Notes under the pieces: model-generated
Told to the model about the DNA's origin: nothing
The model's input: only the letters and a program-made list of their open reading frames with translations
Databases searched by the model: none
Shown here: piece after piece, positions 1 through 64,000 of the stretch
Numbering within the stretch: position 1 is the stretch's first letter
Layout: every line of letters begins with the position of its first letter
Assembly (NCBI GenBank): GCA_028015205.1
Contig: CM051516.1
Coordinates: 56,858,230 to 56,922,229, forward strand
From: Mytilisepta virgata
Taxonomy: Eukaryota > Mollusca > Bivalvia > Mytilida > Mytilidae
Length of the DNA stretch: 64,000 nt
Direction: 5' to 3'
Position numbers and translations under genes: made by a program

Positions 1-601
1 TCCCCTTGTAAACCAACTTCATCCACACTTTCTTGATCATTTGCAATTGTTTGTACCTGAGTAATTATAAGTCCTCCAGCGCCTGTTTCTTGTTCCTGAT
101 TTATAATTTCACTAACAACTGTTTCATCTTCTACTCCGGAAGCTTGCTGTACATTTTCTTTTTCTTCAGTAGTTTCCATGGAGATATCTGCCATATTTAT
201 TTGTTCTCCATGGTCTTCCTTTTCTTCAGCAGCAACATTATCACCATCTGCCATTTCTACATCTTTTGCAACTTCTTCATTTTCCATTGTTATTTCTTCA
301 GATTCATCATTTGTTTTCTCTATTTCAAAATTTTCCATTGCAGTTTCATCTAATGCTTCAAAATCCTGAACCATTTCAACATTTGACTCATTTTCAGTTT
401 CCATAGTGGAGGAATCACCTGTTTCTGGTTCCCCTTCCATATCAGTGTTCAAAAGATTATCATCCTGTTCTCCATTTGTACTTTCTGCTGGCTCTGTAAC
501 TTGGGCAATTTCCATACCTTCGTCTTTTCTTTCAGTTACATCACATCTGTCCTGTATTTCTTCAATACCATCAACCTTGTTTTCTGTTTCTTCACCAACT
601 C
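1..601 (-). CDS. Acidic protein gene, exon 5 (runs off window)
   Basis: Minus strand: acceptor TTTTTCATAG ends at 602. The frame is then open for 600 bp to the window edge, reading GVGEETENKVDG and continuing Glu/Met/Asn-rich with many short ME-type repeats (for example MENFE, MENEE, METE, METT). The same phase-1 entry as exons 3 and 4 supports membership of this gene. Confidence 0.6.
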
Positions 602-3600
602 CTATGAAAAACTATAGGGTCTGAGGAGAATGTATTGCTCACCTGGATCCTTAATGCAAATCTGACTAACTTCATTACTATGAAAACATATGGACTTCCA
701 AAAAGATTTTGAGAAACTAAGTGTCATTTCCTTGATTTAATTGAATTTGGACAGAAGTTAGTTAATCTTCTATTTTAACCAAAGGTAGCCAAATTGGTCT
801 CAGGTTTGGACCACCAAACAATTTTGAAAAAAAAACAGACAATGATTATTGTCCCATTTGTTTCAATACAGTCAAACTGGGGTATAAAGGACACTAAAGG
901 GTCCAGAAAAAAGTGCCCTTTACACAGTGGTTAATTTTACAAGCTTTGTACATGAAATGGCCTTTCTACCCAACGAAATTGAATTTTCCTTTACTGCAAA
1001 TCCAAAATAAACTTTATCAAATTCTAATAATCATAATAATTATCACAAAGATATCCTGATTTCAGAAACTCTGGATGCACCTAGAAATGTAACCACAAAA
1101 ATAGTTACGATAACTCCCATTTGTGTCAATAATTACCTTGACTAACTCCTTCTCCTGCTGTAGAAACCTCATCTTGTTTTTCTTCTTCATCTACGACTGT
1201 CTTATCTGCACCTGAAGCACTGTCTACAATGTACATGTATTGTATATACAAAACTGAATAATTAACCCTGAATATACAGTCTACATGTAAACATTGTTTC
1301 AATTTTCTTTTCTTCGTGTAGTTTTTAATTAACTACAACGAAATTATTCAAAACAACATATAAATATTACATAAATGTCTGACTACTGTTAGTTTTTTTT
1401 CAGTAATATTGCAATTCTTTGGCCTTCTTAGAATAATTTATACCTCCAATTTATCTTATACATGTAATTACCATAAATATTTTATGTTAAACTGAATTCT
1501 ACCTAAATATGAAAATAAAAACAAAGCACAAAGTCCTTATGTCCAGCACTGATACTAACATCCTACAGGTAACAGGCATTCTTTACCTTAATATCGGGAA
1601 AAGAATAGAGAGGCAACAAAACAGTGGAAAAAGTCCATAGGTTCAAAATCCAAGTAAAAGACAGTCATGAGATTAGATGAGAATAGAACACCATAAGGAT
1701 ACATGTAAAACTAAAAGAATAATTAAAAGGAGAAATCAAATGTTCTTTTTCAGTTTTAAATAAATTGCTTCGCTGAGCGCAGCTGGATACAACCGCAGAG
1801 CTCCAACCCTGAACAATTGGGGCAAAAATGGACACAATATTCGCACTTGATACAGGTCTGAAATTATATTGTAATTAAATATTTGACACATAATAGGTTT
1901 CTGACACAGAATAACTGTAATCAAAGAACTTAGAATTGGTCATATGATTTGAATTTATATTCAATTTTTGCTTTTTGTGCAATACAATATGCTGTGGCGA
2001 ATTGCCCCCCCCTCCAAAAAAAAATAATTTACCCCTTTTTTTATTGCTTTTATTTATATTTATATTGCTTTTATTTTATTGTATTGCTTTTGTGCAATAC
2101 ACTATGAAGTTGCACATTGACTCCCCCCACCAAAAAAAAAAAAAAAACAAAAAACAAAAAACAATAAAAATTATTGTAACCCCCCCCCCCCCCTTTTTCT
2201 TGAAAAAAAAAATTTTAAATTTTCTTTTTAATTTCTGAAATCTGAAATGAGAAAAAAATTGCCCACCCCCCCCCCCCCCAATTTCTCATTTACCCCCCTA
2301 AATTTTGTTTTCACCCCCCCCCCCCCCCCCCCCATTTCTTTATACATAATTTACGACTTGTAAGGGAGGTAATCGAATCATACACAACATTTTACTTTAA
2401 ATGTGTTTGGATTACCTCCCTTACACCAAGATAATAACCAAAAATGCTTATTGGGCCCTTTTTTGGCCCCTAATTCTTAAACTGTTGGGACCAAAACTCC
2501 CAAAATCAATCCCAACCTTCCTTTTGTGGTCATAAACCTTGTGTTTAAATTTCATAGATTTCTATTAACTTATACTAAAGTTATAGTGCGAAAACCAAAA
2601 ATGCTTATTTGGCTCTTTTTTGGCCCCTAATTCTTAAACTGTTGGGACCAAAACTCCCAAAATCAATCCCAACCTTCCTTTTGTGGTCATAAACCTTGTG
2701 TTTAAATTTCATAGATTTCTATTAACTTATACTAAAGTTATAGTGCGAAAACCAAATGTCTTCGGACGACAACGACGCCAACGTCATGCCAATAAACGAC
2801 CGCAAAATTTTTGCGGTCGTATAAAAATAGATGTAAATGAATTATGTCATGCATGCTCATTGACAATTGATATTAATTACAAAAAGATTATAGTTGTTTA
2901 CTTTGTCGTTCAGAAAAAAAAATCTCTATGTAGGAAGATAACAGAGGTGCATGTATCATTTGCAAATCCCAAGACTTCAATTTTTTTTCAAGACTTTTTG
3001 TAGTTCTCATTTTTTGACCCCACAAGATCCACCTGGTCCATGCACATTATGAAAAGGAAAAAAAAAATTATATGTCATACTTTTGGTATTTTTATTTCAT
3101 TTGCAGGATATTTTGTCGTTTTTATTGATTGAAATAACTTGAAATAACTGCATTAATGTTCAAGACAAAAGTATTTGCAAACTTCAAAATACCCGCCATG
3201 TTGTTCACAAATATGGAACAAGTGACCTGGATCTTGCTAATGTTTTGGAGCATTTCACATATCATTTTTACAACATGTGTCCCATGTTTGTTGACTCAAT
3301 GGTCTTGTTAGAATATCTGTAACTTTTAAATTATATTGGGAGTACTTTGTCCTTTTCCCTGAAACCGTCATGATGCTAATAGTCCAGAACTGCTAGTTTC
3401 ACTTATCAAAACTCCCAGTGCTCGACTAAAAATACAGGCTATCAATGAGAAAAATTACATTACACCAATTATAAATCTACCTTCGTCTTCATTCAAGTCT
3501 AAAACATCATCTTCAGTTGTTGTAGCCTGCATGGGTGTTTCCTGCTCGTCCTGTACTCCTGTATTGACTTCAGTTCCTATTTCTCCTGTAACAGGTTCTT

Positions 3601-6600
3601 CACAACCATTGGTCTGATCATGATTGTAACCTTCCACCAACTGATCATTTTTTGTGTCTTCTGCATCATTTTCAAGTAAATCCAGCTCATCATCATCATC
3701 TTCACCAGGTGTCACTTCAAGATTACTGCTTCCAATCTGCAGGGGTATAATGTCTGTTTCTGGAGCACCATCTGTTTCTTTGCACAATGATTCTTCATTT
3801 CCTTCACAAGGATCTGCTGACACATTTTCTACTGGTTCACTTTCTATGTTTTTGCTAGAATTTGAAGTTAATTTGTCTTCACTGATTACCAGACCATCAA
3901 CTGCATCAACACCTTCATCATTCTTGTCTGAAATATAAATATTCAAATTCTGACCAATTCTGTACTTTATTATAACCTATACATACTAGTAACATATATA
4001 TCTCTAACATGCAAATAATAAAAACATATCATATAAAAAAGTATTCTATGTCAATTTTGATAACAGCAAGGTCAAAGTAACCCAGGTTACATATAAGAAA
4101 AATTCTCATTCAGGTAACATTACATTCTGCAGAACTTTACATTAGTGACAATTGACCATTTTTTCATAACCACTTTGTTCCAATCTCATAACAACACTGT
4201 CATATACAAGTAAACAAGGAAAAGATTTTACTTCTTTCTGCTGTTCTCAGTGTTGTAATATCAATCAAAGAGTGAATCTTGTTTTCAAGGGTACATGTAC
4301 ATGTATAACTAATATCGAAAGAAACCTGATGAGTGATTGAAACTTTATGCAAATAAAATTAAAACCTTTATCTCCCTTCTAAGTACATGTCATGTACTTA
4401 GAAGGCATGTCAGTAACTGCTAGTAGTCCTTTGTTAATACATATATATATCAATGTATATTGATCATTGTCATTTTGATTAGTTTCTACTGTTACCTTTT
4501 TTATCATCAGACTCAGACATCTTTTGAACTGAGTTTTACTGTGTGTATAGCTGTGTGTTTGTTTATTCCACATTGGCTAGGGGTATAGGGGAGGGTTGAG
4601 ATCTCACAAAACATGTTTAACCCTGCCACATTTTTGTGCCTGTCCCAAGTCCAGCCTTTATCAGTCTTGTGTGTTTTTTGAATTTTGGTTCATTTGTATG
4701 TTTTGGAGTTTAGTGTGCCGTCCACTTTGCTGAACTAGTATCACCGTGTATCCCCGTACAACGGATATTGTCGATAGTGTACAGTAAATTGCGGTTTGTG
4801 TACCACGAATTCAGATAGTAGAGGTGAGTAAAAAAGAGATGCAGAAAGATGTTTGTCAAGGTTTCACTTTTATATATTGTTTTCTGTCATATATTTTAAC
4901 ATGCTGATATTTTCCAGTATATATGCACTTCGTATATAATAATATTCTGATTATGTTTGTTTGTTTGTTTAGTTGGAGTTCAGCACATTTGGCTATTTCG
5001 TGGCAGCTATTTTTATTGGTGGATGAAGCCAGTGTGCCCAGAGGGAACCACCGACCTTCGGTAGGAAAATTGGGAATCCTTGTCAATTAAGATTGGAATC
5101 GAACACACCTTGCCACAAGTGAGATTCGAACTCGCAACCTCAGCACTGACAGGCTAGTGATCAATAGTAGTCATGACGAACTACCTAGACCACCGAGGCT
5201 ATGAGGCCAGCCTTAAAAATATTTCAGTTTGCCCAAACCCAACCCATGGCTGTTGGATATGTTTTTTTTTGAAACAGATATTAATAGATACTTAACATGT
5301 GAAAACAAAATCATAGTGTCAGACAGTCATAGTGCCTTTCAAATAAATCTAAAGTATATATTTTTAAGGAAAAGGGCATTTATAGCTGCAAGGTTTATCA
5401 TTGTGAGTTTTATCCTTTAGGTCTTAAGAGTATAGATGTGTGAAAGGGATAGGTTTGTCCACATAAAAATGGGTTTCAAGCCACCACATTATGTGCCTGT
5501 ATTATGTCAGGTTTTCTGGACATGGCATGTGTTCGCAGTGTTTTAATATTGTCTTTGTTTAAGCATGTTCTTTTTGAGGAGGTGTGGGTGTTAGTAAAGT
5601 ATATTAATGAGACCACTCCCAATCCATCTAACTAAATATGACCAACCAAAGTGTTTTAGTGTACATATTTAGATCAGAGAATAAGTATTAAGAATAAACA
5701 TTCTTTATTTTGATCAAGGCCGTATCCTCATCAGCGACTCAAGCCTGTGAAGTTAAAATTGGAATAAGTATAAGGTGTTTGAGTGACTATTTCAATTCTA
5801 TATTTAAATACTTTAATGAACTGTGATACTGATATTCAAGCAGTTGTACACTCAGTAAATCCTTTAAACTTTTTTGTATGCTATAACTGGTGGTCAAGGA
5901 AATAATTTTTTTGCTGTCTCATCTTTTTCAATATAATGTCAGTGTTTTCTGAGAATTTTACCAAGTTGTTTGAAGCAAAGGTTATATTTTCCTGCAAAAT
6001 AACAAAGGTTTCTCATTTTTCCTTTTCTCCTTGTATTTAAGTGCTGTGTTTCTATTTAAATTTCTAGCAGTAATTATTAATTGATCTAATTCTGTGTGTT
6101 TGCAGCCTCGCTTTAATAAGCTGAAGTGAAAAAGTTTGGGATTCTAAATCTTCTTTATTGTTAGTGCAACGAATGAATCGTATTATTGCCCCAATAATAA
6201 ATCCTTTAAATACTGATTTTGTGTGGTACTGAATAGGTTTATACACTTGGTATAGCTTTAAAGAAGCTGGTTTGGATTTATCAGATTTCGGTAATTTTGA
6301 TAAGTCTTTAAAAAATATAAAATTTTCATTGAAAAATAAATTTAAAAAGGTCACACATGAAAACTACAAATCTATTTTTTTATATAAATTAACATCTTTT
6401 ACTGATAGTTCAAAGCTATTTCTTTATAGTAAACTTAAAGCAGAATTTAAATTAGAGAATTACCTTTTGCTTAAATCAAGTTTTAAAATAAGACAACTTA
6501 TAACCAAATTTAGGATTAGTGACCATCCCCTGGCAATTGAAATAGGTCATTATAAAAATGCTCCAAGAGAAAATATAGATTATGCACTTTTTGCAATAAA

Positions 6601-9600
6601 ATCGATTTTTTTATTGAATGTAAACAAAACTTATTATTAAGAGACCAACGGTTTTCTATATGTATGATATCCATCATTTAATAGAGATCAGCCATTCAAT
6701 CAACTGAAAACGCTTCTGAATCCAAATATTGAACTTTTACCGGAAATAGGTGATTTTATAAAACAATCTATAGAATTGCGAAAATGAGATCCGTGTCGGT
6801 CAAAGTTCTGAACTTCAACTAGACATATTATATTATTGTATTATATATAATATTATGTTCTTATGTGTTTTGTGTTTGCTTGACCAATATGGGAGTAACT
6901 TTGCAAATAAGATTATTATACTAACCTTGTTATAATCAGTTAATAAAACTTATCTTATTGATGAGTTTTTTAATGCAAACTCTGACCCATGTGAATTATA
7001 TAACAAGAGGCTCCCAGGAGCCTGAATCGCTCACCTGGTCCTTAAGCTTTAAGGGAGTCTTTCATGAGCTATTACCCCTATAATGGATCATCTGACAACT
7101 TCGACCCAATTCAGACTTTTGTAGAGCTCAATGAGCTGATTGTTTAAGCAAACAACAGCTTTTCTCTATCGACAATAGTTTTCATTCTATAGGGCAAAAA
7201 CAAGAGAAAACGCTATTTTTGACATTTAAAGGGTCATCTATAAGGCATCAACAGTTATTTTGACATTTAAGGGATAAAACTTTAACTCCTAAAGGGCTCA
7301 TTTAAACATTTTGCAAACTAAGGGAAATGCTGTGAAAATGGTCAATTTTGATGTTCTAAGGGGAATAACTCCTAAAAGGAATGATCATACAACTTAATAA
7401 GTACAAATTTTAAAAAAAAATCAAGAAAAAGGGCAATAACTCCTACATGGGTGGTTACATCTTCTTCAAAATTTCAAAGCAGGTAGATCTTGAGGTGTTG
7501 AACACTTTAGCTTCCCATCAGAATTTTGATATCTGTCACCATTTTTGAGTTATTTGCAAAAAACTGCAATTTACCCCTATGTTCTATTTTTAGCCATGGC
7601 AGCCATGTTTTTTTACAAATCAAAAATCCAAACGATAGTTTAGTAGCACTCATGCCAAGGAACAACTACACTAAGTTTGGTTGCAATTAAACTTATGGTG
7701 TAAGACGAGTTAACGATTTTATTACAATGAATAAAGACTGCAAAAATGGTCAATTTTGACGATCTAAGGGGAATAACTCCTAAAAGGAACGAACCTACAA
7801 CTTCGATCCTGTTACAAATTTTGTAGATCTTTGTGTGCCTAACAATATGAAATTTAAATTTTTCAAATTTCCTTTATAGTATCCAAGATATTGAGCTTAA
7901 TAAGTGCAAAATTTGGAAAAAATGCAGAAAAAGGGCAATAACTCCTACATGGGTCGTTGGATCTTCTTCAAAATTTCAGGGCAGGTAGATCTTGAGGTGC
8001 TGAACACTTTTACACTATGCCAGAATTTTGATATCTGTTATGGTTTTTGAGTTATTTGCAAAAAACTGCAATTTACCCCTATGTTCTATTTTTAGCTATG
8101 GCGGCCATGTTTTTTTACGAATCAAAAATCCAAACGATAGTTTTGTAGCACATATACCAATAAACAACTGTACGAAGTTTGGTTGCAATTGGACTTATGG
8201 TGTCGGACGAGTTAACGTTTGAAAAATTGTTAACAGACGACGACGACGACGGACGCCAAGTGATGGTAAAAGCTCACATGGACCTTTGGTCCAGGTGAGC
8301 TAAAAATCTGACACATCTACGCAATTGAAAATTAGATGATTCTGTGAACTAAATGAAATGCTGCCTAAAAGATGTACTACTGAAAATCAATAACAAAAAT
8401 ACCTGTGATTGTCTCATCAGTTGCACCATTTATTTCAGTTTCAGATGTCTGCTGTACAAGCTGTATGCCGATTTCCTAAAATAATAAAATGGGTTGATCA
8501 TAAAAACAATTATCTAGACTCCCCTCTGCATAAAAAAAGTGGCCCACAAATAAATCTTAGTGACTGAATTACTATTTACTGACACCTCTTCATTAAGACA
8601 TAGGTGAAGTCCCTTCCCCAGTTTACTCCATATAAAATGATATACAAACAATGTAGTTAGTGAAGCATGAAACCTAAGTCACACTGATGGAATTCTTGTA
8701 GGATACTTTCTTCCTTCCTAAGACACATTTGTTTGCAATATCATCCTAAGTACCTGATTATAACACTTAGGTATAAACTTAACGTGAAATATAGGTCATG
8801 CGAACTCAATTTTTGAACAGGCAGTAGCACTCTTCCAGATGAATATGCAAACTAAATAAAATTTGTTTCAGAGATCTTACTGAGGACAGTTCACTGACAT
8901 GGTTCCAAATGTGAATGTAGGGGATACTCCAATACTTCTTCCTCAATTTTGTCAAGGCAAGCTAAACACTGATAAATATTAGACATATCTTATGTCATCA
9001 ACTATAAAACAAATATAACTGACACTAAATATATGTGTATTACTAATTTTTTGTCTCCACAATGAAAATCCTTATTCTTATTTGAAACTGTTTTTTGGAA
9101 GTGAACAAATCGATCTTTGTCACATTATTCTGGACCCTGTGTACTACAATTCACTGAATGTTTAACAATGTTCGGCTGTGGTGACCATTTTGAATGGTGG
9201 GCGGGATCATCGGACACAATTATGAAAGAGAGCTACTGAAGGACCACTGCTGTCAAGTTTTGTTCCAATTGGCCAGCAAGAAGATCTTTCAGTAAATCCC
9301 CATGTGGTCCTATGTTTAACTATGTTTGGCTCTGGCAGCCATCTTGGATGGAGTCATCAGATATAATTAATAATATTCTAAAAGAAGACCACCTAAGGAC
9401 CATTGCTGCTAACTTTTGTTCCAACTGACCCAGTGGTTTCAGACAAGAAGATCTTTAATTAAATTCCCCATAGGGTACTATGTTAAACTATGTTCGGCTC
9501 TGGCAGCCATCTTGGAAAAAGGACCTGATAAGGACCATTGCTGCCAAGTTTTCTTCCAACTGGCCTAATGGTTTCAGACAAGAAGATCTTTAAGTAAATT

Positions 9601-11111
9601 TTCCATAGGGTTCTATGTTAAAATATGAATGGCTCTGATTGATTTATTGTTGCTTAAAGTCCAGTGGCAAATATTTCATGCTTCTTCAGGATGAGAACAG
9701 TTCAATTTATCAAACAATTCAAAGAGGGTGGGACAGGACACAAAGGGGAACCAATTTTGACTGCCACTGCAAAAGGAGGATGGTTGGGTAGGGTCTGATA
9801 ATTTAGCCTTCTGTAGCGGCATTAGCCTACTCTTTTTCGAAAACTACAGAAGGGGTCTTTAGCATGCAGAGAGTGTGGCATTGTCCAAACACGTTATCCA
9901 CTATGGTCCACGGTCAGGCTTTCCGTATTATGTCCTGACACCACCCCCCTCCCCCCCCCCCCCCCCCCCAACGAGAGGGTCTCCCCTATCTGCCACCTGG
10001 GGATGCGCTAGGCAGCTCTGTAGTCCAGTCAAACTAAGTTTTAACCTCAAACTAATTGCAACAGAAAATGTTTTAGTTCTAATCTATAGCATTAAGCCCC
10101 AAATACACACAGAAAAAAGTCCCATAAAATCTAACTTGAGGAAAACTCAAAATCAGCATTTTTAATTTCTTATGGAAATTAACATTGGAAAGGGGAGATA
10201 ACTCTGCAAAAAATTAGTCTTTTTTTTTTGTCAGTTTTTGGTTGATTTTCTTAAAATTCATGTAAAGTATGATACTTTGATGGGTTATAAAGTTCATATT
10301 TGACTATATTATATAATCTTCTGCTCATGAAATGTACAAAACCATTGTGCTTTGGGTATTTTTATTTTTTTTGCACATTTTTCATTAAAGAAATAGATAC
10401 TGTAGATCCAGGTTATCCACATTTATACATTATGCAAAGTATTTCATGCTGTGAAAAACATCAATTTTATTTCATACGCAGTTCCGAAAAGCCGGAAAGA
10501 ATTAAACAAAATAATACGGCTGTTATTTTCACGGTGGAATATTTGCCTGTGGAGAATATTTACAGTTTTTTTTTTCCAACGGATTGTATTTCATCCCGAT
10601 ATAATTATCTCTTACACATTCACCTAATATTAATGTAAGTTATTGTCATCATCATATTAATTTTTAATAAATTCATGACTGGTTAAATAATGCTTTCTAC
10701 CCTTGTAAAAGCTATATTCTCCTCGAAGTATCAGGTTTTCCATGAAAATTGGTTTTTAAAGATATTTTGACGTAATTAATTTTTTACACTATACCTCTGC
10801 AACAGATGAGGCTATTCTCCATTATGTTTTGTTTGTTATCTTTGAAACATTTTTAAATTATTAATTTTCTAATATATATATACAAAAGCATTATGGTGGG
10901 AACAAGAGTTTGCTCCCTTGGAAATTTGAACCAGTGTTAAACTTTTGGTCACTGTATCATTGTTAAATTTATATTTTTTCTTTTCGTGTTGTGAATAAAT
11001 TTCCGATGCTTTAGGGACACGATCTGTAATTTAATTTTACATTTTAAAAACAATGTTAACCTCTTTTTTGTTCGCAGACAAAAGGTCTCCGCTGGCTCCT
11101 TCCATCTCCAT
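1..11111 (-). CDS. Acidic low-complexity protein, 5' part of gene (join of 5 exons, partial)
   Basis: Minus-strand gene rebuilt from splice sites. Exons in transcript order: 11111-11061, 8475-8403, 3927-3481, 1223-1137 and 601 down to the window edge. All but the first junction have good AG/GT signals, and phases agree throughout (0, then 1, 1, 1). The product is strongly acidic, with many Glu, Asp, Asn, Thr and Ser, no Cys/His cluster, no transmembrane segment and no fold I recognise. Exons of 447 and 87 bp are symmetric phase-1 modules, so either could be skipped without a frameshift. The C-terminal half lies outside the window and probably carries the identifying domain. It could be a chromatin, cytoskeletal or secretory-granule acidic protein; the function is unknown. 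Confidence 0.6.
602..1136 (-). other. Intron of acidic gene
   Basis: AT-rich intronic sequence between exons 4 and 5; no ORF, RNA or recognisable repeat seen. Confidence 0.5.
1137..1223 (-). CDS. Acidic protein gene, exon 4
   Basis: Minus strand: acceptor TTGTAG, then 87 bp (29 codons, SASGADKTVVDEEEKQDEV in part), then donor GTAATT. Phase 1-1, the same composition as its neighbours. Confidence 0.55.
1960..2335. repeat. C-rich / A-rich homopolymer tract region
   Basis: A run of alternating poly-C and poly-A blocks (C tracts near 2004, 2181, 2266 and 2317) with short internal repeats around TTGTGCAATAC. Homopolymer lengths here are likely to be unreliable. It lies in an intron of the acidic gene. 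Confidence 0.7.
2437..2830. repeat. Two-copy tandem repeat ending in a hairpin
   Basis: A unit of about 156 bp, starting AACCAAAAATGCTTATT, occurs twice with almost no change (from 2437 and 2593). A GACGACAACGACGCC trinucleotide-like stretch follows, then a perfect hairpin near 2797-2820 (CGACCGCAAAA / TTTTGCGGTCG). Direct-repeat modules closed by a GAC-rich end recur in other repeats of this window. Confidence 0.75.
3481..3927 (-). CDS. Acidic protein gene, exon 3 (large symmetric exon)
   Basis: Minus strand: acceptor TATTTCAG, then 447 bp open throughout, then donor GTAGAT. It encodes 149 residues including an acidic run (GEDDDDELDLLEND) and many Thr, Ser and Asn. Phase 1-1. The acidic bias, clean splice sites and lack of stops over 447 bp in AT-rich DNA support a real exon. 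Confidence 0.65.
4953..5207 (-). mobile_element. tRNA-derived SINE (copy 1)
   Basis: Reverse-strand copy. It begins at the right end with CCTCGGTGGTCTAGGTAGTTCG, resembling the A-box region of a Leu/Ser-type tRNA. A B-box-like GAGTTCGAATCTCAC follows near 5120, then a conserved body containing CCGAAGGTCGGTGGTTCCC and a TTTG-type tail at the left end. The same order of blocks occurs at 32,830-33,080 and 59,627-59,910. Confidence 0.75.
6240..6660 (+). pseudogene. LINE reverse-transcriptase C-terminal relic
   Basis: An ORF of about 120 residues contains SFKIRQLITKFRISDHPLAIE and GHYKNAPRENIDYALF. These resemble the region just before the terminal Cys/His motif of non-LTR retrotransposon ORF2 in molluscs, where R-RLSDH-L-IE-GRY and RE-R-C--C are typical. 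The Cys ligands are gone, and no upstream endonuclease or RT is seen. A dead fragment in an intron of the acidic gene. Confidence 0.45.
7002..8305. repeat. CTCACCTGG-bounded dispersed repeat with internal tandem copies
   Basis: The edges are inversely related: CGCTCACCTGGTCC near 7028 and GGTCCAGGTGAGCTAA near 8290. Inside, a unit of about 400 bp (containing GGGCAATAACTCCTACATGGG and CCCCTATGTTCTATTTTTAGC) appears twice, at about 7430-7690 and 7930-8190. A GACGACGACGACGACGGACGCC stretch precedes the right end. Related edges recur at 37,618-39,270. Non-coding. Confidence 0.7.
8403..8475 (-). CDS. Acidic protein gene, exon 2
   Basis: Minus strand: acceptor TTTTAG, then 73 bp starting EIGIQLVQQTSETEING, then donor GTATTT. 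It starts in phase 0 and ends in phase 1, which fits both neighbours. Confidence 0.55.
9150..9630. repeat. Diverged three-copy tandem repeat
   Basis: Three copies of a unit of about 190 bp. Each holds GTTCGGCTSTGGCAGCCATCTTGG-like, AAGGACCATTGCTGCCAAGTTT-like and AGACAAGAAGATCTTTAA-like blocks. Divergence between copies is moderate. Intronic, non-coding. Confidence 0.7.
9940..9972. repeat. Poly-C tract
   Basis: A near-continuous C tract interrupted once by T, within a repeat-like stretch. Its length is likely to vary or be misread. Confidence 0.7.
11061..11111 (-). CDS. Putative first coding exon of the acidic protein gene
   Basis: ATG at 11111 opens 17 codons (MEMEGASGDLLSANKKE) and ends at a weak GTTAAC donor in phase 0, the phase needed by the exon at 8475. 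The local base composition is richer in GC than its surroundings, and an ETS-like CCGGAAGT lies just upstream at about 11,139-11,148. The donor is not a strong consensus, so this is the least certain exon of the gene. Confidence 0.4.
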
Positions 11112-11180
11112 GCCGCTTCTTGGTCGCGGTTTAATTTCACTTCCGGTTTACAAAATTTCCTCTTTGCAAACACAATATAG
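11112..11180 (-). promoter_or_regulatory. Possible promoter and 5' UTR of acidic gene
   Basis: Immediately upstream of the proposed ATG at 11111, on the minus strand, lie a CCGGAAGT ETS-type site (11,139-11,148) and a GC-richer patch. No TATA box is evident. A promoter by position only. Confidence 0.3.
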
Positions 11181-13230
11181 GCCTGTCTTTTTTCTCCTTA
11201 TTCTCAAAATATTTGGATGAATTATAAAATTAAAGTTACAAAGTGCGGTAACCCATGCTTAATCGGCGAATGGCTGACTTTTTAGCCTCGTTTTGGAATG
11301 AGAACCAAAATAAACTAATTGCAGTACGACCTGCCCTTTAATGCATTTGTGAGATGAAGAGTTGTTTCCCTTTAAAACATTTTTTCGTTGATAAACATGA
11401 GGACGTAAATTGGGGTTTTAAAATAAAGAACAATGACCTAAGAATTAAAGACATTAGAAAATAAAGAATCGACAAAAATTAAAAGAAAAAGCTCTAAAAC
11501 CGATTTTTAAACAACCTTTTCAATACCTTATTTAATAACCTAAGCTTAACAAAAAATGTGTTTAAACTTTATAGTTTATCATCTTAAATATATATATGTT
11601 TTTTTTAATTTCTTACCTTTAGTCTCAAAAACTTTTGCAGAATAAGAATATTTTAACCGTAGCATAAAAATGAGAAAAGATAACTGAATACATAATTTTA
11701 GTCCACCTCCCCCCAACAGCCCAAGGACTTAATTAAGACTCGATCTCCAATTTGTCATTTTTTACCAGGGATTAGGGGGTGGTGGTTAAAATGTAGATGG
11801 GGGGGGCAAAAAAATGAAAGTTTTTAAAGGGGGGTATTTTTATTTAATAATGGAAGGGGGGTCAAATTTTTTATCTCAATATCAATTAAGTCAAGTAACA
11901 TGTAAGTCAGAGGCCGGGGGTCAAATTATTTTCCCTGATTACATGATTGGTGGTATCAAAAACCCGTTTATGAAAAATTGTAATGTTGTATACCGTTTAT
12001 TTAGATAAGAAACTTAGAAAATGGATAAATAAAAATTCACAATTTAGGAAAGTAAAACCAATACATAACAAAATCCAATGATATTTATTATTATATTAAG
12101 CAATGGTGATAATATCATGTTGATCCCGAGCTCGAGTTCGTACAAATAGAACTCTATACGTCACAAAATATGGAAGTAAAGCAACCGTAAATTTCAGTCT
12201 AGCTTTTGTGTGAAATCTTAATTTTAAAATAAGAGAAATAAACAAGGCCAATTACATGCCTGGATCTGCGTCACATATGCACTGTTCCCGATCAGTGTCC
12301 ATATCTTAAATCAAGTTATATAGATCTACCATTGTAAGATTTATCTTTGAACACACGTAGTAGTTATTCTATATCTATATTGATCTAATTAGCAAAAACA
12401 TCAGTTCTATTTTATTTCTTGAGAGAAAAGACACATTTTTATCAGGTGGTTGATTCTATGTCACAATCCCCATTTCCATTCTTACTATTAAATTAATTAA
12501 ATGACGGTCTTGCTAGCCGGTCTAGCTGGGCCCAAAAGCACTGAAGTGTGAACAAACAACAAAATGGATAACAGGAAACTACGGTCAACAATTAATGACA
12601 TACCAATCAATCTAAGCAACCCAACTGAAGGAACGCCGGACTAAAAAGAACATAAAAGAGTACAAAACACAAACATGAATACAATGTTCAGAGAGTCAGC
12701 TATGGATAGTCTGACTTGGTACAGACACTGAATAGTGACCTCGACTGGAGTTGGGTACCTAACCTGCCCCCCTCCCCCTTTATCTATTCTGACATTCTGG
12801 TGTATAAAACGTACAAACTATAAAAAAAAAAAAAAAACAATACAGTAGGATTACCAACAAGGTGACCGCTTCCTAGAACTGAAAAATATCCGGCTATGCG
12901 CGGTACATAATTTAGATAGCGTTATCAGAATGTGCTCGTTTTAACTGTAAAACTAGCTTAACCTCTCATAGCTTCAGGCAAGATACTGTCGCTCTACTAA
13001 ACGAAAAAATCTGAAATAACACTTCCATAAAGGGTTTAATGCTATCTCGTCATAGAGTTCAATAGAAATCGCCAGTATTCGTGAGAGGCCAGTATGAATT
13101 TACAGTCTTAAAGCCAATTGGGAGAAAGAGCAATTTTTACAGCCTGGAATTGCACGTAATTTCATAATTGTAGCCCGTATACTGTGAAAAGATCTTAAGT
13201 GGGTTACTAGCGAGACTTTCATTTATTCAC
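11181..13230. other. Gene-poor AT-rich stretch
   Basis: No coding exon supported. It holds a G-rich repeat-like segment near 11,770-11,935 (GGGGGGTCAAATTTT-type blocks) and a stretch near 12,480-12,870 that looks like a dispersed repeat with an A-tract near 12,822. Nothing else recognised. Confidence 0.5.
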
Positions 13231-13234
13231 GACA

Positions 13235-13560
13235 TTATACAGTATAGAAACAAGGAAGGGAAAACCCGTTCATGATAATTGATTTTCTGGAAGCTGGATA
13301 TTTAGACAAAAGATGTTGATATCTATTATGAAACTTTTTAAAACATGTAAAAACATTAAACAGCTTGTGAAATCTGTAAACCTGCATGAAAGTTGTTTTA
13401 TTAATCGCATAATTTCGCCCGTTAAAATCTACTAGCCGAGAGCAAATTCGTGCAAAACGTACAAACTGTGATATGTACACACCATACGATGGTGCCGCAA
13501 GCCTAATATGTTCTGCTATCAAGCTCTGATAAAACCTACTCTTGGGAAATACACGAGCAA
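13235..13560 (-). pseudogene. Penelope-like reverse transcriptase, C-terminal relic
   Basis: Minus-strand frame reading LAAPSYGVYISQFVRFARIC, followed by a VYRFHKLFNVFTCFKKFHNR-type stretch. In Penelope-like RTs the YGVYISQL-RYAR-C motif is followed by a basic KLKKTF-KFY-RH segment just after the palm. Only this distal segment remains, with no catalytic motif and no GIY-YIG domain. A truncated relic. Confidence 0.55.
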
Positions 13561-13892
13561 AAAGGAATAAAAAATCCGACTACGTTTCTCAGCTTATCCG
13601 ATATTCAAGAGCGTACGTGAGTTAGGGACAAGATCAAAAGTTCAATGTAGGATAAAAAACTTAATTCGAATAGTTTGGGGTGGGGGGTAAAAATCGCTGC
13701 AAGTTTTGTTATGCGATATCGATTTTCGGATTGAAAAATACGGATTCAAGTGATGTCCAAGTCAATATACAGAACAAACATACATTGTTCAGGAAAAACA
13801 GGATCCATGATACAAAAAGTATACTCTCAAAGCATATGCCCATATTGGTCAATCAATTTTTCCCAAATTAAGTTAAGGGGGGGGGGGGGGCA

Positions 13893-14590
13893 GTGACCGG
13901 AACCGGAAGTAATTTTTGCGCGCATGCGCAACCGGAAGTAGTGGATTTTCCCGCCATTTCTTTACGGAAGTGACGCAAGTCACGTGGTAGGACCCGGATG
14001 TGTGTTCTGCGCATGCGTAGGAGGAACCGGAAGTACCCGGAAGTGATTTGCGCGCATGCGCAACCGGAAGTGATGGATTTTCCCGACATTTCTTTACGGA
14101 AGTGACGTAAGTCACAGACTCGGACCCGGATGTGTGGTCTGCGCATGTTCAGGCGGAACCGGAAGCACCAGGAAGTGGTTTGCGCGCATGCGCAACCGGA
14201 AGTAGTGGATTTCCCCATGATTTGATTACGGAAGTGACGTCAGTCACTTACCCGGAAGTTCCATGCTTGACCAGAACTCAGATTGAATTATCTCCCTTTT
14301 CCCGCATTTCTCGGTCGTCTCTAGATCTTTCATCGGTCTGATACTCTCACTGATATGTCGAAGTCCGAGAGTATACGAAGTACACTATTGGATTATCTCC
14401 CCTTATCCCGCTCTTTTCATCTGCGGGTGATGTTTTCTGTGAGGACCAAAGGTAGGATTGGATTATCTCCCCTTATCCCGCTCTTTTCATTTGGGGGTAT
14501 TTTCTGTGAGGACCAAAGGTAGGATTGGATTATGTCCTCTTACCTCCAAGTGATGCTGTCACCATTAGATCAATGGAGGGGTGTCCTTAG
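13893..14590 (+). promoter_or_regulatory. Left outer block dense in ETS, NRF1 and CRE sites
   Basis: Repeated CCGGAAGT (ETS/GABP type), GCGCATGCGCA (NRF1 type) and TGACGTCA/TGACGTAAG (CREB/ATF type) sites occur in two to three imperfect copies of a unit of about 130 bp. A tandem pair of about 75 bp follows (GGATTATCTCCCCTTATCCC, from 14,391 and 14,460). Near 14,590 are two direct CTTAGCAAC(C/G) repeats, resembling RFX half-sites. The block faces inward towards the array. The ORFs inside it are by-products of the repeated GC-rich units. Confidence 0.6.
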
Positions 14591-14635
14591 CAACCGCCTT
14601 AGCAACGGCGGTCCATTTCTATGATGCACTTCGTT

Positions 14636-17322
14636 TCTCTTGTTTTGCTCCATCCCGCTCCTCGCTGCTCTTCTCTTGCTCCGTGCTGCTCATCGCTGCT
14701 CTTCTCTTGCTCATCGCTGCTCATCACTGCTCATTGCTGCTCATCTCTTGCTCATCACTGCTCTTCTCTTGCTCCGTGCTGTTTTTCTCTTGCTCTTTGT
14801 TGCTCATCGCTGCTCATTGCTGCTTTTCTCTTGCTCATCGCTGCTCAGCACTGTTTTTCTCTTGGTTTTTTGTTGCTCGTCGCTGTTTTTCTCTTGGTTT
14901 TTGTAGCTCATCGCTGTTTTTCTCGTTCTCATCGCTGTTTTTCTCTTGCTCTTTGCTGCTTATCGCTGTTTTTCTCGTGCCCTTTGCAGCTCATCGCTGT
15001 TTTTCTCGTGCTCATCGCTGTTTTTCTCTTGTTCTTTGCTGCTCATCGCTGTTTTTCTCTTGCTCTTTACTGCTCAGCACTGTTTTTCTCTTGCTCTTTA
15101 CTGCTTATCGCTGTTTTTCTCTTGCTCTTTACTGCTCATCGCTGTTTTTCTCTTGCTCTTTGTTGCTCATCGCTGTTTTTCTCTTGTTCTTTACTGCTCA
15201 GCACTGTTTTTCTCTTCTTCTTTACTGCTCAGCACTGTTTTTCTCTTGGTTTTTGCAGCTCATCGCTTTTTTTCTCGTGCTCATCGCTGTTTTTCTCTTG
15301 TTCTTTGCTTCTCATCGCTGTTTTTCTCGTGCCCTTTGCAGCTCATCGCTGTTTTTCTCGTGCTCATCGCTGTTTTTCTCTTGCTTTTTACTGCTTATCG
15401 CTGTTTTTCTCTTGATCTTTACTGCTCATCGCTGTTTTTCTCTTGTTCTTTGTTGCTCATCGCTGTTTTTCTCTTGATCTTTACTGCTCATCGCTGTTTT
15501 TCTCTTGTTCTTTGTTGCTCATCGCTGTTTTTCTCTTGTTCTTTGTTGCTCATCGCTGTTTTTCTCTTGCTCTTTGCTGCTTATCGCTGTTTTTCTCGTG
15601 CCCTTTGTAGCTCATCGCTGTTTTTCTCGTGCTCATCGCTGTTTTTCTCTTGTTCTTTGCTTCTCATCGCTGTTTTTCTTTTGCTCTTTGCTTCTCATCG
15701 CTGTTTTTCTCGTGCCCTTTGCAGCTCATCTCTGATTTTCTCGTGCTCATCGCTGTTTTTCTCTTGTTCTTTACTGCTCATCACTGTTTTTCTCTTGTTC
15801 TTTACTGCTCATCGCTGTTTTTCTCGTGCTCATCGCAGTTTTTCTCTTGTTCTTTACTGCTTATGGCTGTTTTTCTCTCGCTCTTTGTTGATCATCACTG
15901 TTTTTCTCGTACTCTTTGCTGCTCATCGCTGTTTTTCTCTTGTTCTTTGTTGCTCATCACTGTTTTTCTCGTGCTCATCGCTGTTTTTCTCTTGTTCTTT
16001 ACTGCTTATGGCTGTTTTTCTCTCGCTCTTTGTTGATCATCACTGTTTTTCTCGTACTCTTTGCTGCTCATCGCTGTTTTTCTCTTGTTCTTTGTTGCTC
16101 ATCACTGTTTTTCTCGTGCTCATCGCTGTTTTTCTCTTGTTCTTTACGTCTCATCGCTGTTTTTCTCTTGCTCGTTACTGCTTATCGCTGTTTTTCTCTT
16201 GGTTTTTGTAGCTCATCTCTGATTTTCTCGTGATCATCGCTGTTTTTCTCTTGCTCTTTACTGCTCATCGCTGTTTTTCTCTTGCTCTTTACTGCTCATC
16301 GCTGTTTTCTCTTGCTCTTTACTGCTCATCGCTGTTTTTCTCGTGCTCATCGCAGTTTTTCTCTTGGTTTTTGTAGCTCGTCGTTATTTTTCTCGTGCTG
16401 TTTACTGCTCGTCGCTGTTTTTTCTCTTGTTCTTTGTTGCTCATCACTGTTTTTCTCTTGCTCTTTACTGCTCATCACTGTTTTTCTCTTGTTCTTTACT
16501 GCTTATCGCTGTTTTTCTCTTGGTTTTTGTAGCTCATCGCTGTTTGTCTCTTGCTCTTTACTGCTCATCGCTGTTTTTCTCTTGCTCTATGCTTCTCATC
16601 GCTGTTTTTCTCTTGTTCTTTACTGCTCATCACTGTTTTTCTCTTGTTCTTTACTGGTCATCGCTGTTTTTCTCTTGCTCTTTACTGCTCATCGCTGTTT
16701 TTCTCTTGCTCTATGCTTCTCATCGCTGTTTTTCTCTTGTTCTTTGTTGCTCATCACTGTTTTTCTCTTGCTCTTTACTGCTCATCAATGTTTTTCGCTT
16801 GTTCTTTACTGGTCATCGCTGTTTTTCTCTCGTTCTTTACTGCTCATCGCTGTTTTTCTCTTGCTCTTTACTGCTTATGGCTGTTTTTCTCTCGCTCTTT
16901 GTTGCTCATCACTGTTTTTCTCTTGTCCTTTGTTGTTCATCGCTACTCCTTACCTTACTCGCGTGCTTATTTCGTTTTTTGGGGCTACTTGTCTCTGTTT
17001 TCGCTGCCACTACTGCTCCTGCTGCTTTTTGCTGTTCGTTATCGCTGCTCTTCTCTTGCTCATCGCTGTTTTTTCTCTTGCTCATCGCTGATCCTTTCTT
17101 GTTCTTTGCTGCTCATCCCTACTCAGGGCCTTACTCGCGTGCTCATTTCGCTCCTGCTGCTTGTTGCTGTTCGTCATCGCTGCTCTTCTCTTGCTCATCA
17201 CTGCTCTTCTCTTGCTCTTTGCTGTTCATCGCTACTCATGATCTTACTCGCGTGCTCATTTCAGTTTTTTGGTGCTATTTGTCACTTTTAATCGCTGCTG
17301 CTGCTACTGCTGAAGGAATGTA
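14636..17322 (+). repeat. Left minisatellite array (about 31 bp unit)
   Basis: Tandem units of about 31 bp share the core GCTCATCGCTGTTTTTCTC and variable CTTG/CTCTTTACT ends. Shorter units of about 21 bp (CTCGTGCTCATCGCTG type) are interspersed. Because 31 is not a multiple of 3, each frame cycles through the unit. All three plus-strand frames stay open for hundreds of codons, while the minus strand has stops (GCAGTAAAG). The proximal end (about 16,930-17,300) has three copies of a different motif with CTTACTCGCGTGCT. I treat it as a minisatellite, not as proteins. Confidence 0.85.
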
Positions 17323-17453
17323 GTTTACTGCTGATGATCGGAAGGCCACTCGGTACTCATGTTGTCGGTTTGATTGGTAGATCAAGACTGATCGATGTGA
17401 TTGTATACTGGGATATTTATCGACGACAAACACAAATGAAACAGTTTCATATT

Positions 17454-17975
17454 TTATTTTACAAAATCTACATCAGTCAATGTTTTAAGTTCTGGTTCTT
17501 TCTCTTCAAACAAAGGTATGATCTTCTTCAGTTCTTTCCATTCGAAGGTGTCCAAGCCGATTCCTCTCTTTGTTGGACGATAGGTCCAGTATCCCCGGGG
17601 TATAAAGTGCTTTCTTATCCAAATAGTGGGGTATGGGGATTTGACGGTGACGAATACATTGTCCCCAATGTGATATCTCCAGTCGACTAGTTCTTTATCC
17701 TGTACTCTACCGATCAAATCATCCACCACTTCTGTGGTACTGCACAACATTTTCCACTGCATTAACGACAGGCTGACTCCGGTCTTGGTGGGCACCGTTT
17801 CACTTTCCCAAAATCTGAGATCTACTCTTTTACTGCCATTCCATTCTGTCAGCTCTGCATAACGTCCTCCACCCAATGGTACTTTCAAAGGAATGTCGGA
17901 ATCTGTCATGGCGTCTTGGACGATATCGCTCTCGGTCTGGTCTTTGGTTTTCTTTTCTTTACGAGACATATACAT
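17454..17975 (-). CDS. Tandem PC4 (p15)-like ssDNA-binding protein, left copy
   Basis: A 173-residue protein with two consecutive PC4/Sub1-like modules. The first (about residues 33-83) has GGGRYAELTEWNG and TKTGVSLSLMQWKML; the second (about 98-150) has YHIGDNVFVTV and TKRGIGLDTFEWKELKKI. PC4 proteins bind single-stranded DNA and act in transcription and repair; the pattern beta-strands, then K-G-[IV]-x-L-x-x-x-[QE]-W, is the family hallmark. The N-terminus is basic and Ser/Asp-rich, as in PC4. The start was chosen at MYMSRKEKK because a TATA-like TATATATATA lies about 25 bp upstream on the coding strand; a longer ORF extends upstream without an obvious promoter. Mirror copy at 22,427-22,948. 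Confidence 0.7.
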   Translation of the reverse strand: MYMSRKEKKTKDQTESDIVQDAMTDSDIPLKVPLGGGRYAELTEWNGSKRVDLRFWESETVPTKTGVSLSLMQWKMLCSTTEVVDDLIGRVQDKELVDWRYHIGDNVFVTVKSPYPTIWIRKHFIPRGYWTYRPTKRGIGLDTFEWKELKKIIPLFEEKEPELKTLTDVDFVK

Positions 17976-18177
17976 GATTCTTCTAGCTGGTCTATTTATA
18001 TATATATATTTGTAAAGATGGACTGGATTGGTTCTTATATTATGAAACTCGAAACATGATTGGCTATCTTTCCGACATCGTGATTGGTTAAATTCTCCCG
18101 TTCCGATTGGTCGAAAATCTGGCATTTTCATTGGTCAATTCCAACCGTTTCGATAGATCAACACGATGATACATTGT

Positions 18178-18318
18178 CTAAATATGCGGCGCCCAATCCG
18201 GAAACTGTTCACAATAGGTACGAGTAAACACCGACAATACGACCAGTCTTCCTTGGTTCACCACACCGTCTTCGAACATGGCAGAAACGATTCTCTCGTA
18301 TACTCGTAGGGGGTCCAT
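18178..18318 (-). CDS. Mini-ORF with Bcl-2 BH1-like segment, left copy
   Basis: A 46-residue ORF. Its segment VYERIVSAMFEDG followed by VNQGRLVVLSVF matches the alpha4-alpha5/BH1 pattern of Bcl-2-family proteins ([FY]E-x-[IV]V-x-x-x-F-x-DG-V-x-N-x-GR-[IL]V-x-L). The usual Trp after Asn is Gln here. BH3, BH2 and a tail anchor are not seen in this ORF, which stops where helix 6 would begin. TATAAAAG lies 34 bp upstream (18,352-18,359). It may be a truncated or minimal survival-protein mimic, or a decayed gene. Identity rests on one motif. Confidence 0.45.
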   Translation of the reverse strand: MDPLRVYERIVSAMFEDGVVNQGRLVVLSVFTRTYCEQFPDWAPHI

Positions 18319-18405
18319 CGTACGAATGACTTCTCTGACTATCTTCACTTCCTTTTATACATTTATGACATGAGACTACTCTGCATTGACAAACTTTGTA
18401 ACTGT

Positions 18406-18702
18406 CTACATATATACATGTATATATAGTGTTGCCAGAAGATCCCGATACCGGGGTTTTGTATCTGAGGCACTGGCAGTCCACCCGGACAGAGGAAAAT
18501 ACCGACAATCGTGTTCAGGATGAACGAGATTACATCCGCCACCTTTCCTGATATGGTTCGCCACACATTCAACCAACGTGTCGTTTGGATTTATACTGAG
18601 AAACGCAGAGACCGGAGAACTAAGATACTTCCATTCCAGGACGGGGACGAATGTTCTCTGTCTCGATGATGTTAGATGGACATCAAAGATGGCTGCACCC
18701 AT
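18406..18702 (-). CDS. Unknown 98-residue ORF, left copy
   Basis: Identical to the mirror ORF 21,701-21,997. No recognised domain. Features are an N-terminal MGAAIFDVHLTSS, a CNLVHPEHDC segment (Cys/His spacing reminiscent of but not matching a zinc finger) and a Tyr-rich end. An overlapping frame (start 18,572) encodes a hydrophobic stretch near SFILNTIVGIFLCPGG, so which frame is used is uncertain. A stray copy of the minisatellite unit lies directly upstream (about 18,703-18,745). Confidence 0.35.
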   Translation of the reverse strand: MGAAIFDVHLTSSRQRTFVPVLEWKYLSSPVSAFLSINPNDTLVECVANHIRKGGGCNLVHPEHDCRYFPLSGWTASASDTKPRYRDLLATLYIHVYM

Positions 18703-18812
18703 TCTGTTGCTTTTTGCTGCTCATCGCTGTTTTTCTCTTGCTCTGCTAATGATGACCTTACCTCATTTCAGTTTTGGGGCAACTTGTCGCTGTTTTCGCC
18801 GCTGTTGCTAGT
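18703..18812. repeat. Isolated minisatellite-like unit (left arm gene block)
   Basis: A single copy of the array core (GCTCATCGCTGTTTTTCTC) is followed by CTTACCTCATTTCAGTTTTG and a GCCGCTGTTGCT end. The same order of unit and proximal motif is found at the inner edge of the array (17,220-17,310). The mirror copy is at 21,591-21,700. Confidence 0.7.
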
Positions 18813-19225
18813 GGTGGTCGATTGTCGTTAGTCAAAGATTGGATCTGTGCGAGAGCACCCTTAGATCCGGGTTATTTAAAAGTCCACTCTGCATTTATCC
18901 AGGCTTGTGACTGGCTATCATAAGATAGGCTGCATTAATCCTGCTCAATTTTTTAAGGGCACTCTGCATTTGTCCAGGCTTGTGACTGGCTATATATATG
19001 TATAAACATATATAGGCTGCATTACCCTCCTTCCCTTTTTTTGTTATATTTTTTTCTGTTTTTCTTTGTAATATGTTCCAATTCCTCCGTCACATAGAGT
19101 CATTGCTGTCTTCAGCTGGAGGTGGGTCGTAGTCGTTCAATACACGGTTAAGCAGATATTTTCGTTTTTCTACGGCCTAATCCCATGATTCTTTTGATTC
19201 GTAGTCTTCCTATTCTCTCCAGCGT
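18813..19225. other. Intergenic region of left arm with hairpins and direct repeats
   Basis: Mirror of 21,178-21,590: two imperfect direct repeats (CAGGCTTGTGACTGGCTAT) each next to a short AT-rich hairpin. No ORF supported. Confidence 0.55.
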
Positions 19226-19657
19226 TTAGCTGTTTTTCTTGTTCTCTCTATGTACGGGGTCTTTATTTATGTCTTGATGCCAGGACACCAGTCCGAGGTA
19301 ATGCTTTCGTATTTCGTCTCTGTATGAGTCAAACATGTCTCTATATGCTGCCAAGCGTGCCTTGTCTTCTTCCATTCCGGCTTCCACTACTTCGTTTACT
19401 GTCTGTGAGTATTCCGATTGATGTACTTGAAATGTTATGTTCAAAACGACTTCCCATAGGGACTGTTCGCAAAGCTCTTCGGAGTCTTCGTTGGATCCAT
19501 GGTCACTACTTTGTTCCGATTCATCGTTATCGGCTTCTGTGGTGGTGTCTGAAGCTGAATCACTATAGTCTGTTGAATCCTCTTCAATACCATGTGCATT
19601 CTTTTTGTGTCGCACTAGGTTAAAGTTTTGCTTGGATTGGTATCCACAGGTATACAT
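19226..19657 (-). CDS. Acidic protein with degenerate C2H2 finger, left copy
   Basis: 143 residues. The N-terminus MYTCGYQSKQNFNLVRHKKNAH looks like a C2H2 finger (NLVRH-x4-H), but only one Cys is present: the two residues and Cys expected after the first Cys are missing. A Ser/Asp/Glu-rich linker follows (about residues 25-62). The C-terminal helical domain has EAGMEEDKARLAAYRDMFDSY and HYLGLVSWHQDINKDPVHR. From memory, multi-copy invertebrate proteins share this finger, acidic linker and DPVHR-ending helix layout. An in-frame stop directly precedes the ATG, so the start is firm. Mirror copy at 20,746-21,177. Confidence 0.55.
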   Translation of the reverse strand: MYTCGYQSKQNFNLVRHKKNAHGIEEDSTDYSDSASDTTTEADNDESEQSSDHGSNEDSEELCEQSLWEVVLNITFQVHQSEYSQTVNEVVEAGMEEDKARLAAYRDMFDSYRDEIRKHYLGLVSWHQDINKDPVHRENKKNS

Positions 19658-19711
19658 TTAAGACGTCTTTATTTCCTGGTAGTCGATAGCAGAATGAGTT
19701 CCGGTCGTCCT

Positions 19712-20116
19712 TCAAGTGTTTATATTAGATACACGTTCCTCAGCGGCTTGTTGATTCATACACAAGCGTTTGGCAAAGTATTCGTTTCGACATTGTTGCA
19801 GTTCAGATTTCACTTTTCTGATGAGGTCTCTTTTAAGTCTTTTCCACTCGTTGTCAATCCTTCTACATCCCTTGCAGATATTCATGTTTTTGTAGAAGTC
19901 CGCAAAGCTCTTGTTCGTTTGACACTTTTTACATTTTTTGTTTGGATCCACTTTGTTGGGTCCTCCACTTGTGTTATCCAGCCGTTTGGTTCTCTTCACT
20001 TTGGTTAGAAGTAATTTCCTTTTCCTTTGTGGTTTTGCTTTGGTGTTAGAAAGATCCACAGGTACTAAATATCTAGCAGGAACCACTAAATCAACGAGAG
20101 GCGTTTTCGATGCCAT
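19712..20116 (-). CDS. Zinc-ribbon protein, left (complete) copy
   Basis: 134 residues with a basic N-terminal part (QRKRKLLLTKVKRTKR). A CKKCQTNKSFADFY segment followed by NICKGCRR forms a four-Cys CxxC/CxxC zinc ribbon (about residues 62-85). The C-terminal half is a basic, probably helical segment ending EERVSNINT. This fold is common in viral and transposon DNA-binding proteins and in HNH-type nucleases, but no HNH residues are seen. Only this copy has the natural start: the right copy loses the first part at the arm boundary. Its 5' end and upstream region occupy the unique central spacer. Confidence 0.6.
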   Translation of the reverse strand: MASKTPLVDLVVPARYLVPVDLSNTKAKPQRKRKLLLTKVKRTKRLDNTSGGPNKVDPNKKCKKCQTNKSFADFYKNMNICKGCRRIDNEWKRLKRDLIRKVKSELQQCRNEYFAKRLCMNQQAAEERVSNINT

Positions 20117-20397
20117 TGATACGTGTGTGTTGTTTGACGGTCTTCAAACAACTGACGAAATTAAACAAAACCTCTGATTATATTTTCGTTAAAAGCTTTT
20201 CATTGGTGTCATAGAGACGAAGATTACCCCACACAGTTCGCTGTTCGTTGTTGCTATTGCTGCTGAGGAGGTGAAGGTGGGATTCTCACTGTTTCGTTAT
20301 AAGTCACCTCTTAGTCTCGTTGATGTTTCGATGGATACAAAAGATGGCTGCGTTCATGTGACGCGGACCTGAAAGAGAACACCCTTATGAAACAGAA
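20006..20397. other. Unique central spacer of the palindrome
   Basis: 392 bp not shared between arms. Its left part holds the first codons and upstream region of the left zinc-ribbon gene, with a TATAATC-like motif near 20,177-20,183 on the minus strand. The right part runs up to the breakpoint at about 20,397, where the truncated right copy begins. No independent ORF is convincing. Confidence 0.65.
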
Positions 20398-20691
20398 ACC
20401 AAAGTGAAGAGAACCAAACGGCTGGATAACACAAGTGGAGGACCCAACAAAGTGGATCCAAACAAGAAATGTAAAAAGTGTCAAACGAACAAGAGCTTTG
20501 CGGACTTCTACAAAAACATGAATATCTGCAAGGGATGTAGAAGGATTGACAACGAGTGGAAAAGACTTAAAAGAGACCTCATCAGAAAAGTGAAATCTGA
20601 ACTGCAACAATGTCGAAACGAATACTTTGCCAAACGCTTGTGTATGAATCAACAAGCCGCTGAGGAACGTGTATCTAATATAAACACTTGA
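20398..20691 (+). pseudogene. Zinc-ribbon protein, right copy (5' truncated)
   Basis: Identical to the C-terminal two thirds of the left copy, including both CxxC pairs. Homology ends at about 20,398, and the upstream frame hits a stop at 20,359-20,361. There is no ATG in frame before the ribbon, so this copy has lost its start at the inversion breakpoint unless it is read from an unannotated fusion or a non-ATG codon. Confidence 0.6.
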
Positions 20692-20745
20692 AGGACGACC
20701 GGAACTCATTCTGCTATCGACTACCAGGAAATAAAGACGTCTTAA

Positions 20746-21177
20746 ATGTATACCTGTGGATACCAATCCAAGCAAAACTTTAACCTAGTGCGACACAAAA
20801 AGAATGCACATGGTATTGAAGAGGATTCAACAGACTATAGTGATTCAGCTTCAGACACCACCACAGAAGCCGATAACGATGAATCGGAACAAAGTAGTGA
20901 CCATGGATCCAACGAAGACTCCGAAGAGCTTTGCGAACAGTCCCTATGGGAAGTCGTTTTGAACATAACATTTCAAGTACATCAATCGGAATACTCACAG
21001 ACAGTAAACGAAGTAGTGGAAGCCGGAATGGAAGAAGACAAGGCACGCTTGGCAGCATATAGAGACATGTTTGACTCATACAGAGACGAAATACGAAAGC
21101 ATTACCTCGGACTGGTGTCCTGGCATCAAGACATAAATAAAGACCCCGTACATAGAGAGAACAAGAAAAACAGCTAA
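20746..21177 (+). CDS. Acidic protein with degenerate C2H2 finger, right copy
   Basis: Mirror of 19,226-19,657, same product. TAA immediately precedes the ATG in frame. An AATAAA (20,730-20,735) and a GACGTC lie in the 54-bp gap after the zinc-ribbon stop, so the two genes are tightly packed on one strand. Confidence 0.55.
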   Translation: MYTCGYQSKQNFNLVRHKKNAHGIEEDSTDYSDSASDTTTEADNDESEQSSDHGSNEDSEELCEQSLWEVVLNITFQVHQSEYSQTVNEVVEAGMEEDKARLAAYRDMFDSYRDEIRKHYLGLVSWHQDINKDPVHRENKKNS

Positions 21178-21590
21178 ACGCTGGAGAGAATAGGAAGACT
21201 ACGAATCAAAAGAATCATGGGATTAGGCCGTAGAAAAACGAAAATATCTGCTTAACCGTGTATTGAACGACTACGACCCACCTCCAGCTGAAGACAGCAA
21301 TGACTCTATGTGACGGAGGAATTGGAACATATTACAAAGAAAAACAGAAAAAAATATAACAAAAAAAGGGAAGGAGGGTAATGCAGCCTATATATGTTTA
21401 TACATATATATAGCCAGTCACAAGCCTGGACAAATGCAGAGTGCCCTTAAAAAATTGAGCAGGATTAATGCAGCCTATCTTATGATAGCCAGTCACAAGC
21501 CTGGATAAATGCAGAGTGGACTTTTAAATAACCCGGATCTAAGGGTGCTCTCGCACAGATCCAATCTTTGACTAACGACAATCGACCACC
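21178..21590. other. Intergenic region with paired hairpins, right arm
   Basis: Two direct repeats (ATGCAGCCTAT ... GCCAGTCACAAGCCTGGA ... AAATGCAGAGTG) at about 21,380-21,450 and 21,468-21,525. Each contains an AT-rich hairpin: CTATATATG/CATATATATAG, and CTATC/GATAG. They may be regulatory or replication-related; nothing coding is seen. Confidence 0.5.
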
Positions 21591-21700
21591 ACTAGCAACA
21601 GCGGCGAAAACAGCGACAAGTTGCCCCAAAACTGAAATGAGGTAAGGTCATCATTAGCAGAGCAAGAGAAAAACAGCGATGAGCAGCAAAAAGCAACAGA
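21591..21700. repeat. Isolated minisatellite-like unit (right arm gene block)
   Basis: Mirror of 18,703-18,812; ends a few bases before the ATG of the unknown ORF at 21,701. Confidence 0.65.
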
Positions 21701-21997
21701 ATGGGTGCAGCCATCTTTGATGTCCATCTAACATCATCGAGACAGAGAACATTCGTCCCCGTCCTGGAATGGAAGTATCTTAGTTCTCCGGTCTCTGCGT
21801 TTCTCAGTATAAATCCAAACGACACGTTGGTTGAATGTGTGGCGAACCATATCAGGAAAGGTGGCGGATGTAATCTCGTTCATCCTGAACACGATTGTCG
21901 GTATTTTCCTCTGTCCGGGTGGACTGCCAGTGCCTCAGATACAAAACCCCGGTATCGGGATCTTCTGGCAACACTATATATACATGTATATATGTAG
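21701..21997 (+). CDS. Unknown 98-residue ORF, right copy
   Basis: Same product as 18,406-18,702. Here the overlapping frame starting at 21,831 extends to 22,193, because an A-run near 22,003 is one base shorter than in the left arm. That makes the overlapping frame a likely non-coding shadow. No family recognised. Confidence 0.35.
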   Translation: MGAAIFDVHLTSSRQRTFVPVLEWKYLSSPVSAFLSINPNDTLVECVANHIRKGGGCNLVHPEHDCRYFPLSGWTASASDTKPRYRDLLATLYIHVYM

Positions 21998-22042
21998 ACA
22001 GTTACAAGTTTGTCAATGCAGAGTAGTCTCATGTCATAAATG

Positions 22043-22050
22043 TATAAAAG
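22043..22050 (+). promoter_or_regulatory. TATA box of the BH1-like ORF
   Basis: TATAAAAG, 34 bp upstream of the ATG at 22,084, predicting a very short 5' leader. Mirror at 18,352-18,359. Confidence 0.55.
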
Positions 22051-22083
22051 GAAGTGAAGATAGTCAGAGAAGTCATTCGTACG

Positions 22084-22224
22084 ATGGACCCCCTACGAGT
22101 ATACGAGAGAATCGTTTCTGCCATGTTCGAAGACGGTGTGGTGAACCAAGGAAGACTGGTCGTATTGTCGGTGTTTACTCGTACCTATTGTGAACAGTTT
22201 CCGGATTGGGCGCCGCATATTTAG
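22084..22224 (+). CDS. Mini-ORF with Bcl-2 BH1-like segment, right copy
   Basis: Mirror of 18,178-18,318, with the same 46 residues and same TAG stop. After the stop the frame reopens at ATG 22,228 for a short basic stretch with no recognised motif. No strong splice donor is seen inside the ORF. Confidence 0.45.
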   Translation: MDPLRVYERIVSAMFEDGVVNQGRLVVLSVFTRTYCEQFPDWAPHI

Positions 22225-22394
22225 ACAATGTATCATCGTGTGGATCTATCGAAACGGTTGGAATTGACCAATGAAAATGCCAGATTTTCGACCAATCGGA
22301 ACGGGAGAATTTAACCAATCACGATGTCGGAAAGATAGCCAATCATGTTTCGAGTTTCATAATATAAGAACAAATCCAGTCCATCTTTACAAAT

Positions 22395-22409
22395 ATATAT
22401 ATATAAATA
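22395..22409 (+). promoter_or_regulatory. TATA-like element of the PC4-like gene
   Basis: TATATATATATAAATAG sits about 20-30 bp upstream of ATG 22,427, supporting this start rather than the longer ORF from 22,271. Several ATTGG/CCAAT motifs (AACCAATCACG, AGCCAATCATG) lie 70-140 bp upstream, a plausible CCAAT-type promoter. Confidence 0.5.
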
Positions 22410-22426
22410 GACCAGCTAGAAGAATC

Positions 22427-22948
22427 ATGTATATGTCTCGTAAAGAAAAGAAAACCAAAGACCAGACCGAGAGCGATATCGTCCAAGACGCCATGACAGA
22501 TTCCGATATTCCTTTGAAAGTACCATTGGGTGGAGGACGTTATGCAGAGCTGACAGAATGGAATGGCAGTAAAAGAGTAGATCTCAGATTTTGGGAAAGT
22601 GAAACGGTGCCCACCAAGACCGGAGTCAGCCTGTCGTTAATGCAGTGGAAAATGTTGTGCAGTACCACAGAAGTGGTGGATGATTTGATCGGTAGAGTAC
22701 AGGATAAAGAACTAGTCGACTGGAGATATCACATTGGGGACAATGTATTCGTCACCGTCAAATCCCCATACCCCACTATTTGGATAAGAAAGCACTTTAT
22801 ACCCCGGGGATACTGGACCTATCGTCCAACAAAGAGAGGAATCGGCTTGGACACCTTCGAATGGAAAGAACTGAAGAAGATCATACCTTTGTTTGAAGAG
22901 AAAGAACCAGAACTTAAAACATTGACTGATGTAGATTTTGTAAAATAA
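22427..22948 (+). CDS. Tandem PC4 (p15)-like ssDNA-binding protein, right copy
   Basis: Mirror of 17,454-17,975 with the same 173-residue product. It is the last gene before the array. The stop is immediately followed by AATAAAATATGAAAC, where the AATAAA overlaps the end region and could be its polyadenylation signal. Confidence 0.7.
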   Translation: MYMSRKEKKTKDQTESDIVQDAMTDSDIPLKVPLGGGRYAELTEWNGSKRVDLRFWESETVPTKTGVSLSLMQWKMLCSTTEVVDDLIGRVQDKELVDWRYHIGDNVFVTVKSPYPTIWIRKHFIPRGYWTYRPTKRGIGLDTFEWKELKKIIPLFEEKEPELKTLTDVDFVK

Positions 22949-23079
22949 AATATGAAACTGTTTCATTTGTGTTTGTCGTCGATAAATATCCCAGTATACA
23001 ATCACATCGATCAGTCTTGATCTACCAATCAAACCGACAACATGAGTACCGAGTGGCCTTCCGATCATCAGCAGTAAAC

Positions 23080-26050
23080 TACATTCCTTCAGCAGTAGCA
23101 GCAGCAGCGATTAAAAGTGACAAATAGCACCAAAAAACTGAAATGAGCACGCGAGTAAGATCATGAGTAGCGATGAACAGCAAAGAGCAAGAGAAGAGCA
23201 GCGAAGAGCAAGAGAAGAGCAGTGATGAGCAAGAGAAGAGCAGCGATGACGAACAGCGATGACGAACAGCAACAAGCAGCAGGAGCGAAATGAGCACGCG
23301 AGTAAGGCCCTGAGTAGGGATGAGCAGCAAAGAACAAGAAAGGATCAGCGATGAGCAAGAGAAAAAACAGCGATGAGCAAAAGAAGAGCAGCGATAACGA
23401 ACAGCAAAAAGCAGCAGGAGCAGTAGTGGCAGCGAAAACAGAGACAAGTAGCCCCAAAAAACGAAATAAGCACGCGAGTAAGGTAAGGAGTAGCGATGAA
23501 CAACAAAGGACAAGAGAAAAACAGTGATGAGCAACAAAGAGCGAGAGAAAAACAGCCATAAGCAGTAAAGAGCAAGAGAAAAACAGCGATGAGCAGTAAA
23601 GAACGAGAGAAAAACAGCGATGACCAGTAAAGAACAAGCGAAAAACATTGATGAGCAGTAAAGAGCAAGAGAAAAACAGTGATGAGCAACAAAGAACAAG
23701 AGAAAAACAGCGATGAGAAGCATAGAGCAAGAGAAAAACAGCGATGAGCAGTAAAGAGCAAGAGAAAAACAGCGATGACCAGTAAAGAACAAGAGAAAAA
23801 CAGTGATGAGCAGTAAAGAACAAGAGAAAAACAGCGATGAGAAGCATAGAGCAAGAGAAAAACAGCGATGAGCAATAAAGAGCAAGAGACAAACAGCGAT
23901 GAGCTACAAAAACCAAGAGAAAAACAGCGATAAGCAGTAAAGAACAAGAGAAAAACAGTGATGAGCAGTAAAGAGCAAGAGAAAAACAGTGATGAGCAAA
24001 AAAGAACAAGAGAAAAAACAGCGACGAGCAGTAAACAGCACGAGAAAAACAGTGACGAGCAACAAAAACCAAGAGAAAAACAGCGATGAGCAACAAAGAG
24101 CGAGAGAAAAACAGCGATAAGCAGTAAAGAGCAAGAGACAAACAGCGATGAGCTACAAAAACCAAGAGAAAAACAGCGATAAGCAGTAAATAACAAGAGA
24201 AAAACAGTGATGAGCAGTAAAGAGCAAGAGAAAAACAGTGATGAGCAACAAAGAACAAGAGAAAAAACAGCGACGAGCAGTAAACAGCACGAGAAAAATA
24301 GCGACGAGCTACAAAAACCAAGAGAAAAACTGCGATGAGCACGAGAAAAACAGCGATGAGCAGTAAAGAGCAAGAGAAAAACAGCGATGAGACGTAAAGA
24401 ACAAGAGAAAAACAGCGATGAGCACGAGAAAAACAGTGATGAGCAACAAAGAACAAGAGAAAAACGGCGATGAGCAGCAAAGAGTACGAGAAAAACAGTG
24501 ATGATCAACAAAGAGCGAGAGAAAAACAGCCATAAGCAGTAAAGAACAAGAGAAAAACAGCGATGAGCACGATAAAAACAGTGATGAGCAACAAAGAACA
24601 AGAGAAAAACAGCGATGAGCAGCAAAGAGTACGAGAAAAACAGTGATGATCAACAAAGAGCGAGAGAAAAACAGCCATAAGCAGTAAATAACAAGAGAAA
24701 AACAGCGATGAGCACGAGAAAAACAGTGATGAGCAACAAAGAACAAGAGAAAAACAGCGATGAGCAGCAAAGAGTACGAGAAAAACAGTGATGATCAACA
24801 AAGAGCGAGAGAAAAACAGCCATAAGCAGTAAAGAACAAGAGAAAAACTGCGATGAGCACGAGAAAAACAGCGATGAGCAGTAAAGAACAAGAGAAAAAC
24901 AGTGATGAGCAGTAAAGAACAAGAGAAAAACAGCGATGAGCACGAGAAAATTAGAGATGAGCTGCAAAGGGCACGAGAAAAACAGCGATGAGAAGCAAAG
25001 AGCAAAAGAAAAACAGCGATGAGAAGCAAAGAACAAGAGAAAAACAGCGATGAGCACGAGAAAAACAGCGATGAGCTACAAAGGGCACGAGAAAAACAGC
25101 GATAAGCAGCAAAGAGCAAGAGAAAAACAGCGATGAGCAACAAAGAACAAGAGAAAAACAGCGATGAGCAACAAAGAACAAGAGAAAAACAGCGATGAGC
25201 AGTAAAGATCAAGAGAAAAACAGCGATAAGCAACAAAGAACAAGAGAAAAACAGCGATGAGCAGTAAAGATCAAGAGAAAAACAGCGATAAGCAGTAAAA
25301 AGCAAGAGAAAAACAGCGATGAGCACGAGAAAAACAGCGATGAGCTGCAAAGGGCACGAGAAAAACAGCGATGAGAAGCAAAGAACAAGAGAAAAACAGC
25401 GATGAGCACGAGAAAAAAGCGATGAGCTGCAAAAACCAAGAGAAAAACAGTGCTGAGCAGTAAAGAAGAAGAGAAAAACAGTGCTGAGCAGTAAAGAACA
25501 AGAGAAAAACAGCGATGAGCAACAAAGAGCAAGAGAAAAACAGCGATGAGCAGTAAAGAGCAAGAGAAAAACAGCGATAAGCAGTAAAGAGCAAGAGAAA
25601 AACAGTGCTGAGCAGTAAAGAGCAAGAGAAAAACAGCGATGAGCAGCAAAGAACAAGAGAAAAACAGCGATGAGCACGAGAAAAACAGCGATGAGCTGCA
25701 AAGGGCACGAGAAAAACAGCGATAAGCAGCAAAGAGCAAGAGAAAAACAGCGATGAGAACGAGAAAAACAGCGATGAGCTACAAAAACCAAGAGAAAAAC
25801 AGCGACGAGCAACAAAAAACCAAGAGAAAAACAGTGCTGAGCAGCGATGAGCAAGAGAAAAGCAGCAATGAGCAGCGATGAGCAACAAAGAGCAAGAGAA
25901 AAACAGCACGGAGCAAGAGAAGAGCAGTGATGAGCAAGAGATGAGCAGCAATGAGCAGTGATGAGCAGCGATGAGCAAGAGAAGAGCAGCGATGAGCAGC
26001 ACGGAGCAAGAGAAGAGCAGCGAGGAGCGGGATGGAGCAAAACAAGAGAA
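23080..26050 (-). repeat. Right minisatellite array (about 31 bp unit)
   Basis: Reverse-complement counterpart of 14,636-17,322, but 283 bp longer, so the arrays have gained or lost units since duplication. On the plus strand the unit is purine-rich (GAGAAAAACAGCGATGAGCA core). On the minus strand all three frames are open, the longest 519 codons. Confidence 0.85.
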
Positions 26051-26094
26051 ACGAAGTGCATCATAGAAATGGACCGCCGTTGCTAAGGCGGTTG

Positions 26095-26845
26095 CTAAGG
26101 ACACCCCTCCATTGATCTAATGGTGACAGCATCACTTGGAGGTAAGAGGACATAATCCAATCCTACCTTTGGTCCTCACAGAAAATACCCCCAAATGAAA
26201 AGAGCGGGATAAGGGGAGATAATCCAATCCTACCTTTGGTCCTCACAGAAAACATCACCCGCAGATGAAAAGAGCGGGATAAGGGGAGATAATCCAATAG
26301 TGTACTTCGTATACTCTCGGACTTCGACATATCAGTGAGAGTATCAGACCGATGAAAGATCTAGAGACGACCGAGAAATGCGGGAAAAGGGAGATAATTC
26401 AATCTGAGTTCTGGTCAAGCATGGAACTTCCGGGTAAGTGACTGACGTCACTTCCGTAATCAAATCATGGGGAAATCCACTACTTCCGGTTGCGCATGCG
26501 CGCAAACCACTTCCTGGTGCTTCCGGTTCCGCCTGAACATGCGCAGACCACACATCCGGGTCCGAGTCTGTGACTTACGTCACTTCCGTAAAGAAATGGC
26601 GGGAAAATCCATCACTTCCGGTTGCGCATGCGCGCAAATCACTTCCGGGTACTTCCGGTTCCTCCTACGCATGCGCAGAACACACATCCGGGTCCTACCA
26701 CGTGACTTGCGTCACTTCCGTAAAGAAATGGCGGGAAAATCCACTACTTCCGGTTGCGCATGCGCGCAAAAATTACTTCCGGTTCCGGTCACGTGACTTC
26801 CGGTTCCGGTTACGTCACTTCCGGTGACGTCATTTCCGGCTCCTC
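26095..26845 (-). promoter_or_regulatory. Right outer block dense in ETS, NRF1 and CRE sites
   Basis: Mirror of 13,893-14,590, extending about 50 bp further out with extra CACTTCCGGT and TGACGTCA sites (26,793-26,840) that the left arm lacks. The left arm therefore appears truncated at a G-tract (13,877-13,890). Confidence 0.6.
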
Positions 26846-27660
26846 CTCGCTCCTCCTCAAATCCTAACCGAAAACCGCATACATACTACTAACATGATTA
26901 AGAATTTTTACGGTTGTCATTACGAATTGATTGACCGTTACATCATAGTTGTATAGTTTTCAGTGTTTATATTTGTTGTGCTTGTGGTTGTTCGTTTGTC
27001 TTCCCCGTTTTTGTCTATCTTATGGATTGCGTTTTTTTTTTTTTTTTTTTTTTTTTTTGCTCCTTATGTATATTTGTTCTCTTTAACAATTGATAAATTT
27101 GACATTTTTTGTTCCCAGATCAGCGCAAAAGGGGAGGTGCACATCTACAATGTGGTTAGAATACACAAACTATAGGTACCATTAAATCCTGATATATGTG
27201 TCTAAAAAAGACTAAGTTCACCAAATGATAAATTTGACATTTTTCTCAAATCAACCCAAAAATGGAGGTGCACATCTTCAATGTGTTCAGAAAAAGTGTG
27301 CAATATTTCAGAAGTGCAAGATTTATAGTGGAGTTTCAGAATACACAAACTAGGTACCCTTCCTATCGAATGCAACTAAAAATGACTAAGTTCAACAAAT
27401 GATAAATTTTACACTTTTTTCTCAAATCACTCCAAAAGATCAGTGTGTTCAGAATATGTGTGCATAATGTCAGAATTCCCGGGTTTATGGTGTTGGGCGG
27501 AGTTTCGGATTAACCTATTACGTGACGGACTGACGTACGGACGGAGTGACCCGCGCCTCCAAAGTTATTGCGAGACAAGCTATTCAAGAAGTCGTATCAA
27601 TCAAATGTGGATATTAAAGAACCCCAAAGACGTAAAGGATATTTAACTATCTCGGTCCAC
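26846..27660. repeat. Diverged tandem repeat and T-tract
   Basis: A 24-base T tract is near 27,033. Three diverged units of about 190 bp then share AAATGATAAATTTGACA, GGAGGTGCACATCT and AATACACAAACTA blocks. They end near a GACGGACTGACGTACGGACGGA stretch, the usual right end of such bivalve repeats. No coding potential. Confidence 0.6.
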
Positions 27661-27670
27661 TTCGGTCTGT

Positions 27671-28256
27671 AACAGCATAAAAACATTTGGTTTCTCTACC
27701 CTCTATACCACCATTCCTCATTCACAACTGAAGGAGAAGTTGAAAGATCTAATCCATCGATGCTTTAAAAATAAAAATGGAAACAGCAGATACACAAACC
27801 TTGTCGTTGGTATAGATAAATCATACTTTATTAAAAACCACTCTAAATCTAACAAAAAATATACAGAGGGCGAAATTGCCCTGATGATTGAATTTTTGAT
27901 CGACAACATCATTTGTTCAATTTGGTGGAAGTGTTTTCCAACAGACAATTGGCATTCCTGTGGGTACGAATTGTGCACCACTCCTGGCCGACTTTCTCCT
28001 TTACTCATATGAGGCACACTTCCTTGACTGGCTTCTTAAGGAAAAAACAGAAGTTCGCCCGTACCTTTAATTTCAGCTTCCGCTACATAGATGATGTTTT
28101 ATCACTCAACAATTCACGTTTTGGGAATTTCTTACATCTCATCTATCCCAATGAGCTCGAAAGTAAGGATACCACAGACACTGCCAAGTCTGCATCTTAT
28201 CTTGACCTTCACCTCATAAAAGATAAATGTATACAGTTAACGTTGATACATAAAAA
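27671..28256 (+). pseudogene. Penelope-like reverse transcriptase relic (palm region)
   Basis: The frame reads KTFGFSTLYTTIPHSQLKEK, the Penelope-type RT motif A region. The catalytic Asp before FSTLYTTIPH is replaced by Gly. After a frameshift near 27,913-27,990 the palm continues with FSFRYIDDVLSLNN (motif C, YIDD intact) and SASYLDLHL. The copy ends in an AT microsatellite. A frameshift plus loss of a catalytic residue makes it inactive. Confidence 0.75.
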
Positions 28257-28257
28257 T

Positions 28258-28312
<55 letters not shown>
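28258..28312. repeat. (AT)n microsatellite
   Basis: Uninterrupted TATA dinucleotides directly truncating the Penelope relic; a second short (AT)n lies at about 28,461-28,490. Confidence 0.9.
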
Positions 28313-28314
<2 letters not shown>

Positions 28315-28461
28315 GTCTAAAAAGTTGCAAAACAACATCAAAATAAAACAAATAAAATTTTGAATTATAAAAATAATTCAAACTTAGCCAAATTTTTCGG
28401 ATCACTGAGATCCTTCATCAGTGCTGTCGCGTTGCGAAATGACTAATTAATTACGTGTAGG

Positions 28462-28492
<31 letters not shown>

Positions 28493-28624
28493 GACTTGCA
28501 TATAAGAATTTTCAAGAAAATGATTGTAACAATGTTTCTTGAATTATTGTGAATGGTAAATTATTCTATACCTTGGCTGCAGAATAATGAAAAGATTTTT
28601 TTTATAAAAAATACAAATATTTTT

Positions 28625-29313
28625 TAAATGATATATTATTCCCATCGTAAATATAACAGTAGAAATATTGAATTAAATACAAATAAGTCCCAACAATTAA
28701 GTCAAACTTGAAAGTGATATAAAAACCGACATTAAGGTGTATTTTCATGTTTTAAAAATATTTACACATATTTACGTTTCAGATAAGTAATTAAGATGAT
28801 AAAAATATTATCTGCATTTTGACAGCTAGATATCGTAAAATATCACCCCACTCGACAGAATATGAAGATTTTGGACTCGTTCGCTCCGCTCACTCGTCCC
28901 AAGCTTCATATTCTGGCTCACGGGATGATATTTTACGATATCTAGCTGTTAAAATGCAGATAATATATACTTATTTCCCTGAAACGGCTAGGAATCGTTA
29001 TTTTCTGTGTAATGCAGCTCACTGTTGGGTATTCTTCTGGAAAGTGAACTATATTAACTACAACAATTTTAATTCGGTTTTCTGCTGTTGCCATGAAATT
29101 TTAAATTTCTGACCTCACAAATTGCATTGTCATCGTGAAACTGGGACAATAATTACAAAATAGGACCAAATATTGAGGAACTCATGGGGACATATGTATA
29201 CTAACTTAAAGCAAATGTACGAGTTTGAACTTGTGTTGAAATCACTTTTTGACTTATTTGCCTTTAATTCAATATTTCTACTATTATATTATCGATGGTA
29301 ATAATATATCATT
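28625..29313. mobile_element. Large foldback (hairpin) element
   Basis: The outer ends are inversely related (AATGATATATTATTCCCATCG near 28,627 and CGATGGTAATAATATATCATT near 29,292), as are inner segments (AGTAGAAATATTGAATTAAA). The core at 28,809-28,967 is an almost perfect palindrome: ATTATCTGCATTTTGACAGC against GCTGTTAAAATGCAGATAAT. About 150 bp of the right arm (about 29,000-29,170) is unpaired. No ORF. A MITE or foldback type. Confidence 0.7.
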
Positions 29314-29759
29314 AAAAAAATTCTATACAGACAGAATTTTGAGAAATCATAACAGTTACTTAAAAATAGACCTACAGATATGTGTGACTTTTAACGCGAT
29401 GCAATGATTGGGCATTCTATATATCTATACACGATATTATTCCGATTCTTTGTACACTATTTTTTGGGAACTATGAAAGTTACATAATTCCCGAAATATG
29501 GAGTATCATGTTGGTGCCCATGCGTACCCTTTAAAAAAAACCCCACTGTATCACAGATGGTAATGGATATAATATTGGCCGGACGTTGGACCTATATTTA
29601 GATAACTTTAGCGCATGTAAAAATTAATGTTTACTCCACTGTAAAACTAGCAAAGTTTTCTTTTTGATAATGATCAAGTTGACTTCTTGCCCTTAAAGTG
29701 ATTCTTAATAAATTGGTCCGAGTTGATTCGGTCCGAGTGTTCCCATGACCCCCTTTTAA

Positions 29760-29859
29760 TGTTACGTTTTACATCACGTGATAATTAGCATATTCAAACC
29801 AACGCCATATTGGAGCACGCTAACTACACATTCAGGACAAAGAGCTACTTTTCGACATA
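29760..29859 (+). promoter_or_regulatory. Probable promoter/5' UTR of the DBHS gene
   Basis: Upstream of the ATG: an E-box CACGTG (29,775-29,780) and GCCATATTGG (29,804-29,813), which resembles a YY1-type GCCAT site. No TATA box is seen, as is usual for a housekeeping RNA-binding protein gene. Confidence 0.35.
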
Positions 29860-30327
29860 ATGCAGAATACTACACCTTCAAAAAATACTACCCCGCCACA
29901 AAATAAAATCAAAAATGAAGGCAGTGCATCAAAAGACCAACCTAAAGATAACATAAAGAAAGAACCCCAGCAACAGGGACAAAATCAGCAGCAAGGCCAA
30001 GGAAATAGAAATCATCCACATCATGGAGGTAGAGGACGTGGGAAACCGAACCGAGGTGGAAGAGGTGGTCATCAAGGTGGTGGACAAAATAGATTTAACC
30101 AGCAGGGACAAGGGGCACAACAGTATCAGTCAGGTTATGACCAAGCTTTTATACCAGTCCAAGAAGGACCAAAAGAAAAAAAGAAGTTCACTGGAAGATG
30201 CCGTCTTTTTGTAGGAAACATAACACCAGACACATCTGAAGAAGAATTCAAAGATCTGTTCAAGCCCTATGGAGAAATAAACGAATGCTTTGTAAATGGT
30301 GCAAAAGGTTTTGGATTTATTAGATTG
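29860..30327 (+). CDS. NONO: DBHS exon 1: Q/G/R-rich N-terminus and first part of RRM1
   Basis: 156 codons ending at FGFIRL, then donor GTAAGA, phase 0. RGG-type repeats ([15 protein letters not shown]) precede RRM1, whose RNP2 is CRLFVGNI and RNP1 [10 protein letters not shown]. Confidence 0.93.
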
Positions 30328-33300
30328 GTAAGAAAATTGGGTGTTGAATTGGTAACAAGTCAAGTCGCCCCCAAGACAAGTTGCCCACCTTCTAATCTCA
30401 AGATGTATGTTAATATATTTGTTGAAAAGCTCTCTCAAGACAAGTAGCCCAATCTCTAATCTAAAGATATATGTTAAGATATTGGTTTAAAAGCTGTAAA
30501 AGTGTACTTATAATATGATATAAAGGAATATTTACGCATCTAAAAATGGTATTTCTTAAAAACGTGTTTTCAAGTCAATAAATCGCTAATTTTTCAGATC
30601 ATTTTGTGGTTATTGTGTGTTTGTTCGTGATAAGGCAAAATGAAGAGAAATTCGTATTCAAGCTTAAATACATTTTATTCAAGAGATATATAATTCAGTG
30701 GCAAATAATTTACAACAAAGACTTACATCTTCACTGGCCGCCATAAATCTTCCCACACTCCTTCAGTAGCTGGTTGGGGATGATCTGGTTGTCCTGAGCA
30801 TAAATCAGTATTCATTCCTGGAAATACCTGTAAATACACAAACAAAACAAAGTTGTTATAATTTCAGGGAATAATAAAAGTATATATTTAAATATATTTC
30901 CATGATAAGACCGATACAAACTCAAATACTTTCAGAAGAACTCGAGTCAAAACGCCCCCACTTTTAAAGATGAAATAACATCCCCATTTTCAGGCCCTGC
31001 CAAAACGCCCCCATTTTTAACCTTTGTCAAAATGCCCCCACTTTTAAAAATGAAATAAAGCTCCCATTTTCAGGCCTTTGTCAAAACTACCTCATTTCCA
31101 AACATATACCAAAACGCCCCCACTTTCAAAAATGACACTACATCCCCATTTTCAGTCTGTGCCAAAATGCCCTCATTTATAACCTTGTCAGAACGATTTT
31201 TTATTGAAGTTCGTTAATTGGTGTTATATAAGTTATCCACTGTAAGTTGCAATTGCAAATACACAGTTGTATCTTGGTGTCACGTACGTGTGCAAATATG
31301 GACTTCATTTGTTGCTGTTAATCACTTGTGCAAATGTGGATTTCATTTGTTGCTGTTAATGTGCCTGAATAATATGTTTCTTCTGGTAATTTTGTATGTT
31401 CATCAAGAAAAGACTGTATGAAATAAGCAAGACAAAATTGTTTACTTACATTTTTTATTAGCACTAAAACAACAATTAACAAATTACTTTTTCAATGGCA
31501 TTTTTAGGACTACTGTTTATGTATATATTTTGCATACTTCACCTGTGGAAAATGGGGGCCTTTTTTGTATTGACTTAATTTCATCTGAAAAATGGGGGCG
31601 TTTTGGTATTGACTTAATTTCATCCAAAAAATGGGGGCGGTTTGGTATTGACTTAATTTCATCCGAAAAATTGGGGCGTTTTGACCTGTTTCCTTTCAGA
31701 ACATTTATAAATTTAATTTTGAACTACAAATGACTACCTGTGTCACAAGTTCTGTGCTGCTTTCTTCTACAAGTAATACATGTTAGCACTTCTTGAAGTG
31801 GTCTAAGGTCTTCGTCGCAGGGAGTAAGGTCAGCCATTGTAAGGTTGGATGATCGAAAATGACAAATCTTCAGTATTTATGCAGATTTTTGGCTGTGACA
31901 CTGTTCAAGTGAATACCAATAGCTCATTTCCTTTTTTATCATTATAAATTGTCCAAGCTAATTAAAAGTGATAAGCCAAGCTTTCCTCATTAACATAGCC
32001 AGCCAAATAATTTATTGAATTTAATTAAGTAATCAGCTTTAACTGTCATCATCGACAATTGTAAGTGAAAGCCTTAATGAGGGGGCGACTTGTCTTGATG
32101 ATGAAGTGGGCGACTTGTCTTAATGACGTGGGCGAATTGTCTTATGAGGGGCGACTTGACTCGCATTCGTTGAATTTTAGATACTTTTCTTCCATGTGCA
32201 TCATACTGCATGTGCTACCAACACATGTTTAGACTAAATTTACCTTTTCTTTATTGTTGTTATTTCACCCACAAATCTACCTTAACCTGTTAACACCAGA
32301 GAAAATTAATGAGTTATTTCCGTTTTACACCATGTTGTAATTATGATAGGCTTCAATAGTTTGCCTGTGACATTTTGAAAAGCTGCAACATCAGTATTCA
32401 GGCACGAAAACACCAATCATACTATTGATATCGTTATAGCTTTTATTAATCTTAATGAAGTTCATATAATTTACCACTGATGTAGACTGAAAGTGAAAGT
32501 CTTTGAAGCAGGTCATATTCTAATATATATTGTAGTGTGCAGCTTTCGATGAATTAAAAATTTTCAGTATTATGGGCTGCACGCCTTACATCATAGTCAA
32601 TATTAATGCCACTCTTTTAAATCTCAGTAGAGGAAATATAAAAAAAGCGAAATGCTTCAATATTTTGGTCCAGTGTAAAATAAGGTCAAAATGAAATATA
32701 ATTGTGTGTTTCATGTTTCCCAACCGACCTCATTTTTGGCCGCAATCTGAAACATTTTATTGACATCGATTGAAAAAAGAACAGAATTTATCGTGGTTTT
32801 TTTCTGGAAAAGGTTATTTAGACTTGACTTTGTTTAGTTGGGATTTTACACCGTTTTCAGCACATTTTGGCTATTTCGCAGCGGCCAGTTTTTATTGGTG
32901 GAGGAAGATGGAGAGAAACACCAACCTTCGGTAGGAAAATTGGCAATCCTTGTAAATTTAGATCGTAGTCGAACACACCCCTCCACAGGTGATATTTGAA
33001 CTCACAACCCCAGTGTTGACAGGCTAGTGATCATTAGTAGTCATGACGAACTACATAGACCACTTGGCCACCGAGTCCCCCGACTAGACTTTGAATCACT
33101 CTTTAAAATGTTTTCTATTACTGCACTGCGCGAACACTATTTTCAGGAAATTGGTTGGAGTTAGCGTCATAATTTTTTCTCATTAACAAAGCCCTGGATA
33201 TCCCCTGCTGTCTACATGTACTTTATATGCATTTAAAAAGTCGACACACATGATTAGATCTACATGCGTTCCAGGGACGGATGAGTTTGAAGGATGAAGC

Positions 33301-36300
33301 GTCCAACACGCTTGTATCCGCTTTAGCGAGAATGCTGAACAAGATAGGAAAATCTATGTAGACAATCAGTCTTGATTGATACATATTTACATACACAGAT
33401 GCCATTTTACGTAGACTCGGTCTGCCGGTCTACCGCTAATTTCGAAGACTGCTTTCTTGCAGCCAGGAGACATTGATCAGTTTTGTATTTGAATTACAGG
33501 ACTATAGGCATAATGCAGAAGCAGCAAAAGCAGCTTTGGATGGAATGGAAAGAAAGGGGAGGCATCTAAGAGTACGATTTGCAAACCATGGTGCTGCAGT
33601 GAGAGTGAAGAACCTCTCAATATCTGTAACCAATGAATTGTTAGAACAGGCATTCTCTCAGTTTGGTGAAATTGAGAGGGCAATTGTAGTAGCAGATGAA
33701 AGAGGAAGATCTGTTGGAGAGGGATTGGTTGAATTTGCTAGAAAGCCTGGAGCACAAGCTGCTATCAAAAGATGTTCAGAAGGAATATTACTGTTAACTG
33801 CGTAAGATAGATTCAAGTTTAACAAAAAGTTATTACAATGAATGTCATAAGGCAGTATATGGACTAGTTGGCTGCCTGAAAAAAGTATCATGGACCTTTG
33901 TGTCATGTCTAAACTTGTATTTTTAAGGTTTAAATTTGAACAATATCATCCATCCCATATAGCATCATCAATTAAATAAACAAACAAATAAGAATGATAT
34001 ATAGTTTTCAGTCCGCGAATTAAACCAAAAGCAAGAAACCAATAGTTCAAGTCTGGTAAAAATTTGCTTTTAAACTTGGTAAAATTATACATCACTAGTT
34101 TGACTTGTCCAGTAAAAGATTCATCCAATCAAGGGGATTTTCTGTTTGGATCACTTAAATGCACTACACAAACTACAATGCAGCCTTAAGTTCAGTGAAT
34201 GAATAAATGTCACAGATTGAGTCAGTCTTCCAGTGTTGATTGATTTAGTATCTTATTTTAATGTAGCAATAAATATTCTCCATTTGATTTCAATGGAAAG
34301 CAATCGTGCAGTATAGTTCTACAATTTCACGCTTAAACACGGAACAATACCAAAGCAATCTGAATTAGATCTTTGTCTCTTTACAAAAATTTATGGCGGA
34401 AATAAGATAGACTTGAAAATAATCTGTTGTTGAAAATACTTATCTGAAGAACCAAACCCCTGCCAACGAGCTGATTTGAGTTACTTATAAGTATAATATA
34501 CATGAGAACAAATTTGAGGATTTTATTTGCAAGAACCACTGAGATATTGCCCAGGTTTCGAAGTGACTTCATTTATAAATCATGCAAATAAGATTTTTAT
34601 CATTCATATTCGTAATAGTTAAATAAGTTATTAGCTTACCCGGCCTTAATTCTTTTTTTTTATTTAGATACCCAAGACCAGTGATAGTAGAACCAGTTGA
34701 GGTGAAGGATGAGGAAGATGGTGTATCAGAAAGATATCTCCCTAGAAATGAACAAATGAGAATGGACAGAGAAAAAGAACCAAGAATTGCACCACATGGA
34801 TCTTTTGAGCATAGATTTGCAATGAAGTATAGGGAAGTTGATGAAATGGAAAAACAACAGATAGAAAGAGTGAAAAAAGAAATGGATGAAATGAGATTGA
34901 AATTGGAATCAGAAATGGAAGGTGCTATGTATGAGTACCAGGCAGAACAGATCAGAGCAGGTACTTAATAGATCAATTATTATTTAGTTCGTAAAATAGC
35001 TAAATACATACATGTACTTATTATCTGTAAACAGGTATTACACAGAAGGGGAAAGGCAACAAAAATTGAGGATGTCGACATTAACTTCAGAAGTCAAATC
35101 CTCAAATACATTGCAAATCCTATAAAAATTTAAGTTTCTTTCAAAAATGAGCAAGGCTAAGTGATTGTTTCATTTCTTTTAATGTGTATTTCCTTTTTAA
35201 ATGCACTTTTCTAGAAGCAAATTTAACACAGAAATAGAAATGAAGATGATTATTCAAATTTTCACTTTCAACAAAATCAAAAGTGTTTAAATATTTGACA
35301 AACTGTTAATATCTTACTTCGAACAACAAGTGGAATATATTAATAGTATGTCAGTAATCAATCCAAAAGTACCATTATACTTTCTGGCAATAATTTTTGA
35401 GTGAAAAATAGGGAAAAGTCTACAGACGTGTACATGAAAATTTTAATCTTTCAGACTTAATGCGACAGCAAGAGGAACTAAGAAGAATTGAAGAAATGAG
35501 ATCTGAACAGATGAGACGAAGACAGGAATTTGATTCAAGGTAAATAACTCTGATTTCGGCTGGGTGTATTGTTAATGGGATTTTCCAACAGTTTGGCAGT
35601 GTACGGTGGATGGGCATTCTGCTTCATACTTTGATGAAGAAAAACCTGGCTTGTTGAAAGATCTTGTTTGAAACTAGTGAACCTTTTGAACTTGACAGCA
35701 GTGTTCCAGGCTGCCAGTCAACATGGACATAGTCCAGGTGATTGATACAGGCTCCTGGGAGCCTCTAGTTTTGTTTCCCATTTTCTGTCAATTTGAATTT
35801 TGGTGGATGGTTAAGTGAAAAATTTCTTGTTTTTTATGCCCTGCCCATTAATGTGGATTGGCAAAAGAGTTAACCTTGTCTGTACGTACACTATGTGGTT
35901 AAGTTTTGCATTTATGTTCAATTCTTTGGAACTTAGCAAAGTGTATCAATGAAAGTTCATCAGTGGATGTGCCTTGGGTGGTCCTGAGCAGTCATACATG
36001 ATGACCTACATTTTAGGTGGGGCATCTGTGTCTTAAGACACAAATTTTAGTTTTATTTTACAATCCATAATTTTGTTTGCATGTTTCAAAGATTTCATCT
36101 ATTTTTGGTGGTTATGTACAAAAAGTGGTCAACAAAGAATTTTTTTATTTTGGCTTTGCATGTTTTCAGTCTAAGTACAAAGTTTTTCGTGAAGAATGTA
36201 TTTTAAAAAAACAATTCCCATAATGTAAATAGACACCGTCAAATTGTATGACAAATCATAATAAACAGCAGAGGTGTTTACATCTACGATTTTGTCGTAG

Positions 36301-39300
36301 TTTCTACTGATTTTAGTGGAAAAATGTGGACTACGGTTTTCATTTCAAAATCTACAGTTGTCAATTCGCTTGTTCGGAAAACTTTCGTTTTACAAAATGT
36401 GTAAAATTCCTTCTGAATCACTTAAATGCTTGAAAGCAGCAGAACATCTATGCTTTCAAGCGCCTTTGAGACCAGGTTAAATAAATCAATATGGCGGGAA
36501 GCATCTCCAAGAAGACAGATCAGACCAGACCAACTAATGACAATAATAATGTTTCGGGACCAACAACAGCAAAGAAATCCTTCCAAAGGTTTAGAGAATG
36601 TTACAAGGAAACCTTCCTTCTTTGGGCCTTCAAAGGAGGGTCCTACAGTACATTTGTGTGTTGCTCTACATGTGAACTTGTTTTTTCTTGCGCGCATAGC
36701 AGGTTCATGCGGCTTCGCTGCACTCATTGGACAGTACTACTGACAACAGGGCAAAACTACTGACAATTCTACTGACAGGCATCATTTAGGGTAAACAGTA
36801 CTTACTATCTGATTTTGTGACCAGTTCTGATTTGATGGTAGCACCTAATACCCCAAAGTTTAGATCAGCAGAAATATTTTACAAGTGTGTGGCAGATTTT
36901 ACTGCTTGGACCTTTTGGCAAGTGCAAGAAGAGTGGAAGAATTTGATAATAATTTCCAAGGTTTCATATTTTTCTAAAATCTATTTCTGTTGTATTTATT
37001 TCATCCATTAAAGTACATGTAGATTGAAGCAAGTTGTTCTGGAAAGACTGGAGGTGACATGTGATTATGGTCTGAATGGCTTATCAAACTGAAACTGGTG
37101 AAATCAACCATAGAAAAACAGAAGAAATAAAGGATGTGATTTTATTTAACAAGTTGGCGTAATTGTAGTTGCAGCAATCAACATGGTCACCTTAAAATGC
37201 TTTTATTTCTGAATATATCTGCATCACAAGTTGAAGATTTTTTGTATTTAAAATCTATGGGCATACTGTGGTGTATAAATTTTTCAATGCAAATTTAATG
37301 TGTTTGAAACTTTTAAATTTCAGGAGAGATGAAGAAAATCGAATGATAAGAGAGGAAGAGGAAAGAAGAAGGGAGATCTTGCTGAGAGGTGATATGGGTA
37401 TGCGAGGTCCTCCTCCTAGAGTTCAAATGGATCAGGTATCTATTACTGCAGGTGTACTGCCACACTTATACCTTTAGTTTTAATATCTAATACTGTATGA
37501 TTTATAGACACTAAATTCACAATTAAATGGAAAATAAATGAAGAGTAACTAAATGAGTCAAATTATTTTATGGTGTTTATGACAGAAATTTGATTACAGC
37601 AGAGTAAATATACTTGTTAGCTCACCTGGCCTAAAAGGCCATGTGAGCTTTTGTCATCACTTTGCGTCCGTCGTCGTCGTCGTCGTCGTCGTCCGCGTCC
37701 GCGTCCGTGTCTGTTAACTTTTTACATTTTGATCTTCTTCTTTGAAACCACTGAACAGATTTCAACCAAACTTGGCAGAAATGTTAAGCAGGTGGTCCTT
37801 TACCAGATTTGTGAAATTGGTGCCGATCGAAAATTCAAAATGGCCGCCAGGGCCAATTATGTGTTCTGATTGGTCCAAATTTCAAAAATCTTCTTGTCAG
37901 AAACTACAATGCGGATTGAATTGTTACTTTGCAGAAATGATTGTTAGATAGTCCTGTACTCAACTTGTGAATCGTTTGCCGATCGGAAATTCAAAATGGC
38001 CGCCATGATGAAACATAGTTTAACATTGGACCCTATGGGAATTTCACATTTTAATCTTATTCTCTAGAACCACTGAACAGATTTCAACCAAACTTGGCAG
38101 AAATGTTAAGCAGATGGTCCTTTACCAGATTTGTGAAATTGGTGCCGATCGAAAATTCAAAATGGCCGCCAGGGCCAATTATGTGTTCTGATTGGTCCAC
38201 ATTTCAAAAATCTTCTTGTCAGAAACTGCAAGGAGGATCGAATTTTTACTTTGCAGAAATGATTGTTAGTAAGTCCTGTACTCAATTTGTGAAATTGGTG
38301 CCAATCGGAAATTCAAAATGGACGCCATGATGAAACTTAGTTTAACATTGTACCCCATGGGAATTATACGTTTTCATCTTTTTTTCTGAAACCACTGAAC
38401 AGATTTCAACAAATCTTGGCAGAAATGTTAAGCAGGTTGTCCTTTACCAGATTTATGAAATTGGTGCCGATCGAAAATTCAACATGGCCGCCAGGGCTAA
38501 TTTAGTGTTCTGATTGTTCCAAATTTCAAAAATGTTCTTGTCAGAAACACTACAATGTGTATTGAATTGTTACTTTACAGAAAAGGTTTTTAGATAGCCC
38601 TGTTTTCAAAGTGAGAATTGTTTTCAATAATTGGAAATTCAAAATGTCCACCATGCAGCTTAGTTTTAAAACATTGAACCATATGCAGACCTGTGAGGTG
38701 CATGCATATTTTATTCAGATTTGAGACAAATTCCTGTAATTTTTTTCTTTGATCTTTGCAAATTTTAACCAATTTCACGACGGACAATTTTCGAAACTTG
38801 GCAGGTCTGAAAAAAAAAAAAAGTTTACATATTATCCGGCAGTATCCGGAAACGCAACTTAGTTTATTCCGATTTCGATTTGGTGTTTGCATTTTACTGT
38901 GCCCCTGAAGGTAAATCATGGTTAGGAAAACGTTTTAAAGGATACCACGTGGTACGAACAGTACGAATGTTTTCAATATTGTTGCCGGAGTTTAGATAAT
39001 GAGTTATTGTTCATCAGTTTAAAGAACGTTACAATAGGTAACTGAATGATAATTTAGGGCTGTGAAATTAATTTTAATCTATTTATTGACTCACATAGTT
39101 TTGACCCACTTCAATCCGGTTCCGCGATCTGGCCCAGATTATGACTCCCACAAATTGATTACTTTCTAATTTTCATGATATTTCGAGTGACCATTCAGTG
39201 ATATAAAGAACGTTACAATAGGCCCAGTTTGCCAGGTGAGCGATTACAGGCTCTCTAGAGCCTCTGGTGTTAAGAGAAAATTAGTTAGTTGTAAGGGAAT

Positions 39301-42300
39301 TCTCAGAGGTTGTGTTGTTTTCACTATGGTTACTTTGTACGTGACTTCAGAAAAAGTGCATAACAGTACTCTAGGATTTTTTATTTAATTTAACTTTTAT
39401 TTTTATTCTCGGTCATCATTCATGAATTAGAAAGAGTCTTATCGGGAACTATTAAGAGGTTTCGTCAATACTGTCTGGTACCTTTCAAATGTCAAGAATA
39501 TGATTATTTCAACTTTTGTCTTAAAACAACCACGATGTAAAGCTGAAACATGGGCCTTAAAATCCAAGTCAAAATCAGATACAACAATGAAAGTCAGGCT
39601 TCAAAATATTTTGATTTAATCATTTTTTACAAAGCATTTCCATGGATAAACTCATTTAAAATTTACTTTCCCATGGACAAAATTCATGTATGTTTGATCC
39701 TGGATAATCAAATGAAATACAAATATTTTATATAAAACTAACTAGAAGGGGGAAAAGATAGTTTGTTGTGACTTCTGACATTAGAGTTTGAATCCTACTA
39801 GTTGCAAGGCCGATATAATCCCAGTCGTAATTGACACAGATTGCCAGTTTTCATGCTGATCTTTGGTGATTCTTTCTGGGTAATCCATCTTCCTCCAGCA
39901 AAAAAAAACATTCTACAAAAGTAAATGGAGCATTAGACCCCAATAACCAAGCCTTTGATTGAAATTAGATGTGTGTCAATTTTTATACACTCGTCTTTAA
40001 AGATGGGACATATTATGGTATACCGTCGTCCGTCGGTCCATCATCCACATTTCGGACAATAACTCAAAAACGCTTTCAGTAATTTTCATGAAACTTTGGT
40101 GAATTGTTTGTTGTCTATTGACATTCATTTTGTAAGTTCCCTTTTGATTTTTATAAATTTCCGGTTTTAGGTTTCAGAGTTATGGGACTTTAGTCATAAA
40201 AAAGGGGGTTTTCAGTTTTTGGACAATAACTTGGTTGCTTTAAGCTATTTTCATGAAACTTTTGTGACTTGTTAATGTCTTTTGACTTAAGTTCCCTTTT
40301 GTTTGTTTTTTTTATAAATTTTCGATATGACATTTCAGTGTTATGGAACTTTATTCATTGAAAAATCACTTGAGGTAGCCTTATACATGCCGAAATATTC
40401 ATGTTTAGTTTCAATGGGTACCACTGCATATGCATGTCTTTTTTGGGGGGAGTCTTGAGCAGTGCTTACTGTATTTCTAGTTAATCATAAAAATTCATTT
40501 AAAGCATAAAGACGAGTTTAAAGGCCCACAGGCGTATCATGTGCTCATGGCGCAGCTCTTTATTTTAAATGACATTCCTAATATACATTACTATTCTAGC
40601 CATTAAAAAAAATTCTTAAGACAGGTTAAGTTATTGAAAAGGCAAATAATGGTTTCAGAGAGATAAATCATAGAAGTTTTGATCAGATTAAGTTGTCAGT
40701 GTTGAGAATTGTGGACATCTTTCTTTGAAAACAGAATGTGCTGTTTTATTACAGAGAGAAGGAAGAGGCAGAGGTGCAGGTGGTCCACCACCTATCCCTC
40801 CCCCTCCAGTACCACCTATGGGCATGGGCATGAACAAGGAAGAAAATGTAAGACTATCCTCTGAAATTTGCTTTTGTGCATTTAATTTTCAGCTTGAGTT
40901 GTTTCTTTTTTCATTTAGTTCTATGAAATACATGTATAATGTAAAATTGGGAAAATGTTTGCGGACAAGATTATTCATACAGCTAAAATAAATGATTTAT
41001 TATATATACATGTATGTGATATTGCTGGTTTTTAGCCTTTAATCTTAACGAGAAATTGTCTGAAAAAAAGAATGAATTATTGAGGAATTTATTAATGTGT
41101 TTGTCTTCTAATTCTACCAGAATGTAATAATTCTTGGATTAGCGTCATATGATTGATACTTAACATAATACAGTTCATGTATAGTTGGAGGTTTTCATAA
41201 AAAAAACTTGTCTTTTCTGTATATATGGTAACAAGAGGATCATGGAATATTTGGGTATTTGTGTGCAGCAGTGTTCAGTAGATTAGTTTTTTTAGTGAGA
41301 TGTTTTAATAGCATGTACAAAGTTAACCAGTGTGAAACAATAACAATGTAGTACATATTTAAAAACATATCTGGTTACCTCTGATCATTTTGTTACTGTC
41401 AAAATCAGCAGTCAGTTTTCTATAAAAGCCGGCAGCTGGTAAAATCAGCCGCCTTTTTTTTTTTCTGGCTATGAAATTTCTTTCAAGAATGATTTTAGAA
41501 CATGTTCGGCACGAGGTCTGATTTGCAGTATTTGTTTTAGGAGAGGTCAAATTCTATGCTATCACTTGTGTGCTTGAATGCATTGTAAATTTTTTTTGAT
41601 TACAATGATCAAGATTAAATTTATTTCTTTTGGTTATAAAGTTTTCCTTTTCTTTTATAAAGCTTTTGTTCATTCATACAATGAAAACGTACTTTTGTCT
41701 GTCCAGATTTTGCCGCCGAAAAAGTTCAGCATGCTTTGACCCCTTGAGTCAGTATATAAGGTTTCGCACCAGAGAATTTCAGTTTGTCGAGGTTTTCCAC
41801 ACAACCAGAACACTACGATTTAATTTGAGCGATTTCAGCAAGTTTTAAACATGAGCGAAGAAGGAAACAGCTCATCCGCACATAGGAGTCAGCCACCACC
41901 GTCGTCACGCGGGTCTCCTGATTTTTCGCCGGAGGATGCTTTAGCGTTATTCACCCAAAAGCTAGATGACGCTTTACAAAAGCAGAAAGATGACATTTTT
42001 TCCGAGATGGAAGTTCGTATTAGGCTCCAGCCAGCCGACACAGTAGTTTCAACTCCAAAGGTGACACCAACTTTCCGTTACGAGGCAAACGCCAAGCAGT
42101 TTGATTTTAACTCCGCACGTCTCGAAGAGGTTTCAAAGGTGATCGACTTTATCAGGAGGGGATCTCATGCTTGTGCAGTGGATGCACTAGAGAAATGCAG
42201 CACCGCACTTAAAGAGCGCAACAAACTTCTGCGCATCGCAGATAAATACGGTTGGGACGTTGTAGAAGAGTACACCGACGATCCCCTAACGGACGGCAGC

Positions 42301-45300
42301 GACGATGCTGTAAAGCTTCGACAGGCAGAATATCGGGCAAAAATGAAGAGGAGAGAAAAGCAGAGGCAGAAATACGCACCTTACAGCGCCGGACCAAGTA
42401 CAGCAGAGAAGCCGAATACGTCTCATCTTTTTCGTGACTCTAGCGCATCATTTGGAAGATCGGCACCTAAACACCCAGCCCAGGGTTCAGACAGCAAATC
42501 GCCCGGTATCTCGTACACCCCTTCAGAGTACTTCAGCAACGCTTACGGAGGAAAGACCAGCAATTCCGGGAGATGCTATTACTGCAACGACGAAAACCAC
42601 TGGGCATACAACTGCCCAAGAAGAGCCCGTTCCAGCCCACCAAGACCATTTAGAGACAGCAGATACAGCACAGGAGCCAGGCGATGAAAATGACTATGCA
42701 GTTAAGTATAATTTTTCTCACATTTTATCTATTAAGAACGAGTTAAAATCGAACGCGGATTTAAATGAGGTAAATAATTTTGTCGTAGATAATTTAAGAT
42801 CTCATTTATCGTTTTGGAAAAACACATTACGAGCTAGTAATTTTGTACTGAATGTAATAGAATATGGTTATTTAATGCCCTTTTCTGATTCACCTACCTC
42901 AAAAATCATGAAAAACAATAGTTCGGCTATCACACACAAATCCTTCGTAACTTCAGCGATCAACAGATTATTAGACGCAGGAGTGGTTATCGATTGTCAG
43001 AATAACCCCCCTTTCGTTATTAATCCTTTGACCGTGTCCGTTAACGCCGACGGCAAAGAAAGGCTCATATTAGATTTACGACATGTAAATAAATTTATAG
43101 AAAGAAGAAAATTTAAATTTGAAGGCGTGCCAGAAGCTATTCAGTTTATTTCAAGTCCAGGTTACTGTTTTAAATTCGATCTCAAATCAGCATATCATAA
43201 TATTGTTATTCACGAGGATCATAGAAAATTTTTAGGCTTTTCTTGGGATTTTCCAGAAGGAACAAGGTATTTTACATTTAAATGTCTTCCATTTGGCTTA
43301 TCAGTAGCGGCACATATATTTTCAAAAGTGCTCAGACCGTTAGTGAAATATTGGAGATCTTTTGGTTATCGCATGGTACTTTATTTAGATGATGGTTGGG
43401 GTTTTGAAAATTCGTACCATTCTTGCAAATCCTTAGCTGACAGAGTTCGAGGGGATTTATCGCTTGCAGGTCTTTTTCTGAACCACGAAAAAAGCATTTG
43501 GGAACCTACTCGCAGGTTAACTTGGTTAGGTTTCACCTGGGATCTTTCTGCACTCACTTTGGAAATTCCACAGGAAAAACTTTCGAAATTCCGAGGGATC
43601 ATTTCAAATACTCTTGATAGCTTGGAAGATTTAACTCCGAGAAAGTTGGCGCGTATTACAGGAAAAATTATCTCCTTCATGCCTAGCTTCGGTAATATTT
43701 GCCGTATTATGAGTAGAAATATGCTCATGATTATTGCAACATCCGAGTTTTGGGACCAAAAGATTACTCTTACAAATGCCGCTCTGTCTGAGCTCGAATT
43801 CTGGTTTTTTAATTGTCAGTCTTTACCCACCAGGAAATTTTTGGCGCAAAACCGTATTCCTGATAAAATCGTTTATGCTGACGCAAGCAGTTTTGCCTGC
43901 GCCGCTTTTACCGTCGAAACAAATTCAAAAATCGTACACAAAATGTGGTCCGACACCGAGGCCAAGCAGAGTTCTACTTCCAGAGAGTTACTCGCAGTCT
44001 TAATAACATTAAAATCTTTAAAAAGCGATTTGGCTAATCGAATCGTTAAAATTTATACAGATAATCAAAACGTCGTGAGAATTATCCGAGCAGGGAGCAT
44101 GAAAAGTGATTTGCATTCTTTGGCAACAAAAATCTTCAGTATTTCCGTTGTAGACGCAATATCATTAGAAGTTGAATGGATACCTCGAGATTACAACCAA
44201 GTGGCGGATTTTTACAGTAAGGTTTTTGACTTCGACGACTGGGGAGTCAGTAATATCTATTTTAATTATTTTAATTCAATTTGGGGCCCATACGACATTG
44301 ATCTGTTCGCAGATGTTAACAACCATAAAATGTCTCGTTTTTTCTCTAAATTTTGGTGTCCTGGCACCGTTGGAGTCGATGCATTCGCGTTTGATTGGGG
44401 TTTGTATAACTGTTGGATAGTTCCACCTGTAAATCAAGTGCCGAGAGTAATTCAGCATCTGGCTCTTTGCGAGAGCCACGGTACTCTTGTGGTACCAAAA
44501 TGGACTTCAAATTGTTTTTGGCCGTTTTTGTGGTCATCGGATAACCGCCGGTTTAACTTTTTTGTTAAAGACGTAGTAGAATATGTTAGGCCATCCAGTT
44601 TCTTTGAGGCAGGTTCAGATAAAAATAGCATTTTTGCCGCTCAACCGCTCACTTTTAACGTTCTTGTTTTGAGAATAGATTTTAGACGTTGAGTTCGAGA
44701 TCAGATTTTAAACCTTGATTTTCAGTATGTACGATAAGTAAGCGCGAGTCTGAGCGATTGAATTAAGTTAGCAGAGGCTCTCCATCATTTTTGAAGGCTT
44801 GCATTGTAAGCATTTCTTTTTTATTCATTGTTCACAAGTCCCGTTTGGGCCTATTGCAATATTTAGTCGTTTAGGACGTGCCGAAAGAAAATGTGTTTTC
44901 AGTAGAAATTCTACTCATACAGATATATGCATGAAGTTTTATGATTGATTCATGCCCGTTTGGGCACTCTGTTTGTTTAAGGAAGTCCCGTTTGGGCACT
45001 CTGTTTTGTCTAGCGAAGTCCCGTTTGGGCATTTTATATTTTATGGCACGAGTCAGTATTGACCCAGGAAGTCCCGTTTGGGCATTTTATATTTTATATT
45101 GACTTAATAAGTCCCGTTTGGGCATAACAATTTTAACATCAATTGCGACTGGAGGTTTGCCCCCTTTTTCTTCAGAAACAAGTCCCGTTTGGGCACAGTA
45201 ATCAATAACACGTATTGTAAGTGGAAAATTGTTCCTTTTTTCCCTTGGAGATAAGTCACGTTTGGGCATATTATTACATATTTTTGAGAACGTCTTTTAA

Positions 45301-45354
45301 TTTTCTGACCTTAAAAATAGTTTTCCGGTGAAACAGTCAGATCTTTATAGTTTT

Positions 45355-45406
<52 letters not shown>

Positions 45407-48400
45407 AATGTTCTTTTTTGTAATTTCAGTTACGTTTTAACGCTACACATTGGAATACTCTAAATAAGTTTTCGAATTCAAGTTTAACAAAATTCTCGGA
45501 TTTTCTTCCTACAATAATCAGAGCGTCTAAAAGCGACAATACTTTGAAACAATACAATTCCAATTTTCAAAGGTTTAAGTCCTGGTGTTCAAGATATAAT
45601 TTGCCTTTTTTACCTACGACAGTTTGCTCGCTAGCTTTGTACTTGTCTTACTTAATTCAGCGTGGAGTTTCTACTGCGGTTCTTAACGCAACTTTTTACG
45701 CAGTCAAATGGGAGCATGACATGAATTTACTTTCTGGAGGAATTTTTGAAGATCAGTTGATCAAAATGATCATGGACGGAGGCATCAAACTTCTGTCTAA
45801 ACCTGTAAATAGGAAAGAACCCATTACACCGGATATTTTGAAAAAGGTTGTCGCAGAGTACGCAAACCAACACAGTTTAAAAGATTTAAGAATTTGTTGT
45901 ATAATGTTGCTTAGTTATGCTGGATTCTTACGTTTTGATGAGCTTTCGCATTTACAAGTCCAGCACGTTAAGTTTCTCCCTTCTCACCTTGAAATTACTT
46001 TAGATAAAAGTAAAACTGATGTTTACAGGCAGGGAAATTTGATTATAGTTGCTAGGACAGACAATGCTACTTGTCCTGTAAATATGTTGGAGAAATATTT
46101 TGAAGTTGCAGGTTTTGATGTTGATAAAGACAGAGATGAATTCATTTTTCGTTCACTTAGTTTTTTCAAGTCTTCAAACTCACATAAGTTATGCAAGAGC
46201 AATAAACCTATATCGTACACAAGAGCGAGGGAAATTGTTTTGGAAGTTTTAGAACAATTGGGGTTAGATAAGAAAAAGTATGGCTTGCACAGTTTTAGGA
46301 GTGGAGGGGCTTCGCAAGCCGCTAGTGAGGATATTCCTGATAGGTTGCTTAAATCGCATGGCAGATGGAAGTCCGAAAGAGCGAAAGATGGATATATTAA
46401 GGAAAGTTTAAAGAACAAGCTAGTAGTTTCAAAGAATTTGGGCATTTAATTAATGTAATTATTAATAACGCAATTTTCATCTCTATCAACGCTAGCTTTT
46501 AGTTCCCTTTGTTTTTTGTCGAATCTGGTCTCTGTGTGGAGCCATATCCAATATTTTGTCTTGTTTAATTTGTTTACAAAAGAACAGCTTTATGTTCGGA
46601 TGAGCGAAGCGAAGTAGAACATAAATTTATTTCTTTTGGTTATAAAGTTTTCCTTTTCTTTTATAAAGCTTTTGTTCATTCATACAATGAAAACGTACTT
46701 TTGTCTGTCCAGATTTTGCCGCCGAAAAAGTTCAGCATGCTTTGACCCCTTGAGTCAGTATATAAGGTTTCGCACCAGAGAATTTCAGTTTGTCGAGGTT
46801 TTCCACACAACCAGAACACTACGATTTAATTTTTGTACATTAACAGTTTGTATTTTTAATTGTAGATTTCCATGAGGTGCAGATCGAGCGGATGAGTTCA
46901 AGACATTTTTTATTATTATTAATAAATCTGGTCTCTGTGTGGAGCCATATCCAATATTTTGTCTTGTTTAATTTGTTTACAAAAGAACAGCTTTATGTTC
47001 GGATGAGCGAAGCGAAGTAGAACATAAATACAATTAACATCAACACTTGGAGCATGACAGAAAATCTCAGAAAAAAGAAAGATTTCTTTTGGAAGTGGAG
47101 TAAATATAAGAAGTTCAAGTTTACATTACCCATGGAAGTTCGGCTTGTCAAGTAGGCGATCAACCAACTTTTCAAATTTTTTTAATACCCCAGAAAACCC
47201 ATAACATTAGAAAATAAATATGATTTTAATTTTTTTTTTTCATATTCTGCCCTCATAATTAATGATTATCTCACTAACTCTCCCAGCAACAAAATTTGTT
47301 TTACAGTGTTCTCTCCACTTTCAGGTCTAATAGAAAGTAACTTTGGTATACCATTTGATTTTATGGAATGAAATCAAAATAATTTAAAATTGAGGAGTTT
47401 AATGTTCAATCTCAATTTTGATATCCTGCCAAAATACTTTTTTAAAATTTTCATTGTATATTTCAAATATTCTTTTTTCTTTCCAGTTCTTTGTGCCAAA
47501 TGTTCACATATTTTGTTCTGATTTGTTTTTGTTGGATTTACGTTGCATATGCATGAAAGAAAAAAATTTGAAGAGTATATACTTTGCCTTGAAAATATCA
47601 AAATATGGTTCATTAAATGAATTACTAATGCATTTCTTGGTAAGACAAAGGGGACAAACAGAAAATCTGAGAGGTCAAGAAAAGGGGCCTAAAAAGGCTA
47701 AATCTTTGTTCAGCTGGGGAGCTCTTATGCGGCCTATTATGAAAATTCTTCCTCCTATTTCTTACTGAAACACTGGCAGTCATGACATTTTTTGATGGAA
47801 CAGTTGTCTGTGGAAAATAAGACTAAAGAAATAACCTGTAGTAAAATAAAAAGAATCTTAGGCTAAACTTTTTTCAGGCACTCTGCTTCAAATATTCTTA
47901 TTGTAAAATAGGTACCAAAATATATGGTAGGTCATGTTAATAGAGTTAAAATTTTATGTAATGTAAGTGCCCTTTTTGAAAAGGTGTCCTTTACGTTTTT
48001 TAAATTTTCCAATGGAAAAATAGTTTGGCAAGATATGGTAGAGGGAAAGCACCTTCTATTGACCTCCAAACAGTAACAAAGGAAACTATAGTTTGCTGTC
48101 AACAGCAGCTGGACAGCTTGTCCAAGCATTGTTTATGACAGATACTTAGTTATAGACAGTGGTTCTCTATGTATTTAGGCTTTGATCATACCAAGAAGGC
48201 AAATTATTTTTCTGTAGATCTGCACCAAGGTTTGTGAAACAATGTTTCAATTCGGCTATGGTAAATGAAAGCTTTGAAAGAAAATTTGAGAGGACTCCCT
48301 TAAAATAAAATAAAAATTTCAAATTTTTAATTCTGTAATGAAATAAACTTTATAGTAAATTAAGAAATAAGTTTGTTTTGATTAGGTATTAGTTTAGCAG

Positions 48401-51400
48401 TAAGTTACTTTTTTAGATGCCTGGTAATGAAGGAATGAGTGGAAGGTTTGGTGGTCAGGAAGGGATTGAAGAATTACAGATGCCAGAAGAGGGAGCAGAC
48501 AGAATGGTAATGTATTCTCAACATAAATTTATATCATCAATGCTGTGGTAAAATTTTGACTATTTATAGATGACTATGGGAATTAATTTTATTTTCTTTA
48601 ATGAATTCATTGTTTCTGATAGTTCAAAAGTCAAAATTACCACATATTAATGAAGGAAAAATGAATTTGTTATCAGATTCATTCTTTCATTATTCTAACA
48701 TGCATTTGTAAAGGAAGATGAAGTTTAATGACTAAATTATTGTCAACAGGAATTTCATCTTTCTTAAACACCATTTTCTTTTAAATACTATCTTCAAACT
48801 AAGAACTCTTTTAGCTAAACAAGAAGCCTAGCTATACAACTTGAAAGTAAAAACATATGGTTCTTGTTTATGAAAAGAATTCTTTGTTTGTAAATAAGGA
48901 GAAAGAAGAAAAGTACAAAGGTAAGTTCTGTTTACACAGATAAACATCTCTTTTTGTTGTTTATTATTTTATTGATTTGCAATGAATTGACATGTATAGA
49001 ATGAGAGGAAAGTACACTACAACACAAAGAATATGAAATATAATTGATGATATTATTGACTAAAATAAGTTGTGTCCCTTGCATCAGGTGCTCATAAATT
49101 AAAAAAAAAATATAAAAAATTGATGTGTAGGTACATTTCAGCTTTACCATTTACTTTTTGTGTTGCTTTGGATCATTTAGTTCTAAAGCAGTATTGACAC
49201 ACATTTTGTAGGTGATACAACTTCGCTTTACTACAGTAATATGCTGGCCATTGATCATTTTGCTGTCTTTTGAGGTGTTGAAAACCAACAAGGGAATTAA
49301 AATTTGTTCAGAGGACTGAAAAATACCAAATTATCAGGGATTTAATCAAACAATTGGACAATGATTCTACGTATTGACTGTGTCTATACTTCAGTGGTAT
49401 TACACCTGTGCTTACAGTATAGTTCTAAATGTTCATCCAATTTTCCTGTAAACTGAAAATTGGTTAAATTTCCGCATTAAAGCAATCCTGTTTATATATT
49501 GTAAAGTTCCTTATATAATCAGATGTTGCATTTATATGTGATTTTTCTGCAAAATTGATGTTTGTGAATCTTTCACCTTTCATGTGAATCACTGCTCCAG
49601 CAAATGCATAATTATGTAAATATTTGTAGCTTTGGTGTAAATGTGTTACGATTGCATACAGATTCAGTGTGCTAATTAAAGTTCTATCACTGCTCTTCTA
49701 AATAAGGTATAACACTATACAGTCATTTGTTAATTACTAGTATTAATAGTAATGTCAGAGATTGATTTAGTTAATGAAGATTTTTTGCATTGAAATTAGT
49801 AGCAAAAAAAAATATACAGTGTATCTAAAAATATTTTGCAAGATTAAAGCCTTGTATACATATGGACTTCATATTAAGTTCGAGAAAATCTCTTCAGTAG
49901 CTTTACAATTGGTGCCATAGGCATATGTGTAAATTGTTGATATATTATACTGGAGGTACTGGGGCAGTATGTTTGAATATAAGAAGTGATGCCTTGATTA
50001 CTCTCATCTCAATTCATTACATTTGAATGGTTTTGTACATCAAGATGTATTGCCAGTAGGTAAAGCTGAAATGTACACTAATGATAAAATGATTTAAATA
50101 TAAAAGTGTATATACATACATTAATAATTACAGTCAATAAGTATAAAGTATTATTGTTATAAAAAAGGGTTAATACAGCAGTATTTTCAGTATGTGATAT
50201 CCTTCTACTTGAAATAAATCATAACATGGATTACACATTTACGTGAGCGTATTGATTGTAATTTGAATACAAGTTGGGAGAATTTCTCAATTTATAAGAA
50301 TAAATGGAATCAACTGACAATAGCAAATTTCAAAATAAGGAAGAAACAAGAATATCATTTCATAAATGACCTTCCTCAGACTAACCTTGCTGATAATGTA
50401 AATTTTCATTAGTCTACTGAAGGAACATAACAGTGTTTTTCAAGATTTTTGTAGAGAGAAAAAATGTCATTCGTGGCATGTGGTACTTTCTGGAGCTATA
50501 CTACTGGCAAAATTACATCAACAGGAATGAAGTCAATATAGATTGAATAGACAAAAAAGAAAAAAATATTTAAAAGGAACCCATACATTAACAATTGACC
50601 AATATATTTAGGAAGTCTATTGCTGTTTCAGTTAAGTGTCTGTTCAGTTTTTTGATGATTTAATAAACCATCAATTTTGATTTCTAACCCGAATAAAGTC
50701 TTTATTATTTGATTCAACTGTCTAATAACTTAATCAGTTAATAGAATCTGGTGAATTCTGAAATCCAAAAACAATCATGAAAGAGTTGTCCAACAAGTTA
50801 CATGTATGAATACATACTTCATGTAGTAGGTACATGTATTGCACAGGTCATAATTTTACACTAAATATCAAAATCTAGAAATGGGGGAAGGCATATTTTG
50901 TACCAATATACAACTAATTTGCAATTTTTCAAATGTCTTAATGCATTACATAACATCTGATTTTGACTTTATATTTTCAAAACATTTATTTCAAATAAAT
51001 CATACATTGTAACTGCTGACAAAGAATGTTGTTTTGAGACAACCTTAAAAAGTTAGGTAATGTTTCCATGTTAACAGTCATAATTAATAAAAAGAAAAAA
51101 AAACATGATGAAATGAGACGTTTTATTTTACATGCGTAGATCAAACTCAATTTTTTTTTGATATGCATCTAGTAGGCGAATATCATCTCCCGGTACCATT
51201 GTCTTTGCTTGCAATGAAAGTTTGTATAATGTGCTGGTTCACAGTGTTTATGACATCATGTTAACCATAGATTATGTGCCAAAAGTAGATGTCTGAAAAT
51301 TTTCATTACTTTTCTTAAGATAATTAATTGCAGGATAAAAACAATATATGAATATGGTCATAAATATACAATTTATTTGTACTCTCCTGAAACAGGTGTG

Positions 51401-54400
51401 AAATGTTCTGTTAAACTCGCATTTCTACCTGTCTCTGAAGCTCGTACAAATAAATTGTTCCAACAATGTACATTTATTGTATTTGTATTTCAGCACTATT
51501 TATCACAGATGTTGTTTAATGACTAAAATATAAAAATTATATCAATAGTTGTACAAAATTCTGCTTTAAATGATTTACTTGAAACATCTTTTAAATTCAT
51601 GAGAAGTGTGTCTTTCAAAATAATCAATCTACCTGTGAACTTCCTTAGTGAATAAAAGCATTTAGATTAACACAGAAGAGTGTACAAGATAAAAAAAATT
51701 ATTCTTGATGATGTAAAAAATGTATTCCAGTATAAAAAATAATGGGAAGTTCAGAAGAGGGGGGAGGGGGGTTATAATCTACCAATGCATATTTTGTGTA
51801 CAGTCTACTTTAATTATTGTTGCAAAACTTACAAGTTTGTGCAAAAGGGATGACAAAACTCTTCAGGACTTGCAATCCAATTTGTTCATGAATAATTTTC
51901 CTGGACTACTATAATTTCAACTTTTTTACTCTGAGTGATTTCTCAAAATTTTGCTATATGTAGACACTTTTTCAAGGTGTTAATAAAGAAATAAAAGTAT
52001 ATATTCCATTATGTAGAATATTTCTCACTGTTACCTTGATATTCTGTTTTAAATTTGATAAAATATCTTGTTTCAAAGTTTAAGTGCATAAAAATAAAAT
52101 ATGTATGAATTTTTTTATGAATACCAACTCTTGAATTAATTGAAAAGTAACTTGACAGCTGCTTAAATCAAGTGTAATGAAATGAAAAGTGAATGTTTGT
52201 CAACATATGTATGACAATTTGGCTAGTGACAATAGTCATCTTGAAGGGTTAAAAAAAAAACTGACCGAGAAATAAAAAAATTTGATTTTATCCAGTTTAG
52301 GTCTATTGATATTAGCTTGGAGTTAATGCTGATGTAAATTTCTTCATTGTACATGTTATGAAATTCATTCTCTACAAAAAGCCAGTGGTGTTTGTGCTTT
52401 CGTTGAAGTAATTTGACCTTTATAATGAGGTTAAATAGTCAAGTACAATTGTATTTGACTTGTTTTGAAAGAACAAAAATCATGTTGATCAAATGACCAG
52501 TTTTTTTTTTTTTTTTTTTTTTTACATCTTCATATTAATCTTTGCATTTTTATAAATTCACTATTTCAAGTTTAATTTGCATATGTACATATATATTGAA
52601 AAATTGGTTGTCAAACATTCCCAAAGAGCCGAAATCAAATGTTGTACAATGTGTTATTGTGTGAACATAAAATTGAACAACAAAATGATATGATTGGTTT
52701 ATTGTTTGAAAGTTGCTGCCAAGATTAATTTGGTTTTATGTACCGAATCATGAAAATGAAATAAAAATGTATAAAGAGACCAAAAACAACATAAAAAGTT
52801 TGAAGTATCAGAATGTAAATATCAGAAGATTCGTAGCTTAAACATCAATATATATATCATAGTATGTGCAAAAAAAAAAGTGGTTAGTAAAATATAAATG
52901 ATGGACATTCCAGCATTGATTAACAAAAAGGTCAGTTTAACTATAGAGTAACATGATGGAGTACAGTTTAATCATTGAAGTGAATGTGCATGAAATCAAC
53001 TGATAAAATATTAATAAACAAAAGGCATTAATTAGAAAAATAAAAATAAATAAATAAATTCTTGATTGTATGAAGAGCACCTACAAAAGGGGCTGAAAAC
53101 TCTCAAAAACAGATATTTTTTGAACAGTTTCTGAATTAGAAGACTTTAACAAATGTTTTCAGCCTCTTTGATGCAAGGGACCTAAATGAATGTATTATAT
53201 GTGTTGTGTTGTTTATTGACTTAAATGCTTTGTGACTATAATTTATGACAGAGTTATTTTTCAGACAATTGATGTGATGGAAAACAGATTTAAAGCATTG
53301 TTACCTGTTGTGTTTAGCATATTTTATTGAGAGATGTTTGAAACGTAGGGGTAGACAATTATCAAATACTTGCTTAAAGAATTGAAACAATGTATATTAA
53401 ACCTAAACCAGAACTGGGACTGTAGTTGATGTTCAGGACAACATATATGTATGAAATCTTGTTGTTTAATAATGTAAGACTACTAGAAATTCATTTGCTA
53501 AAATTTGAGTAAAGTAGATAAATTTCTTGCAGTATCATGTTTGTACCATACAAAAAAAAATGGTATTTACAAATTGAAACAACTAAATTGTTTTGTCAGA
53601 AATCAAATCTTGTAAATAAACCGATGAATCGTTCAGCAAATGAAGAATCCAGTTCAAATCTGGATTTATATTTACATTTATTGTTTTGAAGAGATGGAAA
53701 CAAATGTGTACAGTGTTTGGTGCAATATGTCAAAACCGTGGGCAAAAATCCTTGAGTACTGTGCAATTGTGATTTGAATTTCTTGAATACTAGATCAGTT
53801 TTGGATCACAGTTGTTTTGGTATTTTTACTGGTATTTACATGAACATCGTTGTTCAATGTACATCACATTTTCTTGTAATGACGCATTCCATTACTTGTT
53901 GGGGTCAAGGGTCTGAAAACAAAGCGAATAGTAAAATTTTGATGTTGATTTTCTAGAAGCTGGTGTAGGTAATGAATTTCAGTGTTTTATAAGCCCTTGT
54001 ATAAAATGGATTAATGGATTTCTGAAATTCATCTGAATTTTTGACGTAATAAATTCTAAGGAACTCAAAAAGTAGTCTACAAATTGCTAGTCATTTGTTT
54101 AATTGAACAAACAAGTTATGTATATAGTATAAAGTGAACCTGTGTTTACAGTCTCATAAAATTGTAATGAAAACATGAAACATGTGTCTTGTTGATAGCT
54201 GATAGAAGAAATGATTTTGAAAATTTTCTTTCTTTTTTTTTGTTTTTTGTTTTTTTTGTTTTTTTTTTAAAGATGAGATCTATAAGATGGTTAAAGTTGA
54301 AATAGTTTAAACTATAAATCTCCTTAGAAATGGTATTTTATTGAAGAGTTGTGACAATTTTTGAATTTGGTTGGAGAAATACATTTTACGGCCTGAGAAG

Positions 54401-55510
54401 TTGCAATGAATACCCAAATTAAAGGATATATTTTCCTGTTTGATCATTTTGAGGCATCACATAATAAGTTTTCAGTTATGGTACAATTGTACAAGACATT
54501 GATTCAGTATCATCTGCTGTATGGCCTTTGTGAAAAAAAGAACTGATTGATTATTGACATTGAAAACTTGAGTGCAAAGTGCAATGCAAAAAATTAATGT
54601 TTACAAGATTTTGTGTAAAATGATTGAGAAGACATGACTAAAATTGTATTTGTAACAATACAACCTTATGATGGTCTAGAAAGTTTACTGTGACTGTCAC
54701 ATCTGTGCATACATGCACATGTAATGCATAAGGTTATTAAAGCAGTTACAGGTTTTAAGCAATTGAATTTAGTGTGATGAAGTCATGACACATGAATTGA
54801 TGAATTGACAAATAAATTTCATGAAATATCCAGCTTCATTAAAATGAGAGTTGTTTATTACTAGTTTATATTTACAAAATATATTCTGATGCATCTTATA
54901 TGTACTAAAAGCTGACTGACTAGACTTATAATTTGATAAGATACTGATTCATTCTTTAGCAGGTATTTGGTTCCTTTTGAATTACTGAGAATGCTAGCAC
55001 AACAGGTAACATGTAGATTATTTGATGATAATATGGTAAGATGATATGTATAGCTAACATGTATTTTTCCTTTCTCTTTTTTCCCCTATGGCTTTCCTGG
55101 ACGTTCACCTTGACAACTTGTGATGAAACATTCAACATACATACATTTTGGATCTGTATTGTGACCAATAAATGAACATTGTAAAATGGATTTGTGCAAA
55201 CGACTATTGATTTGATAAACTTAAAATGGAAATACTTAAACTATGAATTTCTGACGATTATTTGATAATCGATATAAATTAATGTGAATAGCAGTCGAGA
55301 TTTCAAGGCGGCAGAGGTTTTGGAGGAAATGGAACAGGAGGATTTGACCGAGGAATGGGAATGGGGAATAGCATGCAGGGACAGGGTGGCATGGGTAACT
55401 TTGGGGCCAGACCCGGAATGGGACGGGGTGCAGGGATGGGTATGGATAGGAGGAGGGAAGGTACAGTACAGGAAGACTTTGGCGATATGAAGAGAATGCG
55501 TAGATATTGA
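29860..55510 (+). CDS. NONO: DBHS-family RNA/DNA-binding protein (NONO/SFPQ/PSPC1 type), 8 exons
   Basis: Join 29860-30327, 33500-33801, 34668-34960, 35455-35539, 37324-37435, 40755-40847, 48417-48506 and 55295-55510; about 552 residues. Domain order matches the Drosophila-behaviour/human-splicing family: a Gln/Gly/Arg-rich N-terminus, RRM1 (from CRLFVGNI, about residue 113), RRM2 ([19 protein letters not shown]), NOPS (FPRPV-like [12 protein letters not shown] and [14 protein letters not shown]), a long coiled coil ([20 protein letters not shown]) and a Gly/Met-rich tail ending KRMRRY, like the basic end of human NONO. Family members dimerise through NOPS and coiled coil and act in nuclear RNA retention, splicing, transcription and DNA repair. 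Every junction has AG/GT signals and keeps frame. Invertebrates usually have a single DBHS gene, so NONO versus SFPQ cannot be decided. Confidence 0.93.
30358..32161. mobile_element. TIR element with subterminal tandem repeats (outer)
   Basis: The ends are inverted repeats: AGTCAAGTCGCCCC at 30,358 and GGGGCGACTTGACT at 32,148-32,161. Next to each end, AAGACAAGT(T/C)GCCCA-type motifs are repeated (30,373, 30,438; 32,090-32,145 in the other orientation). No transposase ORF, so non-autonomous. It starts 30 bp after the donor of DBHS exon 1. Confidence 0.7.
30946..31685. mobile_element. TIR element with subterminal tandem repeats (nested inner)
   Basis: The ends are GTCAAAACGCCCCCA at 30,946 and TTGGGGCGTTTTGAC at 31,671-31,685. 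AAAACGCCCCCA/TGGGGGCGTTTT-containing units of about 40-65 bp are tandem at each end, in opposite orientations. It lies inside the outer element. No ORF of note. Confidence 0.7.
32830..33080 (-). mobile_element. tRNA-derived SINE (copy 2)
   Basis: Same block order as the copies at 4,953 and 59,627, more diverged. Reverse strand: CTCGGTGGCCAAGTGGTCTA head, TTCAAATATCACCTGTG B-box region, CCGAAGGTTGGTGTTTC body. Intronic. Confidence 0.75.
33500..33801 (+). CDS. NONO: DBHS exon 2: end of RRM1 and RRM2
   Basis: Acceptor [25 protein letters not shown] completes RRM1 at the same length as human NONO. RRM2 then runs to [10 protein letters not shown]. Donor GTAAGA, phase 2. Confidence 0.93.
34668..34960 (+). 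CDS. NONO: DBHS exon 3: NOPS and start of coiled coil
   Basis: Acceptor TTTATTTAG; encodes the NOPS segment and a Lys/Glu/Met-rich helix ([17 protein letters not shown]). Donor GTACTT, phase 1. Confidence 0.92.
35455..35539 (+). CDS. NONO: DBHS exon 4: coiled coil
   Basis: Acceptor CTTTCAG; starts [15 protein letters not shown], nearly identical to the NONO helix. Donor GTAAAT. Confidence 0.92.
35700..36040. repeat. Dispersed-repeat-like stretch in DBHS intron 4
   Basis: Contains GGCTCCTGGGAGCCTCTAG, a palindromic edge also seen in the repeats at 7,005 and 62,295, and a TTTTATGCCCTGCCC-type segment typical of repeats. Boundaries unclear. Confidence 0.35.
36491..36763 (+). pseudogene. Possible BED-type zinc-finger exon relic
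   Basis: An ORF of 90 codons in DBHS intron 4, starting [37 protein letters not shown] and [16 protein letters not shown] follow, reminiscent of the FQ-x-W-x-x-x-F-W/C-x-x-C entry of transposon BED-type fingers. The expected His pair appears disrupted. Codon use looks more gene-like than its surroundings, but no further exon was found. Weak. Confidence 0.25.
37324..37435 (+). CDS. NONO: DBHS exon 5: end of coiled coil
   Basis: Acceptor AATTTCAG; Glu/Arg-rich helix then [16 protein letters not shown]. Donor GTATCT, phase 0. Confidence 0.9.
37618..39270. repeat. CTCACCTGG-bounded repeat with three internal tandem units
   Basis: Left edge TAGCTCACCTGGCC, right edge GCCAGGTGAGCGATTACAGG. (CGT)n/(GTC)n stretch near 37,660-37,700. 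A unit of about 320 bp (CACTGAACAGATTTCAACC, then AAATTGGTGCCGATCGAAA, then AAAATGGCCGCCAGGG) occurs three times, from about 37,745, 38,070 and 38,390. Non-coding, in DBHS intron 5. Confidence 0.7.
39745..40560. repeat. Degenerate SINE tail and a second dispersed repeat
   Basis: At 39,805-39,900 a degenerate SINE-body-like segment (AATCCCAGTCGTAATTGACA). At about 39,985-40,480 a repeat beginning near GATGGGACATATTATGGTAT, with two internal copies of GGACAATAACT ... TTTTCATGAAACTTT. DBHS intron 5. Confidence 0.4.
40755..40847 (+). CDS. NONO: DBHS exon 6: Gly/Pro-rich, phase 0-0
   Basis: Acceptor TTATTACAG; 31 codons with [17 protein letters not shown]. Donor GTAAGA. Length 93 bp and phase 0-0, so it can be skipped without a frameshift. 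Confidence 0.85.
41616..41826 (+). repeat. Split direct repeat A1
   Basis: Starts TAAATTTATTTCTTTTGG, ends CACTACGATTTAATTT; same as 46,622-46,832. It contains a TATATAAGG near 41,754 that could be a promoter for the element. Confidence 0.9.
41851..42687 (+). CDS. gag: Ngaro-like ORF1 (Gag-like)
   Basis: 278 residues. A Ser/Pro-rich start ([19 protein letters not shown]), a central charged helical region, and one CCHC zinc knuckle [14 protein letters not shown] at about residues 242-255 near the C-terminus. It should package the element RNA. The start is the first ATG after A1. Its last 254 nt overlap ORF2 in another frame. Confidence 0.8.
   Translation: MSEEGNSSSAHRSQPPPSSRGSPDFSPEDALALFTQKLDDALQKQKDDIFSEMEVRIRLQPADTVVSTPKVTPTFRYEANAKQFDFNSARLEEVSKVIDFIRRGSHACAVDALEKCSTALKERNKLLRIADKYGWDVVEEYTDDPLTDGSDDAVKLRQAEYRAKMKRREKQRQKYAPYSAGPSTAEKPNTSHLFRDSSASFGRSAPKHPAQGSDSKSPGISYTPSEYFSNAYGGKTSNSGRCYYCNDENHWAYNCPRRARSSPPRPFRDSRYSTGARR
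42434..44692 (+). CDS. pol: Ngaro-like ORF2: reverse transcriptase and RNase H
   Basis: A 752-codon frame, +1 relative to ORF1. RT motifs: [23 protein letters not shown] (catalytic Asp), [14 protein letters not shown], and YLDD at about residues 317-320. RNase H: YADASS (Asp about 483), [19 protein letters not shown] and [15 protein letters not shown]. No methyltransferase domain is obvious; the segment after RNase H ([20 protein letters not shown] and [10 protein letters not shown]) resembles the distal region found in DIRS-order elements. The true N-terminus may come from frameshifting out of ORF1 rather than the ATG at 42,434. Confidence 0.88.
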   Translation: MTLAHHLEDRHLNTQPRVQTANRPVSRTPLQSTSATLTEERPAIPGDAITATTKTTGHTTAQEEPVPAHQDHLETADTAQEPGDENDYAVKYNFSHILSIKNELKSNADLNEVNNFVVDNLRSHLSFWKNTLRASNFVLNVIEYGYLMPFSDSPTSKIMKNNSSAITHKSFVTSAINRLLDAGVVIDCQNNPPFVINPLTVSVNADGKERLILDLRHVNKFIERRKFKFEGVPEAIQFISSPGYCFKFDLKSAYHNIVIHEDHRKFLGFSWDFPEGTRYFTFKCLPFGLSVAAHIFSKVLRPLVKYWRSFGYRMVLYLDDGWGFENSYHSCKSLADRVRGDLSLAGLFLNHEKSIWEPTRRLTWLGFTWDLSALTLEIPQEKLSKFRGIISNTLDSLEDLTPRKLARITGKIISFMPSFGNICRIMSRNMLMIIATSEFWDQKITLTNAALSELEFWFFNCQSLPTRKFLAQNRIPDKIVYADASSFACAAFTVETNSKIVHKMWSDTEAKQSSTSRELLAVLITLKSLKSDLANRIVKIYTDNQNVVRIIRAGSMKSDLHSLATKIFSISVVDAISLEVEWIPRDYNQVADFYSKVFDFDDWGVSNIYFNYFNSIWGPYDIDLFADVNNHKMSRFFSKFWCPGTVGVDAFAFDWGLYNCWIVPPVNQVPRVIQHLALCESHGTLVVPKWTSNCFWPFLWSSDNRRFNFFVKDVVEYVRPSSFFEAGSDKNSIFAAQPLTFNVLVLRIDFRR
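44836..45268 (+). repeat. Eight spaced copies of AAGTCCCGTTTGGGCA
   Basis: Copies begin near 44,836, 44,954 (shorter: GCCCGTTTGGGCA), 44,983, 45,016, 45,069, 45,109, 45,180 and 45,253 (one change: AAGTCACG). Spacing is irregular (about 33-118 bp). The core CCC-GTTT-GGG can form a tiny hairpin. It lies between the RT and recombinase ORFs. Confidence 0.85.
45358..45402. repeat. Poly-T tract before the recombinase ORF
   Basis: A T run of about 44 bases followed at 45,411-45,429 by TTCTTTTTTGTAATTTCAG, which reads as a polypyrimidine tract and 3' splice site. Confidence 0.8.
45424..46449 (+). CDS. Ngaro-like tyrosine recombinase
   Basis: Open from the stop at 45,421 to TAA at 46,449. The N-terminal core-binding (SAM-like) part is [20 protein letters not shown]. 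The catalytic domain has Arg in GFLRFDEL, Lys in LDKSKTDV, His-x-x-Arg in [10 protein letters not shown], His in KSHGRW and Tyr in KDGYIKES: the complete R-K-HxxR-H-Y set. It should integrate the circular DNA copy. No ATG lies in frame before the core-binding domain; the first is at 45,721. Translation may therefore use a spliced mRNA with an acceptor at 45,429, or a non-ATG start. Confidence 0.85.
   Translation, partial: FQLRFNATHWNTLNKFSNSSLTKFSDFLPTIIRASKSDNTLKQYNSNFQRFKSWCSRYNLPFLPTTVCSLALYLSYLIQRGVSTAVLNATFYAVKWEHDMNLLSGGIFEDQLIKMIMDGGIKLLSKPVNRKEPITPDILKKVVAEYANQHSLKDLRICCIMLLSYAGFLRFDELSHLQVQHVKFLPSHLEITLDKSKTDVYRQGNLIIVARTDNATCPVNMLEKYFEVAGFDVDKDRDEFIFRSLSFFKSSNSHKLCKSNKPISYTRAREIVLEVLEQLGLDKKKYGLHSFRSGGASQAASEDIPDRLLKSHGRWKSERAKDGYIKESLKNKLVVSKNLGI
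46522..46832 (+). repeat. Split direct repeats B1 and A2 (circle-junction unit)
   Basis: B1 46,522-46,626 starts AATCTGGTCTCTGTGTGGAG and matches B2 at 46,925-47,029. It runs directly into A2, which matches A1. The shared bases at the junction are TAAAT. Confidence 0.9.
46925..47029 (+). repeat. Split direct repeat B2 (right end)
   Basis: Identical to B1 through CGAAGTAGAACATAAAT, after which host intron sequence starts. Confidence 0.88.
47030..48416 (+). other. Rest of DBHS intron 6
   Basis: AT-rich; no further element or gene recognised. Confidence 0.5.
48417..48506 (+). CDS. NONO: DBHS exon 7: phase 0-0 cassette candidate
   Basis: Acceptor TTTTTTAG; 30 codons ([20 protein letters not shown] in part). 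Donor GTAATG. Phase 0-0. Confidence 0.85.
48507..55294 (+). other. DBHS intron 7 (6.8 kb)
   Basis: Long AT-rich intron with T tracts (near 52,500 and 54,230) and scattered ACATGTAC motifs. No ORF, RNA gene or defined repeat could be supported. Confidence 0.55.
55295..55510 (+). CDS. NONO: DBHS exon 8: Gly/Met-rich tail and basic C-terminus
   Basis: Acceptor AATAGCAG; 71 codons with [19 protein letters not shown] and a final DMKRMRRY, then TGA. The C-terminus corresponds to the NKRRRY-type nuclear signal of vertebrate NONO. Confidence 0.9.
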   Translation, partial: SRFQGGRGFGGNGTGGFDRGMGMGNSMQGQGGMGNFGARPGMGRGAGMGMDRRREGTVQEDFGDMKRMRRY

Positions 55511-56215
55511 AAACATAGTGCTATACATGTAGATACAGTATTTTTTTAAAATCATCAGATAGTATAATTTATTCAGTTGTATGCTGAAACAAAACCCTTC
55601 AACATAATGTTATGTATAATAAAATAACTTGAAAAAGACATCAAGATAAATATTAAATCCAACAAAAGTTAATGGAATAAACAACTTTTGTATCAAACTT
55701 GTAATTTTAATGAAAAACAAATCATGTTTTACCATTTGTATATATATTCATGTTTTATTTGTCATGGCCAAAGAGGAATATCAGAATAATTTATGTTGTG
55801 TGTGTGTCCTGTTTCATATTGTTCTTTTGTAAAAATTTTCTAAAAAAAAGTAAAATGATCCAAATTTATTTGATTTTGGTTACTATTTTGTACATTTACC
55901 ACAGAAAACTAGGTTTTTCTTGACATGGAAGTTAAAGAATTCCTAGTACAATTTTAAAAACCAAACTTACTGTTAAAAAGTGCAGAAAGGGATATGCAGG
56001 GGAGCTTTGAGGATTTCTAGGTTTAAAAATCAAAACTTGTAGAAGAAGGAATACAGTGTATTTCTGTGGAGAGTAGAGTACATTTAATTTATCATTAAAG
56101 TACATGTCCTCATGGCGGAATAGAAAATACATTTTATTTTGTCTTTTAATTGTTGAACATACTTGTAAATTTTATTTCATTCATGTCATTGTAAAATATT
56201 AAACATTAAATCCAA
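55511..56215 (+). other. DBHS 3' UTR region
   Basis: After TGA at 55,508-55,510, AATAAA signals occur at 55,618-55,623 and 55,677-55,682. Either could set the mRNA end; later A-rich sequence to about 56,215 allows longer forms. Confidence 0.5.
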
Positions 56216-59200
56216 AAAAAAATGTTATAATTTGAAAGCTTTGTTTTTACTTTCCTGTAGAGAATGTAGACGATAAGTCCACTACTTTAAACGCCTTTAT
56301 TACAATACAATGCATGCAATCCGTCAAACTTCAGTATGGACAAAGATCTGAACCTGCGCAAACAAAACTCATTCGAAAATAACATAAACATATTGTAAGT
56401 CGCAATTTAAAAACCAATCGCTGACTTGCGCAAACTCTCTCCACGACATCAAATACGACGGACCAATCGCTAAGGAAGAGTAATACATAATGCCCCAACT
56501 ATGTGTGCAAATGAAGGAAATTCCCATTCAAAGTATAAATAAATGAAATCAAGTTTTACTATTTCTTTTAATCAAGTAAGAAGTTCAGCATACAAATTCA
56601 ATCAATCAAATGATCACTACTTACAAATCGCGATATAAAAATAAAGACGAATTATTATCGTGCCAAAAAATGTTGCAAAACACCCCCTTTGTGGTATATT
56701 CAAATGTGGGTGGTGGTCATCAGTTCGTTTTTGCACGAGATTTTCTGTTTGTTGTGGAGAGCAATAACAATTACCACAAAAGGCTTGTGTACCCGCGCTT
56801 TTACTATCCACGCTTTTGTCAAGATGTGGTTACTCACCTGTAAAATGTTTTACTACGTACGAGAAGAAAATAGTTACGACAAACAAAACATGTTAATCTA
56901 ACTACAAGTTTTAAACATACAACATAATGCGTGCTCAATTTAAACGTGTTTTGTGCACATTATATTTAGGCATGTTTGAAATTTAAATACATGTATATGA
57001 TAAAATGATAGATAGACTTATGTTTATGCATTTAAAGTTAGAAGTTGAAAGAAAGGTTCAGGAAAAAATATTTGTGGAATACATTAAAAAAAACACGTAT
57101 ATTGTAATTGTCTGGTTTGGCTGAATATAAAATTTTATTCACATAGTTTGTAGAAAGATTAGGAATAATGCCCGAAATAAGTTTTGGAAATGGTAAGAAA
57201 TTTTTAAATAATCAAAATATCAAATATTTCTCTTGATTACCTCGGTGCTCCTATCAATTCACTGATGACATCAATTTTTATATTTTTGCACCCTACTACG
57301 TTGCGAATTCTCTTATGTTACAATTATATTTTGATAAAGCATCTAATATCGATCATTTATTTTGTTTACTATCGTACACGTTTCATTGTTTACTATTTCT
57401 AAATCCATCCATTGAACTGGGAGGTGTGCGTGTTAAACATGATTTGATTGGATGTTCGTACAAGTTCAGCGTCGACGTGGTCAATCGCTGTCTCTCGTGT
57501 GTGAGTGGTTGTTTCATCGTGACATATGCAATTTCCAAGGTAGTGTTTGCGCAGGTCAGTTTACTCGCACATGCATTGTCCATACTGAATTTTGACGGCT
57601 TGTAAATGCTGTAGCAGACTTGAATAAGTTCGTCAGTGTAAAACTGTTGTTGTCTTCTGAACTTTACTATCTTAAAATTTACCTGCACTATTGTAGACAG
57701 TGGAGTATGTCCTTTTTGATGGAAAACAAATTGAACTGAAGGTTAAATGCAGGATTTTTGTAACTTTATATTTCCAAAACTAATGCATGGTCACAGTGGT
57801 TGAGTATCCTTTTTAGTTTGTCATAACTACTTGAAATCAATATCCTGTAAGCAGTGAGATCAAGTTTGAATCTAGCTTTTGATATATAAAGGGTGTGACA
57901 TTCTAGTTCTAACATAAATATGTTGACTGTATTCCATCTTTAGGTTTGTGATTCTCCTTGGGTTCTACTTACTCCACCACTAAAAACTGGCAGCCACAAT
58001 ATATAGCCAATATGAAAATGAGAACTGTGGTCAGTTATGTACTAGTTAACTTAAGAATAATTGATGCCCATAATCAGTTAAGAATTATGCCACTTGCATT
58101 AAAAAGGGGCTAGTTTTGGGCAGTGATATTACATGTACTAATTTTATATACATGTATAACTAAAAGCCATATAAATTTTATAAGAATTTTTTTTAATGAC
58201 ATTTGACGCACAGGGAAGTCGTGTGTAAATTGCAACACCAAATTCAACATTTCTACACATTTGTAGATAATGTTTTTATATTGGTGGTATAAGACAAGGT
58301 GCATTAATCAAAACTGATATTGAGCTGATAGTTCATACAATGTGCAAATCACAAGAAAAGTTTACTTGTACAGAGTAAATAATAAAAAAATGTGGATTAT
58401 ACAAGTAAATGCATGGGAAGTTTAATTTAAAGGTACAGTGAGTTTTTATGGGTTCTCTTGTATAGTCAAAACAGTGGTCACATTAATGCAAAATCCTGTG
58501 TTTTTCATGCAAAATGTTTAAAAAATCACACAGATAAATTCCTGCTTTGCACCTTTTGCACACAGATAAAATTAAAAGTAAATGTTATTTCATAAGTTTG
58601 CTCATGTTTTCTACTTTGTTTCATTAGACTTCTCAATTTCAAGGTCAAAGGGTTTTGATCCTGGAGTGGGTCAACTCAAAGAAATTAAAATTGGTATTTG
58701 CTGCTTCTCCGCCAAGCATGCGGCATCTAGGAGTAGGAGAAAAGGACTGGTCAGCTTAGAGTCAGTATAATGTGTCCAGTTGGGGTTTTATGTCTTCCTG
58801 TGGACTGTTACTGCGTGGCTAGCATGCCACTTGACATTAAACAATAATTCATCCATCCTTCTCAATTTATGGTTACTATGAATATCTCAAATTTGAGTTA
58901 AAACTGCATAAAAATCAGTACTAAATGTATGTCATGTCAACAGGGAAGTTATGAAATATATCACCTCATTAGTGTAGAAACATTGGGAAACTACCAATAT
59001 GGTATCAGGGGGAATTTTAAAAAAGATCTAAATTTATTTGGAAGGATATTTTAATTTATGATGAAGAATAAACATTTAATTAATGCTCACATTTCATTGT
59101 GTTGTGGTTTTAATAGTGTCCACGATGGAAATGAATATGATTGAATCAGAATTTTTTTTAAATTCAGTATGACGGTATTTAGTATCAAGTTCCTAATATC

Positions 59201-59620
59201 AAAGCAGAAACTGGCCAGAATACCAAATGGAAAGGTCACTCATTTGTGTACAGATAAACATGACTTTAGGCTCGTGTCTAAACATTTAAATATTGATCAA
59301 TCTATAGTGCATTTTTAAGCTCGAGAAAACAAAAACTACTCGAAGTACATTGACTACTGAAATTAAAATATTGGGAGTACAAATAGATCATAAAAATTAA
59401 TAACTTTGGCAGACAAATTTTAAAAGTTCAGCACCCAAATTTCAGAATTCGCTGCGTTTCTTTTTCATGGAGGAATAAAATGTCTGAACCTCTGTCATTT
59501 ATGATGGTGTAGGGAAGTTCTTTGGAGAATTTATAGTCTTTTTTAAACCTTTTTTTTTTTATTAATTAGGTATGTTCCCAAATTGGTAAAGAGAACAGGA
59601 TCATGATTTTATTCCATTAT
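56216..59620. other. Gene-poor region
   Basis: No supported exon. A stretch at about 58,630-58,860 (GGAGTGGGTCAACTCAAAG through GTGGCTAGCATGCCACTTGA) has the look of a dispersed repeat. ORFs of 60-100 codons in the region show no domain or splice context. Confidence 0.45.
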
Positions 59621-59626
59621 ACAGTG

Positions 59627-59910
59627 GAGGCCTCGGTTGCTGAGTGGTCTAGGTAGTTCGTCATGACTACTAATGATCACTAGCCTGTCAACGCTGAGGT
59701 TGTGAGTTGGAATCTCACCTGTGGGGGGGGGGGGGGGGGGGGGGGTGTTCGACTCCGATCTTAATTGACAAGGATTGCCAATTTTACTACCGAAGGTCAG
59801 TGGTTCTCTCCGGGTACTTTGGCTTCCTCCACCAATAAAAAATGACCGCCATGAAATAGCCAAATGTGCTGAAAACAGCTTAAAACCCTAATTAAGCAAA
59901 CAAACAAACA
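59627..59910 (+). mobile_element. tRNA-derived SINE (copy 3)
   Basis: Plus-strand copy. The head GCCTCGGTTGCTGAGTGGTC resembles a Leu/Ser tRNA A-box arm. The B-box-like GAGTTGGAATCTCACC is interrupted downstream by a G tract of about 22 bases (59,724-59,745). The body has ACCGAAGGTCAGTGGTTCTC, and the tail is AAGCAAACAAACAAACA. Confidence 0.8.
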
Positions 59911-61844
59911 TTATATAGTGGAATTCTACTTTTGTACAATGTGGTTTCTTTGTTATACATAGAAATTTGTCTAGTATGCAAAATCAACTATGAGAAAAGA
60001 ATTGAAAAAAAAGGTTCAATTGGGTCTATTCATTGAATTTTATTTTTGGGCCAAACTTTGTTGAAATTTTCTATGATCATGACATAAATTTTAGAAAACG
60101 GAAAAAAATTCTTCACAGATTAAGAAATCAGTGAGGTATGTTTATTATGAGATAAAATGTCATAAAATCAACAGGATAGAATAAGAAACTAACATTTTTT
60201 ATTGTAATAATATGATTAAAATGTAGAGGATGTATTGATATGGGGTAAAATTGTTGTTTTTGGAATGTTCTCAACAATACCATTTTTGAATTTACTGTTT
60301 ATTTTGTCATTCAAAAAATATATAATTAATGCAAAGAAAAGTGTTGGAATACAGGTAGCAGTATTTTTGGATTATTGGACATATTCAAGAAATGGTTATT
60401 TTATACTTACTCATTTGAAATGTATGCTTACTTATAGTGGTCAGTGTTCTTGAAGAATTAAAAAATAAGGTTGTACGTATGTGAGACAACATCCTTTCAA
60501 AACATTTTGCATGGACCAGTCATTTATGGACTGTCAAATATGGTCTTCAACATTGAGACCAAGTGTATACCACAAAACAAGTGCTAGGTGGTTCTGTAAA
60601 ATGTGAAAAAACTTTAAGGTACTTTAATTAAACATAACAGTGGCTTCTTTCTTGGAAGAGGAATATTTATCATGTGTATGTGTATACGTATACATAGACT
60701 ATGACAGTTGATTATGAATTCTTAATCTCCCGAATTAATGGTAACCTGTCGAACAGTGAACAAATGCATGCCACCATTGAATGGAAATTACCCCAGTTAT
60801 TTGTGAAGTTGCAACACTAATGAAAAAAAAGCCATAAAGCAACTGGGTGCAAAAGTACTTTTCCCTATGTTATTAACTGCATAGCACGAATTACTTGATG
60901 ATGGGACTACTGCATCCTCAATTGGATATCTGTTATCATTAGTAACTATTGAAAGACTAATCCATCCAGATAAAAATAAACTCTGGTAAGAATTTTCCAT
61001 ACTATTGTTACATTACAGTAATTGCGTGTAAGGTTTGTAGTTAAAAAGATGCATGCTTGTTGGCATCAACAGGTCTTATGTCTCAGCTGAATTAGTGGTA
61101 GTATGTAGCAAAATGTGTCAAAGGTGTTGTGGTAGAAAGCAAGTCTTGTTTCAGAAATTTCAGGGATCAAGTTTTATGATGCTGTTCAATAGCATTTGTT
61201 AGGATGGTCTCAATAAAAGGTAATGGTCTGTGGGATTGGGACAAAAAATAACTATACTTTGACGAATTTGTTAAAGGAGAGCAAAACCCTTAGTATATTA
61301 TAAATTCCTTATTGGTGTCAGAAAAGAGCAGGCCAAAATGCGGCTTAAGGGGCAATACTTGCACCTGCCATGCTGAGAGAGATTAGCATAAGAATTTGTT
61401 ACTTAAATTTGTTTCCACATCCACTACAAATAAATAAGTTGAAATTTGAATTAATGTGTTTAAAAGTAAATTGCATATTAATTTTTGGCATCCTGAGATC
61501 TAAGGAATGATTACTTTATCAATGTAATAATTTTAAAAAAAATATCTTCTTCCAAGGTACAGAAATAGGAATTGGATGTATGTCATCCGTTGATGAGAAT
61601 TTGTCAAAGTGTGCACATATAGTGCATCAGAATTACTTACTGTGGTTACTGGAAATGTTATTTGTATGGCATTTAATAGATGCCTTTTAGATAGGATTCT
61701 AGTCAACAAGAGGATCAGTGAGCTTAGTTGCTAGTTTTATCAAGCAAACCTCTCTCAACATATTTCTTTTGTGTACAATAATAGAACCATGACAAGAAGT
61801 TTCAAGAAGTAAATATTTATATTTGTCATTTTTTGTTTCGTTTT
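59911..61844. other. Gene-poor region
   Basis: AT-rich; no exon, RNA gene or repeat with clear edges seen. Confidence 0.45.
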
Positions 61845-62480
61845 TAGCTCAAGTGCAAGCTATTGTCATCACATGGAATCCATAGCGGCTGCAGCTATAA
61901 ATTTTTTAATAAACTCTGAAACCACTTGATCAATAGGGACCAAACATTGATTGAATGGTCCTTGGGTGTTCCCCTTTCAAAAGTATGCTCAAAAAGAGGG
62001 GTGGGGGTGCAGACCTTGGACCAATATGGCCACTGTTACTAAAAATAGAAAAATCAGCAAAAAACATTTAAGAGTCTTGTCTTTGGAAAAAACTTGCAAT
62101 TAATACCATTTTTGATGGAATGATCCTGTAGTTGTTTACTTCAAAATTGTTTCAGGGGATCTTAACAAAATTTGGCAGGACCATAGAGCAATTTAGTCAT
62201 GCTGTTGAAAAAAAAAACAGTGTAAAGCATGGATATTGGGCTTTGTTGTTAATTATATTAATGATGTTTGAATGCATGAGGGATACCCACTCATGGGAGC
62301 CTCTAGTTTCCTTTATTATCCACTATTGGATTGGAGTTAAAAGTGGGCATCCCTTCGAAATACAAGCATGTTCTGTGTCATAAGACCAGGAACTGGACCA
62401 TTCTTCTAGACTTTTTTTCAGGGCATTCCACTACCAGATAGCAATAAGGACCAAATGGGATTTGAATAGATGAGATGTTT
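61845..62480. repeat. Degenerate dispersed repeat
   Basis: Begins near TTTTAGCTCAAGTGCAAGCT and includes ACCACTTGATCAATAGGGAC, CCAATATGGCC and ATGGGAGCCTCTAGTTTCC, resembling the CTCACCTGG/GGAGCCTCTAG repeat families elsewhere in the window. Boundaries approximate. Confidence 0.4.
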
Positions 62481-63841
62481 GAGTGCAACTGGAGTTATGG
62501 CTCTTGATATATATTTAATAAATCAATTTTGTTGTCTCTGTTATTTTATTTACATCAAATTCAAACCAAAGTCATACAGTGTAAGCTGTATTTGTAGTTT
62601 TTTTTTTTTTTTGTTTTTCCTTTGAGCTGTTTACATGTTAAAAACTGTCACTATGAGGAAGTGGTCAAAACTGTTTCAAACCAGGTTTTAGCATGCAATC
62701 TCTTCATTAATTTGAAAAAAAATTCACAAATGGGGAGATCTAGCAAGTGGACAATTACCAAACTAGCCTATACAATGTTAACTACATTTCTAAATTACCA
62801 GTAATCACCTGTTATGTAAAGTTCAGATTTTATCGTACCATTGACCTACTTACTAGGCAAATAACAGGTCTCAAATATTTTTTGTTTATATTATGCAAAT
62901 TGCATTATATTTTGCGCACCTTTCCTCTCTCGAAAATAAATGGTATTGTGTTCTCGTTCACAGTGATTATGACAGTGTTTTCCCTAAAGGGTTTATGCAT
63001 GGTGATACCACCATGCCTGAAAATTTTGAAGCCCTTATAATACTATATAAATTTTTTTTAACCCCATCCAGAAGAATTCATGACCACCATCCTTTCTATC
63101 AATCCCCCTATGCTTAAAAAAAATCTAGGGAGAATGCTTGTAGCCGTTGGCAATCCTCATTAATAAAATAAAGAATTAAATTAAAACACTGTATGTTGTA
63201 ATGTTTTCTCAACATTTCATGCAAAAAATTCCTTTTTCAAAATGTCCCATTTCTTTTGTCTTTGCACAAGTGAGTTAAATTAACTGCTGTAGGATAAATC
63301 TCATATCTGCACTTTTCTATTAAGGCTTGTCCAAACTATATTTTCCGACAATATGCTTATATTGTATATGTTTGGATAATATCTTTTCTATGGGGCTTTG
63401 TGACTAGATGTGTATGTATGTGGGGGAGGAGAAAAGTTATTTAAAACTTTAATTAGTATGAAGAACATATTACAGGAATAGAAAATCTTATCCTATGCGT
63501 TTGCTTGCCATGCAGTATGATGATCATGACTTCGGACAAACTCAAGATGTTGGAATGGTTGCTTTGCCCTTAATTTAAAAATTTCTGCTGTATTGCAGCA
63601 GTTTACACATATATCTGTACTCTGTAGGTATGTATTATTTTAGAAATATAAAAGAATTAAATTTATGTATATGAAAGTTACCTTTTCTGCTATAAAATCC
63701 AACTGAAGAATCACATTTGCCAGAAAAGTTCACTCCATGATGATTCTTTATATTTTGTTGGGTGCCATTATCTGTAATTGCATTTGAATCACAAAATTTA
63801 ATCTTTTATAAAATCAATATTTCATGTTCATTCCTCCTGCT
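62481..63841. other. Gene-poor region
   Basis: AT-rich with a T tract near 62,600. Short ORFs (about 60-97 codons) show no domain or splice context. Confidence 0.4.
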
Positions 63842-64000
63842 ATGGAACACTGCTTAGAAAATATACCACCATTAAAAAAGAACTACCAGAAATCAGACTT
63901 TGATGAGTTAACGTTTCATATTACTGAGAACATGTATGATGAGATAGATTTTGAAGTATTTCAGCAATGTATAACTAAATATACAGTTGACTTAATTACA
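63842..64000 (+). CDS. Possible 5' coding exon running off the window
   Basis: ATG in a good context (GCTATGG) followed by 53 codons open to the window end, beginning MEHCLENIPPLKKNYQKSDF and continuing acidic. Codon content is more balanced than the AT-rich surroundings. No domain recognised; it could be a host gene or an element ORF. Confidence 0.35.
   Translation, partial: MEHCLENIPPLKKNYQKSDFDELTFHITENMYDEIDFEVFQQCITKYTVDLIT

What the first reader, a model, noticed from the sequence alone, without database searches (positions are those of the whole stretch)
13893..26792. A 13 kb near-perfect palindrome carrying duplicated virus-like genes
Seen: two reverse-complement arms of about 6 kb, each with the same five compact genes, TATA-driven promoters, an array and a regulatory block, inserted between unrelated flanks. 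Inference: an inverted duplication of part of a DNA virus or large DNA transposon, or an element whose native form is palindromic. No capsid, polymerase or integrase gene is present, so it does not match a standard Polinton, adintovirus or herpes-like layout that I can name.
Basis: partly seen in the sequence, partly recalled or inferred. Interest (0 to 1): 0.9.

Follow-up and report, generated by a model that had tools for sequence, protein, structure and literature searches.

The report
Palindromic Polinton-like mobile element family
The 13 kb palindrome is one worn copy of a repeated mobile element whose normal inserted form is an almost perfect end-to-end palindrome carrying each of its virus-like genes twice, an unusual body plan that suggests it copies itself through a giant hairpin.

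Summary
The palindrome is real: arms 13893-20006 and 20397-26792, 390 nt spacer; the element's right end is 26890. It is neither a one-off duplication nor an assembly fold-back. Searching the window's own genome (1.03 Gb) with its best gene gave 40 scored matches; 32 form 16 outward-facing pairs 4.5-6.1 kb apart, as in the window. In 9 of 9 copies with both ends (11 examined), the element ends in 5'-AGTAGTAT and is flanked by a perfect 6-bp target duplication. Four further copies read are 14.1-15.6 kb palindromes; one has 7,330 nt arms that are 100% identical. In 5 of 5 copies tested the inner arms match each other better than those of the other four. The firm gene is a tandem PC4 ssDNA-binding protein whose best viral fold match is an adintovirus MOSUB; a 46-aa frame weakly resembles Bcl-2. 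No polymerase, integrase or capsid match was found in the frames scanned. Best reading: a non-autonomous Polinton/adintovirus-related element, moved in trans and copied as a self-complementary hairpin. Palindrome, copies and duplications are shown; helper and hairpin cycle are inferred. The window copy lost its left end and 1.1 kb of centre.

The parts
13893..20006 (-). left arm of the palindrome, outer end truncated
   Evidence: inverted repeat to 20397-26792
20397..26890 (+). right arm with its terminus ...ATACTACT-3' (26883-26890)
   Evidence: the same terminus with 6-bp duplications in 9 copies
20007..20396 (.). spacer: unpaired continuation of the left arm (start of ORF134 and upstream); its partner and the axis, about 1.1 kb present in copy C1:31.44 Mb (L029 2942-4055), are missing here
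22433..22948 (+). tandem PC4 (MOSUB-like) gene, right arm, 171 aa (225 aa from the in-frame ATG at 22271)
   Evidence: Pfam PC4 9.3e-15; fold
17454..17969 (-). tandem PC4 gene, left arm
22084..22224 (+). ORF46, BH1-like segment of a Bcl-2 relative, right arm; TATAAAAG at 22043
   Evidence: Pfam Bcl-2 7.9e-4, below curated cut-off
18178..18318 (-). ORF46, left arm
21701..21997 (+). ORF98, right arm (coding status doubtful)
18406..18702 (-). ORF98, left arm
20746..21177 (+). ORF143, C2H2-like start (by eye; Pfam E 0.25) and acidic middle, right arm
19226..19657 (-). ORF143, left arm
19712..20116 (-). ORF134, CxxC...CxxC motif, complete; weak endonuclease VII match
   Evidence: PHROG 1035 E 0.0029
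20404..20691 (+). ORF134, right copy lacking its N-terminal part
14637..16944 (+). 31-bp array (units of 10/21/31), left arm
23492..26028 (-). 31-bp array, right arm
13915..14247 (+). 2.5 x 132-bp terminal block rich in CCGGAAGT, GCGCATGCGC and TGACGTCA, left
26438..26770 (+). 2.5 x 132-bp terminal block, right
14387..14542 (+). 2.3 x 67-bp repeat, left
26143..26298 (+). 2.3 x 70-bp repeat, right

Best explanation
This is a copy of a dispersed mobile-element family of about 13-16 kb whose integrated form is a palindrome from end to end. Each arm carries, from outside in, a 5'-AGTAGTAT terminus, enhancer-like 132-bp repeats, a 31-bp array, and small outward-pointing genes led by a tandem PC4 ssDNA-binding protein. 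Shown: the family, its ends, 6-bp target duplications, and inner arms and termini that match each other better within a copy than between copies. Inferred: it lacks polymerase, integrase and capsid genes and is replicated and integrated in trans by Polinton/adintovirus-type enzymes. Displaced single strands fold into a giant hairpin, one arm is copied from or corrected by the other, and so each new insertion begins with two identical arms. The tandem PC4 protein would handle that single-stranded DNA, and the BH1-like peptide may restrain host cell death. The window copy is a worn member with a lost left terminus and a lost central 1.1 kb.
For: Own-genome search: 32 of 40 scored PC4 matches form 16 outward-facing inverted pairs. 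Terminal-block search: 18 of 40 scored places form 9 inverted pairs 13.3-16.2 kb apart, eight of them new. Perfect 6-bp target duplications in 9 of 9 copies with both ends; 11 copies examined, the other 2 lack one end. The terminal 28 nt are identical left and right in 9 of 9 copies although 8 variants occur among the 9. Inner arm halves: within-copy identity exceeds the best between-copy identity in 5 of 5 copies. C10:18.67 Mb: 4158 + 3172 nt of arm at 100% identity. Tandem PC4: Pfam hit in 22 of 22 aligned members, the window plus 21 of 139 relatives; two b4-a halves; best viral fold match MOSUB of Branchiostoma lancelet adintovirus, E 1.2e-5, the only one of 742 matches at E<=0.001. The genome holds 117 protein-primed PolB matches (91 of 461 candidates scored; 0 of 14 control genomes match), so possible helpers exist.
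Against: No helper with the same termini was found: flanks of two PolB loci share neither arms nor ends. In the first 540 nt outside PC4 the two arms of a copy are less alike than the best arm of another copy in 8 of 11 copies, tied in 2 and more alike in 1 (gaps counted as differences, and the stretch runs into the array). In C7:27.25 Mb the inner-arm excess is slight (0.9976 against 0.9956). That 6 bp and 5'-AG mark Polintons is recalled; the papers searched for it here did not confirm it. The MOSUB match is a fold match at 19% identity. The Bcl-2 match is below Pfam's cut-off, and ORF46, ORF98 and ORF134 show no sign of purifying selection between copies. In C10:18.67 Mb neither arm has the 143-aa frame. 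Arm identity could also come from later gene conversion.
Confidence: 0.72

Rival explanations
1. A Foldback-type cut-and-paste DNA transposon (in the manner of Galileo or Tetris) whose terminal inverted repeats grew inward until almost nothing unpaired was left; the transposase is not of Polinton type and the genes are captured passengers.
For: Galileo copies with two extended TIRs and internal tandem repeats show that TIRs can recruit internal sequence (PMC3573991, passages); Tetris is built in a similar way (PMC4079207, passages). The outer arms carry 31-bp arrays.
Against: Duplications are 6 bp in 9 of 9 copies, against 7 bp for Galileo and 8-10 bp for Tetris in those passages. Among 3 distinct intact-length copies the PC4 gene shows 12 amino-acid and 11 silent steps, against about 3.8 to 1 available sites, so it looks maintained rather than captured. 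No transposase match in the frames scanned.
Confidence: 0.17
2. A satellite or defective virus: the palindrome is the packaged genome of a symmetric recombinant of an adintovirus-like virus, and chromosomal copies are by-products of infection.
For: Adintovirus-like MOSUB fold; BH1-like peptide; anti-apoptotic genes are reported for most mammal-associated adintoviruses (PMC11071296, passages; see also PMC10812802, passages). Symmetric left-end adenovirus recombinants are recalled from memory.
Against: No virion or packaging gene match in the frames scanned; no relative confirmed in the viral contig collection for PC4, ORF98, ORF143 or ORF134. Genes point outward, unlike the adenovirus left end (recalled).
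Confidence: 0.12
3. A single inverted duplication of host or viral DNA, or an assembly fold-back.
For: Arms are nearly identical; a G run abuts the left end.
Against: Fifteen further inverted pairs elsewhere and 9 of 9 target duplications; unrelated flanks at the borders; arm-specific array indels.
Confidence: 0.03

Closest known systems
Polinton/Maverick elements
   Same: terminal inverted repeats, 6-bp target duplication and 5'-AG ends (these Polinton values are recalled), size around 15 kb; protein-primed PolB genes abound in this genome
   Different: no PolB, integrase or capsid match in the frames scanned; inverted repeats fill nearly the whole element; genes in duplicate
Adintoviruses
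   Same: tandem PC4 protein shares the fold of MOSUB proteins of two adintoviruses; a BH1-like peptide recalls their anti-apoptotic genes
   Different: no match to the PolB, Hexon and integrase that define the group (definition: PMC11071296, passages); palindromic
Galileo copies with two extended TIRs / Foldback elements
   Same: long inverted repeats with internal tandem arrays and a reduced middle (PMC3573991, passages)
   Different: 7-bp duplications, P-type transposase, TIRs of about 0.9-1.3 kb in the passages seen; here arms of 6-7.8 kb carry genes and duplications are 6 bp
KolobokP (composite-like transposons found in molluscs and other phyla)
   Same: element with an unusual repeated architecture in bivalves, mussels included (PMC9587614, passages)
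   Different: long terminal direct repeats; Kolobok duplications are TTAA

Membership tests
Polinton/Maverick | encodes protein-primed PolB | tested here: not met
   no such Pfam hit in the gene-sized ORFs and ten further ORFs of the element (the low-complexity array frames were not scanned); the PolB match nearest to any listed copy is about 33 kb away, compared by eye
Polinton/Maverick | encodes rve integrase | tested here: not met
   no such hit in the same frames
Polinton/Maverick | 6-bp target duplication and 5'-AG ends (values recalled) | tested here: met
   9 of 9 copies with both ends, 11 examined
Polinton/Maverick | same termini as an autonomous Polinton of this genome | tested here: inconclusive
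   flanks of two PolB loci show no shared ends or arms; the other PolB matches were not examined
Adintovirus | PolB with OTU-like domain, Hexon, chromodomain integrase | tested here: not met
   no such Pfam hit in the frames scanned; definition from passages of PMC11071296
Adintovirus | MOSUB (PC4-like) gene, present in at least two | tested here: met
   Foldseek E 1.2e-5 and 5.4e-3; a fold match, 19% and 14% identity
Foldback/Galileo | 7-bp (Galileo) or 8-10 bp (Tetris) duplication | tested here: not met
   6 bp in 9 of 9; values
Foldback/Galileo | long TIRs with internal tandem repeats | tested here: met
KolobokP | TTAA duplication and long terminal direct repeats | tested here: not met
   repeats are inverted
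Bcl-2 family (ORF46) | Pfam Bcl-2 above cut-off, other BH motifs present | tested here: inconclusive
   20.4 bits against cut-off 31.4; profile 31-65 of 100 only
PC4 family | Pfam PC4 above cut-off and PC4 fold | tested here: met

The most novel reading that the evidence does not exclude
A class of animal mobile elements that live as obligate palindromes: a single-stranded, fully self-complementary 15 kb hairpin is the replicating form, both arms are renewed from one template at every round, and each gene is kept in two identical copies that cannot diverge while the element is active. A self-encoded tandem PC4 protein would manage the hairpin, and helper Polinton/adintovirus enzymes would be borrowed in trans.
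Probability: 0.35. Interest if true: 0.88.

Novelty: new variant of a known kind. Interest (0 to 1): 0.78.

Why it matters
Long perfect inverted repeats are generally held to be unstable (recalled), yet this genome shows at least 24 loci with this layout (16, eight more), and four gene-bearing palindromes of 14.1-15.6 kb were read. If palindromy is remade at each insertion, it is a built-in copy-correction device and a direct window on how Polinton-type DNA replicates. It also links tandem PC4 genes (139 relatives; PC4 is named among DNA-binding gene families of the Manila clam in PMC5499747, one passage) to mobile DNA.

Tried and rejected
Assembly artefact and one-off duplication: rejected. 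A target duplication at the window's own borders: shared 6-mers there are about what chance gives, and the left end is lost. Viral contigs: no relatives confirmed for PC4, ORF98, ORF143 or ORF134, and no exact copy of an array or terminal motif. Phage and plasmid records: no match. Prokaryote genomes: none confirmed. Protein relatives of ORF143 and ORF134: none. Single-sequence fold of ORF134: mainly one long helix, pTM 0.39, not informative. KolobokP was considered because of its nuclease and rejected on its TTAA duplication and direct repeats. A BH2-like stretch downstream of ORF46 lies in another frame and was not used. First 540 nt outside PC4: within-copy identity is below the best other copy in 8 of 11, tied in 2, above in 1; the inner halves and termini are the basis of my claim. 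Outer arms: mismatches 0-0.69% in 8 of 9 copies, with gaps of up to 1,278 nt; C10:38.98 Mb gives 7.48% in an alignment with a 1,200-nt gap. Selection counts: (ungapped matches) gave PC4 12 amino-acid and 8 silent changes, ORF46 5 and 1, ORF134 2 and 1, ORF143 1 and 1, and an antisense control frame 0 and 1, too few to serve as a control. One search gave PC4 12 and 11, ORF46 9 and 3, ORF98 39 and 9, ORF134 19 and 4. Pfam control: 10 other ORFs gave no match at E<=0.1. Papers: ten searches in all. One search (at least 3 of adintovirus, Bcl, Polinton, PC4) found no paper. Searches (15 papers, all listed; 15 of 23 listed) showed no title describing such an element; most of those papers were not opened. 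The main adintovirus paper is not held.
Full report
Observation. The window holds two inverted arms, 13893-20006 and 20397-26792, with a 390 nt spacer. Outside the array region the arms differ by five substitutions and one 1-nt indel; in the array there are 249-nt and 34-nt indels, 1-nt indels and clustered mismatches. The two substitutions that fall in the 171-aa PC4 frame and in ORF134 are silent. Left and right flanks share scattered repeats but nothing at the borders. The window is C9:56858230-56922229 of an unnamed 1.03 Gb genome in 109 contigs.

ORF46 matches the BH1 region of Bcl-2 (Pfam E 7.9e-4, 20.4 bits, cut-off 31.4). The 60 solved-structure matches shown, of 120, are Bcl-2 relatives, but at E 0.067 and worse. 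Ten other ORFs of the element gave no Pfam match at E<=0.1. ORF46 shows no selection signal (9 amino-acid to 3 silent steps), nor do ORF134 (19 to 4) and ORF98 (39 to 9). ORF134 has a CxxC pair and a weak endonuclease VII match (E 0.0029). In the stretch without PC4, ORF143 exceeds the longest ORF in 969 of 1000 shuffles, and 98 aa is reached in 262 of 1000. The 143-aa frame is present in the window, C1:31.44, C7:27.25 and C8:23.32 Mb but not in C10:18.67 Mb. Neither ORF143 nor ORF134 has protein relatives at E<=0.001. So 'five virus-like genes' rests on one firm gene and several weaker ones.

Regulatory parts. Each arm ends in 2.5 copies of a 132-bp repeat. In 13860-26860 there are 16 CCGGAAGT, 12 GCGCATGCGC and 6 TGACGTCA matches against 1, 0 and 0 in the other 51 kb; both strands are counted, so each site of the two palindromic motifs counts twice (the names ETS, NRF1 and CRE are recalled). 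TATAAA boxes lie 41 nt before ORF46 and 31 nt before the PC4 start at 22433. The genes listed all point outward.

Copies in the genome. With the PC4 gene as query, 601 candidates were seen and 40 scored, 93-100% identical; 32 of the 40 form 16 pairs, minus copy first, plus copy second, 4.5-6.1 kb apart, and 8 are unpaired within the scored list. With the terminal block as query, 2,847 candidates were seen and 40 scored; 18 of the 40 form nine pairs spanning 13.3-16.2 kb, one already known (C7:44.70 Mb), and 22 are unpaired within the scored list.

Ends and target duplications. I fetched the outer flanks of ten pairs; with the window that makes 11 copies. Nine have both ends...ATACTACT-3', and all nine are flanked by a perfect 6-bp duplication: ACCTTC, GATATT, TGTCGG, AATATT, TACGTA, TATATA, TATATA, ACCATA, AATGTA. 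Two copies lack one end: the window (left) and C13:97.96 Mb (right). The last 28 nt are the same left and right in 9 of 9 copies, yet 8 variants occur among the 9.

Palindromy of other copies. Four more centres were read. C10:18.67 Mb: inner arms 1-3172 and 3578-6749, 100% identical, 405 nt between; with 4158 nt of identical outer arm the arms reach 7,330 nt and the element about 15.07 kb. C1:31.44 Mb and C8:23.32 Mb align with their own reverse complement over their whole centres at 98.9%. C7:27.25 Mb has 3.08-3.09 kb inner arms at 99.35%, and both of its PC4 frames stop early (152 and 150 aa against 225). Against C1:31.44 the window lacks L029 2942-4055, about 1.1 kb; the window's spacer is the continuation of the left arm. 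Inner halves (about 2.5 kb), within-copy identity against best other copy: window 0.9984/0.9864, C1:31.44 1.0000/0.9956, C10:18.67 1.0000/0.9791, C7:27.25 0.9976/0.9956, C8:23.32 0.9980/0.9838. Against this, in the first 540 nt outside PC4, which run into the array, the within-copy value is below the best other copy in 8 of 11, tied in 2 and above in 1. Outer arms have 0-0.69% mismatches in 8 of 9 copies, with array gaps, and 7.48% in the ninth.

Mechanism. Shown: a repeated palindromic element, inserted with 6-bp duplications, whose termini and inner arms share copy-specific variants. Inferred: both arms derive from one template just before or during each insertion, most simply because a displaced single strand of a palindrome is one long hairpin. 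Inferred: enzymes come from Polinton-type elements. PolB matches are plentiful (117 matches; 91 of 461 candidates scored; 0 of 14 control genomes), but the flanks of two PolB loci share neither arms nor ends, and the PolB match nearest to a listed copy is about 33 kb away (C11:83.58 against 83.62 Mb, compared by eye). The 6-bp and 5'-AG values for Polintons are recalled; three papers searched for such values did not give them (PMC6431247, PMC4046053, PMC4028283). Later gene conversion between arms could also explain the identity.

Known relatives. Adintoviruses are defined by PolB, Hexon and a chromodomain integrase (PMC11071296, passages), none matched in the frames scanned, so this is not filed as one. 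Galileo copies with two extended TIRs are the nearest structural parallel I found (PMC3573991, passages), but with 7-bp duplications and much shorter arms. I regard this as a new variant: a gene-bearing, end-to-end palindromic, probably non-autonomous relative of Polinton-type elements.

Noticed in passing
window 41824-46446: DIRS-like retroelement: reverse transcriptase, RNase H, Dam-like and tyrosine recombinase frames (the family name is recalled)
   Followed up: partly
window 4979-5193, about 32856-33063, about 59644-59873: tRNA-Ser-like SINE: ARAGORN tRNA call at 5111-5199 inside a repeat with two further copies in the window
   Followed up: no
window 29860-30444 and 33440-33802: RRM frames, perhaps of an SFPQ/NONO-like gene (name recalled), begin about 3 kb to the right of the element
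   Followed up: no
L029:3046-3559 and L030:3360-3443: Degenerate CCCTAA/TTAGGG telomere-like repeats near the palindrome axis, read in some copies as an Asn-Pro-rich frame of 80-95 aa; no exact unit in the window copy
   Followed up: partly
L029 centre: A short perfect stem (11 bp, 16-nt loop, by eye) lies near the axis of copy C1:31.44 Mb
   Followed up: no
C13:85199877-85205027 and C13:85232155-85237305 of the own genome: Two inverted pairs 32 kb apart with identical scores, probably a larger duplication
   Followed up: no
own genome, e.g. C14:24660155, C13:101019771, C9:18343703: 117 protein-primed PolB matches, a number of them in frames of about 1,390-1,445 aa without stops: a large Polinton-like population
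   Followed up: partly
window 14637-17330 and 23076-26060: Array units of 10, 21 and 31 bp keep a 10.35-bp register over 2.7-3 kb
   Followed up: partly
L031: Both arms of C7:27.25 Mb carry a PC4 frame that stops early (152 and 150 aa), so damage may be shared between arms
   Followed up: no
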